From contig OW804094.1 in the NCBI GenBank assembly GCA_942159475.1, positions 58,028,966 through 58,092,965 of the forward strand: a stretch of DNA of 64,000 bases, written 5' to 3'. This stretch comes from Sthenelais limicola. Lineage: Eukaryota; Annelida; Polychaeta; Phyllodocida; Sigalionidae. How positions within the stretch are numbered: the first letter of the stretch is position 1; every line of letters starts with the position of its first letter. Under the pieces are notes generated by a model. That model saw nothing but the letters and a program-made list of their open reading frames with translations, did no database searches and was not told the origin of the DNA. Position numbers and translations under genes: made by a program. Positions 1 through 64,000 of this stretch are shown here, in pieces.

Positions 1-388
1 CCAGTCTTTCCAAGTCAGTAACTGTCATTCCAGTATTACATGCCAACAACTTAATTATAATATCTCTAGGGTAGTTGCAAGACTCTATTTTTAACATCGT
101 CCCGACGAAATAGCTTTTTAACATTGACAGGTATATGTACTGCTGCTTTCGTGATCGATCCTTCCAGCTCATGTGATTGATGGCTATTCTCGCCCTCCTA
201 TTTGGCATTTCTCTAACCAAGAAACGAGAAGCTCCCCACCAAATATCTTTTAAATGTGATTCCATCTCAATTCGCCTCCTAGCGTTAGCCCCTCTAAATC
301 TCAGGTGTGGTTTCTGCATGTACAGACGTGCCAATCGAATTACCTGTATCACTTCTGCTCTCTCTCCCCTCGTTATAGGTCTAGACAT
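1..388 (-). CDS. Unrecognised open frame, runs off the left window edge
   Basis: The minus strand is open from an ATG at 386-388 (MSRPITRGERAEV...) to base 1, 129 codons without a stop. The peptide is rich in Arg and Lys, has mixed hydrophobic spacing, and looks like real coding sequence rather than chance. I recognise no domain. It lies just downstream (minus direction) of another minus-strand exon-like frame at 497-820, so the two may be exons of one gene. I could not find an acceptor that joins them in phase. A diverged transposase tail is possible. Confidence 0.35.
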   Translation of the reverse strand, partial: MSRPITRGERAEVIQVIRLARLYMQKPHLRFRGANARRRIEMESHLKDIWWGASRFLVREMPNRRARIAINHMSWKDRSRKQQYIYLSMLKSYFVGTMLKIESCNYPRDIIIKLLACNTGMTVTDLERL

Positions 389-496
389 TTTCCTCGATAG
401 TCAGTATTCAATGCTCACAGGCCTATTAAGCTGTACACTGTGTCCTCACCCAACTCCAAAAATACCTTCTCACTGCCTATAAGTGAATACACTTAC

Positions 497-820
497 CTTG
501 ACTCTCGCCCATGCGCTTGGACACAGCTCCTTAATGTTATTCAGGTCCACCTCTTCCGTAAAAACTGCGTGAATTTTATCTGCTGGGATGAAGGTTAGGC
601 CACTTATATATTGATAAAGAATCGCTCTATCACACCGTTCGTATGCCACTCGTTTCTTCTCCGCTTCTAACGATAAAATATTGCATATTACCCGACGTAT
701 TAATACGTGGGCAATATATTTATACTGCTGGTATTTTGTTCTTGCCAACGGGAACACAACATGATGGCGGCAACACACTAACAAGCGAGAGGATCGAGCT
801 CCCGACTTTATTAGGATTAT
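497..820 (-). CDS. Predicted exon of an unassigned gene
   Basis: The minus strand is open for exactly 108 codons between a possible acceptor (ctatag just above 820) and a strong donor (AAG then gtaagtg at 496-490). The peptide includes AILYQYISGLTFIPADKIHA. That stretch vaguely recalls the helical region after the catalytic core of MULE-type transposases, but the similarity is too weak to name it. The phase is 0 at both ends. The NADAR LINE begins immediately to the right, and another exon-like frame on the same strand lies beyond the LINE at 7822-8121. The LINE may therefore have landed inside this gene. No ATG start is required by this model. Confidence 0.4.
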
Positions 821-872
821 CTATAGCAGATCGCACCTAAATTATCCTTTAAAGTGTTCAACATATCCAGGA

Positions 873-2642
873 ATGACCCTCAATAGATCTAGGAACCTCA
901 GATCAAGCATCGATTTTAGTTCTAAGAGTTTATTCAACGAATCTGACATTAAAAGTATGGCCCAACTGGGTCGTACACAATTGCCTACCGGAATCAACAT
1001 GGATCCGTGCCAACAGTTTGTGCTCTTACCGAGGGAATACTCAAATTCTCAAAGGGAATTTAATGTGAATGGTCAACAAAACATGCAGATAGCTCCCACA
1101 AGTTCCCAACAAGTGAGGATCCCAGCAACTGGAAATGATAGATCAGCGATCCAATCATCCAACGAAGGACAAAGTTTCGTCCCAACTCAAGCCACAATGG
1201 CCGGGTATAGACAGGTAGCCATTCCAGTACAACAAGACACCTCAGGAGTAAACCAGATAAGTCAATATTCCTCTCACTATCCTGATATCCCGCACGATTT
1301 TATGCAAAAGTTTATTGCCCGCGAAAAGAAAATTGATGCACTGTTGTCTGGTATGGAGAGAATACAGGGATCGATCGAGAATTACGGAAATATTGCCCTG
1401 ACGAACCAATCGGACATTGGTATTTTGAACACGAACACCCAAGGTATGAAATCAAGCATAGTCCAGTTAAATGACAATATGAAAGGGGTAGTAGCAAATC
1501 AAGTTAGACTAGACCAGACAAATTCTGACATTAACAAAAGCATCCAAGATCTCCAAACAACGATCACAGATCTATCTCTCAAATTGGAATTGAATTCCAA
1601 TAATCTAGCTGCGATAAATAGTCGGCCAAATTTACCCCAGGTAAACACTCAGCCTATTACATCACAGGCACCCACGCCCACTCCTATTAACAACACGCCA
1701 ATAGGGGAAAACCCCAGGGAAAAGAATGTTATTCTAAAAGGGGTTGAAGAAAATGACGGAGAGAAATTGGAAGAAATAGTAAAAGAATTGTTTGAGCATA
1801 TGGACTTTAGATCAACTTTCGCAAATCCTGAACGACTGGGTATCAAAAGGGAAAGCGCTGGTAATCCCTACCACCGCCCCATCAAAGTCACACTTCTCTC
1901 AATCCGCAACAAAATTGACTTGTTCAAGGGAATTAACAAACATAAACAAAAGCCTCAATTAGCTGGGATATGGGTCCAAGGCGACAACACAGAGGAAGAA
2001 CAGCTTCACATGAGCGAGGCTCGATCAATAGCCTTTGCTGCACGAGCTTTACATGGATTAGAAGCCAGGCCTAAGGGCATTGATGTGTATATTGCGGGTG
2101 TAACATACTCAAGAGCTAACTTTGATAAATTGCCAAAAGGCCTAGACAAGACTACTGTGTCAACCTTTTCAACCCCAGACGGCACAGCCTTTCAAGGGCA
2201 TATGAGCCCTTTATCCAACCTTTTCAATTGCCCAATGGAATTAGATGGGATTGAGGCCCAATCGGTAGAACAACTATTTCAAGTCAAGAAAGCGATCGAT
2301 TGTAATTCGCCCCCAGAGCTCATTGAAAGACTGAAGTCTATCAAGAACCCCTACACGGTGAAAAGAATCGCCAAACAGATAATAGTTACTCCTGACTGGG
2401 AAAGGAAATCGCCCGACGTATTATACGAATGTATGAAAGGAAAATTTGCCGAAAACCCCACACTCAAAGATTTCTTGCTTAGAGACAACAAGAAATTCTA
2501 CTATGAAGCTACCCACGATCCCACATATGGCTGTGGAAGATTTCTTTCTGAGTGTACTCTGCTAACGAACGATCAAGTTGATAAAAACAGTAATCTTTGT
2601 GGACAGATCCTGGAGAAAATCAAGAGAGAACTCACCACCTGA
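873..2642 (+). CDS. LINE ORF1: coiled coil, RRM-like and C-terminal NADAR domain
   Basis: This 589-residue ORF has a Gln/Asn/Ser-rich N-terminus, a coiled coil at about 150-250 (heptads around VRLDQTNSDINKSIQDLQ), and a Pro/Thr linker. At about 282-395 is an L1-ORF1-like RRM region (EKNVILKGVEEN, then RPIKVTLLS, then GIWVQGDN). At about 430-589 is a NADAR (YbiA/DUF1768) domain. NADAR signatures seen are SPLSNLF, the Glu in SVEQLFQVKKA, a KF..NP.LK..LL helix, and ATHDPTYGCGR. The last stands where most family members have a D..WG.G motif, so Trp is replaced by Tyr. NADAR proteins act on ADP-ribose derivatives, and some remove ADP-ribose from guanine in DNA. LINE ORF1 proteins are RNA-binding chaperones. 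An enzymatic role in this LINE is inference. The start is the first ATG after an in-frame stop region. Confidence 0.88.
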   Translation: MTLNRSRNLRSSIDFSSKSLFNESDIKSMAQLGRTQLPTGINMDPCQQFVLLPREYSNSQREFNVNGQQNMQIAPTSSQQVRIPATGNDRSAIQSSNEGQSFVPTQATMAGYRQVAIPVQQDTSGVNQISQYSSHYPDIPHDFMQKFIAREKKIDALLSGMERIQGSIENYGNIALTNQSDIGILNTNTQGMKSSIVQLNDNMKGVVANQVRLDQTNSDINKSIQDLQTTITDLSLKLELNSNNLAAINSRPNLPQVNTQPITSQAPTPTPINNTPIGENPREKNVILKGVEENDGEKLEEIVKELFEHMDFRSTFANPERLGIKRESAGNPYHRPIKVTLLSIRNKIDLFKGINKHKQKPQLAGIWVQGDNTEEEQLHMSEARSIAFAARALHGLEARPKGIDVYIAGVTYSRANFDKLPKGLDKTTVSTFSTPDGTAFQGHMSPLSNLFNCPMELDGIEAQSVEQLFQVKKAIDCNSPPELIERLKSIKNPYTVKRIAKQIIVTPDWERKSPDVLYECMKGKFAENPTLKDFLLRDNKKFYYEATHDPTYGCGRFLSECTLLTNDQVDKNSNLCGQILEKIKRELTT

Positions 2643-2766
2643 TCTTTGATTAATTCCTGAAAGCTAAGTGACACTATATTCTCTATCTCTAACCTATCCT
2701 ACTGCCATTTTCACCTTTTCGTCAAACCTGTAAATTTGCCAGCGGATCACTTTCTCCTGCATCAGA

Positions 2767-3420
2767 ATGGAGAAATTTAAAATATTACTGCTCGGTGACT
2801 CGAGGTTAAAAGGATGGAAAACTAGGATTGACCTGATACTAAGGCAGCATGGTTTCCAAGATTTAGAGATTACATGTTTGTGTATACCCGGAGCTAGGCT
2901 TCAACGCCTTGGGGAAGAAGCTTACACCAAATATCACTGGAAACAGTTCGACTTACTCTATATTATAGGCGGAGTGAACGAATTCACTGAGAAGGTGAAA
3001 TACAAAAAGGTCTACCCCCGATTCGCAACAAAAGACGCCTATACGCGACATATTAAACACGAAATTATGAAGCTGATCTACTACGCTACAGCTATGTCTA
3101 GAGCCGTCATTATGACTGAGATTGTGGGCCTCTCCCTAGACATCTACACCGATGGCTGGGCGAGTAGCTCTGAAGACCAGAACCTTATTCACGAAGCCCT
3201 AGTCGATATCAATCAAGAAATACGTAGAATCAACAGAAGAAATGGAATGATAGCCCCCCACTACGAGGGAATCGTTCACAAAAAAAGAAAAGGCTACACC
3301 TCTCACAGATATGTGTCCAAAACTAAAGACGGACTCCACTTCAGTGAAACAGCAATAGCCAAATTTATAAATATCACAATGACTACCTTTTACAGAAATA
3401 TCCATACCCTATGCGAATAA
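2767..3420 (+). CDS. LINE ORF2: SGNH/GDSL hydrolase-like protein
   Basis: This 217-residue ORF lies 124 bases downstream of the NADAR ORF. SGNH hydrolase blocks are visible. Block I is LLLGDSR with the nucleophile Ser at about residue 12. Block III is IIGGVNEF (Gly and Asn of the oxyanion hole) at about 68-75. Block V is DGLHFSE, with the catalytic Asp and His at about 188-191. The triad looks complete, so the enzyme may be active as an esterase. SGNH domains are known in ORF1 proteins of several CR1/L2-group LINEs and in Ngaro elements, usually fused. Here the domain is a separate ORF. The length fits the family. No signal peptide is evident. Confidence 0.82.
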   Translation: MEKFKILLLGDSRLKGWKTRIDLILRQHGFQDLEITCLCIPGARLQRLGEEAYTKYHWKQFDLLYIIGGVNEFTEKVKYKKVYPRFATKDAYTRHIKHEIMKLIYYATAMSRAVIMTEIVGLSLDIYTDGWASSSEDQNLIHEALVDINQEIRRINRRNGMIAPHYEGIVHKKRKGYTSHRYVSKTKDGLHFSETAIAKFINITMTTFYRNIHTLCE

Positions 3421-3424
3421 ATCT

Positions 3425-3662
3425 ATCTCAGTTAACACGCGCAGAACGTGGCATGACTGATATATACACTACAGGCAACACATTCGTCTGTGGCAAGCCG
3501 ACTCAAATTAAATAATTCTGTACTAGATAGCTATTTTTTCATCTCAGTTAACACGCACAGAACGTGGCATGACTGATATACACACATTAGGCAACACACT
3601 CGACTGTGGCAGGCCGATTCAAATCAAATATTATCAATAAATAATCTGTATTAGATATCCAT
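3425..3662 (+). repeat. Imperfect tandem repeat in the LINE inter-ORF spacer (two 116 bp units)
   Basis: Two units start at 3425 and 3541 with 'atctcagttaacacgc' followed by 'agaacgtggcatgactgata'. They diverge slightly. The spacer 3421-4322 between the SGNH ORF and the EN-RT ORF is about 900 bases with no ORF. It also has a second diverged pair around 3799-3860 and 3911-3980 containing 'gccccgccc' and 'accgcacactttt'. These could be promoter or translation-control modules, but that is inference. Confidence 0.7.
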
Positions 3663-4322
3663 TTTATCTCAAATGTTTACTTGTCTATAAATACAACCAT
3701 ACTCTTTTCCCTTCAAGTCTAAAATCCCAATAGTACGGTCCAATCAATTGAAGAATCACATGCACCTAAGTAGCGTCAAATATCAATGCTATATCCCCAA
3801 TGGTACGACTCAAACATAATAGGCCCCGCCCTTTCTACCTCACATCGCACACTTTTTTCGTCTCTTTGCTCCTTCCACGATTATAACCTATTGTAAACTC
3901 AAGGTAAATTCATGCGGTAGTTCAACTCAAACAGAGATAAGCCCCGCCCCTTTTGCCACCAACCGCACACTTTTCTTGGTATATATACCTGCTCAAAGTA
4001 CAGAAAGCAACTAAACACACTACGACTGTGGCAATAGTGCTTTTCTGACCTTATCATATGTATTATTTCACTGATCTAATCCCATACTCTCCATCCACGA
4101 TGAGATTTACCTTAACCTAAAAGCTCCCCGAGTTTCCTCCATTACCCAAACCTTGACGGTCGGGAGCCGCCAATATGGTCCTTTCCACATAGGCAACCTT
4201 CTTATCTAATCAGTTTAGCAAGCACAGGCCAGCCGCCCGCCTGTTATCAAGGTAATAGCCCACAGCAGTAAACTGCATAAAGGGCTTATAAAGATATATT
4301 TCTCTTCTGACTCAAACACACC

Positions 4323-7184
4323 ATGGCGTTCAGCAAAGGACTTTCATTTGCACACCTAAATACGCAGAGTCTAAGAGGGAAATTCGACTCCTTTAAGAAT
4401 GAAATAATCAAACTTAAACCCAGTGTAATGGGAATTACTGAGACATGGCTGAACTCAAACCTAACTGATGATAATTATCAAATCCCTGAATACAATCTGA
4501 TCCGCTTGGACCGAAACTGGAATAGCACTAACCTCTCTACCCCTAAAAAAGGAGGGGGGGTTGGCTTCTATATAAAATCTTCTATAACATACATACCCTT
4601 AACGAACCTAAACTGTAGCAGCAGCAATGTTGAATGCTTGTGGGTCAAACTTGTTATACAGTACACGAAACCTATTGTGGTCGGTTGTCTATATAGACCC
4701 CCGACGGGAAGCCACACGGAGCTAGCAAATTACCTGAATGAGACAATACCCCAAGTCCTATCTAATCAGAAAACTGAACTTTTCCTGATGGGTGATTTCA
4801 ACATAAACTATCTCAACCATACTAACACAGCTGTAAAGGAACTAAAAGCCATAGAAACAAACTTTAATCTTAAACAACTAATAGACACTCCAACGAGATA
4901 TCACCTAAATCAAAATAACTCCCTGGAAGGATCATTAATAGATCACCTTTACACAAACTGCAGCATAATCTCAAAGGAAGGCGTATTAAACGTCAATCTT
5001 AGTGACCATGAACTTATATATGCAGTCAGAAAAAAAGATAAACTAAGAGTGGAAAAGGTAATTAAGATAGGTAGATCCCTTAGAAAATTTAATGAAATCA
5101 ACTTCCAAAGACGACTTAGAACTGATTATAACTGGCTACCTTTCTTTGAGATAAATAACCCAGAAATAGCATGGGAATTAATGATAGGCAGAATAACAAG
5201 AACACTTGATAACATGTGTCCAACCAGAAATATAAGGGTACAAAATAGTAACGATCCTTGGTTAACACCCCAACTGCTCGACCAGCTTAATGACAAAAAC
5301 AGAGCCAGAGCTGCGGCCATTAAATCAAAGACCAAAGCTGACTGGGATGAGGCCAAGAGACTTAGAAAGATAGCAAATCTAAACATGAAACATGCAAAAA
5401 GAGACTTTATAATAAGCGAATTAAATAACCACAATCACGACCAAAAGAAATTCTGGGAAACCATTAGTATTATCTCACCTAGCAAAAGAAAAACTGGTAT
5501 TATCAGCCTAGTAGACTCCAACGACAACATAATCCCCCCAAATGAATTACCTCACTATTTAAATCACTATTTTGTTAATATAGCGAAGGATCTTACTAAT
5601 GACCAAAACCCACACTGGAGACCAACCACCCCTCCCCTTCTCAGCCAAATTGACTCTGTCCAAACCAATATACAGGAAGTAGAGAAACTAGTCAAAAAAA
5701 TTGATATTAATAAATCCTCCTCCATTAAGTATATGCCGAACAAAGTACTAAAATGTGCTTTACTCACATTGATACAGGAATTCACCCACTGCCTAAACCT
5801 TTCATTCTCCACATCTAATATACCTAAATCCTGGAAAACAGCTGAGATCATTCCCCTATTTAAAGGAGGAGACCCTAGCAAAGTGAACAATTACCGCCCA
5901 ATATCCCTACTCCCAACCCCCAGCAAAATAATGGAAAGAATCATACACAACAGAATAGCTAATTACCTAGAAATGTACGAGATACTTAATGACAACCAAT
6001 ACGGTTTTAGAAAGGGAAAATCTACCACAGAAGCGATTATAGAATTCTCAGATGACATAGCCCTGAACCTTGACTCAGGCAATGACACACTAGTAACCTT
6101 TATCGACTTCCGCAAGGCATTCGACCTCGTAAATCACAATATCCTCCTTGATAAACTAAGCCATATTGGAATAAAAGGCAGTCTCCTTCAGTGGTGCAAG
6201 AACTACCTAGAAAATAGGATGCAATGCGCCCTAGTAAATAGCCAGACCTCATCACACATCAGCATCAATACTGGAGTACCCCAGGGTTCTATTTTAGGCC
6301 CACAAATGTTCATTATCTTCATAAATGACTTAGTCCATAATATCAATAACTGTAAACTCTCTCTATATGCCGATGACACGGTGCTATATATACAGGGAAG
6401 AAATATAGATATGATTTACTCCAATATGCAAAAGGCTATAGATAGTCTCCACAGTTGGTGCAACAGAAACCTTTTCGTTGTGAACACAGGCAAATCCAAT
6501 ACAATGTATATCACCAAATCTAGAAACAATAGAAAAATAGCGAGCACAAAACACATAACCTATCAGCAAAACGACTTAAAAACGGTCTCACAATACAAAT
6601 ATCTAGGCTATCTAATAGACGACAAACTGAACCAAAAACCTCAGCTAGCTCACCAGATTAAAACCATCTCTCACAAAACTTACCAACTGCAACAAATAAG
6701 AAAATTCATAAATACCCAAGCTGCCCTGAAGATTTTCAAAACTAAATTGCTCCCTTTTTTTGATTATGGAGATGTTCTGGTACACAACGCACACCAACCA
6801 TTGTTAGAGAAGCTCCAACGACTTCAGAATAGAGCCCTCAAAATAGCCCTACAGCTCCCATATGATACACCAACAGATATAGTTCATGCCACAGCGAAAA
6901 TACCCCTTCTTAAACACAGAAGAATTATGCATCTGAGAATATTAGCGTACAAAAGAACCAGAAACCCAATTTACAGAGAAACTCCCAACAGAAATACAAG
7001 AAACTTTGATGCTCCAAGATTAAAAATTCCCCGTTTCAGAACAAATCTCGCTCAAAATTCAGTAACCATTAAAACAGCACAAGCTTGGAATGAACTATCT
7101 GCTAGGCAACGAAACATCGGCTCCATAGAGGCCTTCAAATCTAATCAGAAACTCTGGTTAAATACCCTTTTCGCACAATTGTAA
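4323..7184 (+). CDS. LINE ORF3: APE-type endonuclease and reverse transcriptase
   Basis: This 953-residue ORF is open throughout. The N-terminal apurinic-like endonuclease shows HLNTQSLRGK, GITETWL, GCLYRPP, MGDFNINYL (about 155) and LSDHEL (about 226). The RT domain runs from about 490 to 760: NYRPISLLP (about 523), FIDFRKAFD (about 593), TGVPQGSILGP (about 650) and the catalytic LYADDTVLY (about 682). A thumb and a C-terminal region follow. No RNase H motif and no C-terminal zinc knuckle is seen. It makes the target nick and primes cDNA synthesis at the nick. The ATG sits in 'caccATGg', a good Kozak context, about 900 bases after the previous ORF, so independent initiation or a separate transcript is likely. 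Confidence 0.93.
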   Translation: MAFSKGLSFAHLNTQSLRGKFDSFKNEIIKLKPSVMGITETWLNSNLTDDNYQIPEYNLIRLDRNWNSTNLSTPKKGGGVGFYIKSSITYIPLTNLNCSSSNVECLWVKLVIQYTKPIVVGCLYRPPTGSHTELANYLNETIPQVLSNQKTELFLMGDFNINYLNHTNTAVKELKAIETNFNLKQLIDTPTRYHLNQNNSLEGSLIDHLYTNCSIISKEGVLNVNLSDHELIYAVRKKDKLRVEKVIKIGRSLRKFNEINFQRRLRTDYNWLPFFEINNPEIAWELMIGRITRTLDNMCPTRNIRVQNSNDPWLTPQLLDQLNDKNRARAAAIKSKTKADWDEAKRLRKIANLNMKHAKRDFIISELNNHNHDQKKFWETISIISPSKRKTGIISLVDSNDNIIPPNELPHYLNHYFVNIAKDLTNDQNPHWRPTTPPLLSQIDSVQTNIQEVEKLVKKIDINKSSSIKYMPNKVLKCALLTLIQEFTHCLNLSFSTSNIPKSWKTAEIIPLFKGGDPSKVNNYRPISLLPTPSKIMERIIHNRIANYLEMYEILNDNQYGFRKGKSTTEAIIEFSDDIALNLDSGNDTLVTFIDFRKAFDLVNHNILLDKLSHIGIKGSLLQWCKNYLENRMQCALVNSQTSSHISINTGVPQGSILGPQMFIIFINDLVHNINNCKLSLYADDTVLYIQGRNIDMIYSNMQKAIDSLHSWCNRNLFVVNTGKSNTMYITKSRNNRKIASTKHITYQQNDLKTVSQYKYLGYLIDDKLNQKPQLAHQIKTISHKTYQLQQIRKFINTQAALKIFKTKLLPFFDYGDVLVHNAHQPLLEKLQRLQNRALKIALQLPYDTPTDIVHATAKIPLLKHRRIMHLRILAYKRTRNPIYRETPNRNTRNFDAPRLKIPRFRTNLAQNSVTIKTAQAWNELSARQRNIGSIEAFKSNQKLWLNTLFAQL

Positions 7185-7521
7185 TCTCATACCGATAATG
7201 CCTACTGTCCGGTCCAATCCCTTTCCCCGCCTGCCCATAGACCTCAATACTGTTTGAGTTGAACACCTGCTTACTCTGACGTCCGCGCTTTTAGTTTATA
7301 TTATACCTAAATCTAGACACTGTGCAGAATGGATCTGAACGAGCCAGACCGTACGCTATACTAGCGTAAACGGCAACTAGATCACATAACCTGACGTACC
7401 AATTAGCCTCCAACATGGCTAAACTGTATCATAATGTATATTAGATAAGGCTCGAAACTTTTCAACAAATCTCAAGCCTCTGTTCCTTCTTTTTTACCTA
7501 TATAAACAATAAATACATTCG

Positions 7522-7640
7522 CTAACACTCCATCATCAATGATCTGAGTGGCAAAGCCCAATTTTTCTCGTAATCTCTCTCTAACTATAATTACCACTAA
7601 CACTCCATCACTAAATGATCTGAGTGGCAAAGTGCAACCT
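7522..7640 (+). repeat. Two-unit 75 bp repeat in the LINE 3' UTR
   Basis: The segment 'ctaacactccatca...atgatctgagtggcaaag' occurs at 7522 and again at 7597. It lies between the RT stop codon and the poly(A), so it is part of the 3' UTR. It may be a duplicated RT recognition element. An (AT)n run follows at about 7673-7690. Confidence 0.65.
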
Positions 7641-7821
7641 AGTAAATCTATACTTTATGCCCGAGAACCATGTATATATATATATATATCTATATAAATG
7701 TTTACCTATGTACACTTTCCCTGCTCAGTCTCCCTATGTAAGACTGGGACAGGCGAAAAACCCCGTGAGGGGACCTTCGATCCCCAGTATAAATAAAATC
7801 TTTAAAAAAAAAAAAAAAAAA

Positions 7822-8121
7822 CACATCTGTGATGCTTTTCACCTCGTTGGATGGCAATCGCAGATCCGCATACATGTGCCACAGGTACCATTCGTTTGTC
7901 AACCTCCTTTCGGGACATCCTCCGTACCTGTGAGCTGGATTTATGGTAAATAGTCTTATCAGCCTTATTATTAAACGTTCTATGTCGTACATATCCTGTA
8001 CCCTTATTGCTGCACCATGCAACGTATCCATTGCCTCGACAACAACGGCGATGAGCGTTCCTTCCTCCCCACTCAGTGCCACTGGGCAGCCTTTCTCCCA
8101 TCTTATTTTTAATTGCTCATC
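7822..8121 (-). CDS. Predicted exon, unassigned, directly abutting the LINE poly(A)
   Basis: The minus strand is open for 100 codons from a possible acceptor (ggtatag above 8121) down to the LINE poly(A) junction. It includes GCPVALSGEEGTLIAVVVEA and INPAHRYGGCPERRLTNEWY. Composition and hydrophobic pattern look coding, and I recognise no family. The frame runs without a stop into the T-tract that is the complement of the LINE tail. The LINE may therefore have inserted within or right beside this exon. It could belong with 497-820 and 1-388. Confidence 0.4.
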
Positions 8122-9018
8122 CTATACCTTCTTCCGGGGCAGCTGACACCCTGGCACTTCCCCATAATTCAACTCCAAGCTTGACTTATTGGAGCAGCTT
8201 ATTTTGCTGTTACCATTTGTCTCTCATATCTCACCCACCATGCCTTATGCGTATTCTGACCATACCCTTTCAACTTCGTGAAACATCATTTCTCTAGTTC
8301 AAGTATCTGCTGCGCCCGGGGCTTCCCATTGGAACCGAGTATCATTGCCATAAGAACGTTACACATAGTCTGTCGACAAGCGACTCTATTCTATCTTATT
8401 TCACTTGCATATCCCTTCTTCTCTTTCTATCCAACTACATATAGTATAAGTCATTTATTTTTTTTCTATGAGAACTTCTAGTGACAATTCCCTTTGCTTA
8501 CCCTTTTTCTCGGATAAGCAAAGCTTCCTTAGTCGTTCATATGATATTAATTCTTTAGGAAATAATCATAGCATGTATGAGGATATTCTCCCATGCCAGG
8601 CTATAGTCATGGCATTAGTTTCTCACCCTCCTTACTTCTTTTTAACCCAACGCGAATCTGAACCCGCACAGGAGCTGTTTAGCTAGTTTTTTGTGTCCTT
8701 TTTTCTTACTCTTAATTCCAACCCAACCTCCTTTTTTATTCACCCCCGATTAAACCCCATTTCTCTGAGATAACTCCCCATACCAAGCGCGGCTCGCTCC
8801 CATTCACTCCTCCGTATTACTTTCACATGAAACCACCGTCGCTGCCTTGCAGTGGCGCGTCGTGGTTACAGCCCTATAACCACCACAGCTGTTCGAGAAT
8901 GTAAACACCGCGTCTGCACAAGCTTTTATGCTTATATATATTGTTGATGCGCCCTTGCCAAGGCACTTACTACACTCATTCCATCTATTCTATTAACGTT
9001 CTACAGGATCTGGAAAGT
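8122..9018. other. Non-coding stretch between the LINE flank and gypsy pol
   Basis: No convincing ORF. The stretch is pyrimidine-rich on the plus strand. A purine run on the minus strand at 8721-8740 (aaaaaaggaggttggg) could be the polypurine tract of the gypsy element. If so, its downstream LTR should begin just below 8721. I could not find a matching copy of that LTR on the other side, so the boundary is unresolved. Confidence 0.4.
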
Positions 9019-12000
9019 TTACTGTGTATCCCTTATCTCATAGTCATCCTTCTCTCCCTCCTCTTCAGGCCAATTGTGGCCTATTTCTTCTGTGCAGGTA
9101 ATGTCTTGCCACCCCTTCTCATCTAGCGGGCCTTCTTCTTCATATTCGTGCAAAGGTAGTAAATCTGGCGACAGCAGTCTCTCCATAAAGTGACTGGTCT
9201 TGGATATACTGACCGGTTTCAAATGAGACACATGCACTGGTTTAGGCAGTGTTGCTCCAGTATCCATCCTCCTTAGTTTGGCCGTGCACCCTGTGGGTCT
9301 TGCACAGATGACAAAGGGGCCACAGAAATTCTTTTGCAACTTATATGCAGTTCCAGGTTGCAGGAGGCGATTCACCTTCATATATACCAACGATCCTGAC
9401 CTCAACCTGTGTGCATTCGCCTGCCTATCATAATATTCTTTCATTTTCGCCTGTGACGTCAGTAATGCCTCCCGAGCCAGGTCCCCATAGATTTCTTGTT
9501 TCTCGACGATCTTGCCCAGCTGCTCCAAAAGGGGCCTCATTTCTCCCTCGTATTCCTTTAAAACATTTTCGTGGGGAAGTCGTGGGAACCTACCGTACAT
9601 TAGCAGGTAAGCTGGATAGTTTGTTGCGCTTGAATCCGACGCATTCATTGCAAATACAATCGGGGCCACAAATTGACACCAATTTTTCTGATCTTTATTT
9701 ACGTATGCTCTCAGGGCTGTCTTAAGGCTGCGATTAAATTTCTCGATTTGACCTTGTGTCTGAGGATAGTAGCTCGATCCCAGGACCTGCCTAATCCCCA
9801 TTACTGTGCAGAAATTTCTGAACAATTTGCTAGTAAATGAAGAACCGTTATCGCTGAAAAGGGTGCATGGCACGCCCAAGACAGCCACTACGTGCTCAAA
9901 GAATTCAGGTATCAAGGTTTCAGATTTTATGTCTTTTGTTGGCCAAGCTACACAGAACCTTGTGGCTACATCACAGACCGTGTGCACATATTTATAGCCT
10001 CTGCTCGATTCAGGCAGTGGACCTATGGTATCAATCTCGATAGCGTCCCATGGTACCTGCGACAGCTCCTTAACGGTCATAGGCACCCTGATAGGATTAG
10101 GATTTGGTTTTACCTCCAGACATTTCTGACAAGACCCGATATACTCACCTATGTCCCTAGCCATTGATGGCCAGTAGTACCGCGGTGAAGCAATGCTAAG
10201 CATCTTCTTTATACCCAAATGCGCGCCCAGACCGACGTCATGTATTTGATTTAATAACTTTTCCACCATAGACTGTGGGACCACTAACTGCGCTCTTTCT
10301 TCTATCTGGGCTTTTCTCGTCCTTGGTGGTACCCTGTACAGGATGCCGCCTGATAGTAAGAAGCAGTCGTGTTGTAATAAAATTCCCCTTGCTCTAGTGT
10401 TATCCTTAGGGAGCTTTTCTCTCTCAATGTAATTTGTCATATCGCTGCAAAACTCGTCAGTTATTTGCTCCTTCTCGAACACTTCTCTCGTACCCAAAGT
10501 CCCATACTCAGTGATGAGCTTCTCATAGAACGCAGTATCAGTGATTTGCACTTCTCGCACCCTTACTCCCTTTCGTCTCCTCTCTCTTTGATACTTACCA
10601 ACCAATGATGGGACTCCCAAAGTCTTCCTCCGTCTTGAGACTCCTTTGTGGATTAGGTCTGTCCCCTCTGGTGTCTCTTCCTCAGCTTCTGTCTGCTCCT
10701 CCTGTGCTGGTGTGTCATGGTTGTCAGGGTCAGACTGACTATCCTCTTCTTCCGAGTCTTCCTCACCCAATTTCCTTGCTTTGTCTCTTTCCTCGATCCA
10801 CAGCGCCATTCTTCTCGTTACACGTGGGTTTTTTCTAGTAACCATCATTATTTGCTCTCCTGGCGTGCCCAGGCGCGTCACCACTGTGCCATCGACTCTT
10901 GGGAAGTCCTTACCATCATCCTCGCTTGGTGCTGTGTCTTGCTCTGGTTCTGGTGCACTTACCTGGATAATAGGCGTGTCATCCTTCTCATCTCGCCTCT
11001 TATTCCTGAGACGTCCATTTTTTAAGATTGACGGTCTCCTATACTTCCTGATGGGCGATGCTTCCAGTACCTCCTCCTTATCAAAGAATCGGATGTGATT
11101 CACCGCCTTGAATCTTACCTGCCTCTGCTGCTGTCCCTGCTCTTCTTTTGCTGTAATGCCATCCCCAAAATATGGCATTCTTGATAAAATATCGGCTGTG
11201 ATGTTGCATTTCCCTTTGATGTGCCGCAAGGTGAAATCAAAATTACTGAACCAGTCGATCCAACGAGCCATTCTTCCTGTAAGATCCTGTTTAGCGTTTA
11301 AGGCCAATAATGCCGCATGATCAGTGTATACCTCAAAGTGACTGCCCAGAACGTAATGCTTGAACTTTTCCAGGCCATACCGGACCGCCACCAGTTCCTT
11401 TTCTGTCGCCGAGAAATTTTGTTCTGCTGAAGACAGACTTCTTCCTGCAAACGCAACCGGCCTATGGAAGCAATTATCATGAAGCTGTGTCAACACGATG
11501 CCAATACCAACTCGAGACGCATCACACCAGATAGTGAACCCTTTAGAATAATCAGGGTATCTTAGAACGACATCTTCGCACATCGACCGCTTTACCGCTT
11601 TAAACGCTTTATCTGCCTCTGTATTCCACTGAAAACGCTCTTTTCTACCAAGCTTTTTCGTCAGCTGGTACAAGGGGACCATTTTTTCTGCAAACCCAGG
11701 AATGAATGTCCTGTAGTAATTTGCCAGACCGTTAAAGGCCCTCATTTCCCTGACAGTTTTTGGTATTGGATATGAACGAATTATACGAACCTTCTCTGGG
11801 TCTGGTTGTAGCCCATCTTTCGTTACTACAAACCCCAGAAATTGCATTATTTCGTACCCAAACGCACATTTTTCTGCCCTGAACTTAAGCTTCGCCACCT
11901 GGAATGCTTGCAATACCTCTTCCACGTGCTGCAGATGTTCCTCCCATGTTTGTGATGCTATAATTACATCATCCATGTAGGGTAGTGCATTTGGCACATA

Positions 12001-13728
12001 TTTCAACACGCTCTCAATCACCGAATGAAACGCTTTTGGCGAAGTTTTAAGTCCCATCGGCATGACCTTGTACTGAAACACCCCTCTGGGCGTGACAAAA
12101 CTAGTCTTGGGCTTGTCTTCTGGCCTTAGAGGCACTTGAAAAAATCCTGAATGGCAATCCAACTTTGAGAAAAATCTTCCCCCCAGTCCCCCGACGTTTT
12201 CCAACGTCTCGTCTGCTGAAGGGAAGACCCTACATTCGTTCTTTATACATTTATTAATTTTTCTGTAATCTATGACAATTCTATATTTTTTGTCCTGCCT
12301 TGCAGCTGCTTTCCCTTTTTCCACCAGGAAGCATGGCGCAGCAAATTCAGACTCGCCATTCGTTCGTTCAATAATGCCCAAACGCATCTGCTCCTCCAGC
12401 ATTGTTTCCAGTACCCTTGTCATATGAGGGTTTGTACGGTATGGACTTCGAATAGGGGCCACGTAATCTTCTTTCAATTCTATTTTATGTGCGAAAATGT
12501 CTGTTGTCGAGATCGGCGAATCTTTTGTGGCGAAGACCGCGCGGTAACGCTGTAGCAAACTCGCCATACTTAGTTTTTGCTCCGCCGTCAGCTTCTCGCC
12601 TAGGGTGTAATCAACCCTAGTCTCACTGCATTTTGTGCTACCTACCTCCTCGATTGGCCGCCCCGATTGACCGGGAACCCCAGTTTTTACATAGTCATCT
12701 TCATTGACCACTGAAAATGCTGCCAAAACAGAACCCTTTCCCAATTTTATTGGCGTGTTCGCAGCGTTAAATAAGGTAACCGGTATATTGTTCCCCCCCT
12801 GCTGTGGCCTCACGAGGGCTCTCTTGACCGCAAATGGGACCTGCACACATCTTTTCAAATTGTCAACTACTCCTACTGCATGATTTAAATTTTGATGCGC
12901 CGAAACCACTGCCATGCAAGTAAATTCTGATTTTGGAGGTATTATTTTAGGCTTAGTTAATCTAACGGTGTAATGGTCAGGATCTTGGATTTGGAAGTCA
13001 ATCTTGGCCTTTCTTGCTTTCAAGAAATCGACTCCTATGATACACTGAAGGGATAAACCCTTCACAACATAAAACCATGCGTTAGTGCGAGCTTTTCCAA
13101 TGTTAATAGACAACAACACCCTTTCATTCGACTTGTGGCGCCCCCCGTCGGCTGTGTAAATAACCAGATATGTCTGTACACGGCGAAGCAGCGCCCCTTT
13201 TTCCTGCACTACTTGGTTTAACGTATCAGTCGAAATACAACTGATACTAGCTCCCGTGTCCACCAGGCAGCTAATTTTTGCCGAGCCAACTGTGCAAATT
13301 GTTCTGCAGTTTTCCAGTTGGACTGTCACTTTACCCGCGTCACTGTCCTGTAATACCAGGCGCGAGGAACGATCATCGCCCTCCTTATTATCAATTCTAC
13401 TGTTTTGTGTCACCTCTTTATGTTTACTTAAGGACATCAACCCATTTTCCTTTTTCTTTTGAAGTTTCAATTCCTGCGCCGCTCTATCATTTTCACGCTG
13501 TTCCTTTTTTTTCTCCTGTAACTTCCATCTTCTCCTTTTCTGGTTCCACCTCTTTCTCATTGCCTTTTTCACCTCACTCTCCCGAAAGGCCATCTCCTGC
13601 ACTTCCTGAGTTCCTTTCTCCTGACTCATACTCATGTCACTATCATTTATTGAAACTGAACTTCCGCTTTCATCCTCTTCATCCTCTTCAGATTGATCCT
13701 CCCTTTCTGCCGGTATGGCTGGCGACAT
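9019..13728 (-). CDS. pol: Gypsy Pol polyprotein (protease, RT, RNase H, integrase)
   Basis: This is 1,569 residues from the first Met, but translation most likely enters by frameshift from gag further upstream. Protease: CLVDTGASISC (about 155). RT: YRIVIDYRKI (about 481), PMGLKTSP, and PYMDDVIIA as the catalytic box (about 584). RNase H: FTIWCDAS (about 733), TEKELVAV, YTDHAAL (about 801). Integrase: a HHCC finger (HDVGLGAHLG, then CQKC; about 1161-1195), then the catalytic Asp of EIDTIG (about 1228), Asp of SDNGSSF (about 1289) and Glu of GQIEKFN (about 1326). A GPY/F-like NFCGPFV module lies near 1469. No chromodomain is seen. A charged insert of about 200 residues separates RNase H from integrase. 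All catalytic residues are present, so it is probably functional. Confidence 0.93.
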   Translation of the reverse strand: MSPAIPAEREDQSEEDEEDESGSSVSINDSDMSMSQEKGTQEVQEMAFRESEVKKAMRKRWNQKRRRWKLQEKKKEQRENDRAAQELKLQKKKENGLMSLSKHKEVTQNSRIDNKEGDDRSSRLVLQDSDAGKVTVQLENCRTICTVGSAKISCLVDTGASISCISTDTLNQVVQEKGALLRRVQTYLVIYTADGGRHKSNERVLLSINIGKARTNAWFYVVKGLSLQCIIGVDFLKARKAKIDFQIQDPDHYTVRLTKPKIIPPKSEFTCMAVVSAHQNLNHAVGVVDNLKRCVQVPFAVKRALVRPQQGGNNIPVTLFNAANTPIKLGKGSVLAAFSVVNEDDYVKTGVPGQSGRPIEEVGSTKCSETRVDYTLGEKLTAEQKLSMASLLQRYRAVFATKDSPISTTDIFAHKIELKEDYVAPIRSPYRTNPHMTRVLETMLEEQMRLGIIERTNGESEFAAPCFLVEKGKAAARQDKKYRIVIDYRKINKCIKNECRVFPSADETLENVGGLGGRFFSKLDCHSGFFQVPLRPEDKPKTSFVTPRGVFQYKVMPMGLKTSPKAFHSVIESVLKYVPNALPYMDDVIIASQTWEEHLQHVEEVLQAFQVAKLKFRAEKCAFGYEIMQFLGFVVTKDGLQPDPEKVRIIRSYPIPKTVREMRAFNGLANYYRTFIPGFAEKMVPLYQLTKKLGRKERFQWNTEADKAFKAVKRSMCEDVVLRYPDYSKGFTIWCDASRVGIGIVLTQLHDNCFHRPVAFAGRSLSSAEQNFSATEKELVAVRYGLEKFKHYVLGSHFEVYTDHAALLALNAKQDLTGRMARWIDWFSNFDFTLRHIKGKCNITADILSRMPYFGDGITAKEEQGQQQRQVRFKAVNHIRFFDKEEVLEASPIRKYRRPSILKNGRLRNKRRDEKDDTPIIQVSAPEPEQDTAPSEDDGKDFPRVDGTVVTRLGTPGEQIMMVTRKNPRVTRRMALWIEERDKARKLGEEDSEEEDSQSDPDNHDTPAQEEQTEAEEETPEGTDLIHKGVSRRRKTLGVPSLVGKYQRERRRKGVRVREVQITDTAFYEKLITEYGTLGTREVFEKEQITDEFCSDMTNYIEREKLPKDNTRARGILLQHDCFLLSGGILYRVPPRTRKAQIEERAQLVVPQSMVEKLLNQIHDVGLGAHLGIKKMLSIASPRYYWPSMARDIGEYIGSCQKCLEVKPNPNPIRVPMTVKELSQVPWDAIEIDTIGPLPESSRGYKYVHTVCDVATRFCVAWPTKDIKSETLIPEFFEHVVAVLGVPCTLFSDNGSSFTSKLFRNFCTVMGIRQVLGSSYYPQTQGQIEKFNRSLKTALRAYVNKDQKNWCQFVAPIVFAMNASDSSATNYPAYLLMYGRFPRLPHENVLKEYEGEMRPLLEQLGKIVEKQEIYGDLAREALLTSQAKMKEYYDRQANAHRLRSGSLVYMKVNRLLQPGTAYKLQKNFCGPFVICARPTGCTAKLRRMDTGATLPKPVHVSHLKPVSISKTSHFMERLLSPDLLPLHEYEEEGPLDEKGWQDITCTEEIGHNWPEEEGEKDDYEIRDTQ

Positions 13729-13742
13729 TCCAACCGGCTCTT

Positions 13743-15932
13743 CTACTGAAAATTCTGCCGATACACTCCGTTTTTTACCACCCCAGTTGTTTTTGGTGAC
13801 TGAATGCTTGTTCTCTTATTCTTATCTTTCTCCTGGCGTCTCTCCCCTTCACCTCTTCTAGGAGTCCATTCTCTCTCTTCTACTGGTAGGTTTCTAGCAG
13901 GATCAGGGTGTGCTCTGACATCACTGGGAGTAACGTCATAACCCTTCATTGCCAGAGAAGCTATCATTGATTGAGTAGATCCCACTAGGTGAAGTCTCAG
14001 TGCTTTCTCATTTTGCTCGTCCGACAACTCATGTTTTCTGGCTGCTCTTCTAGCCTCTTCACAGGTGCGAGGAGCTTCTGTCAGGACTCTCTCCGCTAAT
14101 CCATCCTTTAAACCTGCTATAAAAGCCTTCAGTTTCTCATCCTCGTGCAGCGATGTCCTTGCCAGCAATACCAGCATGGCGTCTGCATAGGTTTCCACAC
14201 TCTCACCTGCCTCCTGTCGTCGACGCGAATAGTCATCTTTCACCTCACTATACGGCATCTCCTGAAACTTGGTCAAGAACTTACTTTTGATATCTGAGTA
14301 CGACAGTGTACCCCGTTTTCTGGCCGCAACTGATGCGACTTGTTGGTAATATGCTTTAGCTGATCCCTCCAATCTACCACCCAGCCCCTGCAGCCAGTAC
14401 ATCTCAGGTATGCCCAAGGCACTTGCATAGTCCTCATACTCGGTTAGGAATTCAGACACATTTCTGGTCGCTGTTGAGTGCCGAAAATTTTCGGGCCCCC
14501 TAATGAAGTGTCTCATTGCTGCCCCTCCCCCTTCGTTAGACTTATCTGACCATCTTCCTGTTTGTGCAGGGGTAAACGCTGGGAGCACATTAGGTAGCCT
14601 ATACATCTCGGTTATATCCCCGGAATCTTCTGAGCAAATCGTACTACTAGCACCTATTTTCGTTGCTTGCTGGCTTGTTCTATGGGGTGTCCGCAGTATG
14701 CTATTTTTAGGCTGCTCTACTCCTCCAACGTTCGTGAGATTTCTGACCATGTCTGTAAGGTTTTTCCTGTCTTGTTTGTAACGCACAGACGCATCTCTAA
14801 ATAGGGCACTCTCCTTTTCATGTTCTATTTTCAGCTTATCCATCTCTTCTGCTAGCCAGTTTGCCCTTGCTTCCCTTATTTGGTTTTCCTTTTCCATTTC
14901 CTCACACCACTCTCTATTTCTAGCCTCTCTCACCTCCTCCATTTCCTGTCTTGCTATTTCTGCTCTCTCCCACTCCTCCCGGTCGCTTTCTTCCTTCCTA
15001 TTGGCTCTAGCTCTGGCCCGTCTTTCCTCCTCCAGCTCCCTTTTCAGCTCCTCCAACTCCTTGTTATGTTTTTCTTTTTCTTTCGTCATATATTCGTTTC
15101 TCTGTTGTTCTGTCTTTTCCATTTTCTGCTGTGCATTTTTCCAGTCATTTTGCAGCGTTATAATTATATCCCTATTTCCGTCTTCTGCAGTTTTCACCCT
15201 TCGTCGTGCGCCATCCTCCCATGCTAGTTTTAGTACGTTTATTCTAGCTTCGTGCCTATCTTCGGCATCTTTTAACATTTTTTCATTCGTTCGTTCCCAA
15301 TCACTTCTCATATCCTGGACTGCCCTCAGGGTATCTTCCTCCGCTGCTTTAAGAGCGGCTTGAGTTCTTTGCAACTCTTTGCTGACAATATCCACGCTTT
15401 GCCTGAGCAGCTCCTCTTTGGCCCCTTGCGGGCTTAAGTAGTCAAAGTCTGGATTATACGGGAGTGGCACCAATGGCTCTGTGTAATATGGCGGCTTACC
15501 AGCGTCCCACGTTACTTCAGGTATTAATGGCACACTAGGGTCATCACAAAAATCTGCTGCGAATGGATTGTTTCTTTTGGGCCTAGCACCTCCCACTGCT
15601 GTACTCTCAGCGCTCAAGTTAGCGTAACTCGGTGGTCCCTGGACAGAAGAGTCCGGAGATGAATCTTCTGTACTCTCTCTTTCTGTCTTCACCTCCCTAT
15701 TCACATGAACCCCCACACTAGGTCTTGCGGACGCCTTCATTCTTGCCAATCTTTTCTCCATTAATTTAGCAAGATTTTTTATTCCATCTTTGATTATGGA
15801 CACCTTTTCCCTCTCCACTTTGCCGATTCGTTCTGTTGTTTCAGCAAAGTTCTTTGCACTTTGTGTAATTCGAGCATTGTTCTCCTGTATTTCCTTCACC
15901 AAGTCCGCCACTGAAGACTCCTGTCTCGACAT
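13743..15932 (-). CDS. gag: Gypsy Gag with long coiled coil
   Basis: This is 729 residues starting MSRQESSVADLV. A short N-terminal helix is followed by a Ser/Pro-rich part. A very long charged coiled coil lies at about 185-405 (EELKRELEEERRARARANRK and similar). The capsid-type Retrotrans_gag region is at about 470-640 (FLTKFQEMPYSEVKDDYSRR, then GESVETYADAM, then FIAGLKDGL). The C-terminus is basic and low-complexity, and I see no CCHC zinc knuckle. The gag stop (TAG, 13743-13745) lies within the pol frame, giving a gag-pol overlap with a slippery heptamer. Gag forms the virus-like particle. The coiled coil is longer than I expect for gypsy Gags. Confidence 0.88.
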   Translation of the reverse strand: MSRQESSVADLVKEIQENNARITQSAKNFAETTERIGKVEREKVSIIKDGIKNLAKLMEKRLARMKASARPSVGVHVNREVKTERESTEDSSPDSSVQGPPSYANLSAESTAVGGARPKRNNPFAADFCDDPSVPLIPEVTWDAGKPPYYTEPLVPLPYNPDFDYLSPQGAKEELLRQSVDIVSKELQRTQAALKAAEEDTLRAVQDMRSDWERTNEKMLKDAEDRHEARINVLKLAWEDGARRRVKTAEDGNRDIIITLQNDWKNAQQKMEKTEQQRNEYMTKEKEKHNKELEELKRELEEERRARARANRKEESDREEWERAEIARQEMEEVREARNREWCEEMEKENQIREARANWLAEEMDKLKIEHEKESALFRDASVRYKQDRKNLTDMVRNLTNVGGVEQPKNSILRTPHRTSQQATKIGASSTICSEDSGDITEMYRLPNVLPAFTPAQTGRWSDKSNEGGGAAMRHFIRGPENFRHSTATRNVSEFLTEYEDYASALGIPEMYWLQGLGGRLEGSAKAYYQQVASVAARKRGTLSYSDIKSKFLTKFQEMPYSEVKDDYSRRRQEAGESVETYADAMLVLLARTSLHEDEKLKAFIAGLKDGLAERVLTEAPRTCEEARRAARKHELSDEQNEKALRLHLVGSTQSMIASLAMKGYDVTPSDVRAHPDPARNLPVEEREWTPRRGEGERRQEKDKNKRTSIQSPKTTGVVKNGVYRQNFQ
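13770..13776 (-). promoter_or_regulatory. -1 ribosomal frameshift slippery site A AAA AAC
   Basis: In the gag frame the codons read GTA AAA AAC, which is the canonical X XXY YYZ heptamer. A -1 slip continues as AAA AAA CGG in the pol frame, which is open from there through the protease. The gag stop comes about 25 bases later. A potential stem (GCCGGT with ACCGGC, inner TGG with CCA) lies about 35 bases downstream. That is farther than the usual 5-9 base spacer, so the stimulatory structure is uncertain. Confidence 0.8.
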
Positions 15933-16003
15933 TTAACCAGCTTATATTGATACTCACCCCACCCCTCTGCACACTATCTCCAATCCCGTGGTTCTCCAAC
16001 CAG

Positions 16004-17270
16004 TGTTGTGCGCGTAGCTTCGGATCTTTATGCTATTGGGCGGTGCATCGGGCCAGGGTGAATATATCTAGCTAGTGTTCATATGCATTCGAATATACTC
16101 GGACTTCGGGGTATTGCTTCTCATGATGTTTAATACAGTATATTATATTTTAGGAGACGGTAGGCGATATTGAATAGAGAGTCATGGTGATATATAGTAG
16201 CTGTAGGTTTCCGGTATGAACAACACAACACGATGAGTTTTAGTACGCCACTACTTGTGTATTGTATCTTATCCTGTACATAGATGCTAGGTTGATAGTC
16301 CCTTCTTATGTTAGTGTAGACATCGAATCATATGAGATCTTATGAGACTCCTTCCCTGTATTCTTACTGTTGTTACTGGCATTACTATCCAAGATTAGGG
16401 TGATATAATATAATGGTTCTAGCGCACACAGTGCGTCTAGTACATCTTGGTGTATACTGCTTGTAATGCATATCTCTCTATCTCCCAGTCTATATGTATG
16501 TCTCAAGTCTCTCCATACCCAAGTGTTCCCCGTATATATACCCAGGGGGGTGAGTGTCGGGTATCCGCATTGGTGGACCCTTTATCCTATGATACCTTTC
16601 CCTCCCTCTGGCCCCTCCCCTTCCCTTAGCGCATGCCTTAGTAAAAGAAACATATCCTACCCTACTACCCACCCTACTGCCCTCTCGTGTTAACCACGGT
16701 TACTACAGGGGTCGCTGGGCTGTGTTGTTGTTGACCGGCGCTCCAGGTGGCTACTGGTCAGTTCGCCTATCTGGGTCAGCCGTATATCATAATCCGGGGT
16801 TGTCTAGCGTGGGAAGATGGCCGCTGGCTATTGCTTCAACCGTCACCGACCAACTTTTAAAAATCCTTGTCTTTATTATCCAGCGCTTTCTTAATCTAAA
16901 GTCCACTCTATCCTCATCCAAACTTGTTGTTAGGAACTTTGCTCTCATCTTTGTAAAGTTTTTTCACCTCCGCTCACTTTTATTGAGCGAGTGGCTATCC
17001 CTCCAGGGTCGATTGCCTCTGGGTAATGGCTTCCTCGTGCTGGCTTATATTCCTATTTTATTTTCCTGTTAATTTTTTTCTGGTAACTCTCCAAAGTCTT
17101 TTTCCACTTTTTGTCAATCTTTCGGGTATAATACTCCTTCTGACACTTTCCTGAGTCACTTGACTCGCTGGATCTGAAAGAAAACGGGTTAAAAGGGAGG
17201 AGCTGGTCCACCCGCGCTCTTTCTGAATCAGTCGTCAACCGGAAGTCCTTTACCCAACTTTAAGTTTGAA
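16004..17270. other. Non-coding region, possible gypsy upstream LTR
   Basis: No ORF of substance. The segment begins TGTTGTGCGCG next to the primer-site-like sequence and may hold the upstream LTR, but I cannot fix its far end. It includes pyrimidine-rich tracts (16590-16690) and a short (TG)n at about 17274-17290 just beyond. Short ORFs here have no recognisable content. Confidence 0.35.
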
Positions 17271-17640
17271 ATCTATGTGTGTGTGTGTTGCAGTCTTGAC
17301 AGAGAAATAGAGTGGCAATGCTCTTTTCCTATCACGGAGCCCTGCACAGAAGCCCGCTACGGCCAGGCGTTCTGCCAGACTGAAGGTCTGGTGTTGGCTC
17401 CTGGTGAAGTTTGGATGATTTGGAGAAATGATGAGATGTGCCGATGATAAAGGTTGTCAAGAAGAGCAGGTAGGATCCGTACTTGTAGGGAGGAGGAGAG
17501 AGGCTGCGTATACAGGTGTGAATTGAGGAGAGGCACCCTTGCTACCGTGATGTATTTGTGAAAGTAGATGGAAGTGAAGGCAGGATAGTTTGGAATTTTC
17601 CTATTTTTTCCCCTTTTTTTTCCTTTAGGACCTTTTCCCC

Positions 17641-19410
17641 TTATTTCCGTTTTCCCTTTCCCCTTGTTCCCCCCCCTGATTGAGTGGTAGAGTGATAGGG
17701 TTGTAGGTATGGGGTCTTGGAGAGGAGTTTAGTGATTATTGGGTATCCTCTGGTTGCCTGTGTGTTGATTATGGCTTGGGCCCTGAGCATGTTGGAGAGG
17801 CCGTGAACCTCTTGTTCTATTGGATCGAGTAGAGGAAGGTGAAAGTGTGAGGTGGCTCCACACTGGGTGAGGAAGTGCACCGGAAAGAACTCGGTCAAAT
17901 CTTGCTGGCAAAGGACACAGGTGGGGCCTTGTGTTAGACTTGGTTGGGCGCCCACTCTGATGGCAAGTACATGTCTCCTGAGGTGCTGGGGGACAGAGTG
18001 TAGCTGTTGGAGTGATTGGGCGTCATGAATTTGGCTCTGCCAGAACCATAGAGGATCAGAGTCTCTGCGCTGTTCGCTGAAGTATGAGATGATGTTATTG
18101 GCTATGAGTTTGTCATTGATGGTCTTGGTGATAGTGGGGAGACCTATTCTTGCTGAGCCTAGGTCGGTAGCGGCTGATTTGGCTAGGTGGTCCGCCCTTT
18201 CCTTGCCTGGTATGCCTACATGGCTTGGTATCCAGGTGATGGTGATGGGGTGCTCCTTAGAGAGGAGGTGGATTGTGTCTGCTATTTGACACTTGGGGTT
18301 TTCGTGATGAGATCGTAGGATGTGGATGGAGGTGAGGGAGTCAGTGAAGACTTGGGTGATGGCGTTGCCTGATTTGATTGAGTGAGAGATGGCCTGTTTG
18401 ATGGCCAGCATTTCGCAGTAGGTGATGGAGGTGTTGGGTGGAAGGGTAAGGCGCCATTCCATGTTGGTATTTGTGTAGGCTGCGCCGGCCCCTAACCCTG
18501 GTATGACTGAGCCATCTGTGTAGTAGGCGGTGGGAGAGGTGTCCAGGGTAGGATATAGGTGAAGGAGTTGTTCCTTGGACATCTCTGTCTTGGAAGAGAA
18601 ATCAGGGTGGATGATGAAGGTGATTCTAGGAGGTTCCCATGGAGGGGACTTGTCCCGACAGGTGATGATTGGTTCATGATCGGTAGAGTGTCTTTTGTAG
18701 ATGGCGGCAGCTCTCATTGGCCAGATGGGCTTGTGGAGGTCCTGCCGTTTTCTGAGACTCTGGGTGATGGAGGTGTGGAGGGGGTGTGACGGGTCTCTAG
18801 CAATCTTGTTGACTAGTCGGGCAGTATGCTGCTCCATTCGGAGATGGAAGGGGAGAGTGTTTGACTCAGCCAGGATGGCGTTGTTCCCGGCTCGTGTGGG
18901 CAGGAACATGGTGGCTCTGATGGATGACCTTTGTATGGTGGAGGCCTTGTCGACGGAGGACTTGCAGGCATTGAGTAGGGCGGGGGAGGCATATTCCAGG
19001 ATTGAGTCTATTGTGGCCTTTCTGATGAGTTGAATGTTCTTGGGGGAGGGACCATCGGGATGAGCTGAGAGTATTTTGAGAGGGGTGAGGGCTTTGGAGC
19101 ATCTTGTGGCAAGATCTGATGAGTGTTGGGTGAAACTGAGTTGGGAGTCCATTGTGACCCCCAAGAATTTGTGTTGGTATGTCCATGGGATTGGTGTGCC
19201 TCGGATGGTTAGGCGCTCTAGTGGGGGCTTGGCTCCGAAAACCATGGCTGCTGTTTTGGAGGGTTCTACATCAAAGCCTATGGAGTTTAGTGCCTCTATT
19301 ATGTTGTTGACCGATGATTGGGCACGTTTGATGCTCTTCCCATAGGGCTGGTAGTAGGTTACATCATCCGCATATGTGATGATTTGGCCTCTTGCATCAA
19401 ATAGGGCTTC
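17641..19410 (-). pseudogene. LINE ORF2, 3' part: RT catalytic box to RNase H
   Basis: The frame resumes right after the TIR insertion with EALFDARGQ, then the RT catalytic TYADDVTYY, the thumb region, and an RNase H domain. RNase H shows YYTDGSVIPG (first Asp), YCEMLAIKQA (Glu), VFTDSLTS (Asp) and WIPSHVGIPG with ERADHLAKSA (His and last Asp). A Cys/His cluster (CVLCQQDLTEFF, then HFLTQC) precedes a basic tail. The frame is intact to the stop at 17641. It has no own start: the apparent first codon comes from the transposon end. Confidence 0.88.
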
Positions 19411-20221
19411 CACTTACACGTCAAACGTGACCACCGTCAGGAGTGGCCAGTGGCGACGGTCAAACGGTGACCACCCATGGCCATTTTTGACCGTCGCTCT
19501 TGACCGTCCTCGGTATACACATACACATCAAAAAGTGCCAGAATGGTAACCGTCGGACGGTCCACTAGGAGGCACCGTCGGACGGTCCATGGTATCCACT
19601 TGTACGTCGGACGGTCCCCTAGACACCACCAGACTTTTGATTCATTATTGTATGTACATTTCTGGTCATATTTCTACATATATATTAGCAAAGCATCGAT
19701 CTCCAGACTCTACCAAACTCCCCTTGATATTACCAGATATATTAATTTGAAATATATATGATCAATTCATGCATACACACGGTATAGGCATGGCTTGGCA
19801 TGGCATGTTTCTAATGATCTTGATAATCATGTATGTTTAATATTTATTTTGTTTCATATATGTTTAATACATGATCTTGAGATTTGGTAATGTAATCATA
19901 CGGCTTAGTAACCTCTAGTAACCATCGACGAAATGTTTATTTAATTTGATATTATATTTTATTATATGTTCACAATTGCTTAAATATATGAAAACAATCG
20001 CTCTTTATATACCTGGTAATACCGAAAAAAGAGACATTTTAAATGGAAAGAAAGAGCCCGGGAAACGGCCCTCATCAGTCATTGCTTGATATTTCTGGAC
20101 GAGTACACATACTTATATACAAGCTCTGGACTTCTCTTATTTTATTTGAAATGAAAGCCTAAACAGGGCTTGATATATTAAACAGAATACCATGGAGATA
20201 CTCAAGAAAATGTAATTTACA

Positions 20222-21487
20222 TATATGGTCGATTCCAGAAATTTTAGTGCGATATTGAGATTTGGGGTGAAAATTAAAAAGTACTTCAATTGTTTTCCAA
20301 CTTATGAGGAAGAAAGGACTTACATCTGGCTATATGACTGTGAATTTGCCACAACCTGGGTCGATTATTTTTCCAGATACAAGCCTCCAAATCATTTTCA
20401 CCTGGTCAAAGGTTCCATACGAATACATGTATATGTATGAAGCGTTTTTTTTTCTTTATAAATTCGAGATGTTGAAGTCAATTCAAAACAAGGTGAACAG
20501 AGAACATGGGGTGTGTGAGTTTGGATTTGGTTTATTGGGGTTCCGACGTTTCGGTCAACATACAACCTTTATCAAGGGTGGGTGGTCTTTTTCTTTATAA
20601 CCCAATTTATTTATAATTCCGATATAAAAATGTGGACTTTTAATATCTTTTCTTGCAAATATATGTTCAAAACATGAGCACCATTATATAAAATCCCATA
20701 AGTGTTTCCAACGAAAACACCATTCCATTCGAATACACCATTCCATACGAATACATCAGTTCAATTATGTATTCGTATGGAATCGTGTATTTGTTGATAC
20801 ATCCTTTCTGAATAAAATACCTAGATATATTAAGTGAAATGAATTGTAACTGTTTTTGTTAGAAGACAATGGTTGACAATAAGAATACAAATTTTGTATT
20901 TTCCAGCCAGTTTTTTACTGTGTATTCATCGGAATCGTGTATTCGTATGGATTCTTTTCATAAAATTATAATTTACTGATTGGGGAATAATGTTGGAATC
21001 ATAAGATTTGTTGTGGATATTAAGCTAACGATTCCAAATGTAAATGAAAAAAAAAGTTGATCAAATATGAAAAGTTTTCTTTTCATAGAAGTAAGAAAAT
21101 GTATTCGTTGGAACGTTTTATTTTAGCCAAAATAATATTTCTCTTCATAAGGACGAAAATATAAGTCAATCTGAAAATTTTAAAAATTGCATATTTAGGG
21201 GCAGATAGATTCTTTAAAATGGAATATCAAAGTTCATACAAAAGTAATTGGTAATTTAATTTTCTCTCACATTTGTGTGTATTCGTATGGAACGGTCAAA
21301 ACGAAAATGGTCCATAAATGAAATAAAACACTGTTGAGAACAATGAGTGCTAGCTAGTATTATGCGGTATATGCCAAGGAATCCATACATACTATGTGTA
21401 AGTTTACACAACCAAAATTGTCAACGTTATTGAATAAAACGTGAAACACATCAAAATCGCACTAAAATTTCTGGAATCGACCATATA
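20222..21487. mobile_element. Nested 1.27 kb TIR element (MITE-like)
   Basis: A 32-base terminal inverted repeat is perfect: it starts tatatggtcgattccag at 20222-20253 and is mirrored at 21456-21487. The interior is AT-rich with no coding sequence and has several internal copies of 'attccatacgaatac' in both orientations (20415-20430, 20725-20800, 20930-20955, 21280-21295). A related, inverted and shorter copy lies at 39535-40425. The element sits inside the 19411-21992 element, so it is the younger insertion. Confidence 0.8.
20463..20588. mobile_element. Small insertion (~126 bp) flanked by tttttctttataa
   Basis: The 13-base string tttttctttataa occurs immediately left (ending 20462) and right (ending about 20600) of this stretch. 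The related copy at 39535-40425 lacks the insert and reads straight through. The insert contains ggttccgacgtttcggtcaa and an acctttatcaagg segment, a motif style common in dispersed animal repeats. Class unknown. Confidence 0.5.
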
Positions 21488-21992
21488 ATAGGGGTTCCCT
21501 AGAGAGAGGAAACATATATAGATTCACCAAAATGGCCATAAGCAAATTCGGGACCAGGAAAACACCCACATATCGAAGTAGGCAGTAAAATATGCCCAAA
21601 ATGGCCCTAAATTAATAAAAACCAAGTGAAATGATAAAAATAAACTTAAAATAAGTGTACAAATGAACTGCAAAATATTCACATGTGTCACCCAGAGGTA
21701 TCAGAGATAATGACAAACTTCGGTAGAACCATAATTATCAAGAACAAAAACCAACAATTTTCAGGTGGTCACTTTTGACCGTCGCTTGACGGCTGCCCCT
21801 CCGGTCAAAGAAGTACCCCCTGACATCTTTGACCGGAGCATGGACGGTCAAACGGGAGGTATGGACGGTCAAACCGTCCCATGCGACTGTCCGACGGTCG
21901 CCTCGGTATCCACTTACACGTCGGTCAAAATGTGCCATGGCACCGTTCGACGGTGACCGCGTGGTATCAACCGACGTGTAAGTGGAAGCCGA

Positions 21993-23844
21993 GCTTCAGT
22001 CTTTGTCTCCAGGACCGGTTTCATTGCATAGTTGAAGAGAACCGGTGAGATGATGCTGCCTTGAGGGGTACCTCTATCTAGGTATGTTGGTTCGGAGAAG
22101 GTGCCATCATATCGGGTTCTGGCTTGTCTATGGCTGAGGAGGTCTTGGATGAATGAGATGATTCTGCCTGAGAAGCCGGATTCTATGAGTCTAAGGATGG
22201 ATTGTGGGTTGGCGATGTCAAAAGCAGATTTGACGTCGAGGTAGATGGCTAGGTATCTGGTATGAGATGATTTGGCCCTGGATACCCTGTTGATCATTGT
22301 GGTGATGGCATCAGTGGTTGATCTATGCCGTATATACCCAAACATGTTAGGATGTGGTGAGTCCTGGTAGTGCCTGATTCTTCGTAGGACCAGAAGTTCG
22401 AGAATCTTGAGGGGCACACATAGGAGAGATATTGGGCGGAAGGTGTTCCTGTCTTTGAGTTTGGGTATGGGGACCATGTCGGCTGATTTCCATGCTGTTG
22501 GTATTGGTTCTCCTTGCCAGATTTTGTTGTAGAGTTTTAGGAGAGATGTTCTGAAGTTGATCGGGGATTTGACTAGAAAAGAATACGGGATACCGTCGTG
22601 GCCTGGAGAGGTGTTCTTGGACCTGGAGGAGATGGCTGTGTTGAGTTCATGGAGGGTGAAAGGTGTGTCCATGGGGGAGGTGGAGGCTATGGATCGTTCT
22701 ATAACTAGTTGTGTGTTGGCGTGATAGTTTTGACAGGCTAGAGTGGTATGATCCGAGAGGGAGGCGCTATTAGATTTGGAGGCGAAGGTATCCATGATGG
22801 TTTGAGGAGTGATATCTTTGATGTTGGGGGTGGGTTTTTGAGAGGCACCTTTGATGATGCGGATATGGTCCCATAGGAGCTTGGAGGAGATGTTGGTGTG
22901 CTCGGTGACCCACTGGGACCAGGCTTTTTGTTTAGCAGTGTTGATGGCATCGGAGAGGCGGGTTTGAGCCTCACGGAGTTTGGCATGGGTTGCCGTTGAT
23001 TTGGTTATTTTCCAGCGCTTAAGTAGTCTGTTGGCACGGGTGTTGAGTTGGGTAAGTTCTGGGGTCTTGTACCAGAAGTTTTTGGCAACTTTTAGAGACT
23101 TGTAGCGAGGTATGGCTTCATCGCCTGCTTTGGCTAGTGCTGTGGTGATATTGTCGGCTAGGGAGCTAGTGTCTTGATCATGATCAAATGCTTGTTGTGT
23201 TAGATATTTGGTGAAAAGGGGCCAGTCTGCCTTTTTGAGGTTGTGGTTTCTAGTTGGGGCGGCGTTAGGGATGATTCTGGAGGCCGCTTCTGGATGGAGG
23301 GTGATTCTGATGGGGAAATGGTCGCTGCAGGGTGAGGGAAGGGTTTCCCATTCGGCCAGTGTGGCTGTCTGGGTGGAGATGATGGAGAGGTCGATGGAGC
23401 TGCCAGAGGTATGCGTGGGGGATGAATCGTTGAGGATGACAAAGTCTCCCCTGGTGGAGATGACGTCGAATATGTGTGCGCCCTGTCTGTTGCCGATTTT
23501 GGTTTGGTCACCCCAGGTGTCATGCTTGGCGTTGAAGTCTCCAAGGAGTAGGGAGGGTGTATTGCCTTCTAGAAGGGGTTCTAGGTTGATGTTGGGTGAG
23601 GCACAGGGCTGATATATATTGTGGATGATGAGGTCTCCTAGGGCATGTCTGACCCTGGTGGAGAGTAGCTGTGTGTGTTCTAGGTTGTAGTGATTGGATA
23701 TGTTGTCAGCTTGCATTCCTGTTTTGAAGTAGGTTATCAGGCCGACGCATGGTGATATGGAGCTGAGATGATGGCAGGTGTACCCCGGAAAGTTAAAAGC
23801 AGGTAGGTTTTTAGTTGTCTTATGGCGTGTCTCTTGTAGACATT
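21993..23844 (-). pseudogene. LINE ORF2, middle part: endonuclease core to RT motif before YADD
   Basis: From the frameshift the frame reads LQETRHK, the conserved endonuclease motif, then LLLGDFNAKHDTWGD and CSDHFPI. The RT part has RPISLLCVPLKILE, AIYLDVKSAFDIA and GTPQGSIISP. It ends at LETKTEA, where the TIR element interrupts it. The sequence past 21993 in the same frame is transposon DNA. It is a broken copy, and the pieces before and after are listed separately. Confidence 0.85.
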
Positions 23845-24470
23845 ATGATGTCGAAGTTTTGGCTATTTGCTGTTGCTAGCAGTGCATTTCTTCTATCTTG
23901 ATCGAAGGTTCTGCAGTTCCAGTGAACTATTCTGAGCCCTTTGGTTTTATTTGGACCCTTGTATGTGTCTGGAGCTTTGGTGATTCTGCGTTTGCATCTA
24001 TGTCTATTTGTACCGGTTTTGGGCCTAGTCCTGGCTCTGCGTCCAGTCCCGGAAGGGAGGGGGAGAGAGCTATGCGTTGCGGGTGATTGTGTGGGATGAC
24101 TGGTTGGTATTGTGGATGAGATGAATATGGTATTTCCGCTTGTGGTAGCGGAAGCCAGCGGCTGGCTCAGGGGTGCCTGTATTGTAGGGCGTCCAGCATG
24201 GTCCTGATTGCCCATTGAATGTCCATTATGTCCCTCTCGAGAGCTGAGTGCCCCTGGGGTGACGGAACGTACAGGTTCTGAAGTGTCACTTCCAGCGAGG
24301 TCTGGAGTTTCCTCCTCCAGTTGGGGTCCCTCCCGTGCTTCTCGTGTCTTTGGGGTGGAAGTTGGTTGTTCGGCGTCCTCTGGGGCCGGATATTCGGTTG
24401 GGGTGGCTGCTTTTCCCTCATCCATGGGTGCCTGTGTCGTAGGGTCGACAGCATGGAGGTCATGGCCCAT
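23820..24470 (-). pseudogene. LINE ORF2, 5' part, ends at a frameshift in the endonuclease
   Basis: This minus-strand frame starts with a Pro/Thr/Glu-rich leader (MGHDLHAVDPTTQAP...), then enters the endonuclease (GLRIVHWNCRTFDQDRRN, then NFDIIM) and stops at 23820. The expected LQETR motif follows in the next frame, so one extra base near 23844 is the likely lesion. The leader overlaps the end of ORF1 by about 300 bases, as is common for LINE ORF pairs. Confidence 0.8.
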
Positions 24471-26146
24471 TTGATGTCTATGGCATCCTTTTCCAGGTCC
24501 GACTGTCCGTGGGGGGATGGGATGTACAGGGCGTCGATCGCAAACTCGAGCGAGTTCTGTACTCTCCTTTCCCAGTTTGACTTCATGGAGCTCTGTATTG
24601 ATTCCTGGCTGTGGAGTGTCCGCTGGGTGGGGCGTTGAGTGCGTTCCCGCCAGGTGGGGGATTGTGCCTGTTCCCAGCGTTGTCCGTTTAAATGACGGTT
24701 GGAGTCACTCGACACCGCTCCCTTGGTATGAGTGCTAGGCTTGCGTCTGCGCCAGGGGGGTGTTTCCCGCACTTTCGGCCAGGGGGGTGTGGGGGGTTCC
24801 ATTCTACCCTCTTGTCCGCCTGTGAGATCACGATCCTGACTGCGGTTTCTCTGCGCATTTAGCCCGTCCCTACCCTGCCTACGTTCTATTCTCCTTGACT
24901 TTGTCGGTGCCTCCGGAGCTGTTTGGGATTTGGAGTCGAAGCCTGACATGGAGAAGGTGAAGTCTTTGGACTTGTTAGCTACTGCGTTTGCGTAGGATTT
25001 CCGTGCAGGGTTGTCTTTAAAGATAGTGCGAGCAGGTTTGGCAGGAACCTGTTTCTTTCCGAGTTCTTTCCTAATCTCTGAGAGCTTTTTGGCGATGACA
25101 TGCTGGTTCACAGTGACCGGTCTGCTGCTGCTCTTTTCGTACTGGGTGCGGGCGTTGTGTTGGAGTCTTTGGAAGGTGGGGCACTGATAGGAGTTGCTGG
25201 GGTGTCCTATAGGCCTGCCCGGGCAGTTGACGCACCTTGGAGGGAGCCTGCGTTGACACTCCTCTATGGTGTGTCTGCCGGCACAGTACGAGCAAACAAA
25301 GTCCCCCTGTGCCTTCCTGGGGCATGCATCTGAGGGATGAGTAAAGGATGAACACATGTAGCATCTGCTCGGAGCAAAGGCCGGACGCGCGTTTGCTTCC
25401 ACCAGGAGTCCCTCCATATACTCCTGCGCCTGCAGTCTCTCCTCAATGGAGCGCCCATTCCAGGCACTGCCCAGGATGGGAATGGCGGATGGATGGCCGA
25501 TGCGCGATGCGTGAGTGTTGCCGGGCGTGACGTCGTTGTTGATGACTCCGGGCGGTGATGCTCCATCCTTCCCTCGAGTGGGTTTTTTGACCTGGTTTAT
25601 AGGTTCCTCCGGTACGGCTCGATTCCTGTTGGCAAGCTCCTCTATCATAGCCTTGAGGGGGAGATTCGGTGCCTTTTCGGAGTGGAATCCGCTAATGGGG
25701 GCTGGGGGGGGAGGGGGGGCGTCGTCCTCCCGGGTCCCGCCTTCAGTTGCCTCGGGTTCCAGTCTAGCGTTGGATCCCCGCATGAAGGTTTCTGAGGCTT
25801 CTCCTCCCGAGATCCCCGCCGTTGTGCGCTTACCAAGGGGCGTGTTGGAGGTTATAGTCTTCTCCGGTGTTGCGTGCCCCCTACGCTTGGGCGTCCTGTC
25901 CGGTATCTCCCCATCCGAATTAAGCATGTGGATCGTGGAGCTGCCGCCTGATGATGAGGGGCTCTCTTTCCCAATTGTGGCATGACGCCCTGTGGTCGGA
26001 TTCAGGCGTCTAGACGAGGGGCTGTCGCTGTTGACGCTGCAACCCGATGCATCGTCAGCTCCATTGGCTGCGTGAGGGAGGTGCCGTTGGCTTGGGTCCG
26101 TGTTCCCGGGGGTGGCCATCGGTATCTCCCCTTGTGAGTTGAGCAT
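24167..26146 (-). CDS. LINE ORF1 (Gag-like) with three zinc knuckles and repeated domains
   Basis: This is 659 residues. A zinc-knuckle cluster lies at about 259-325: CYMCSSFTHPSDAC (C-x2-C-x4-H-x4-C), CSYCAGRHTIEEC, and CVNCPGRPIGH ending in a Cys. Two internal repeats stand out. An N-terminal one carries MLNSQGEIP and MLNSDGEIP about 72 residues apart. A C-terminal one of about 50 residues is present twice (around 522-572 and 610-659, with LYIPSPHGQSDLEKDAIDI and LYVPSPQGHSALERDIMDI). The protein would bind LINE RNA. The frame is open upstream of the chosen ATG without another Met, so the true start may be lost. Confidence 0.82.
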   Translation of the reverse strand: MLNSQGEIPMATPGNTDPSQRHLPHAANGADDASGCSVNSDSPSSRRLNPTTGRHATIGKESPSSSGGSSTIHMLNSDGEIPDRTPKRRGHATPEKTITSNTPLGKRTTAGISGGEASETFMRGSNARLEPEATEGGTREDDAPPPPPAPISGFHSEKAPNLPLKAMIEELANRNRAVPEEPINQVKKPTRGKDGASPPGVINNDVTPGNTHASRIGHPSAIPILGSAWNGRSIEERLQAQEYMEGLLVEANARPAFAPSRCYMCSSFTHPSDACPRKAQGDFVCSYCAGRHTIEECQRRLPPRCVNCPGRPIGHPSNSYQCPTFQRLQHNARTQYEKSSSRPVTVNQHVIAKKLSEIRKELGKKQVPAKPARTIFKDNPARKSYANAVANKSKDFTFSMSGFDSKSQTAPEAPTKSRRIERRQGRDGLNAQRNRSQDRDLTGGQEGRMEPPTPPWPKVRETPPWRRRKPSTHTKGAVSSDSNRHLNGQRWEQAQSPTWRERTQRPTQRTLHSQESIQSSMKSNWERRVQNSLEFAIDALYIPSPHGQSDLEKDAIDIKWAMTSMLSTLRHRHPWMREKQPPQPNIRPQRTPNNQLPPQRHEKHGRDPNWRRKLQTSLEVTLQNLYVPSPQGHSALERDIMDIQWAIRTMLDALQYRHP

Positions 26147-26295
26147 GCGAAAGGTGGTGCTGCCGCTCGTTGATGGGAGGTTCCCTTCCTCCTTTTTGGC
26201 GAAACCTGAAAGCAGGATCGAGCTTCTGGGCAGGCTGATGTCGGTGCTAAAGTTGCGGCCCGATGCATCGTCGGTTTCATCGACCGAGTGAATAT

Positions 26296-27420
26296 GCTAT
26301 TTTTGTTCTAGGTTTAAATAGGGCCTGCACGGTATGGTGACATACCTAATTCCGGAAACCTTACCTGAAAATCGCTAATAAATTGGATAAGTAATGTTCA
26401 GGATGGCACTCCTCTCACCAATCTCCACCATAGGCTTATAGTATGGAAAGGCATTTGTATGCATATAAATACAGTAGCATATTAGGTCATGCTATTGCTA
26501 ACTTGCAACAGTTAGTTGCTAATCTGCAATCCACCTTTTCGAAGTGGCACCCTAGTGCGCACAAACTAGCGCTACATCGCTGCAGGCTAGGCCCACTGCA
26601 TGCTAACTTGCATTGAACAAGCTGCATGTTGGGGCTAACCGTTTCTACTTAGCATTCTGGCCCCTCTTGCTCCAGTCAAAACAAACAGATAAACCACGCC
26701 TCCTAAGCCCCGCCCATAAGGGGCTATAGCTCTGGCAACGAAACGTCCCCGCCCATAAGGGGGCATAGCTCTCCCGGCCAACCCTGTCAGTGGAAGGAAG
26801 GAGGGGATTAGCATAACTGTGCCCTGACTGACACCGGGACCTGCCTCCCAGTGCAGGCATGTATACACATGTATGTTACCCCCATGTGTTGGCATATCTT
26901 GAGTTGAATAATCTCTCTTTGTATCTGCCTGGTAAAACGACTAATATCCCAAAGTAAAACTATAATTTATCTGGAAAGGTATATGGTATTAAATCTTACC
27001 CTTATAATAAGGCAATAATGACAATTATAGGCATCCAAACTTAGGTGTCTATCTATGCATCTATCAATCTACAATAAACCATGTATGTACCGGCGGAAGT
27101 ATAAGATTGAATGCCATTGATTATTGATTCAGGACAAAAGCAGTCAAGAATATCTGGCAATACTTTTGGATATCAAAAGTTCCTCTCCTTAGAAGCATAT
27201 CCTTTTATTTAATAGTCTAGTCAGTGTATTTTATACCTACCTAACCACTTACTATGTCGCCTTGAAATTGTAGTCCTAGCTCCAAGGAGGCCACGTTTGA
27301 TTATTTACGTAAAAGAATGCGTCGATGTCCATATTGACAGGACGGAAATATAATTGAAAAATGGATACTGTTAATGAATAGAAACTGTTAATGCGAGTTT
27401 TAGCGAGAGATAAGTTCATA
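26296..27420. other. Non-coding interval with short repeats
   Basis: No gene seen. A 39 bp unit, ccccgcccataagggg...tagctct, occurs twice at 26708-26785. Around 26500-26640 are several diverged short phrases ('gctaacttgca', 'taatctgca', 'actgcatgctaac') suggesting a decayed repeat. The rest is AT-rich. Confidence 0.5.
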
Positions 27421-27480
27421 ACCTGTTTTCCTTTGTACACCTTATGGAAATAAAGAATTTATTATTATTATTATTATTCT
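27421..27480 (+). mobile_element. 3' tail of an unidentified retroelement
   Basis: The phrase ttgtacaccttatggaaataaag is followed by (att)n. This is the usual look of a LINE or SINE 3' end: a polyadenylation-like aataaa followed by a short tandem tail. No ORF lies upstream, so only a 5'-truncated fragment is present. Confidence 0.45.
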
Positions 27481-27847
27481 GAGAATATTGAGGTATGCAT
27501 GTAGTGGCCGTCCATTAGCTTAGGGACATGTTTTAAATTGAATGCAATCTGTTAGGGCGAATTGATATACAAGTGTTCCGTTTACTGTGACTCTGGTAGG
27601 ATTTGGGCATGGGTTTGAGATCAAGCCGATTCGAATGAATGTAAACAGTATAATAATAATAATAAGTATCTCTCGAAGAAGGGGGGGGTAATGGATCCTA
27701 TCCTAATCATATTTCAAAAGATGAGATCAAGGGAATGAGCCTAGGTGTCTACCTAATATACTGAGTGGGGTGGCCGGGATAGCTCTGGATAGTAGTTGAT
27801 GTTGATCCACGAACACCTTCTCTCTCTTGCTCTAATAAACATTTCCC

Positions 27848-28147
27848 CATTTCGTATGCAATGTCAATGGCTAGAGTGAAGTATGATAAACTTTTTTCCC
27901 ATTTCGTATGCAATGTCAATGGCTAGAGTGAAGTATGATAAACTTTTTTCCCATTTCGTATGCAATGTCAATGGCTAGAGTGAAGTATGATAAACTTTCC
28001 CCATTTCGTATGCAATGTCAATGGCTAGAGTGAAGTATGATAAACTTTTTTCCCATTTCGTATGCAATGTCAATGGCTAGAGTGAAGTATGATAAACTTT
28101 CCCCATTTCGTATGCAATGTCAATGGCTAGAGTGAAGTATAAACTTT
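27848..28147 (+). repeat. Six-copy 50/52 bp tandem array
   Basis: Units beginning 'catttcgtatgcaatgtcaa' start at 27848, 27900, 27952, 28002, 28054 and 28104. Spacing is 52, 52, 50, 52, 50. The only visible variation is a T-run of two lengths between units (cttttttccc or ctttcccc). The units are otherwise nearly identical, so the expansion is recent. The array sits 250 bases upstream of the small ORF at 28395. Confidence 0.95.
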
Positions 28148-28394
28148 ACACATCTATTCATTCCCTAAACACCAAACTCCCAGACAAATTGTTTTATTGC
28201 CTTTCATTGTCGAAGTCTTCTTACATAACTGCCTGGCATCCTGGGAAGTGCATGCACAACTCAGGGGTGCCTCAGCCCTCTCTGAGCGCCATCCAGGGTC
28301 CCATTGGGACTGCATTCACCCCAAGATACTCTTCCGTCATACACCATTTCATCGTTGACATCCAAAGAGTACACATCAGCCAAATAAGACAGAC

Positions 28395-28799
28395 ATGGAT
28401 TCCACCGAAAGATATTGTGGGAAGACTATGGCACAAGTCGTCGAATTCTATGACGATCGCCTTGAGGATTCGGGCCTAGTTGTTGTAACGCCTGATCAAC
28501 GTTTAGAAATAATTAATTATGCCATCGTGACTTTTAAGCAAAAGTTGATAAGCCAAGAAATGGGACCACTCAATCAACAGTTCCACATATATCGGGTTGA
28601 AGTGGAGAGCGCCTACCGGCGTAATGACTTGGCAACATATCGCCGATTTGCCAGGAGGGCTAAAGAATGCATGGAGGAACGCTCCCAAAAATTTGCTGAC
28701 CTCATGGACTGTTTGCAGCGGCAGATGGAACTCAAGAGGAGTCTCCGAAGGCAGGGGATCCGGACGAGAGACTTCGACGCATTCCAAGATCGCCGCTGA
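28395..28799 (+). CDS. Small hypothetical protein, 134 residues
   Basis: This is a single open frame from ATG to TGA with coding-like composition: acidic N-terminus (MDSTERYCGKTMAQVVEFYD) and a long, strongly charged helical remainder with repeated Arg/Glu heptads (YRRFARRAKECMEERSQKFA). No signal peptide, membrane segment or known domain. It could be an intact small gene, an exon, or a retrocopy. There is no clear poly(A) or splice signal. A longer overlapping frame at 28117-28479 is judged a shadow. Confidence 0.45.
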   Translation: MDSTERYCGKTMAQVVEFYDDRLEDSGLVVVTPDQRLEIINYAIVTFKQKLISQEMGPLNQQFHIYRVEVESAYRRNDLATYRRFARRAKECMEERSQKFADLMDCLQRQMELKRSLRRQGIRTRDFDAFQDRR

Positions 28800-28849
28800 A
28801 TAAGAGTAAGAATACACACATTAATTTAACCACTTCTCTTCGATCGATT

Positions 28850-31800
28850 TTAAATCCCCATGGGGCCCGTTGCATGAGGTATCGTTAAGTGAAAATTGTG
28901 TCCTTAAAATATCCTCAACTCATACTGTTGTGCCACCCAATATCGTGTCCTTAAGTCCTTAAAAGGGGGTCTTTTAACGACGTGCCTTTGAGCATGGGAT
29001 ATCCTTATCGTAGCGGAATTTAAACAAAAGGTCAAAGCGCGCTCGCCGCAGTCTCATTACTTTCATATGTTGTAATGTATTAACCAAGGTATGATAGTCT
29101 AGTTGCGATATTCATAGTACCAAGATTCATTGCATGTAACGCAATTTTAAATATTGTGATCAGTCAAGAGTACATCACCTCTCTAATGGTCGGGGCCTAT
29201 AAGTTGAGGCGTATCCTGATCCAGGCTGAGCAGATCTATATCACCTGCTCTCTCTCTCTATCAATGGACTTCTTCGACATAATAGGTGACGATAAATGTG
29301 CGATATCGCATTGAATGTTGCAAACCAATATGATTGTCATAGCGCCTTTCTCCTGCTAAATTAGCCGCGTATAAATTTGATTAAATATAAATATGCCATG
29401 TCTGTTCGGAATGTACCGGTATTAATTTTCATTCTGCTGCACAACTATAGGCATGTCACTAGATGCTACTGCTACGCTTCAAATTATACTCTACGACTTC
29501 ATTATTTCCGCCTATTCCCATGCTACAAAAGCGACCCTTCCCGGCAACCCTTCTACATCGATCATTTTCCAAACGTTCTGTCAAAACCTATGACCTTGAA
29601 TTTAGGGTGTTGGAAGGGCAGACTACAACTGATATTACGTTCACGAAACCCAATGTGGGTCAAAAAAGGAGGTCCATATCATTATATTACATCCTTTTAA
29701 CTATTTTACATTAATTCACTCCTAATTATGTCTTCCAATCGGCGCTTAAATAATAAAACAATGTGCCTTTTTCCTTCATTAGGCCTAATTGATGATTAAG
29801 GACTGTTATCAAAATGATTAATAACCTGACCGCCTCCCAATAAAATTGGTTCCCTAATATGCAGCACTTGTCAATACAATTTGCAGTGCTTTTCACTTGT
29901 CCCTAATCTTATGAACGGCCAGCACATGCGTTACTAAATATTCTCATACCCACAGATACTATAATTTTTCCTATAGAATAACATAACGATGTTTTAGCAT
30001 AGATCCATTCACTGCACTCACCACGGCAGCCATCATACTTTTATATGGGTCATTTCAGTAGCGCTATTCACCGCAGAGCTCATTTGTGCTCCCTGGAGGG
30101 CATGAGTTTGCGTATCTCCTATCTTGCAAATACTTTCTCCGCTGTCTTTTCTAAGTGCGTTGCGTCTCAAATTTGGGTATTGCGTCTCCACTGGGAATTG
30201 CGTCTCAAATACATATTGCGTCTCCAATATTGCATCTCCAATACATTAACTATTTTAAGACATTTTTTGGAGAAAAAGGAATGTTTGACTTATATTATCT
30301 TTGGTGTACATATAGAACGGAATATCAGCATAATGCAGGTTAAGTTTAATGCTGCTGCCAATATTTCGATTCCGATACTTAAAATTACTCTCCCCATCAT
30401 TTGTCCTTATTTCAGCCTAATTATGCCCGATATATCAAATGATTTACATCTATACATTTAGAGAAGTTGGTCGGAAGTCAGCTAAATGTATTTGTACATG
30501 TATTTCAATACCAATAGCAATACATATTACATATATAATCTTTTTTTCAATTGTCGTGGGGGTAGTGGTTATATATCTAGTCGGTATGGTTATATATCTG
30601 ATATATCGGTGTGGAATTAAAACTGAGCGAGCGAATCGATAACTTGAAAAAAGAAGTTTTTTTATTGTTGAATCTTTATTTCAAAATCGTAAGAATATTA
30701 ATCCTTCATAACAAAATTTATTCACGTAAACAGACAGTTAATATCTTCACAGCTAAATGGGCCAACTTATGGAAGTCGAAATGGCAATATTATAAGCTAA
30801 TCGTTGGTCACACATAATATCCATCCATTTTGAATATAATCTAATACAACATAGAATCTACTAGACTATATTATATTGTGGATATCCTTATATTTTAACT
30901 GATATCGGTAGGATCGGCAATCGTTTATTCATCATCAATTATGTGGTCCACCATATTTGACTTTGTGAGACGGCATTCAGATTATGGCAGCCCATCATTT
31001 TGCGGGCAGTCGATCCAATCGTGATACTTATTCAGCTGACTTTATTAATCAAAGTGTCATGTATTATTGTGTGCGTATCATCTAACCATATCGATTATCA
31101 TTTGACACTTGAAATTAAAATATATATGAAGTTTCGCCTTTTGTCCAATAAGTTTCGTTGACCCAGGAGGTGGAGGGGATCTTCCCCTTCTGGTTGAGCG
31201 TTCCCTACATGACCGGAGAGATGGTAATATAAGAGTGTAATGTCGAGTATATGATATTGTTCTACTGTTATCCTCTTGATAAAGTGATTCTGAATATTGA
31301 ATGCTTCTCGTCATATTATCGTATTAGCCAGATATATTAGATCGTCTACTTGGTAAATAGCTTAATCGACTATGTGATTCTTCGTCCAGAATGTTCCTTT
31401 ACAAGTATCCTTTACAAGTATACCGTAACAATGTACAATATGATAATAAGACATAAAAATCTCATCAAATTATATCTATTGTTGGCCATTGTTGTCACCA
31501 TCGGTTCTTGTATCAGTAGATTGGTTGAATAAAGAGAAAGCCATGGTTCGTCTCAGTATAATGTAATATTTTGCTAAGTTAAAGACCACTCCAGGAGGAG
31601 GGATATAGAAGGGGAAAGGGGAACTAGCAGAGATCATATCCTCCTTGGACAGGGATCGCACTATCCAAGGAATCTCTGTGGTGAGTTGATGACTTGAGTT
31701 GGTCGAAGGGGAATGATTGCCCAGACGGGACTTGGGCGAGTCTACAGATCTTCTCCGAAGTAAAACGGAACAAGTAAATATACTGTGCGGCAGCGATCAG

Positions 31801-32143
31801 TGGCTGCTTTTATTCTTGCTTGCTCCAACTGGCCCTTAACCCCAAATCTACCCCTATCTATATACCTCCCCCCAGGTCCCCGTCCACTCACAGTGTGGAA
31901 CCCTAGCGCCCCAGGCGGCGGACAAATGTACCCCAATACATCATTCGTCCACCGCCTCCCAACCCCTACTACAACAATACCCTCCCCTTAATAAATTTTG
32001 ACATCCTTGTCCGTTACTGGACTTACAAAATTCAGTTATAAAATAATACCGCACAGTTTAACAATAACAGAACATAGTACTAACAGTCACTCGACTCGAA
32101 TCAGTTATAAAATAATACCGCAACTAATACTTTAACAATAACA
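28850..32143. other. AT-rich non-coding interval
   Basis: No credible gene. Short ORFs around 29377-29714 and 30045-30817 lack codon structure. A short run of 'ttgcgtctc' phrases spaced about 20 bases apart (30170-30240, six copies including degenerate ones) is the only local repeat. A near-duplicate of 'cagttataaaataataccgca' is at 32034 and 32102. Confidence 0.5.
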
Positions 32144-35100
32144 CTACTTAGGGCTAAAAACTTGTTTTGGCTTCTTAGCCCGCGCCGAACAGCGAATAAC
32201 TGCCTCCTCCCCCGTCTTCTCCATCTTAGCCACGGTCTCTGAAATATGTTTGGTATTAATCATTTGTGCGTCTGACACATCAACAAACTCACATGTAAAA
32301 TGTAAAAATTATTAAATATAACATCCTATATTAACTATAACTGACAGTAAATGAAGTTCATCCCTAATCTTCGCTGCAATGATAAAAAATTAAATTATCA
32401 CAATCCGAACACATTCCCCTATAAAAACAACAGCCACCATTCTCTGATAATCATTGTCCCTGATGAAGCCCCCACCCCCCATATGGGCGAAATATTGGAT
32501 ACTAAAATGATAATTCTCGAAGATGCCGACTTCCGGTTCGCACGTGAATAGACAAGGTGTACAGGACGTAGCTCCTGAGTTTTTCCTTTTCTTTCAGGTA
32601 TCGAAGCAGAATCGGTTTTAAAAACAAAGTGTCTAGTGAAAACAACAAGCAAAGAGATTGCACTACCTCTGGAATTGTACATAAGAAAAAGCAAGGACGG
32701 TGAATTTGACTTTATATTCCAACGCAGCCAGCGTTCGGAATTACCGCCATATTGCCGTACGGCTAGGACGGGATTAAGGTGAATTATCGCCCGATCGATT
32801 GAAGAGGCTACAACCATAGGAATAATCTCATCTGAAAACGAAAAGAGGATATATCCTGAGCCAGTACCCGACGGGCAAATGAACGCAATTCTACGCGATT
32901 TTTAATGCGCAATCATCTCGCCAGAGTTCCGTGATGAGAGTGGACGCTTTTCACGCAATAATTATTGCGCAATGCTTGCGTGATGATCACGCTAAGGGTA
33001 TAACGCAATATTAGTGCAATAATTAGCAAATTCTGATGGCATTTGGGTGGGATATTTCATGCTCAATTTTCCCCTTATTGTATTGCTTTTTTTGTAGGAT
33101 AATATCATTCGGAATTACTCATAATTAATTCTCCATGGTAATACATCAATTATTTAACATAATCTTTTGTCATCTCTTTCCAATTCAGCAGGTTTAGCTA
33201 CCTGTAGGTGACATTAATGTGTGTGCACTTGTACGACAGCTATAGTGCACCCATAGCACCCATAGCATTTAGGTATACAGTTATATGGGGTGTTTTGATT
33301 ATTACCTGTTTTAAAATTAAAAAAATAAATTACACTAATGAACTATTTATTACTTGTAATGTTTCTAATCAAATAGTTAGGAACATATATAATGTATAAA
33401 TGCTACATAGGTGTATTAGCGGAACTTTCATTATAAAACAAATTGTAATTGCACCCCAGTTACCAATTGCGCCACCTGCTGACAATGACATGTATATAAT
33501 TAGTATTTAGACGTGATTTTGAATGCGCATTGTATGCGCAATTAACATATGTGCAAGGGACATATGCGATGACAACCCTATTAGTTATTCAATTTTATCA
33601 TTTGGTGAAGGGAATGCATCATTTTGCATTACGTTTTATTCCAGGTATTGGATGAGAATTATAGGGAATTGGAGGAGAGAGAACTAATAGAAAAATGTAA
33701 CTGAATGTACTATGGGGTGGAAAAATAAGGAAATAAGAAAGAATTTCGAACTGATTTGTTTTCTATGTCTAAACAGATATGAGTTTTGTCTACAATGTGC
33801 GTCATCAAAGCCTATGAATAAGTAACAAATTGAATTTGAGCATAGATAATTTAGCAAAATGTATAATATGTGTAAGCCCTATTTATTTTGAGGCTGTCAT
33901 CCTGAGTCATGTGTCATTCCGCGTCACGCTGTGTACTTTTGTGCTTATTTTGTACGCACATTGGGGTCAAAACTTATGAAAATAGGTATTAAAAGGTATA
34001 TATTTCCTGAAAGAGGAATTTGTTTACTTCGTAATGATATAAAAATGATAGCAATGACATAATTTGTGCTCACACAGTGAACGACGGAATGAAGTATGTC
34101 ATTATTTTATCCAAATGCATATCCCAATGAAATCAAACAAATACATGACCTCGGAATTAATATTAATATAATTGTTGTATTCTGTCATCTAAATATTACT
34201 TTAGATTTGTGTATCCATGGGGTTGCTTTGACTTGTGTCAGAGAGTGAGTATATGTGTCAGAGAGTGTCAGTTGAGCGACAGTGGGTGTGAATGCCAGGT
34301 GAGTGAGAAGTGCCAGGTATTGTGGCCTCTTGTGGCTTCATTATGATGAGTATTTAGACGTGATTTTGAATGCGCATTATATGCGCAATTGAGATCACAC
34401 CCATATTATTGACTTTTAAAGAAAACATGTATTTGTAGATGAAATTGGTTAAGTAACACATGTTTAATACAAACATAAATGAATATGAATGAGAACTTGA
34501 CCAAACACAAATGTGAGACTACCAACAACATGGGAGGAAATAAACGCAATGGATTTCACATAATGGTAGCTAATGGCATGTCCATTACACTGTGATTCAA
34601 AGCCATAAGTATCACACTTCACTAGTTTGCAGTCAATCACAAAATGATCACATTGCTATCACACTCAATTGCACTCAGCGCCCGTCGGGTATATGTCAGA
34701 TGTTTTAGTGACTTTGATACCATTTCTCCACAAGGACATTATGTTCATGACCTGACGAAATCAGTTAGCCAGTGGTGATTTGTTTTCCGCAGGACTCAAG
34801 TGTGCATGTAAAGCTGGTGCAGTGGTGCCATCTGGTGGATATATTTATCATCTATTAACAAGCCCCTTTGGTTCGTTTCCTCCCCCACAATGAGTGAGGA
34901 CGGGTTTCAAGGCCTCAGGGCACTGGTTGAAGCAATGAGGAACCAGGAGATGGAAGATTGAAAAGCAACAGAAAAACATTCAAACCCTACTTGAATTGCT
35001 TGAAAAGCATGAAGAAATTGAAGTGGATGAGTCAAATGAGAGTACCAACAAGGTCGCCATTTTGAAGGATCAGGGGTCCAATCTCATGGTACTGTCAGAA

Positions 35101-38100
35101 AGGTCTGATAACATAGTCATAGAGAAGAGTGAATACCTGGAACAGTTGAAGCTAGCAGAACAAAAGGATCCCATTCGGAAAGAATACAAGAAACCCTTCT
35201 CCCTTATGGCAGTTGCCCCAGGCAACAGACTCCAAGACAACCTGTACACTAAAGTCATAAACATTATTGAAAAGCTCTTGACTTTCCCCGACATGAAAAT
35301 AAGGACATATTACAGAGTAAATGGACGGTTGTTGTTGGATCCAGGTTAGACTGGCCAACATAAACAAGGCAGCTTGTCTCAGACGATTGGCATAGCCCCT
35401 GCCCTATGTTTATTGATTAAATACATTTAATTGGGTTTTCTACTACAGCTTTCTGGTATGGGACGAATTTTTGCCTGGTCTCAATTGTTGAAAAATACTT
35501 CCCCTGCTGGTGGGTAAATGATGTACTTATGCTGTATTCAAAGGGTCGTTGGCCTTGATGTAATATTGCGGATGAATTAATCATGTGACCTTCGTGTAAG
35601 AATCGAGATGCAAAAACAAAGATATGTAGTGATTTATACCTTTAAATTCAAACGTGTCAGCAAAGAAGAGGAAAAGCTATGGAGACGCCTAGCAGAAGAT
35701 ATTGTTGAAAACATATCGAATTCTTAAAAAAAAAAGATTTATATTTGCCTTTTATACCTTGATAGAACATGTTTTTAGAAATGTATATGCCCAGATGGCA
35801 GGTGTCAGTAATAAAGTCTGTTGTAAAAAAAAAAAAAAAAAAAAAAAGATGCCGACTTTTCGAAGATGTGATTTTTCTCTACCTTCTATTCTATTGGTAA
35901 ATTATATGTTCATAAACAGTCCTCAATAAATTATGCCATTATATCATGATCATTTCCTTCAAACTTACCTTCAATCCGGGCCATTGCCTGACGCACAATA
36001 TCGAGGCATTCCTCCCGACATGCTCGCATGCCTGTGTAATAGAGTAGTTCAATTTTTATACAACAACGTTACATTTATTTTGCTTCTACCCCTCATTACT
36101 ATTATTTTGCTCACTCGAATGTATAGCTGGCAGTGGGTCAAATCTTTTTAGAATGTACAATTGCGATTTTCTGAGGTTTAGGAATATTGAAAAAAATAAT
36201 ACTAAATATAAACTCATATTCCTTCTGATTGGTATCATAGATGTCCCCACGACATGAAAACACCAATTATACTCACCAGATTTCAGTATGTCAGTTTTTA
36301 TTGTAGTTAAAACAAGGTGATCTTTTTTAGGGTATCAAATTAAGTGGCAGTTCCTTAAATCCTCAATAACTCAGGACGGAATCATTGAATTTCAATAAAA
36401 ATGTATAGTATTGCCAATGGTACTAAGATAAATAGGATTGATTCATTTGTTTACGATACCCATTCAGTATAATGCGCAAAGGTCGGGAATTTTGCAATTG
36501 TACATTGCATTGTGCCAGATACATGGCACATGTTAATATGAATAAATATAATGTCCTCTATTAAATATAACTGACATTTATAACTGTTAGTCACTTACTG
36601 TCCTCAATATTTATCATTGAGCCAGACACATGGGCCTTGATCTCCTCTTTCAATTTGTTGAAATCGGCTGGTTGGGGTGGTGTACTTGGTCCATGACCAT
36701 GGTCGTTTGTCCTAATCTTTGCTGCAATTATAAAAAATGCATATATATAACTTGTTACGTATCTATTGCTGAGTATATGTATTCTGAATGACTATTCCCT
36801 TATGTTTTTTACATTGCGTCTGACACATCAACAAACTCAAATGTAAAATCAATCATTCAAAATTATTAAATATAACATTCTATATTAAATATAACTGACA
36901 GTAAATGTAAGTCACTTACCCTCTGGCACCTGTTCCTCCCTAGGGGTTGTGGCATGGTCGTTGGGGTGGTGTGTTGGTGATCTGGTTGGTGTGGTAACTT
37001 CTTCCTTCACCGTCACTGCAATGATAGAATTTAAATCTATATTGATTCAGGTTAAAAAAGGCAACATGAATAAATCAATATGAATTGATGATATTCGGTG
37101 TGATATTTAACACTTGTATGTCTTTCAAAATGCCTGGATAACTCATATTGTATTTAAAGATTTTGATTCAGCCAGAATATTATGTAGTTTATGTAATTTC
37201 GCAGCCATCATGCTGAAGCTACTTATATAAATGTACATGTATCAGAACTCTACTATATAAATTTATGTTATTTCGGTTTAAATTGAAAAAAGAACCCACT
37301 GAAGTCAAGATAGTAAGAACACATAATACATATATCTATGTCTATGCCATTTAAAAAAATTCCGACCTTCCAGCAGTACATAGACACAAGATAATATCAG
37401 AAGAAACGATCATCCTCTGGCACACATGTGCTAAATTCGATAGTCATATTAGGTGAAATTCACTGATCTCATATACCTTATCATATTCATAGAGATATAT
37501 CACAGAAAAATGGAAGAATAAAACAAAGAAACAAACCAAAGTGAGCAAGTAATATTACATACACGTTCTACGTACGTCCTCCACACTGAGGGTGGCGAGC
37601 CTCTCGTTAAGCCCCTCTTCGAACAAGCCTGAACATATTTAGTTATTGAAAAACAATCAATATAACATCTTACAACAATTAATAATAATCAATATATCAA
37701 TATAATCAATATAACATCTTACAAATTATACGACATTTAACATCTTATGTGGTATTAAATTTGAGGGATACTTCATAATGTGCCAATTTGTTTTTATTTA
37801 TCATCAATATGTCTCACCTTGACCATCCATGGCCGCGTCATCTGAAATTGAACAGTATTACATTTGTTAATGATATGTAATAAGGAATATTGACACGTCC
37901 AGAGTAATTGTATGTACAGTGTTAATTATAATAATGTTATTTTAACAATGAAATAATTGCTTTTTACAGCATTTGCTTTTTGTGCTTACCAAGTAGGAAT
38001 GTCGATGCCCCACTGGCTGTCTCAGTCAGGGCGTCTTCCAGATGATGACCTGAGTGATGTGATTAATGTTAATAAATTTATTTACGTAATGTGTTACACT

Positions 38101-39109
38101 TCGTAACACTTCTAAGAAGTGGGCGCTGGATTTTGAATCAATTTTCCTATATGAAAACAATATTAAGAGATACAAAAATTACAAAACATTATTATAATTA
38201 ACACTGTACACTTTCCCCCGCAAGGGCCTAAATACTACTACAAATTAAGTAAACTTACTCTCATCGTCAGAGGTAATGATGAGAGCTGTGCTGTTGTGCG
38301 AGGTAAATTCCTCCTCCGAGTCGCAGTTTCCGAAAGCTTCATTGGATTGGGCCTATAATTGTGCCAAAAAATACACATGTCATAACACTTTAGAGGACAT
38401 TTGCTTCGGCCTGAACCTATCAATTTATTGCAGTGTAATCCTATGAATACAGATAGTATACATATACAGAAATTATACACATTATATGAAAGAAAGTAAC
38501 CTAACCTGAGTAGGGCACAACTGGCCATGGCAGTCTGTATGTCAAGCATCCTTTTGAAGGCCGTCTTGATGTAGGCCGATGAGTAGTTCGTTCGGCCGAT
38601 GACTCTTATATAAGTTGACCGGTCGGTCCTGGCCTTCTCCTCCAGCTGTTCGACGGTCGTGTCGCCCGAACAGCGCTCCAGGGTTTTCTTCCCCACGTAC
38701 CGGGAAGCATGCAGCTCGATCTGCGGGGAGAAATATATTTCCCCCGCAAGGGCCAACATTTCCCCCAGGGTTGCCGCCCTGGGCACCCCCTTGATGTTTC
38801 GGTGTTGTACTCCCCCGATAGTCATCCCCAGGTTGACTTTTTTGTCATTCACGTTGTGAACGATCAGTTCCACTTCCTGTATATAAGATGTCAAAATGTT
38901 TCATGAGTATAGTTGTAGACTGAACTGCGTAAATTAAATTAATTTCATATATTAAATGTACACTCATAACTCAAATGACTCATAATTTCATAAATTAAAT
39001 GTACACCAGCACTCTTTGGGAAAATTGAGCTTAAGATATAAAGATTAAATTATTATGTTACCTTCTCGGTGACTTTTTTGTCGACCTTCTTGTGCTTGTC
39101 CGCAACCAG
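32144..39109 (-). CDS. Multi-exon gene of unknown function, 3' part (eleven predicted exons)
   Basis: Exons on the minus strand in order: 39109-39062, 38876-38506, 38352-38259, 38049-37990, 37841-37818 (24-base micro-exon), 37628-37572, 37015-36920, 36721-36599, 36031-35969, 32238-32144 (TAG stop), plus a tentative 22-base exon near 38410-38389. Each has GT and AG signals. From 38352 onward every phase joins perfectly, giving one continuous frame. The join 38506 to 38352 fails by phase unless the tentative exon is used. The main exon encodes VNLGMTIGGVQHRNIKG and SRYVGKKTLERCSG. The C-terminus is basic (ARAKKPKQVFSPK). No domain recognised; acidic, Ser/Thr-rich middle. An upstream zinc-ribbon exon set (45868-45064) may belong to it. 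Confidence 0.65.
32268..32400. repeat. Partial duplicate of the 36819-37030 intron/exon border
   Basis: The run 'gcgtctgacacatcaacaaactc', an AT-rich stretch and 'aactgacagtaaatg' match 36825-36907. They are followed by 'cctaatcttcgctgcaatgataaaaaat', matching the acceptor regions at 36711-36735 and 37013-37030. The exon between is missing. It is a decayed copy of an exon and its flanks, consistent with exon duplication inside this gene. Confidence 0.6.
32595..32782 (+). pseudogene. Coding-like fragment in the 5' part of the retrocopy
   Basis: The plus-strand frame ending at TGA 32780-32782 reads IEAESVLKTKCLVKTTSKEI and then LELYIRKSKDGEFDFIFQRS. Composition looks coding, but no ATG is seen at its start. 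A pyrimidine run with cag precedes it, which could be a splice acceptor if this part is genomic rather than processed. It lies between the target duplication and the TIR element. Function unknown. Confidence 0.35.
32866..34692. mobile_element. 1.83 kb TIR element nested in the retrocopy
   Basis: Ends are TACCCGACGGGC (32866 on) and the inverse GCCCGTCGGGTA (to about 34692), consistent with TIR CCCGACGGGC and TA target duplication. Just inside the ends the two sides also resemble each other (gaacgcaattctacgcg; gagtgcaattgagtg). Two 45 bp direct repeats, 'tatttagacgtgattttgaatgcgca', lie at 33506 and 34349, and gcgcaat motifs are frequent. There is no transposase ORF, so it is non-autonomous. 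Confidence 0.7.
34890..35349 (+). pseudogene. Frameshifted coding sequence in the retrocopy
   Basis: An ATG at 34890 (MSEDGFQGLRALVEAMRNQE) stops at 34961. The +1-shifted frame then continues with IEKQQKNIQTLLELLEKHEE to a TAG at 35349. One extra base near 34957 separates the two. The protein would be about 153 residues, charged and helical at the N-terminus, with PFSLMAVAPGNRLQDNLYTK and ending NGRLLLDPG. No domain recognised. Being in a poly(A)-tailed insertion, it is most likely a processed pseudogene. Confidence 0.55.
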
Positions 39110-39534
39110 CTACAATATATATTTATTTGAAATGAATTTTTCAGTCAGGACACATTATTGAAATGATAAAACAGTCATTAAACTATTTAATCACTAAGCA
39201 CTCATTCAATTTGCATTCGTTTTGACTTACATTTACACGCAATTCTTTTATTATTCAAGCACGGAATTAAGTTTTGGCGGTTTTGCGATTCATGTTATCA
39301 TTGATATTGTTTTCAATATCCATATCTTTCCCCAGGCAGAGGGAGAATTATAATATTGCACTACACTGTATGGGGTAATACAATCTGAATCTACTAGTCT
39401 GAATCGGAAGTTTTTGTTATACTATGAAACTAGATGGTTTGAACAATCTTTTAGCATAAAAGCTCTCTCCTCGTGGATCGATACATGTATGCATATATAT
39501 AATCGTCATACAAGCGTATGCATATATACAAGCA
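39110..39534. other. AT-rich intron sequence
   Basis: No coding sequence. It lies upstream (minus direction) of the 39109-39062 exon and is presumably intronic. Confidence 0.4.
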
Positions 39535-40425
39535 TGGTCAATTACAGAAATTTTCGTGCGATCTTGATGTTTCTTATGTTGTATTCAATAACTTTGAGAA
39601 TTGGGGTCGTATAAACTTACAAATGGTATGTATGGATTCCTTAGAATATGCCACACAATACTAGATACTGCTTTATTTTGTTTTATGTTTTATTTAATTC
39701 ATTTACCATTTTCGTTTTCACCGTTCTATACGAATAAACACAAAAGTGCGAAAAAATGAAATAACCAATTACTTTTGTATGGACTTCGATATTCCATATC
39801 AAAGAACTTATGTGCCCCTAAGTTTTCATATGGGCTCATATCTTCGTCCTTATGATGAGAAATATTATTTTGCCTAAAATAAAACGTTCCAACAAATACA
39901 TCTTCTAACTAAAATTGTTAGCTTAATATCCAGGACAAATCTCTTCATTCCCCGATCAGTACATTATAGCACATAGCCACATTATCTTATGAAAAGAATC
40001 CATACGAATACACGTTTCCGATGAATACACATTAAAAAACTGGCTGGAAAATACAAATTTTGTATTCTTAATGTCAACCATTGTCTCCTCACAAAAGGAT
40101 TTACTATTTATTTCATTTATATTTATAGCTATTTTATTCGGAAGGATGTATCAATAAATACACAATTCCATATGAATACATCATTGAACTGATCTATTCA
40201 TATGGAATGGTGTATTCGTTGGATTATTAATGAATTGGGTTATAAAGAAAAGAACACTCCATGTATAGTATGGTATCTTTGAGCAGGCTCCAAGGATTTA
40301 GAGGCTTATATCTGGGAAAATAATTGACCCAGGTCTGGCAAATTTACAGGCAATGGGAGTTTACACTCATAAAGCTCAATGTAAGTCCTTTCTTCCTCAT
40401 AAGTATGAAAACAATCAAAGTACAG
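39535..40425. mobile_element. Inverted, shorter copy of the 20222-21487 TIR element
   Basis: The left end (tggtcaattacagaaatttt) matches the right end of the 20222-21487 element read in reverse. The shared phrases then follow in inverted order: the 'gttctatacgaata' boxes, 'gaagatgtatttgttgga'-like phrases, and at 40372-40410 the inverse of 'acttatgaggaagaaaggac'. The outermost 20 bases of the far end are missing, and the copy is about 0.89 kb versus 1.27 kb. It lacks the 126 bp insertion found in the other copy. Confidence 0.65.
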
Positions 40426-43259
40426 TAGAATCTCTCTATTGAGACCCCTCCTTGGGAATGAATGATTTTTTGTCACAGAGTACAGTGTGGGCCGCTTAGG
40501 ATCTTGAAAAGCTGTATCTCAAGTTTTGAAATCTTCAAATTTTATAATGACACACTTTGGTAGATTTAAAGCTTAAAGCTTGATTCCGTATAAATATCCT
40601 CAATTACAGGCACTAAAAAGTTTATTTGTTGATCTCAAATCCACCAGAATACACTAATTACAGAGTATTTCTTCAGAAAATTTTCAGGGGGAAGCACCCC
40701 CCTGCCCCCATCCCCAAGTTTTTTTGCATCACAAAATTCCACCGATCTGACTAAAATTTCAGGCTAAAACGAGCAGTTTTTTCTAGACCTCAAATTTATT
40801 TTTTCCAAATTCCAGGCATTTCATATGTCTTTACTTTGCGGTTCATTATTGGAATAAAGTGTGTATTCTTTTATAGTTGGAGACTGCATTTTATGTGACT
40901 TTTTGCACCGAGGACTTGTGGAAACTTAGGAGGACTGAATAGACTATGTCAGCTATGCATATATGAATTTTATATAAAACATAAAGACATTAAGGCCAAA
41001 CATTAAGTAAATTAATGAAACTACTAAATTTACTACTAAATCTTTATCAGGTTCTAGCTAGCAACTTCTACTAATTATTGTCTCTGTCTCTCTCTAGCTC
41101 TCTCTCTCTCTCTCTCTCGCCCCATACTGTACCATACCTCCTTGCCTAAACAAATCTATGAAAAATGGAACAATTGTGTTGAATCACAAGTCACAGACAT
41201 ATAGGTTCGAGATTATTTGAAACGATGAGGTCAGACCGATTCTATTTGGGGAACTCTTCTAAGCCCTAAATGCTTCGTTTTTACATGTGTATCCCAGTGT
41301 GTGTCTTATTGAAACTAGCTGGGTTACTGACTGGTGCATGCTGTAAGTCCAGAAATTTTACCCGAGAGTATCTTAAGGTGGTGTTACTTACTGATTTATT
41401 TTTTTTGAGTGTTGGATTTTCTTTTTTCAACGCTTTTTTCAACAGAAATAGAACCCATCCACCCACCCTAGCTCTCTCTATCCCTTCTACTTACAATATC
41501 CATTTGATTTAGTGTTAAATACCGTAGACGTACACACCACAATGTGCTGTGTACGTCAACGCCACCCACCCTTTAAACATATCAACAATACCGCTATCCA
41601 TTTCGAATATATCCCATTTGACGGTTACGTTTATTAGCGTGAACGTGACTTCCGGGGACGTTATGGAGCTGGTACGGAACGGAATAAGGGATCGGAATGG
41701 TCACGCGATATTGCCGATAATGACGCACCGATTTTTATATTTAAAATTACAAGTTTGTTACACCGTGTAATACATAAATCCTCCCATAAAAAGGCTTCGT
41801 AAATAGCATAAGTTTCATTTGAGAGGGTAATAAGGTCGCAACTTACATGGGATAACAACCAATTTTAGGCCATAAGGACGGGTCGTTATTATATGGGGAG
41901 AGGACACTGATTCAGGGGGCGACAGGAAGAATTTCTGATGTGGGATTCCACCCTCATAGAGGGCGGGTCAGTCGCGCCTCATCCAGTGCGCGCTGGTGGT
42001 GACTTCCACAGTGACTTCACAGGGTAATCAACACCTCCACCAGCTGTACTCAGAGTCCCGAGGTGACCGGGGACACATATCACGGCCATACTCCCTAACC
42101 CTTAGGAATTTTCGAAAATCAACTGTAGGCCAATTTTTATAAACTAGAAATGTCTACTCATTTCACCAAAGTCATTCTACGTGTCAGTGGGTCTTTAATG
42201 CGGCAAAGATGCCTTAACATTTAATTTCATTTTTAATGAATATCTACAATTGGACGGACAACGCCCATATCGCGGCATATCGCGGCACGTGGGTCTGTTT
42301 ACCTCACCTATGACGTCACCGACAAGCGTTGCCCACCTTTGCCATGCCTATTCTTCAAAGTCAGTTTGAACTCAGCATCGGTAACGCTCACATCCCTTCG
42401 TCGTTTGTGATTTTTTTCCCCTTTATATTGTACTTGTATGAATTGGGTACTAATATAGTGCTTTGCTGCCCAAACGGCATTACTGCCTCTGCTTATTCTT
42501 CAGATTAAATATCGTCTTCTAATATATATATCCTCATCTCAGATCCACGTTCCCCCAATTGTCCTATATGTCCCATATCTCTTATAATGGCATAGGCACT
42601 GTATAGGCATACGCATGGCATGTTTCTAATTATCTTGGTGATTTAAATGTGTTTTGGCAACATAAAATCAAGATACCTTGTTTATCACCTTGAGTAAGGA
42701 CCCACCTTATGTGTACATGTTTAAAGTTAAATATGTTTATTTGCTGAGATATGGCTATATATATTGCATACGCATGGTATGCAGAAAAGTTGACTACAGG
42801 GTATGTCTCTTCTCATTGATAAGCAGAAAATGCTGATAGATTTTTTTCTGGTTTCCTTCCAAACTAGAGTAGTTCTACTATCATATTAGTACATATTCAC
42901 CTAAACAACCATAATAATATTTATAAGATTAAGAAGACAATGTCTATGCATACGCATGGTATACCTAGGGTTGACTATTACATACCGATAAAAAAAAGTA
43001 TATTGATCCACATATCTACATTCATTATATTCATTTCATGGCAGTAACACATATTTATTTGCGCCTCATTGCAAAAATGGCCCATTTTAAGAGGTTTTTC
43101 AGTGCTGGAATTGTGAATATTGGTTTTAGACCCCCTAAAGTAGGGTTCGGATTGTAGCATTTTCAAGGGCGGATTTTATGAACTGTACAAATCATGTCTA
43201 AAGTCAATATCCCTGACGATATTATGTAAAAACTTCATGGACGCCAAACAAATAGAATT

Positions 43260-43262
<3 letters not shown>

Positions 43263-43312
<50 letters not shown>
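43263..43312. repeat. (TA)n microsatellite
   Basis: About 25 uninterrupted TA dinucleotides, followed by tatacc. Confidence 0.98.
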
Positions 43313-43314
<2 letters not shown>

Positions 43315-43442
43315 ATATGGATATATGTGCCAGTTGGAGCTGATGAATGTCAGTAATTAATCAAAGTATGTTCTATCTGATTGACATTTAGTGGATTTAC
43401 AAAGAGTTATAACATAAATGCCATCAAAGATCTGTAAAATAG

Positions 43443-43565
43443 TACAATGGATCGTCGCATAAAGACCACCTCTCTATAGAAACCACCCATCTGCATTACT
43501 CTTATTAGACTACTCCCTAAGTTTCTCTAAGTCCCAAGGTTCGTCTCAATAGAGATTCCATTGTA
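43443..43565. mobile_element. Short MITE with TA target duplication
   Basis: The left end TACAATGGATCG and right end TCCATTGTA are inverted, and the interior phrases gaccacctctctatagaaac and ggttcgtctcaatagagatt are also roughly inverse to each other. Length is about 123 bp. TA at both edges suggests a Tc1/mariner-type MITE. A fragment with the same 'tctctattgagacc' phrase is at 40437-40460. Confidence 0.65.
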
Positions 43566-44078
43566 TACAAATTAAATATCATTCTGTCTTTTGTAGATAG
43601 TCACATTTATGGATTGTAGTGATGCATATTTGGCCCATATATGGTATTAGGCCTATTGCCCTATGGAGTCCACATCTGGTTTTGATCAGGCACGGGAGCA
43701 TCTGCGTGCGTGAGCGCGTCCAGTGTACATAGGGCTACCATTGAGATTATTACCATCAGATTATTTGCAGGTCCTTAATTACCAACACATTTAATATGAT
43801 TACAAGGATGCCAATTGTATGCCTACCATGTTACCATGCATATGCCATGCATATGCCAGTACAAGAGAATTGGGAAATATCAGACAATTGCACCTCACAT
43901 ATAGGCCTACCTAAAAAATCGAAGTGAATGATAAGACGGCCTTGCCGCTTAAAGTTAGATAGTCAGAACATATATAACTGTATATTTGTTTTTATGTAAT
44001 ATGGCTGATTGATTTAAAAAATAAACACCTTACTCTAGTAGACATTACCATTAACATGCCCCAATACAATATGTGATT

Positions 44079-44203
44079 GAACACAATTTTATAGAATAAT
44101 GTGAAGGACGAAACTACATTTCATGACGTCCACGACACTCATAATGCATATATACTGACTTGTTATTGCATATTACATAGGATACATTATGTATAGGGCA
44201 GCA
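44079..44203. repeat. Duplicate of intron sequence at 45585-45710
   Basis: About 125 bases starting 'ttgaacacaattttatagaa' and ending 'cattatgtatagggcag' match 45585-45710 with a few substitutions. Nearby, 'attgtatgcctaccatgttac' at 43814-43836 matches the donor side of the exon at 45064. The 43800-44200 block looks like an exon-less duplicate of the 45040-45710 region. Confidence 0.8.
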
Positions 44204-45063
44204 TACTCACGGCACATCCAATTTAATGCCATAATTATTCGATATTTATAATTGTTAAAACCAATTCTGATGCAATGAGTCAACCTTGAATGTTTCTTGA
44301 AAGAGCCAAGTTCAAATATGACTCAAATACTTATCCCATGCATATGCGTGAATATATATATTTGCATACCATGATGACCATTTCCCACCCCCCCCCCCCC
44401 CGCTGGACGCCAAAATTGAATTGACCATACATAGGCCCTATCAATCTCCTATCTTCTTTATATGAATTGACCATAAGAGTATGAGTTCTTGAGTAGCTGA
44501 TTTTCATTCATCAGTGACATACACATCATGTCTACTTTAAACGTTAACAAAACCCCTGTCATAGAAAAATGTTTCTCTATATATGAATTCCGGTCTCTAC
44601 ACAATGAACGCGGCCTTTACATATTGACCGGGAGGTTTTGGCTAGGCAGGGGCGGATTAAGGTGGAGGGCGCTGGGGCGCACGCCCTCCCCTTTTCAAAA
44701 TCAAGATACAGATTTGTTGGTGCAAAAGACACAAGAAAAACTTTCTTATAAAACTTTTACTATGAAATAGGATGTACTTTTATGTACTGTTTATCAACTG
44801 TATTCCAATAATGGGGCTTGGAAAAGCCTAGAATTTAGCCAAATAAATTCCCCAAATAAATTCAAGGGTTGAAATATATATACTGGCTAGGATACATGTA
44901 GACTTGGATAAGTCTCCCGGCCCTGTGTACTGCTGAACAGGAACTGTAATGCTGAACAGGATATCTGCTAGTCCATTTTTACAGATTGGGGATATGTACA
45001 TAAATGGCTTTCCATAGTATTACGAAAAAGTAAAGAATACAAATTGTATGCCTACCATGTTAC

Positions 45064-45868
45064 CCCTCTTTACTGGCGTGGTGGAAGTTGTACTGACGAC
45101 GGACGTTGAGCGACGCCTTTTCAAGGACCGCTTCGACTTTGGCCCTTCCACGGCGGACCTCGCTTTCGGGACGAGGGCAGCTATTATGCTGTCCTTGGCA
45201 ATAATGAGTACATTACAATATAGAGTAGATCATCAATCAAAACGAAACGAAAGAGCCATCCCATTTAAAAAATAACGTTATTTGATAGATAAGAAGGCAA
45301 GATATTGAATATTGAATATCACTATAAAATGCTGCGGTGAGACAGATCCATTGGCATAGCTATCAATTGCGGTACCGTCAGGTGCTTTAAAAAAGACTAA
45401 TACAAGTAAGAAATGTATTTACCTGGTGCTTTGCCCAGAGCGGCAGGAATGTCCAACCTGTGAATAAAAGGCCATTATGTGAATAACATTAGTAGACTAA
45501 TCCCAGTAGGTGACAAGAAATTCATGACGAAAGATAAGATGATTGTACGATCCAAAAGTTAACTACAAAGTGTAGAAGGAGATTGAACACAATTTTATAG
45601 AATAATGTGAAGGACGAAATTACATTTCATGACGTCCACGACACTCATAAGTGCATATGTACTGACTTGTTATTGCATATTACATAGGATACATTATGTA
45701 TAGGGCAGCGTATAGAAGTTCAGACTGCAACAGAAGTAGCTAGTTCAAATTGTTACAAATAGCATTCATACAATATGACGTTACTTACTTTTTAACTACC
45801 GTCCCACAGTTGGAGCAAAACTTTGCTCCAATAGGAGTTATTTTAGTACACTGGCTGCACTTGGACAT
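45064..45868 (-). CDS. Spliced gene, 5' part: N-terminal zinc ribbon (three exons)
   Basis: Exon 1 (45868-45789) starts with ATG and encodes MSKCSQCTKITPIG then KFCSNCGTVVK, a four-Cys zinc ribbon (two CxxC knuckles). Exon 2 (45457-45423) adds KLDIPAALGKAP. Exon 3 (45193-45064) adds a basic, helical stretch with GRAKVEAVLEKASLNVRRQY. Donors are gtaagtaa, gtaaatac and gtaacatg; acceptors are ttcacag and gccaag. Phases 2, 1 and 2 join exactly. Exon 3 leaves phase 2, and the next exon I can see (39109) needs phase 0, so either an exon is missing or these are separate genes. A zinc ribbon suggests nucleic-acid or protein binding; nothing more specific can be said. Confidence 0.65.
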
Positions 45869-46997
45869 TTTGCAGTTCTAGCTGACGTGGAAAGTAAGAT
45901 GTTGCTCAGGCAAGAGCAAGAGAGCAAGTGTACAGGACGTACAGGAGGTGGTCCTAATATGGGCTGAGGGTAATAAAAGAAGTTTCCCGCTTCTTCCCAG
46001 CTGGGAGGGTAACGATCGCACAGAGGAGTCGGACTACGTCCGTTCGTTGTGCCAAATGACATTATATAAGTCAACACCTGATCAAGCCAAAACTAGAGCG
46101 AAAGCTTGTGAATAAAACATAGAAAATCATAACACAGGGTTTTATTCCATCCCAGCAAGGAAACATCGATTATTAACAACCTGGCCCCCCTAGTATAATA
46201 ACACAATCACTTCTCACCTTCAAGATTATATAAGTCAGACAAAAAAATTAAACAAGTAATTAATTATTCACTCAATTTAAAAATAAATTAGCATGCAATT
46301 GTTCCATTTTCCAGCGTAGACTATATTAATATCAATAGTAAACAGTCCATACAGAAGGGTCCGAGAACTGTGACCTTGCTTTAAAACTTATTTATGGCTT
46401 GAAAGGGAGCAATATTGTTTCCTACGAATAATTGCATGTTGCCTATAGGACAGGCCATCTTAAATCCCTGAGAATGAAGTGGATAGTTTCCATGCTTCCA
46501 GCCCCCTCTTATGAGATCGTACTAGGGTTAATGCCAGCCGTAGGGTTAGACTGAGGGTGGCTTTATTCTGCGGTGTTACGGTTCAATAACTAGGATTATC
46601 TCATTTCACTAGATATTTCGCTTATTGGACGTGGTTGATACTGATAATTTAGAATAGGAATAATATTCTGACTTAAACTTTCCATAGTATTAGTATTTAT
46701 TTATTAAACCCCCCACCGAACCCACCAATTTGAAGGTATTCCCCATCATTACCATCGAGAGGGGGCCGGTATAGTGGAAGTGAGTTTTGCATGACTTTTG
46801 ATGCCTTGAATGATTAATTCCATGACTGACAATAGCAAGAGTAGACACCCCCAGAAACACCCCCACTACCCACACCCCGACCCCATTTGTGTAGGAGACG
46901 GGAATGACATGCATAAATATACTTGTATCTTTTTAGTATTAGGCTATAAATTAAATTTAGTTTAGACGAAGACTTTCAACTTGAGGAAACACTAAAT
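45869..46997. other. Intergenic region, probable promoter side of the zinc-ribbon gene
   Basis: Upstream of the minus-strand ATG (45868) lies a pyrimidine-rich leader (cttgctctcttgctcttgcc). A GC-richer stretch is at 45940-46060. No ORF of note, and no TATA box stands out. The next gene in the same orientation ends at 46998. Confidence 0.4.
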
Positions 46998-47215
46998 TTA
47001 TTGGCCATCAAAAAGTTCATGCACAATGGGATGCAAGGCTCGGAAATTTATTCCAGCCTCCTGCAACATAGGGACGTTTTCATCGATGCCCATTCTTTCA
47101 CAGAGGCGCTGGCATATCGTGACGAAATGGGGATTGGGTCCTATAACTTCGGCCATGTCCTGTCTCACTACTTCCAACAACAGTGGATCAGCTTGAACTC
47201 CACAGTGTTGATATC
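46998..47215 (-). CDS. Integrase gene terminal exon
   Basis: It begins after 'ctgaaaag' and encodes YQHCGVQADPLLLEVVRQDM, PNPHFVTICQRLCERMG and LHPIVHELFDGQ, then TAA at 46998-47000. The acceptor has a weak pyrimidine tract, but the phase (1) joins the previous exon exactly. Confidence 0.72.
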
Positions 47216-50200
47216 CTTTTCAGATGATAAAAATTAACATTTTAAAGTGTACATTTTGGGGTGCTCTTTGAATATAAGTGTAGATAATAGTTAGCTCATA
47301 ATTGATATGTATAACTTGGATCATAATTTAGAATTTGGATTGGAAGTCTCGTACTTACCAAGTAACTGTGGGAACAAGTACAGTTCACTCACAATACCAG
47401 TCGGAATATCGGCATTTCGTTGCCGTCTTATCCGATGTTCATTATAGAACAGTATGTAGTTATTCAACTGCCTCCTTAATATGACGGAGAACAGGAAATG
47501 GGACAATTGTCTGAAAAAGAAATGCAGAGAAAGATAAATGTGATATTTATAACTTTTATGTTGTTTGATAAACGCATCATATATGTATTGGCATTCAGTA
47601 TCTGGACATCTCAATCGAATAAATACTATATGGGTCAGTTTTTTCAAGTGTGCTGTTTTGCTATTTTGGGATCTGGGAAAGGGGGAAAATTTAGAATACT
47701 TTAAATATAATTTTCTGGCTTTGGATCATAATATACTGGTCTTGACATTGTGGGAAAATTTTATTCCAACAAAATCGGACCTGTGGTTGTCCTATCATGT
47801 CAGTTTTTAATTTCCTCTTTCATACAGTCACACGTGAAAGCCCAATTTTGTTGGAAAATATTGAAACTATTTGATTTAACTGAAGGGAATGGCTTGTAAA
47901 ACCTATAAACTGGACGTTTGATGCTCATATGGGCACAGATAAGCATTTATTATTATTTTCAATCCAAAATTATAGCCAAATATATATATTTTTACTCCAT
48001 ATATTGTGTCTAGGGAAGGGATTTCATGTGTGAAACACAATAATACAACAGTTGAACAACTTTTATGGAATAAAAATACCTTCTTCTGGCTTTAAATCAT
48101 TACAAATGGAACCAAAATTAATTCATAATTACTTTCAACCTAAAGAGAGACCCAAAGATATATATTTTGGGCCACCCTCTGTTATGATATTGAAGGGATT
48201 TCATGCGTTATTATGTTGGAAAATCACAATACTAATTTAGTTGAAGTGTCTTTCTGAAATAAGATTGGCATCAACTTGCTTTATATCATATAAAATCGAA
48301 TAACAACTAGTTTATAATGACTTTTAATCCAAAGAAACAGCTAAAAATAGATTTTGGGCCACCCTATGTCAAGACCATTGATGGGATTTCATGCGTTATT
48401 CTTTAAACCCCCACAATATTAATTTAGTTAAACAACCTTTATGAAATAAAAAGTATCATCCCATTGGTTTAAATGATTATTAATGGCATAAAGATTAATG
48501 AATAATTCCTTTCAACCCAAAGAGGGAGCCCAAGATATATATTTGGGCCACACTCTGTCATGCTTATTGAAGGGATTTCATGCGTTATTATGTTGGAAAA
48601 CCCAATACTAATTTAGTTGAACAGGCTTCATGAAGTAAAAAAAGCATCAACTTGGTTTAAATCATGTCAAATGGATTAACAACTAATTCATAATGACCTT
48701 TAATCCAAAGAAACAGCTAAAATATATTTTGGGCCACCCTATGGCAAGACCATTGATGGGATTTCATGTGTGATTGTATATACCCACACAATATTAATTT
48801 AGTTGAGCAACCTTTTTGAAATAAAAAGTATCATCCTATTGCTTTAAATAATTACAAATGGCAAAAAGATTAATGCATAATTCCTTTCACCCAAAGAGAC
48901 AGCCCTAAATATATATTTTGGGCCACACTATGTCATGATTATTGAAGGGATTTCATGCGTTATTATGTTGGAAAACACAATAGTAATTTTGTTGAACTGG
49001 CTTCATGAAGTTAAAATAATATCAACTTGCTTTAAATCATATCAAATGAAATCAAAACTAATTGATAATGACTTTAAATCCAATAAAAAGAGCTGAAAAT
49101 ATTTATTAGGTCACCCTATATTGAAATCATTGAAGGGATTTCATGCGTTATTGTGTAAACCAACATGATACTAATTTAGTTGAACAGCTGTCATACCAAT
49201 ATTTCCGCATGTTAATCTAAATATTCAATGACGTAATATTGTATAACATTGCATAATAAGGTGTAACCTTATTAACATGATTATGATTATGAATATGTAC
49301 CTCAGTACATGAATATGAATATTAATGTATCAGTTATAATCTAGGTCATCTTGCTATGTCTAGTCAAGCATGGCTACCTCTACACCTGTCCAGGTGTGCC
49401 ACATTACGTAATCAGTATACACTAATTAATACTCAGACCGGCCACATGGTGGCCCGGTCCTCAACCACCATTGGTCCACGTGACCACATGTAATACCACC
49501 TGCTATTGGCGACAGACCACGTGACCTAATGTAACCCCAACGGTCACTGGCTAACCATAAGGCACACCTGGACCCCTGCTGATATATAACCCATGTCGTA
49601 GACAATAAAAGTTAGTTCTCTGATATTCTTTGAATATACTTCTGCCTCCTGGATTGATTACTTATTAGCATATAGATATGCGCTAGCTCTACCACCGTAC
49701 AAGTAAGCATATCAAATGGTCGAGAACCCATTACTATAACATCCTGGATAAGCAGAAAGTTTTAAGAAACAAGACCATCCAAATCAAGGAATATATTCCA
49801 AAGAAACGCAAAGACAAGAAACAAAAGGAAATGCAGCAAGAAGTCAGAGAACAGTTGGAACAGATAATCCAAGACCGCCTGGCAGAACATGACCGGGCGC
49901 GGCAGGAGGACTTAGGAGAACGAGTCCAAGCCGCAGTAGACGCTGCACGAGCGGGACAAGGTGGCGATGGAGGCGCACCCCAACCCCCGCAGAACCACAG
50001 GATCCAAGTCGTCATGCCTCCAGCTAATGAAGAGGCACAACAAGCAGAGGCTCAAAGACATGAACATTTCGCCGAAGCACTTGTGGCACTCAGAGCTCAG
50101 GACCCGAACCTGAGAAAACCAGAGGTATTTAGACATCCAACATGTACAGTGACGACCAGATCTTTTCTTGATGCGTATGAACACTATATTAACCTCGCAT

Positions 50201-53200
50201 ATGATAACAATCCCGCCATGCTACCCAGATATTTGTCGACATACGTGGACGGGAGAGCAAAGCAATGGCTAGATAGATATGTGAGAACGGCACATGTGAA
50301 CAGAAACGATTACCTGGCTACATGTAGAGCCATGATTGCACATTTTGCCGCGGATGAACGTAAACTAAGGATAACTGGCGTGAGAAAACAGAGAAAGGAT
50401 GAATCTGTGGAGTCATACTCAGCAGAACTAAGAGATATCGTCCACGCCAGAGGATTAAACGAGGAATCCTCCATTGAAAAATTAGTAGAAGGACTAAGGG
50501 GCGAGATTGGGAAAGTAGTGTTAGCCCAAACCCCAATTACCTTTGACGCAGCAGTAATAATGGCAAAGACAGCCGAGGCCAGCATACAGAAACCTGCCTT
50601 AATAGACTCAGCAGATATTTCAAGCATAGTAGCAAGCTCATGCAGTGCGATCACAGCCTATATGAAATTAAAAAAAGCATCAGCTTGCTTTAAATAATTT
50701 GAAACAGGATCTAAACTAATCTATAATTATTACTACCCAAAGAGAGAGCCCAAGATATATATTTTGGGCCACCATTCATCATGATCATTGAAGGGATTTC
50801 ATGCGTTATTATGTTGGAAAACACAATAGTAATTTTGTTGAACTGGCTTTTATTAAATAAAAATGAGTTTCACCTTGCTTTAAATAATTACCAATGCAAT
50901 TGCAACTAATGTAATTAATTTCAACCCAAAGAGAAATCTATTGACATCTATTGAGCCACCCTAGAAGTAATCATAATCAAAGGGCCTTCATGCGTTATGC
51001 TTAAAACACACACAATAACACATAAGTTGAACAAGTTTTATGCTTTGAATCATTTCAAATTGAATCTCAACTAATTTATAATCATTTTCAAACCAGAAAT
51101 GCACCCAAATAAATATATTGGGCCACCTTTTCTACTATATCTGCTGATGTGTCACTGCCAGTTTACATAGGGCTTTCATGCGTTACTAAGGGACATTTTA
51201 AGGGTTATTGGCCTGTTATTTGTCCTGAATTAAGATTATCACCAAATTGTGTAGTGGTACCATAAGGGAGATTGAGATGGGACTAGAAAATGGTTATATG
51301 AATTATCTTATTTTATTTGTTTATCCTGTATGCATTATTTTGTAGCCATAACGCATGAAATCCCTTCTGGTTGGAAAATAAGGGTTGCAGACAATAACCT
51401 CTCAGTCACCCAAAAGTTATGACAATATCAGGTGGAATTTTTTATACAGTAAACAATACATGTATACCATCTTCAATATACAGTTTTAGATAGATATGAC
51501 AAAAATATATATTTTTAACCATTCATGTTATAAAAGGGATTTCATGCGTTATTTTGATGTTGGAAATTATTGAAGGCCACTGTAGAAATTGTTACCATAT
51601 TCATATGCTCAAAAAGTAAATTATAACTAATTTAGTCCTAGACGACGAGGCGCCAGTGGCCATCCAAGAGATTGCCTAATTCTCCCCTTTGACAACAGGA
51701 CGCGCCACCGTTTCTCGGAACGGCTAAATTGGACTAGGAAAGTTGGCTACTTCACCCGATTTCGTATGTTTTCGCAGTCAACGGGAAAAAAGAATTACGG
51801 ATTTGTCATCCTTAACATGTTTGAGAATGAAATAGTCGGGGTTCATAGTGTCTATATTGTACTGGTAATGCACATAGGCTGATTTCCCAATGCATGTCTA
51901 CCAGCTCCCAATGCATAAGCCTTCTTCCACGCACTCGGCCGTACTCGTGTAAACCTGCACTACAAGCGCTGGGTACTGCTGCACTATAGGAGCAGCAGTA
52001 CCCAGCTTTTAACAGTAGGGTGTGTGTGGGGGGGGGGGGGGGAGGGGGGGGGGGGGTAGCGTTATATACTATAAAGCCATTCCCATTCTCATTCCCATCA
52101 AATTGTGATGATAGTCCTACTTGCCACACACACATCTGGATGTATTGGAGAAATGAAAAGAAACAAGCAGAAAAATGTTCTAGGCATTGTGCAGATCTTT
52201 GTTATTTTACTTCATTGGTTTTTTCTGTTGAAAAATGATGCAAAAATCCAGTTTTCAGAGTTTTAAGACACTAAATATTAGAACAGCCTAGGAAAAGTAT
52301 ACATGGAATGAAAGCCCTTGTTCATGGGAACAATATGAGACTAATATCTTTAAGATCCAACGCATATTGACGATGATAGGGCAGCAAATACGATATTTAG
52401 GCAAAACAGCACACTTGAAAAAACTGACCCATATGTGATAAAATGGCGTCCACTTATACAGTTGACTCCGAGATATGTATTCAATTAATATGAACATTTA
52501 TATGTTTATTGCCCCATTGTGACCCTTCGAAACACACAAATGTTGGCATAGACAGGGACACATTGTCAGGGGACTAAGCCAACATGTAATTCATGCCTCC
52601 AGCTAATGAAGAGGCACAACAAGCAGAGGCTCAAAGACATGAACATTTCGCCGAAGCACTTGTGGCACTCAGAGCTCAGGACCCGAACCTGAGAAAACCA
52701 GAGGTATTTAGACATCCAACATGTACAGTGACGACCAGATCTTTTCTTGATGCGTATGAACACTATATTAACCTCGCATATGATAACAATCCCGCCATGC
52801 TACCCAGATATTTGTCGACATACGTGGACGGGAGAGCAAAGCAATGGCTAGATAGATATGTGAGAACGGCACATGTGAACAGAAACGATTACCTGGCTAC
52901 ATGTAGAGCCATGATTGCACATTTTGCCGCGGATGAACGTAAACTAAGGATAACTGGCGTGAGAAAACAGAGAAAGGATGAATCTGTGGAGTCATACTCA
53001 GCAGAACTAAGAGATATCGTCCACGCCAGAGGATTAAACGAGGAATCCTCCATTGAAAAATTAGTAGAAGGACTAAGGGGCGAGATTGGGAAAGTAGTGT
53101 TAGCCCAAACCCCAATTACCTTTGACGCAGCAGTAATAATGGCAAAGACAGCCGAGGCCAGCATACAGAAACCTGCCTTAATAGACTCAGCAGATATTTC

Positions 53201-56200
53201 AAGCATAGTAGCAAGCTCATGCAGTGCGATCACAGCCTATATGAAATTAAAAAAAGCATCAGCTTGCTTTAAATAATTTGAAACAGGATCTAAACTAATC
53301 TATAATTATTACTACCCAAAGAGAGAGCCCAAGATATATATTTTGGGCCACCATTCATCATGATCATTGAAGGGATTTCATGCGTTATTATGTTGGAAAA
53401 CACAATAGTAATTTTGTTGAACTGGCTTTTATTAAATAAAAATGAGTTTCACCTTGCTTTAAATAATTACCAATGCAATTGCAACTAATGTAATTAATTT
53501 CAACCCAAAGAGAAATCTATTGACATCTATTGAGCCACCCTAGAAGTAATCATAATCAAAGGGCCTTCATGCGTTATGCTTAAAACACACACAATAACAC
53601 ATAAGTTGAACAAGTTTTATGCTTTGAATCATTTCAAATTGAATCTCAACTAATTTATAATCATTTTCAAACCAGAAATGCACCCAAATAAATATATTGG
53701 GCCACCTTTTCTACTATATCTGCTGATGTGTCACTGCCAGTTTACATAGGGCTTTCATGCGTTACTAAGGGACATTTTAAGGGTTATTGGCCTGTTATTT
53801 GTCCTGAATTAAGATTATCACCAAATTGTGTAGTGGTACCATAAGGGAGATTGAGATGGGACTAGAAAATGGTTATATGAATTATCTTATTTTATTTGTT
53901 TATCCTGTATGCATTATTTTGTAGCCATAACGCATGAAATCCCTTCTGGTTGGAAAATAAGGGTTGCAGACAATAACCTCTCAGTCACCCAAAAGTTATG
54001 ACAATATCAGGTGGAATTTTTTATACAGTAAACAATACATGTATACCATCTTCAATATACAGTTTTAGATAGATATGACAAAAATATATATTTTTAACCA
54101 TTCATGTTATAAAAGGGATTTCATGCGTTATTTTGATGTTGGAAATTATTGAAGGCCACTGTAGAAATTGTTACCATATTCATATGCTCAAAAAGTAAAT
54201 TATAACTAATTTAGTCCTAGACGACGAGGCGCCAGTGGCCATCCAAGAGATTGCCTAATTCTCCCCTTTGACAACAGGACGCGCCACCGTTTCTCGGAAC
54301 GGCTAAATTGGACTAGGAAAGTTGGCTACTTCACCCGATTTCGTATGTTTTCGCAGTCAACGGGAAAAAAGAATTACGGATTTGTCATCCTTAACATGTT
54401 TGAGAATGAAATAGTCGGGGTTCATAGTGTCTATATTGTACTGGTAATGCACATAGGCTGATTTCCCAATGCATGTCTACCAGCTCCCAATGCATAAGCC
54501 TTCTTCCACGCACTCGGCCGTACTCGTGTAAACCTGCACTACAAGCGCTGGGTACTGCTGCACTATAGGAGCAGCAGTACCCAGCTTTTAACAGTAGGGT
54601 GTGTGTGGGGGGGGGGGGGGAGGGGGGGGGGGGTAGCGTTATATACTATAAAGCCATTCCCATTCTCATTCCCATCAAATTGTGACGATAGTCCTACTTG
54701 CCACACACACATCTGGATGTATTGGAGAAATGAAAAGAAACAAGCAGAAAAATGTTCTAGGCATTGTGCAGATCTTTGTTATTTTACTTCATTGGTTTTT
54801 TCTGTTGAAAAATGATGCAAAAATCCAGTTTTCAGAGTTTTAAGACACTAAATATTAGAACAGCCTAGGAAAAGTATACATGGAATGAAAGCCCTTGTTC
54901 ATGGGAACAATATGAGACTAATATCTTTAAGATCCAACGCATATTGACGATGATAGGGCAGCAAATACGATATTTAGGCAAAACAGCACACTTGAAAAAA
55001 CTGACCCATATGTGATAAAATGGCGTCCACTTATACAGTTGACTCCGAGATATGTATTCAATTAATATGAACATTTATATGTTTATTGCCCCATTGTGAC
55101 CCTTCGAAACACACAAATGTTGGCATAGACAGGGACACATTGTCAGGGGACTAAGCCAACATGTAATCTATACAAAGTATATGTCTATCTATACAAAGTC
55201 TATCTATACAAAGTAAATGTGCATTTTTTTACCAATTACCCAATTACAATTACAGAGACGAAAAGTCAAAAGCCATGTAGACAGAGGATTATAAAACAGA
55301 CAATGATAAGACACATGTAATTTGCATTACCATGATTAAAGAAACTAGTGCACTTAGCCGATTTTCATGCGATCGTGTGGCGCAAGGGACAATTTTACAA
55401 TTCTGTGCGAATTGGCTCAGTAGTACAAATTTTTGGATAAATTTAGGATTACGATAAATATTTAAGCACATGATTTGATGGACTGATGTTGGTGTGTGAG
55501 TTTATTGTCAATTGTTTTTTGTATTGACCTGTCTATCGCGTCCCACCGAATTAAAAATCTGTCACCCTCCAGAACACAGAAGAAGTCCAGCCAGTGTTTT
55601 ATCACATGTCCCCGTAGAGTGCCCCAAAACCTCTCAATGCGCTGGAAAAAAAGAAGAGTGAAATTGAAATTTAAAATAACCTGTTGTATGGGAATCTGTT
55701 GATCTCTCAACCGTATTTTAACTCTACTCTACTTAGACGAAAGCATGCTGTTCAATTCAAAGAGCTTGCTCCCAATCGTAAAAGGATTAGTGCTACCGGT
55801 TATACAATTACTTACAAGAACAGCGACCTCTTAGAAGTCGGATATCAATCAGTCCAATCAGATGTCCTCAGAGGTATCAGATGAAATGAAACGGCTGATG
55901 TTATCTTATTTGTATATGATGCCAGAGTGGAGGCAGGTTCTGGTGGTTTCAATTGCCCCTTTGTCTACATCTCACATAATGAATGTACCTGTCACCCCCA
56001 TTCCATCCTGTTTGAATCAGTTCTCCTAGAACTGTTGTGACAATATTTTCTATTCATTCAGAAAATAACATTCTTGGCTTTGTGGCGTCCCAGGTATTGG
56101 AAACGTGTCTATACCCTAACAGCTGGGTTTTCCCCTTCAAGTCTGGTGGGATGGCCGACGCACCCACGCACTCAATCTCTCTCTGTTGACCAGGGGAGCA

Positions 56201-59200
56201 TTGAATAAGATAGGGCTTATGCACTTTACTCCTCTATGTAGAAAAAAGTCACAGTGTAGTGTACCATAATGCCTATAATATTAGTGATTATTGAATGGAT
56301 ATCATTGAACATTTGTTTTGGGAAACCACCTCCCTGGAATTTAACAAATGAGTTTTCCTGCATTTATTAGCTTTTTTGACAATCCCCCAAAGCAAGGTAT
56401 ATGGTAGAGAAAGTCTAGTTAGTAAGGCAATTAAGATTAATACCGGTATGACTATGGCTTATTGAATGGTGTATGGACTATCTTTAATAACATCCATTGT
56501 GGTCATTTTAAGAGTCAACCATCTTGTATTACCATTTTGCATAAAATGGTATGATTAATGTTAAACATTTGCATCATTAATTGATAAGATAAGATAAGAA
56601 TGAGATAAGAATGAAAATAATGCCATAGGGGTCTGGTGGAAGGAACCATAGCAGTTTCAGGCGTAATCCCATTGGCATATTGCGTCGAGGAAAACCCCTG
56701 ACCCATTTGTCCATCACCCCATGACCCAGAACCCCTGACCCCAGGCCCCAATTGACGGATACTCTACCAGCCGACATACTCTCAGAAGCCTTTCGCCGAA
56801 TGAACACTATACCTTTGTTCCGCCCTCTATGAGACTACTCACTTTGTCAAAACATCTAGTTATTTAGCCGGTTATTTAGCCCTCCCTAACCTACTATTCA
56901 TCATCCTGTTGAAAAGAAGACAGCAAAATATTTCAGTCATTTGACGATATTGAGGATATAATTCCTGTATGTGACCCTATAGCAAGGATTGAATCAATGC
57001 ATTCTCATGATTATATAAAATGATCGTCCTTGTATTATCATAGGCCTTGAAGGCGGGACATAAATGAATAAATAATACATGTTTAAAATTGGTGACGATA
57101 TGACATGGCCCTCCAAGGTTTATTATGTTGATTGGTAGGCCTATCATCCTAATCAAATAGCGTTGTTTACAAACACGCTCAAACACTGGAGAGAAAGGAG
57201 AGAATCTGTCCCGCTATGATATAAGATTTTCCCTCGAATCGGATTTTCCCTATATCTCAAGCCATATCAGTGGGGCATTTGTGCAGTTCTCTGTATACAC
57301 ACAAGCCTAAATACACTAGTCAGTATGAGCTGTAGTATGAGCTGACCAACACTAGTGCTAACGCTACTGTTTAACAGCAGTACTGTAGAGATAGGCAGAC
57401 TATCTAAAATACACAGGCGTGGCTGAATCTGCTTCCCTGCCTCCCTGCCTCCCAATAAATTGGTTAAATTTTGAAAATTATATTGGCTCTCTCACAGGAC
57501 ATTGTGAAACGTATACAATGGTAAGAGAATCAGTACACCAAATAAAAAAATTCCAATATCAGATCGTTCTGATTTCGTGAGGGGCTTAGCTTAGCTTCAT
57601 TTTGGGCCGTAGCACTATCCCTCTCCTTCCAATTGTCCCCCGCACCCACCACCACCTTCAACCTCGCAACCCAAGCCCCTTCTCTCCTTACTATATCGAT
57701 ATTTCTCTCCCCAAGGGTGTCGGCAAAGGATGGGTCATGTTTATTTAGGTATATCAAGAGCAATAATCTGGATATATTATCAAATTGTACTATATAAAAA
57801 GAATAATCTAAATCTTATATACATCGAATGGAAAAATCTTATACAAATTTATAAAAGGAAATACAAGGTGGGGGGTTAAGGGGGGGTTAGACCTTTTTCA
57901 CGCCCCCAAAACACTAGATTAGGGAGGAGGGAGGAGGAGCATAGAGTTGGAAGGGGGGGGAGGAGGAGTGTGGAAGAGGTGGAGGTAGGGTGAGAAGGAG
58001 AGAGGGAGAGTAGGAGGGAGAGAGAAGAGGATGGAGGGAGAAGAGGATGGAGGGAGAAGAGGAGGGAGGGAGAGGAGGAAGGAGGGAGAGGAGGAAGGAG
58101 GGAGGAAGAGGAAAGAGGGAGAGGAAGAGGAGAAGAGATGGAGAGGGAAGGAAGTGGAGGAGAAAGAGGAGAGAGGGAGAGGAGGAGGGAGGGGAACAGG
58201 AGGATGAAGGCCAAGGAGAAGGGAGGGAGAGGAGGGAGGAGGAGGGAGTTGCACAAATGAGGATGACAGACTAATGTAGTCACCAGATTTGGTTTACAGT
58301 ATTCTTTTCTTTTACCTAAAAATCTGCACTGTGCAATGGGTTTATGCATAAACAGGCATATGCATACATGCGTACGTTATTTTACAGTCTAAGGGGAAAC
58401 TTCTGGGGCCCTAGACCCATGCCTCATGGATTGGGATAAGCAGGGTTGACCAACAATGTGGATATATACCCTCCCTTTTAAGATTATCGAAGCGAATTAG
58501 TTATGTAATTATTGCTGATATATAGTTGAATTTGGAGCCGGATTTATAGATGGTTGGGAGGCGGATTTATAGATGGTTGGGAGCCGGATTTATAGATGGT
58601 TGAGAGCCGGATTTCTCATGGATTTTCCAACAGGAATGTTTTTTAGCTGTAGTTATTCCTGGATTATCAGCTGGATTTTAGTTTGGTTTCTATTTCCCAG
58701 AATTCCTGGAGTTTTTCAAGCTGGAATAGGAGTAGATATTGTTGATGTGCATGCAGATGGATTTAAGAAATGACAAATCTGGCAAACCTTTCGTGATCCT
58801 TGTACATGCGACAAACGTGAGATCATGAGGGTAAACTAGGAACTATCAAAATTAGATAGCAACAGCTGGCACTGATTTCTTACATAGAGCGGGGCCAGAT
58901 GTGGGACTTTAAGATTAAGATGAAGCAGGGCATGGTGTTTGGTTGGCAATATTAGATGTTTTTCTGCCTCTAAAATGACTTTTAATAAGGGGCCCTCACT
59001 CGACCATTGGAACCTGCACCCACAGGATGAATTATCCCAATAATTACCCGTCCTGCTTTGCTTTGGCTTAAAATGACTTTTAATAAGGGGCCCTCACTCG
59101 ACCATTGGAACCTGCACCCACAGGATGAATTATCCCAATAATTACCCGTCCTGCTTTGCTTTGGCCCCTCTCCGCCAGTCAACAAATCTTAATTCAGATA

Positions 59201-62200
59201 AGTCCTATTGGATGCATCTCATTGGTAGGGGGTGCCCATGAGGGGCATATGGTAGATTGCTGAGTGGGCCAGGGCATTTCAGTATTCTGAAGGGTGAGTA
59301 CGTTGGTAGGCGAGATTGAGAGTTGGTGTGTGAGTTTATTGTCGATTGTTTGAGATACACAAATGTGACTCTTGGTGCTAGCTGGTTGTGACTTGGTCAC
59401 ACATGAATGTGTATGATTTGTCCTAGGCATGAAACGTTGGTCCTATGCCTGTTGAATGTGCTGATTGATTGAATGAGATACAAGTACACATGATGTGTGT
59501 AGCTCTGATTTGTGTAGTTCTGATGTAAATTCATGTGGACGAGTTGAACATACCATGTGTAAGCCTATGCAATCCAAGTTAGTATCACTGTGCCTTTTAC
59601 TGGTATTGCCTTGAGGTCAGATGGTGAAGGCCTATTCATTGAATTAGATGGTTGATTAAAAAATGTGTTCAGTATCAGTACAACAGTCAGTGTCTCTGTG
59701 CCTTTTACAGATATTGACTTGAGGCTGGATGATGGATTAACAAGTGGCAAACTTTTGAAAGTCCCCATGACAAAAACCGAGAGGATAAAGAAATCATACT
59801 ATGTGCAGGCACCCTATCTATTTCAAATCCTACCTGGATGAAGAATTTTATTCTTACTCCCCAGGCCAGGCCAACCAAAACGGCCCCCAAAACTAAAAAC
59901 AAGTGACGCCAGGGCCAACCACAGTGGGACAAAGCCAAGAAACCCTTACCCTATATAATTCATAGACCAAAACAACGCCCCCCTATGCTCTATCTCTCTG
60001 ACTCAATCATGTGTTCATCAGAATGCCATCGACTCAGCTCATGTATTGACAGATGACCAACTGATGCCAGAATGCAAGGGGCAAATCACTCGACCGTCTG
60101 CCGACCCACAAATATGATAGTCAATAAGACTAAGTTGACAAAACAGATCAACATCAGTGTTCGTTAGAATGCAAATCACACCATGCCACCCATTGATGCA
60201 ATGTCTGTACGGGCGGGACACCAGGAGTGTTCGTAAGAATGCAAATGGTCTGGGAGGCAACAACAATACAAAAGTGACCAAAAAAAATGTCTTAACAGGC
60301 TCCCTCTTGCTCTCTCTCACTCACTCTCTCTTGGGATCAAGAAAGAATGGAATCGGAGGAACATGTCTAATGCAATAGAGGGGTGCAGGGGGGAGAGGGG
60401 GGAGAGGGAGGGGGAAGGGTTTGGGGTGTGGGGAGGGGGGTGGGGAGGGAGGGAATGGGAGGCAACAACAATACAACAGTGACAAAAAAAACCCATCTTA
60501 AAAGGGTTCCAGTTGAGGTATGAATGTTAATACAGATACTAATTTACAGAGACAAGTTGAAAGAAAAAGATGGTTGGAGAGGGAAGAAGGAGAGTGGGAA
60601 GATGTGGGCCCCATTCTCCCACTAGCAAATCACATGCGAAGCACGGGTATTTGCTAGTAACTAATGAATCTACCAAATAGAATAACATGAAATGTATATA
60701 ATAATGTAATTAGGTGTAAAAGGGACTTCCTGGTAGAGCTATGAGCATAGAATGTGGTACCTATTTCCAGATAGTGTATTAACTATATTGATGTAACTGT
60801 AATTGAACTGGAAATAAACAACATACATACATACATACATACATACATACATACATGAAGAACACTTTGAATCAGATGCAATTATGCTGAGTTATGCTGA
60901 TTGAAAATTGAGTGATAACACTTTATTTCACCTCGGGAATGGAGTGCCCATAGACTTTGTATAGGCTTGTTATATGCGAGGAAGCGGGAAGAAATATGTT
61001 TCATTCCTCCCTAGGGAAGAAACAGATGACCCAGTTTATCCTTCTGCGTTTTCATTGGCTATTCTGAAAGTAGGGCAGGGTTGTCATGGCGTCGTCAACG
61101 TCACGCCCGGCGTCAACGACGGCCGTCATAAACTCGAGCGCCACTGGAACGATGCTTGCCCTTGCCGTGTTGCGCTCGCATCAAGTTACCGTAATTAAAA
61201 GCAATCTAATATGTTTTAAATCGTTTGTAAGAGGTCAAATAAATCTCGAACTAACCTTAATGCTGTCTGTGGGATCATTCTTCACCTTGTTTCCGGCGAG
61301 GGGAAACCCTCGGTGCTACGCTTCGCTCCGCACCTCGGGTTTCCCCCGCCTCCAACTCGGTGAAGAATGATCCCACAGACAGCACTTCGGTTAGTTCTAT
61401 ATATATACTGGTGATAGTGCATCTGATTGACATGGGGAATGATTGTCTAACTGACAGGGTGGAATGAGCATCATGAAATGAGCGTCATTGATTGGCGCAA
61501 CTTGACGAAGCATGACCAATCAAAACAAGTTCCTTCGGTATTGGGCATATCAACACATGTGTTGATACGTCTACACATATCAAATAGTCCTATTCTTATA
61601 TACTACTTATATACTACAAGTCAGGACTTAAGACATGGTCTTGTGTACTGTTCATAAGACGGCATTATAAAAACCATGTGCATGTTTAACTGGTCAGATA
61701 ATGGGGACAGTTGGACAAAACCCTCTGGACATACTCCCTAATATGAAACCCAAAATGTATTTACCTGATTGTGATTTGAGCTGCCAATGAGTATGGGGGG
61801 TACGATTGTCAGCCGCGGTTGTCCCTGTGTCAGGAAATTTTGTGCTTCCCTCACTCGAACATTCTCTGTCCCAGCATCCATTCTCACCGTGTGTGGGAGG
61901 CATTCCCGTTGAACAGCATTCAGATATAGGTGTACAATATGTGCGGGATTGTGGTTGGTTGCACATACTTCAAGCCATTGTACGTACCTTGAGAATCCGT
62001 CCCGACAAGTATGTATGGGTAAACCCATAGGGCTAAGCTTGTCGTATCCATCGATGTGCCACACATAGTTTGGACCCTGGAGTGATGAGAGTGACAAATA
62101 ATTTAAAAAAAAAAAAAAAAAAATAAAAAAATATTATTCATTATTTATATAATTATATATGCATCCAATCCATCAATGTTTATTTTGAATTCAAACAATA

Positions 62201-62704
62201 TTATAGAAATTATGTTATATTATAGTAATATTTAGGAATGTAATATAGCACATACCATATGCAATGCAATACCATATGCAATGTCCTGTTCTTATATACT
62301 GCTTACAAGTGTTAAGGTCTTGTGTACAGTTTACCAGGGCAGATTCTACTAATCTAGCCCTGGTCCATCATGGCCGTTTTCTGCGGATAGAACACCCGCT
62401 GTGTGTGTCTGACCCCTTAGATAGTGGGTAAAATCTGTATTTAAAAAAGGTCATGTTCAGCATGGGATATTTGCTCTAATGTCAATATCCATGTGTTTTA
62501 CATGTTTCCAAAGCACAAACATTCATGTTTCCCTGTCATGTGCAGTGGTACATGCAATTCAAGCAGGGGGCAAAAGTGGCCTTCAGACATAATGACGATG
62601 TGCTACCTACCAACGAACGTTATGTGCGCCGGCGAAGACGACCATGACGACGCTGTTCGACCAACTCAGGCATGATAGCTGCATTTAGCCGACGGACAAG
62701 ACGT
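46998..62704 (-). CDS. Spliced DDE integrase/transposase gene (rve-like), five predicted exons
   Basis: Exons on the minus strand: 62704-62611, 62076-61765, 55641-55529, 47510-47359, 47215-46998 (TAA). The last four join in perfect phase (0, 2, 1). Catalytic residues: Asp in VWHIDGYDKL, Asp in RMDAGTEN, and Glu in NQRIERFWG, about 39 residues after the second Asp. The next exon has LNNYILFYNEHRIRRQRN, the Trp/His-Arg segment seen after DDE cores in spliced animal integrase-like proteins. The C-terminus includes GVQADPLLLEVVRQDMAEVI. Such proteins are widespread in fish, cnidarians and molluscs and may come from IS3EU-like DNA transposons. The upstream exon has an in-frame TAA, so it may be a pseudogene or wrongly bounded. 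Introns are large and full of other elements. Confidence 0.75.
47359..47510 (-). CDS. Integrase gene exon after the catalytic core
   Basis: The acceptor is tctttttcag; the donor is CTTG then gtaagtac. It encodes QLSHFLFSVILRRQLNNYIL, HRIRRQRNADIPTGI and ELYLFPQLL. The phase joins 55529 and 47215. The intron upstream is about 8 kb and contains the satellite-bearing element. Confidence 0.78.
47511..47630. other. Intron between the integrase exon and the satellite element
   Basis: Short AT-rich intron piece; only the acceptor pyrimidine tract of the 47510 exon is notable. Confidence 0.4.
47990..49188 (+). repeat. ~187 bp satellite units, left block
   Basis: About seven monomers, each containing 'gggatttcatgcgttatt' (near 48019, 48199, 48388, 48577, 48768, 48956, 49137) preceded by a 'ttttgggccaccctat' box. 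Spacing is 180-190 bases. Monomers share 'tagttgaacag', 'gctttaaatcat' and 'ttcaacccaaagag' in the same order and differ by 10-25%. Confidence 0.88.
49189..50653 (+). mobile_element. Truncated LTR retroelement: 5' LTR and gag, 5 bp target duplication
   Basis: The sequence begins TGTCATACC at 49189 in the middle of a satellite monomer. ACAGC directly precedes it (49184-49188) and recurs at its far side (50654-50658), after which the monomer resumes. The first ~520 bases look like an LTR: TATA-like gatatataa at 49582, aataaaag at 49603, and a CA-type end near 49709. A TGG-starting primer-site-like sequence (tggtcgagaaccca) is at 49717. Gag follows, but pol and a 3' LTR are absent. Confidence 0.7.
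49831..50697 (+). CDS. gag: Gag-like protein (Retrotrans_gag), 3' end fused to satellite
   Basis: This is 288 residues. A Gln/Glu-rich N-terminal helix (QQEVREQLEQIIQDRLAEHD) is followed by a Gly/Pro linker. The capsid-like domain is at about 85-255 (FLDAYEHYINLAYDN, then RAKQWLDRYV, then KDESVESYSAELRDIVHARG, then KLVEGLRGEIGKVVL), the typical Ty3/gypsy capsid pattern. The last ~15 codons (about 50654 on) come from the satellite monomer. No zinc knuckle or protease follows. An upstream frame before this ATG is also open in part. Possibly expressed from the adjacent LTR, but as a mobile element it is incomplete. Confidence 0.78.
   Translation: MQQEVREQLEQIIQDRLAEHDRARQEDLGERVQAAVDAARAGQGGDGGAPQPPQNHRIQVVMPPANEEAQQAEAQRHEHFAEALVALRAQDPNLRKPEVFRHPTCTVTTRSFLDAYEHYINLAYDNNPAMLPRYLSTYVDGRAKQWLDRYVRTAHVNRNDYLATCRAMIAHFAADERKLRITGVRKQRKDESVESYSAELRDIVHARGLNEESSIEKLVEGLRGEIGKVVLAQTPITFDAAVIMAKTAEASIQKPALIDSADISSIVASSCSAITAYMKLKKASACFK
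50654..51560 (+). repeat. ~187 bp satellite units, right block
   Basis: The monomers resume after the LTR-gag insertion: 'ggatttcatgcgttatt' near 50801, diverged 'ccttcatgcgttatg' near 50988 and 'ctttcatgcgttac' near 51175. An inverted box 'taacgcatgaaatccc' is near 51349 and a forward one near 51539. The right end is more diverged than the left block, and one monomer is in reverse orientation. Confidence 0.85.
51968..52006. other. Perfect 15 bp stem hairpin next to poly-G (repeated at 54547-54585)
   Basis: GCTGGGTACTGCTGC, a 9-base loop, then the exact inverse. It is followed within 15 bases by (tg)n and a 29-base G-rich run interrupted by one A. The same structure is in the duplicate. It sits between the satellite array and the right TIR. 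It may be a cruciform or an element-end signal. Confidence 0.85.
52591..55167 (+). repeat. 2,577 bp segmental duplication, copy 2
   Basis: A direct tandem copy of 50012-52590. The only differences I see are a shorter G-tract (14 + 12 instead of 15 + 13 Gs) and one base (gatgatag versus gacgatag, about 52110 and 54687). It is very recent, or an assembly artefact. Confidence 0.95.
52593..53276 (+). pseudogene. 5'-truncated gag copy in the duplication
   Basis: Same residues as the 49831 gag from MPPANEEAQQAEAQR onward (227 residues). The N-terminal helix and the LTR are missing because the duplication begins inside the ORF. It would need its own start (the internal ATG) and has no promoter of the LTR type. 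Confidence 0.85.
55168..55528. other. Intron sequence, integrase gene
   Basis: No coding content. It starts with three 'tctatacaaagta' repeats (55167-55215). A phrase 'ttggtgtgtgagtttattgtca' near the 55529 donor is repeated at 59324-59343. Confidence 0.5.
55529..55641 (-). CDS. Integrase gene exon with the catalytic Glu
   Basis: The acceptor is tttttttccag; the donor is ACAG then gtcaat. It encodes RIERFWGTLRGHVIKHWLDF and FLIRWDAID, leaving phase 2. The Glu of RIERFW is the third catalytic residue. About 6.1 kb of intron separates it from the two-Asp exon. Confidence 0.82.
55642..57900. other. Intron sequence, no gene seen
   Basis: AT-rich intron of the integrase gene. Small ORFs lack coding pattern. 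There is a short duplication 'gagataagaatga' at about 56592-56615. Confidence 0.4.
57925..58255. repeat. 330 bp purine-only tract
   Basis: Nearly pure G/A on the plus strand, with gga, ggga and agga units and very few pyrimidines. Such mirror-like homopurine tracts can form triplex DNA. The long Pro/Ser/Leu frames on the minus strand are artefacts of this composition. Confidence 0.95.
58535..58615 (+). repeat. Four-copy 23 bp tandem repeat
   Basis: Units 'gagccggatttatagatggttgg' at 58535, 58558, 58581 and 58604, the last partial. Confidence 0.9.
58971..59166 (+). repeat. Two-copy 98 bp tandem duplication
   Basis: Units starting 'taaaatgacttttaataagg' at 58971 and 59069 are essentially identical, including a ggggccc core, so the duplication is recent. 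Confidence 0.95.
59167..61247. other. Intron with G-rich and simple repeats
   Basis: Contents: imperfect ~120 bp repeat around 'tgccttttac(t/a)g' (59589 and 59699); two copies of 'gggaggcaacaacaatac' at 60257 and 60459 flanking a G-rich run (60376-60456) with many GGG/GGGG blocks; a retroelement-like tail with (atac)n at 60820-60856. No gene seen. Confidence 0.5.
61248..61397. repeat. 150 bp palindrome (fold-back element)
   Basis: The outer arms GAACTAACC (61248-61256) and GGTTAGTTC (61389-61397) enclose a perfect 26-base inverted repeat (61261-61286 and 61359-61384). This in turn encloses a GC-rich near-palindrome (gaaaccctcggtgc and gcacctcgggtttc). The whole segment can fold into one long hairpin. 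Confidence 0.9.
61765..62076 (-). CDS. Integrase gene exon with both catalytic Asp residues
   Basis: The acceptor is cactccag after a long T-tract (complement of the A-run at 62103-62121); the donor is CAG then gtaaatac. It has 104 codons, phase 0 at both ends. It starts GPNYVWHIDGYDKLSPMG and holds CRDGFSRYVQWLEV and HTVRMDAGTENV, ending NHNQ. Confidence 0.82.
62077..62610. other. Intron between integrase exons
   Basis: It contains the A-tract 62103-62121 (T-tract on the gene strand, likely acceptor tract), AT-rich sequence, and phrases such as 'taccatatgcaatg' in tandem (62256-62282). Confidence 0.45.
62611..62704 (-). pseudogene. Upstream integrase exon with in-frame TAA
   Basis: The acceptor is gttattacag; the donor is gtaggtag. 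The frame RLVRRLNAAIMPELVEQRRH then GRLRRRT meets TAA (62622-62620), followed by RSL at the donor. Proteins of this kind commonly have a Tyr after RRR-T just before the GPN..WHIDG core, and TAA is one base from TAC/TAT. Either this copy is inactivated, the base is an error, or the true splice avoids it. Confidence 0.5.
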
Positions 62705-62909
62705 CTGTAATAACAATGAACATGTTCTTATCCATATGGAATGTCCTATTCTTATATACTACTTACATGATAGAAGTCACAATGCATTGAGACAGGGTCT
62801 TTGGATAAGACGGGACATGCTTAAAGGGATATGCATGTGGGATACAGAGATACTTATGGTTCCAAATGAAAGTAAGGTGTGGATAGATGTATATAAGATG
62901 TATATAAGT

Positions 62910-63002
62910 ATATGTTGGGAGACTGGTGAACTCAATAGTAATATAGATAACGTAACAAAGGAATGGCCATGAACCCCAGCGGAGCCAAGGTTTATTTTTA
63001 CC
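62910..63002 (-). repeat. 93 bp split direct repeat, distal copy (B2)
   Basis: It starts atatgttgggagactgg and ends tttatttttacc on the plus strand, identical to 63306-63398. It lies at the presumed outer end of the element. Confidence 0.9.
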
Positions 63003-63305
63003 CTATACATATTACAACATATAGAATCAAAACACATGTCAATAAAATACATACAGACATACACAGACAAAAAATACATAAGGGAAATTTCCCAATTGTA
63101 AGAAAAAAATTTTAAGAATAAAATTTCTCGTGGCAACACCTCTATATGCGTTGAGCGATGGAGGGAAAGTGAGGGTTCCTCCAGGTGGAACGAATGGGTG
63201 AGGGGATGGCATGCGTTGATTGGCTCACACGACGCACACCTGATGATGCGTCATAATAGTCACTGTTGCGTCACCCAAATATATTCACCGATGAATCGAT
63301 TCTGC

Positions 63306-63398
63306 ATATGTTGGGAGACTGGTGAACTCAATAGTAATATAGATAACGTAACAAAGGAATGGCCATGAACCCCAGCGGAGCCAAGGTTTATTTTTACC
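63306..63398 (-). repeat. 93 bp split direct repeat, proximal copy (B1)
   Basis: Identical to 62910-63002 and only 22 bases from the recombinase stop codon. Confidence 0.9.
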
Positions 63399-63420
63399 AA
63401 AGGGCCAAACCGAAGAGAAG

Positions 63421-64000
63421 TTATAGTTTTTTCAGAGCCTGAGCAACTATTTCCTCACCCCTGAGTTGCTCCACAGGAGATGTAACTAAATAGGAATCCA
63501 CTGCTGATGACATCCAATGTCCTCTATTTTTTATAACATTACGGGGAATCCCTAACGCACACATGAAGGAAGCTCCACCTCTACGGAAGGAGTGAGATGA
63601 GTAAGGACCAGTTATACCAGCCCTTGAAAGAAGGTACTTGAGTTTTCCAGCCAGCATATCATAAGTTAAAACAGGTACACTTTTACAAGAAAACAGTTGA
63701 GCAGACAAGGGCATAGGTTGATCCAATAGCTTTCTAGCCCAGAATACTGCACACAGTCTCTTGGATGAAACAGGTTTCACATATATGTAGAAAGGCTTCT
63801 CAGATGTCTTTGAAGAGATAATCCTCACAGACATGACTTCACCTGAGAATTTAATGTCCTTGCGGAGAAGCATGTGAGGAGAAGATATGATGTGGCTAAC
63901 ACGTACCAGAGTCCTGAACATGAAGACAAAGGCTGACCAGTTCAGAAGGTCCAAATCCTCTTTTATGTTAACATGAGGAAATAATTTTAATAACAATACA
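63421..64000 (-). CDS. Tyrosine recombinase, C-terminal part (runs off window)
   Basis: About 193 residues are visible on the minus strand, open to the window edge. Motifs of the catalytic half: Arg in YSSHSFRRGGASFM (the H-x-x-R box, 63570-63600), then GHWMSSAVDSYL with the His/Trp position (about 63517) and the nucleophile Tyr (about 63490). A Lys-containing beta region (IYVKPVSSKR) lies upstream. It catalyses site-specific strand exchange. In DIRS/Ngaro elements it integrates circular cDNA without target duplication. It ends EEIVAQALKKL. The N-terminal part and the first catalytic Arg are likely outside the window or near its edge. Confidence 0.85.
   Translation of the reverse strand, partial: VLLLKLFPHVNIKEDLDLLNWSAFVFMFRTLVRVSHIISSPHMLLRKDIKFSGEVMSVRIISSKTSEKPFYIYVKPVSSKRLCAVFWARKLLDQPMPLSAQLFSCKSVPVLTYDMLAGKLKYLLSRAGITGPYSSHSFRRGGASFMCALGIPRNVIKNRGHWMSSAVDSYLVTSPVEQLRGEEIVAQALKKL

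Follow-up and report, generated by a model that had tools for sequence, protein, structure and literature searches.

Several Tx1 LINEs of Crassostrea gigas possess ORF1s which appear to hold NADAR domains of unclear role (PMC12477816; Genome Biol 2025), so that the combination of a NADAR domain with a LINE ORF1 is already in print and the original prediction, which knew of no established description of it, has been overtaken on this point. The same paper places a YbiA-family NADAR in the Pol of Ectocarpus Gypsy elements, which are likewise NADAR-bearing retrotransposons but belong to the LTR class; in the literature examined, no other tie between NADAR and LINEs was present. Further systems share some features with the element described here: (i) ZfL2-1 and other esterase (type IV) LINE ORF1s combine an SGNH-type esterase with a coiled coil (PMC3905857), (ii) Jockey/TRAS LINEs have gained an enzyme domain known from RNA viruses, there an SF1 helicase and not a NADAR, for which an anti-silencing role was proposed (PMC5563155), and (iii) DarT1-linked and viral NADARs belong to the same family and have the same core catalytic residues (PMC11543638, PMC9503650). 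Metcalfe and Casane described five ORF1 types along with domain shuffling, and NADAR is not named in the available part of that account (PMC4120745).

Our analysis of a 64,000-nucleotide stretch of the genome of the polychaete Sthenelais limicola (hereafter 'the window') reveals a LINE with three ORFs on the forward strand, namely a NADAR-containing ORF1, an SGNH-esterase-like ORF1b and an endonuclease-reverse transcriptase ORF2, followed by poly(A) (Table 1). The element thus resembles the C. gigas LINEs in having a NADAR-like domain in ORF1; the latter are filed as Tx1, whereas the window element combines its 953-aa ORF2 with an SGNH ORF between ORF1 and ORF2, a comparison based on published descriptions. 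In contrast to ZfL2-1, whose ORF1p includes the esterase as one of its domains, the esterase-like protein is encoded here by its own ORF and the NADAR resides in ORF1. Likewise, DarT1-linked and viral NADARs are antitoxins, standalone proteins or parts of viral polyproteins, whereas the NADAR of the window is part of a LINE protein. Neither an arrangement of three ORFs in which the SGNH ORF stands on its own nor the selection result reported below was found in the literature examined.

Table 1. Features of the NADAR-containing LINE (positions within the window).
Feature	Position	Strand	Remarks
LINE element	760..7821	+	~7.06 kb; 5' end from copies, 3' end at poly(A)
ORF1	873..2642	+	589 aa; open frame; own-genome matches 100% down to 38% identity
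Coiled coil, ORF1 residues 179-249	1407..1619	+	AlphaFold long helix; heptad score
RRM/CTD-like region, ORF1 residues 276-430	1698..2162	+	alignable with six other NADAR-LINE ORF1s
NADAR domain, ORF1 residues 437-589	2181..2639	+	Pfam, fold match, residue counts; E466, K473, W509, E545, D549, Y552
ORF1b, SGNH-esterase-like, 217 aa	2767..3420	+	motifs GDSR, PGA, GGVN, DGLH; ORF kept in relatives
Spacer ORF1b-ORF2, 902 nt	3421..4322	+	two 90-nt direct repeats, 3425-3514 and 3541-3630
ORF2, 953 aa	4323..7184	+	endonuclease residues 12-229; reverse transcriptase residues 521-763
3' UTR and poly(A) tail	7185..7821	+	A run 7804-7821

The boundaries of the element follow from two copies elsewhere in the genome. 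Homology begins at position 760 for L138 (contig C4) and at 764 for L139 (contig C3), and homology to L139 ends at 7818, at the poly(A) of the window element; these limits place the element at about 760-7821. Colinearity with L138 continues through the spacer at 99.7%, which makes the spacer part of the mobile unit. No target-site duplication was found around the window element, and the shared strings in eight further copies, of which two lack a usable flank or tail match, are at most 7 nt long. A candidate motif common to the spacer and the 3' UTR was dropped (best blastn E of 0.067), Rfam gave nothing at gathering scores, and the minus-strand ORFs flanking the element share a 23-residue similarity with each other (E of 5e-4 in a single comparison).

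The original prediction of a LINE context for ORF1 holds: ORF2 matches the Pfam families Exo_endo_phos (E=1.3e-9) and RVT_1 (E=8.3e-41), the ORF2 of the related element L140 likewise contains endonuclease and reverse transcriptase, and the element is thus seen to combine both enzymes in ORF2 with a 3' poly(A) and dispersed copies. Human L1 ORF2p matches the ORF2 of the window at E=8e-13. The length of ORF2 and its C-terminal pattern would suggest a tentative affinity to CR1/L2 of the Jockey superfamily.

The own genome (a 1.13-Gb assembly in 161 contigs) contains at least 150 NADAR places, every scored one above the Pfam cut-off; the 5561 first-look candidates of that search are not a NADAR count. 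Twenty of these places, hand-picked to cover a range of scores and frame lengths and hence non-random, were fetched. An ORF2 relative lies downstream on the same strand in 19 of the 20 (in pieces in some, e.g., L119), the one exception being L134, a standalone NADAR of 160 aa. Twelve of the 20 contributed an aligned SGNH-position ORF of 204-289 aa, and L125 carries a counterpart of the ORF found in L126; no ORF of at least 150 aa occupies this position in L118, L120, L127, L133 and the broken loci L119 and L123. Runs of at least 12 A occur 285-545 nt past ORF2 in 14 of the 18 loci scanned (not in L124, L127, L133 and L137). Long units are shared between different chromosomes, with L121 and L122 being 97.5% identical over 6.8 kb in one piece, L124 and L128 99.4% and 99.2% identical over 6.6 kb in two pieces, and L125 and L126 98.7-98.9% identical over 7.2 kb in four pieces; the flanks of the eight copies differ wherever they are readable, the 5' flank of L124 being masked.

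Searching the own genome with ORF1 itself yielded 74 matched stretches including the window, 67 of which extend to residue 551 or beyond. Besides the window, one stretch is 100% and one 99% identical, several fall at 77-79%, three at 51-52% and a set at 43%, with others between and down to 38%. L138, which represents the 100% match, is colinear with window positions 760-4897 at 99.7-99.8%, minus about 200 bases at 2638-2837, and its match ends at 4897, within ORF2; L139 spans 764-7818 with large internal deletions. L140 and L141 are elements of the window type with all three ORFs open, and their identities to the window are 51% and 42% for ORF1, 65% and 59% for the SGNH ORF, and 55% for ORF2; for the NADAR alone they amount to 59% and 56%, respectively. 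Copies of the same ORF1, on whose existence the original prediction had made itself depend, are thus present elsewhere in the genome, and the region from the NADAR-containing ORF1 to the poly(A) is one mobile unit that exists in many copies. Both the copies and the SGNH ORF are absent from the original prediction.

The NADAR domain predicted at the C-terminus of the ORF at 873-2642 was borne out. The frame is exact, contains the signatures SPLSNLF, SVEQLFQVKKA and HDPTYGCG, and matches Pfam NADAR (PF08719) over residues 445-587 (E=1.8e-14; 54.7 bits; curated cut-off 35.1), and the ORF1s of all six relatives compared score 100-114.5 bits against the same model. NCBIfam TIGR02464 matches ORF1 at E=2.8e-16 with 60.1 bits, that is, under its equivalog cut-off of 73.7, and the function of a riboflavin-intermediate N-glycosidase is therefore not assigned to this NADAR. 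Against the PDB, phmmer detects the Phytophthora nicotianae NADAR (8bau; E=3e-4), and a profile that unites the window NADAR with 13 others from phages, viral contigs, bacteria and archaea gives two matches at E<=0.001, which are YbiA and the Phytophthora NADAR. With tblastn, 117 records gave phage matches, the best of which (E=9e-11) shows 31% identity over 94%. No match came from three protein database searches whose queries were ORF1, the ORF1 C-terminus and the isolated NADAR, and which scored 7994, 215 and 14 word-sharing candidates, respectively; in viral_contigs, neither the isolated NADAR domain nor ORF2 nor the SGNH ORF found a relative.

The AlphaFold model is based on an alignment of 65 NADARs, obtained from 106 loci after length filtering (101), removal of near-duplicates (72) and dropping of seven by hand. 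Averaged in steps of ten residues, its pLDDT is 92-98 for ORF1 residues 440-539 and 83 for 540-549, the span of E545 and D549, and falls to 67 and 53 in residues 550-569 before rising to 82 and 96. The top two Foldseek matches of this model are YbiA (2b3w; E=3e-6, TMt 0.70) and 8bau (E=4e-6, TMt 0.65), with the third-ranked match at E=4.8. Matches at E<=0.001 to predicted viral proteins number 38, and those that bear a name are mostly NADARs. Family and fold thus confirm that the C-terminus of ORF1 is a NADAR domain.

For the remainder of ORF1, the original prediction of a coiled coil and an RRM-like region fared unevenly. Of the parts that make up a type II ORF1 (coiled coil, RRM and CTD), the coiled coil is supported: AlphaFold models residues 179-249 as a long helix, and the heptad score of ORF1 is equalled by 1 of 300 shuffles, the corresponding numbers per 300 in relatives being 3 for L132, 11 for L120, 0 for L121, 28 for L127 and 6 for L136. 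Between the coiled coil and the NADAR lies a region that by eye resembles an RRM plus C-terminal domain and is alignable to six other NADAR-LINE ORF1s at 18-23% identity; it gave no Pfam match and no PDB profile match up to E=1, and AlphaFold confidence is low there.

The ORF1b of the window carries the blocks GDSR, PGA, GGVN and DGLH, which we take to be the Ser, Gly, Asn and His blocks of SGNH-type enzymes. The window, L140 and L141 share all four, with GGVN or GGIN as block III; the other 12 ORFs aligned at the SGNH position have Cys in place of the block III Asn. ORF1b has no Pfam match of its own, and the model predicted from its sequence alone is of low confidence (mean pLDDT 48; best Foldseek E=5e-4, two matches at E<=0.001). 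Its 19 best Foldseek matches are acetylxylan esterases, GDSL lipases/acylhydrolases, PatB and LAE5 (titled alpha/beta hydrolase), except for a protein titled as phosphatase-domain protein at rank 13. A PDB profile search with six such ORFs lists a GDSL protein first (E=0.07) and the LINE ORF1 protein 4c1b last (0.95), neither being significant, and GDSL models match two of four SGNH ORFs of relatives at 0.006 and 0.012 and that of L140 at 0.008, all below the cut-off, with no match for L141. We thus describe ORF1b as putatively SGNH-esterase-like. It might constitute a second enzyme of the element, perhaps with a membrane- or lipid-related task, as has been proposed for other LINE esterases (PMC3905857).

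To assess the active site, residue positions of the Phytophthora NADAR (PMC11543638) were transferred through the alignment of the window with 8bau, its chain numbering being taken as that of the paper plus two, and were compared in 19 aligned rows, i.e., 18 own-genome loci including L134, and the window (L119 and L123, which have no single open frame over the domain, were left out). E43, K50, W89, E125 and D130 correspond to E466, K473, W509, E545 and D549; the glutamate guessed near residue 466 in the original prediction thus aligns with the catalytic Glu43 of the solved enzyme. The equivalents of E43, W89, E125 and D130, along with the asparagine of the NxxG motif, are invariant in 19/19 rows, and that of K50 is K in nine, R in nine and E in one. 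In the E. coli C7 NADAR, exchange of K50 for arginine left the enzyme active in vitro and abolished rescue from DarT1 toxicity (PMC11543638). Three residues that contact ADP-ribose in the Phytophthora enzyme (PMC11543638) have diverged. R79 is R in none of the 19 rows (K501 in the window), R93 is R in two, K in eleven and another residue in six (S513 in the window), and W133 is W in all rows except that of the window, where it is Y552; within the lineage of the window it reads Y in L139 and L140 as well, and F in L141. These three are ligand contacts and do not define the NADAR family. The catalytic core is thus kept, and part of the ligand pocket is changed.

Trees of ORF2 and of NADAR, each comprising 13 loci and the window and each flagging a long branch for the window, have their main groups in common, namely {L118, L120, L127}, {L121, L122, L131, L136} and {L124, L129, L130, L132, L135}, with L126 and the window apart; neither tree fixes the order in which these groups branch. 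At the level of these groups, the NADAR has been co-inherited with the reverse transcriptase. When the 13 NADARs from phages, viral contigs, bacteria and archaea serve as outgroup, those of the own genome come together (100/96); the clade of LINE NADARs against L134 is weakly supported (83/57) and thus does not demonstrate a single uptake.

The NADAR is under purifying selection. In the pairs L130/L132, L130/L135 and L132/L135, Nei-Gojobori dN/dS is 0.023, 0.031 and 0.036 for the NADAR, ratios that are rough because its dS is 1.4-2.2, compared with 0.085, 0.078 and 0.088 for ORF2 (reverse transcriptase), 0.074, 0.038 and 0.041 for the RRM region, 0.055, 0.048 and 0.045 for the SGNH ORF, and 0.256, 0.217 and 0.160 for the ORF1 C-terminus. 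For the window and L139 the values are 0.045 (coil), 0.056 (NADAR), 0.059 (RRM/CTD) and 0.199 (N-terminus), and the NADARs of L139 and L140 give 0.107. These five pairs have finite dS for the NADAR; the remaining ones are saturated, and pN was used for them. Between the window and L140, pN is 0.217 for the SGNH ORF, 0.286 for the NADAR and 0.297 for ORF2, and between the window and L141 it is 0.292, 0.299 and 0.296, respectively. Hence, the NADAR is the most constrained part in the lineage of L130, L132 and L135, and about level with the other parts in that of the window.

What might a LINE gain from such a domain? We consider the chances about even that the NADAR is a probably active hydrolase, tethered to the RNP, which opposes a host transferase by clearing ADP-ribose from guanine. 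The ORF1 protein would multimerise through its coiled coil and, as we infer, coat the element RNA, thereby bringing the C-terminal hydrolase into the RNP; there, the NADAR would strip ADP-ribose (or another ribosyl group) off guanine in the RNA, the cDNA or the nicked target of the element, and its removal would unblock reverse transcription impeded by a host ADP-ribosyltransferase, so that host ADP-ribosylation would be the selecting force. This counter-ADP-ribosylation role appears better motivated in that the catalytic residues are kept, the domain is under purifying selection, and NADARs are known to take ADP-ribose off guanine in DNA (PMC11543638) and to act on guanine ADP-ribose, and not on phosphate ends, in RNA (PMC11833690). 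Guanine-directed transferases occur in butterflies and clams (pierisins and CARP-1), and NADAR action on their adducts is assumed by the authors (PMC11543638). Moreover, NADARs of animal RNA viruses were proposed to target host ADP-ribosylation of macromolecules (PMC9503650), with which a NADAR tethered to ORF1p would agree. On the other side, a search of the own genome for the DarT family gave no match (the control matched in one of 14 genomes), which counts against a role in counter-defence. Also counted against it are the ability of YbiA-type NADARs to cleave riboflavin-pathway intermediates (PMC9503650, PMC9303266), the change of W133, K and S at R79 and R93, arginine at K50 in 9 of 19 rows, and the fact that, in the lineage of the window, other parts are at least as constrained as the NADAR.

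The same riboflavin-related activity, together with the changed W133 in the lineage of the window, would also suit an enzyme acting on small molecules, for instance one that degrades ADP-ribose derivatives, free or cyclic, or some other ribosyl metabolite that serves host immune signalling or arises in RNA processing, and viral NADARs, above all those of phages, have been posited to prefer low-molecular-weight ADP-ribose derivatives (PMC9503650). We regard this as unlikely, as the observed LINE lineages have the domain fused to ORF1, which favours a substrate within the RNP, and macromolecular targets are favoured for the NADARs of animal RNA viruses (PMC9503650). If, instead, the NADAR were a non-catalytic module for binding RNA or ADP-ribose, or for contacts between ORF1 proteins, the ligand contacts at R79, R93 and W133 might be expected to differ from the solved enzyme as they do; a pure scaffold would, however, have no need of the E43, E125 and D130 equivalents which all 19 rows retain, and such a role appears quite unlikely to us. 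LINEs can transduce host sequence, and the NADAR could in principle be a passenger picked up by one recent element and now drifting; this is highly improbable, since several deeply split lineages keep the domain and its dN/dS is low in all five pairs of finite dS. Finally, that a NADAR/SGNH gene merely neighbours a separate LINE, or that the assembly is in error, is scarcely credible despite the long spacer and the lack of a target-site duplication, given that the order recurs genome-wide, a colinear copy spans the spacer and whole units are common to different chromosomes.

Returning to the counter-ADP-ribosylation role, it is tempting, if doubtful, to speculate further that the NADAR is an old and essential enzyme of a whole LINE radiation. 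Such elements would represent a further ORF1 type composed of coiled coil, RNA-binding region and NADAR, with the esterase split into its own ORF, and the NADAR would have been kept in response to a host that tags the RNA or cDNA of retrotransposons with ADP-ribose on guanine; its constraint exceeds that of the reverse transcriptase in at least one lineage. No description of a host defence of this kind was present among the literature matches listed on NADAR and on LINE-1/PARP.

The role of NADARs in eukaryotes, including animals, has been stated to be unclear (PMC11125620). The presence of many LINEs with a NADAR in ORF1, the retention of its core catalytic residues and its low dN/dS point to a substrate that is met during retrotransposition. 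NADAR LINEs may thus provide a genetic system for testing whether nucleic-acid ADP-ribosylation has a role in eukaryotes.

The third conserved block (block III) of the SGNH-esterase-like ORF that follows the NADAR-ORF1 retains its Asn in the window lineage (the window's element and its relatives L140 and L141; GGVNE, GGINE), and Cys takes the place of this Asn in 12 aligned loci outside that lineage (among L121-L137, NADAR loci from the same genome), as in GGICD and TGICE. The spacer upstream of the window's ORF2 contains two pairs of direct repeats (see table). The 5' end of the NADAR LINE is barely overlapped by the upper of two neighbouring minus-strand ORFs; by eye, a GTAAGT-like donor is seen between these ORFs, which look like exons of a separate gene.

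Elsewhere in the genome, a NADAR LINE is nested inside another NADAR LINE at locus L128, where a copy resembling that of L124 is flanked on both sides by matches to the L132 element (99.9% and 98.2%). Locus L134 carries a standalone NADAR ORF of 160 aa (Pfam E=3e-31), and a second, weaker NADAR-like match lies within a 474-aa ORF on the opposite strand of the same stretch. An ORF of 699 aa with RT and GIY-YIG domains, at a distance of ~3.4 kb, is presumably Penelope-like, judging from its domain content.

The window also holds a Gypsy-like element and pieces of a second LINE. The pol of the Gypsy-like element comprises protease, RT, RNase H and integrase, and the ORF upstream of it gives a weak match to the Arc capsid that falls under the cut-off (E=0.0015). 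In the second LINE, the endonuclease-RT ORF and the ORF with RNase H and an RT end are in different frames. Finally, two ORFs located ~2.6 kb apart have one and the same C-terminal sequence (227 aa) in common and, by eye, appear gag-like.

Coordinates of the features (window positions unless a contig is given)
Feature	Position	Strand	Remarks
Neighbouring ORFs	2-388, 470-784	minus	
Direct-repeat pair	3425-3630		90 nt, 89%
Direct-repeat pair	3808-3974		about 50 nt, 80%
Gypsy-like element	9019-15932	minus	
Second LINE	17641-26146	minus	in pieces
ORF with RNase H and RT end	17641-19413	minus	second LINE
Endonuclease-RT ORF	21914-23716	minus	second LINE
ORF pair, common C-terminal sequence	49831-50697, 52593-53276		
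L128 stretch	G000:C2:5740100-5750000		
L134 stretch	G000:C1:94848400-94858300
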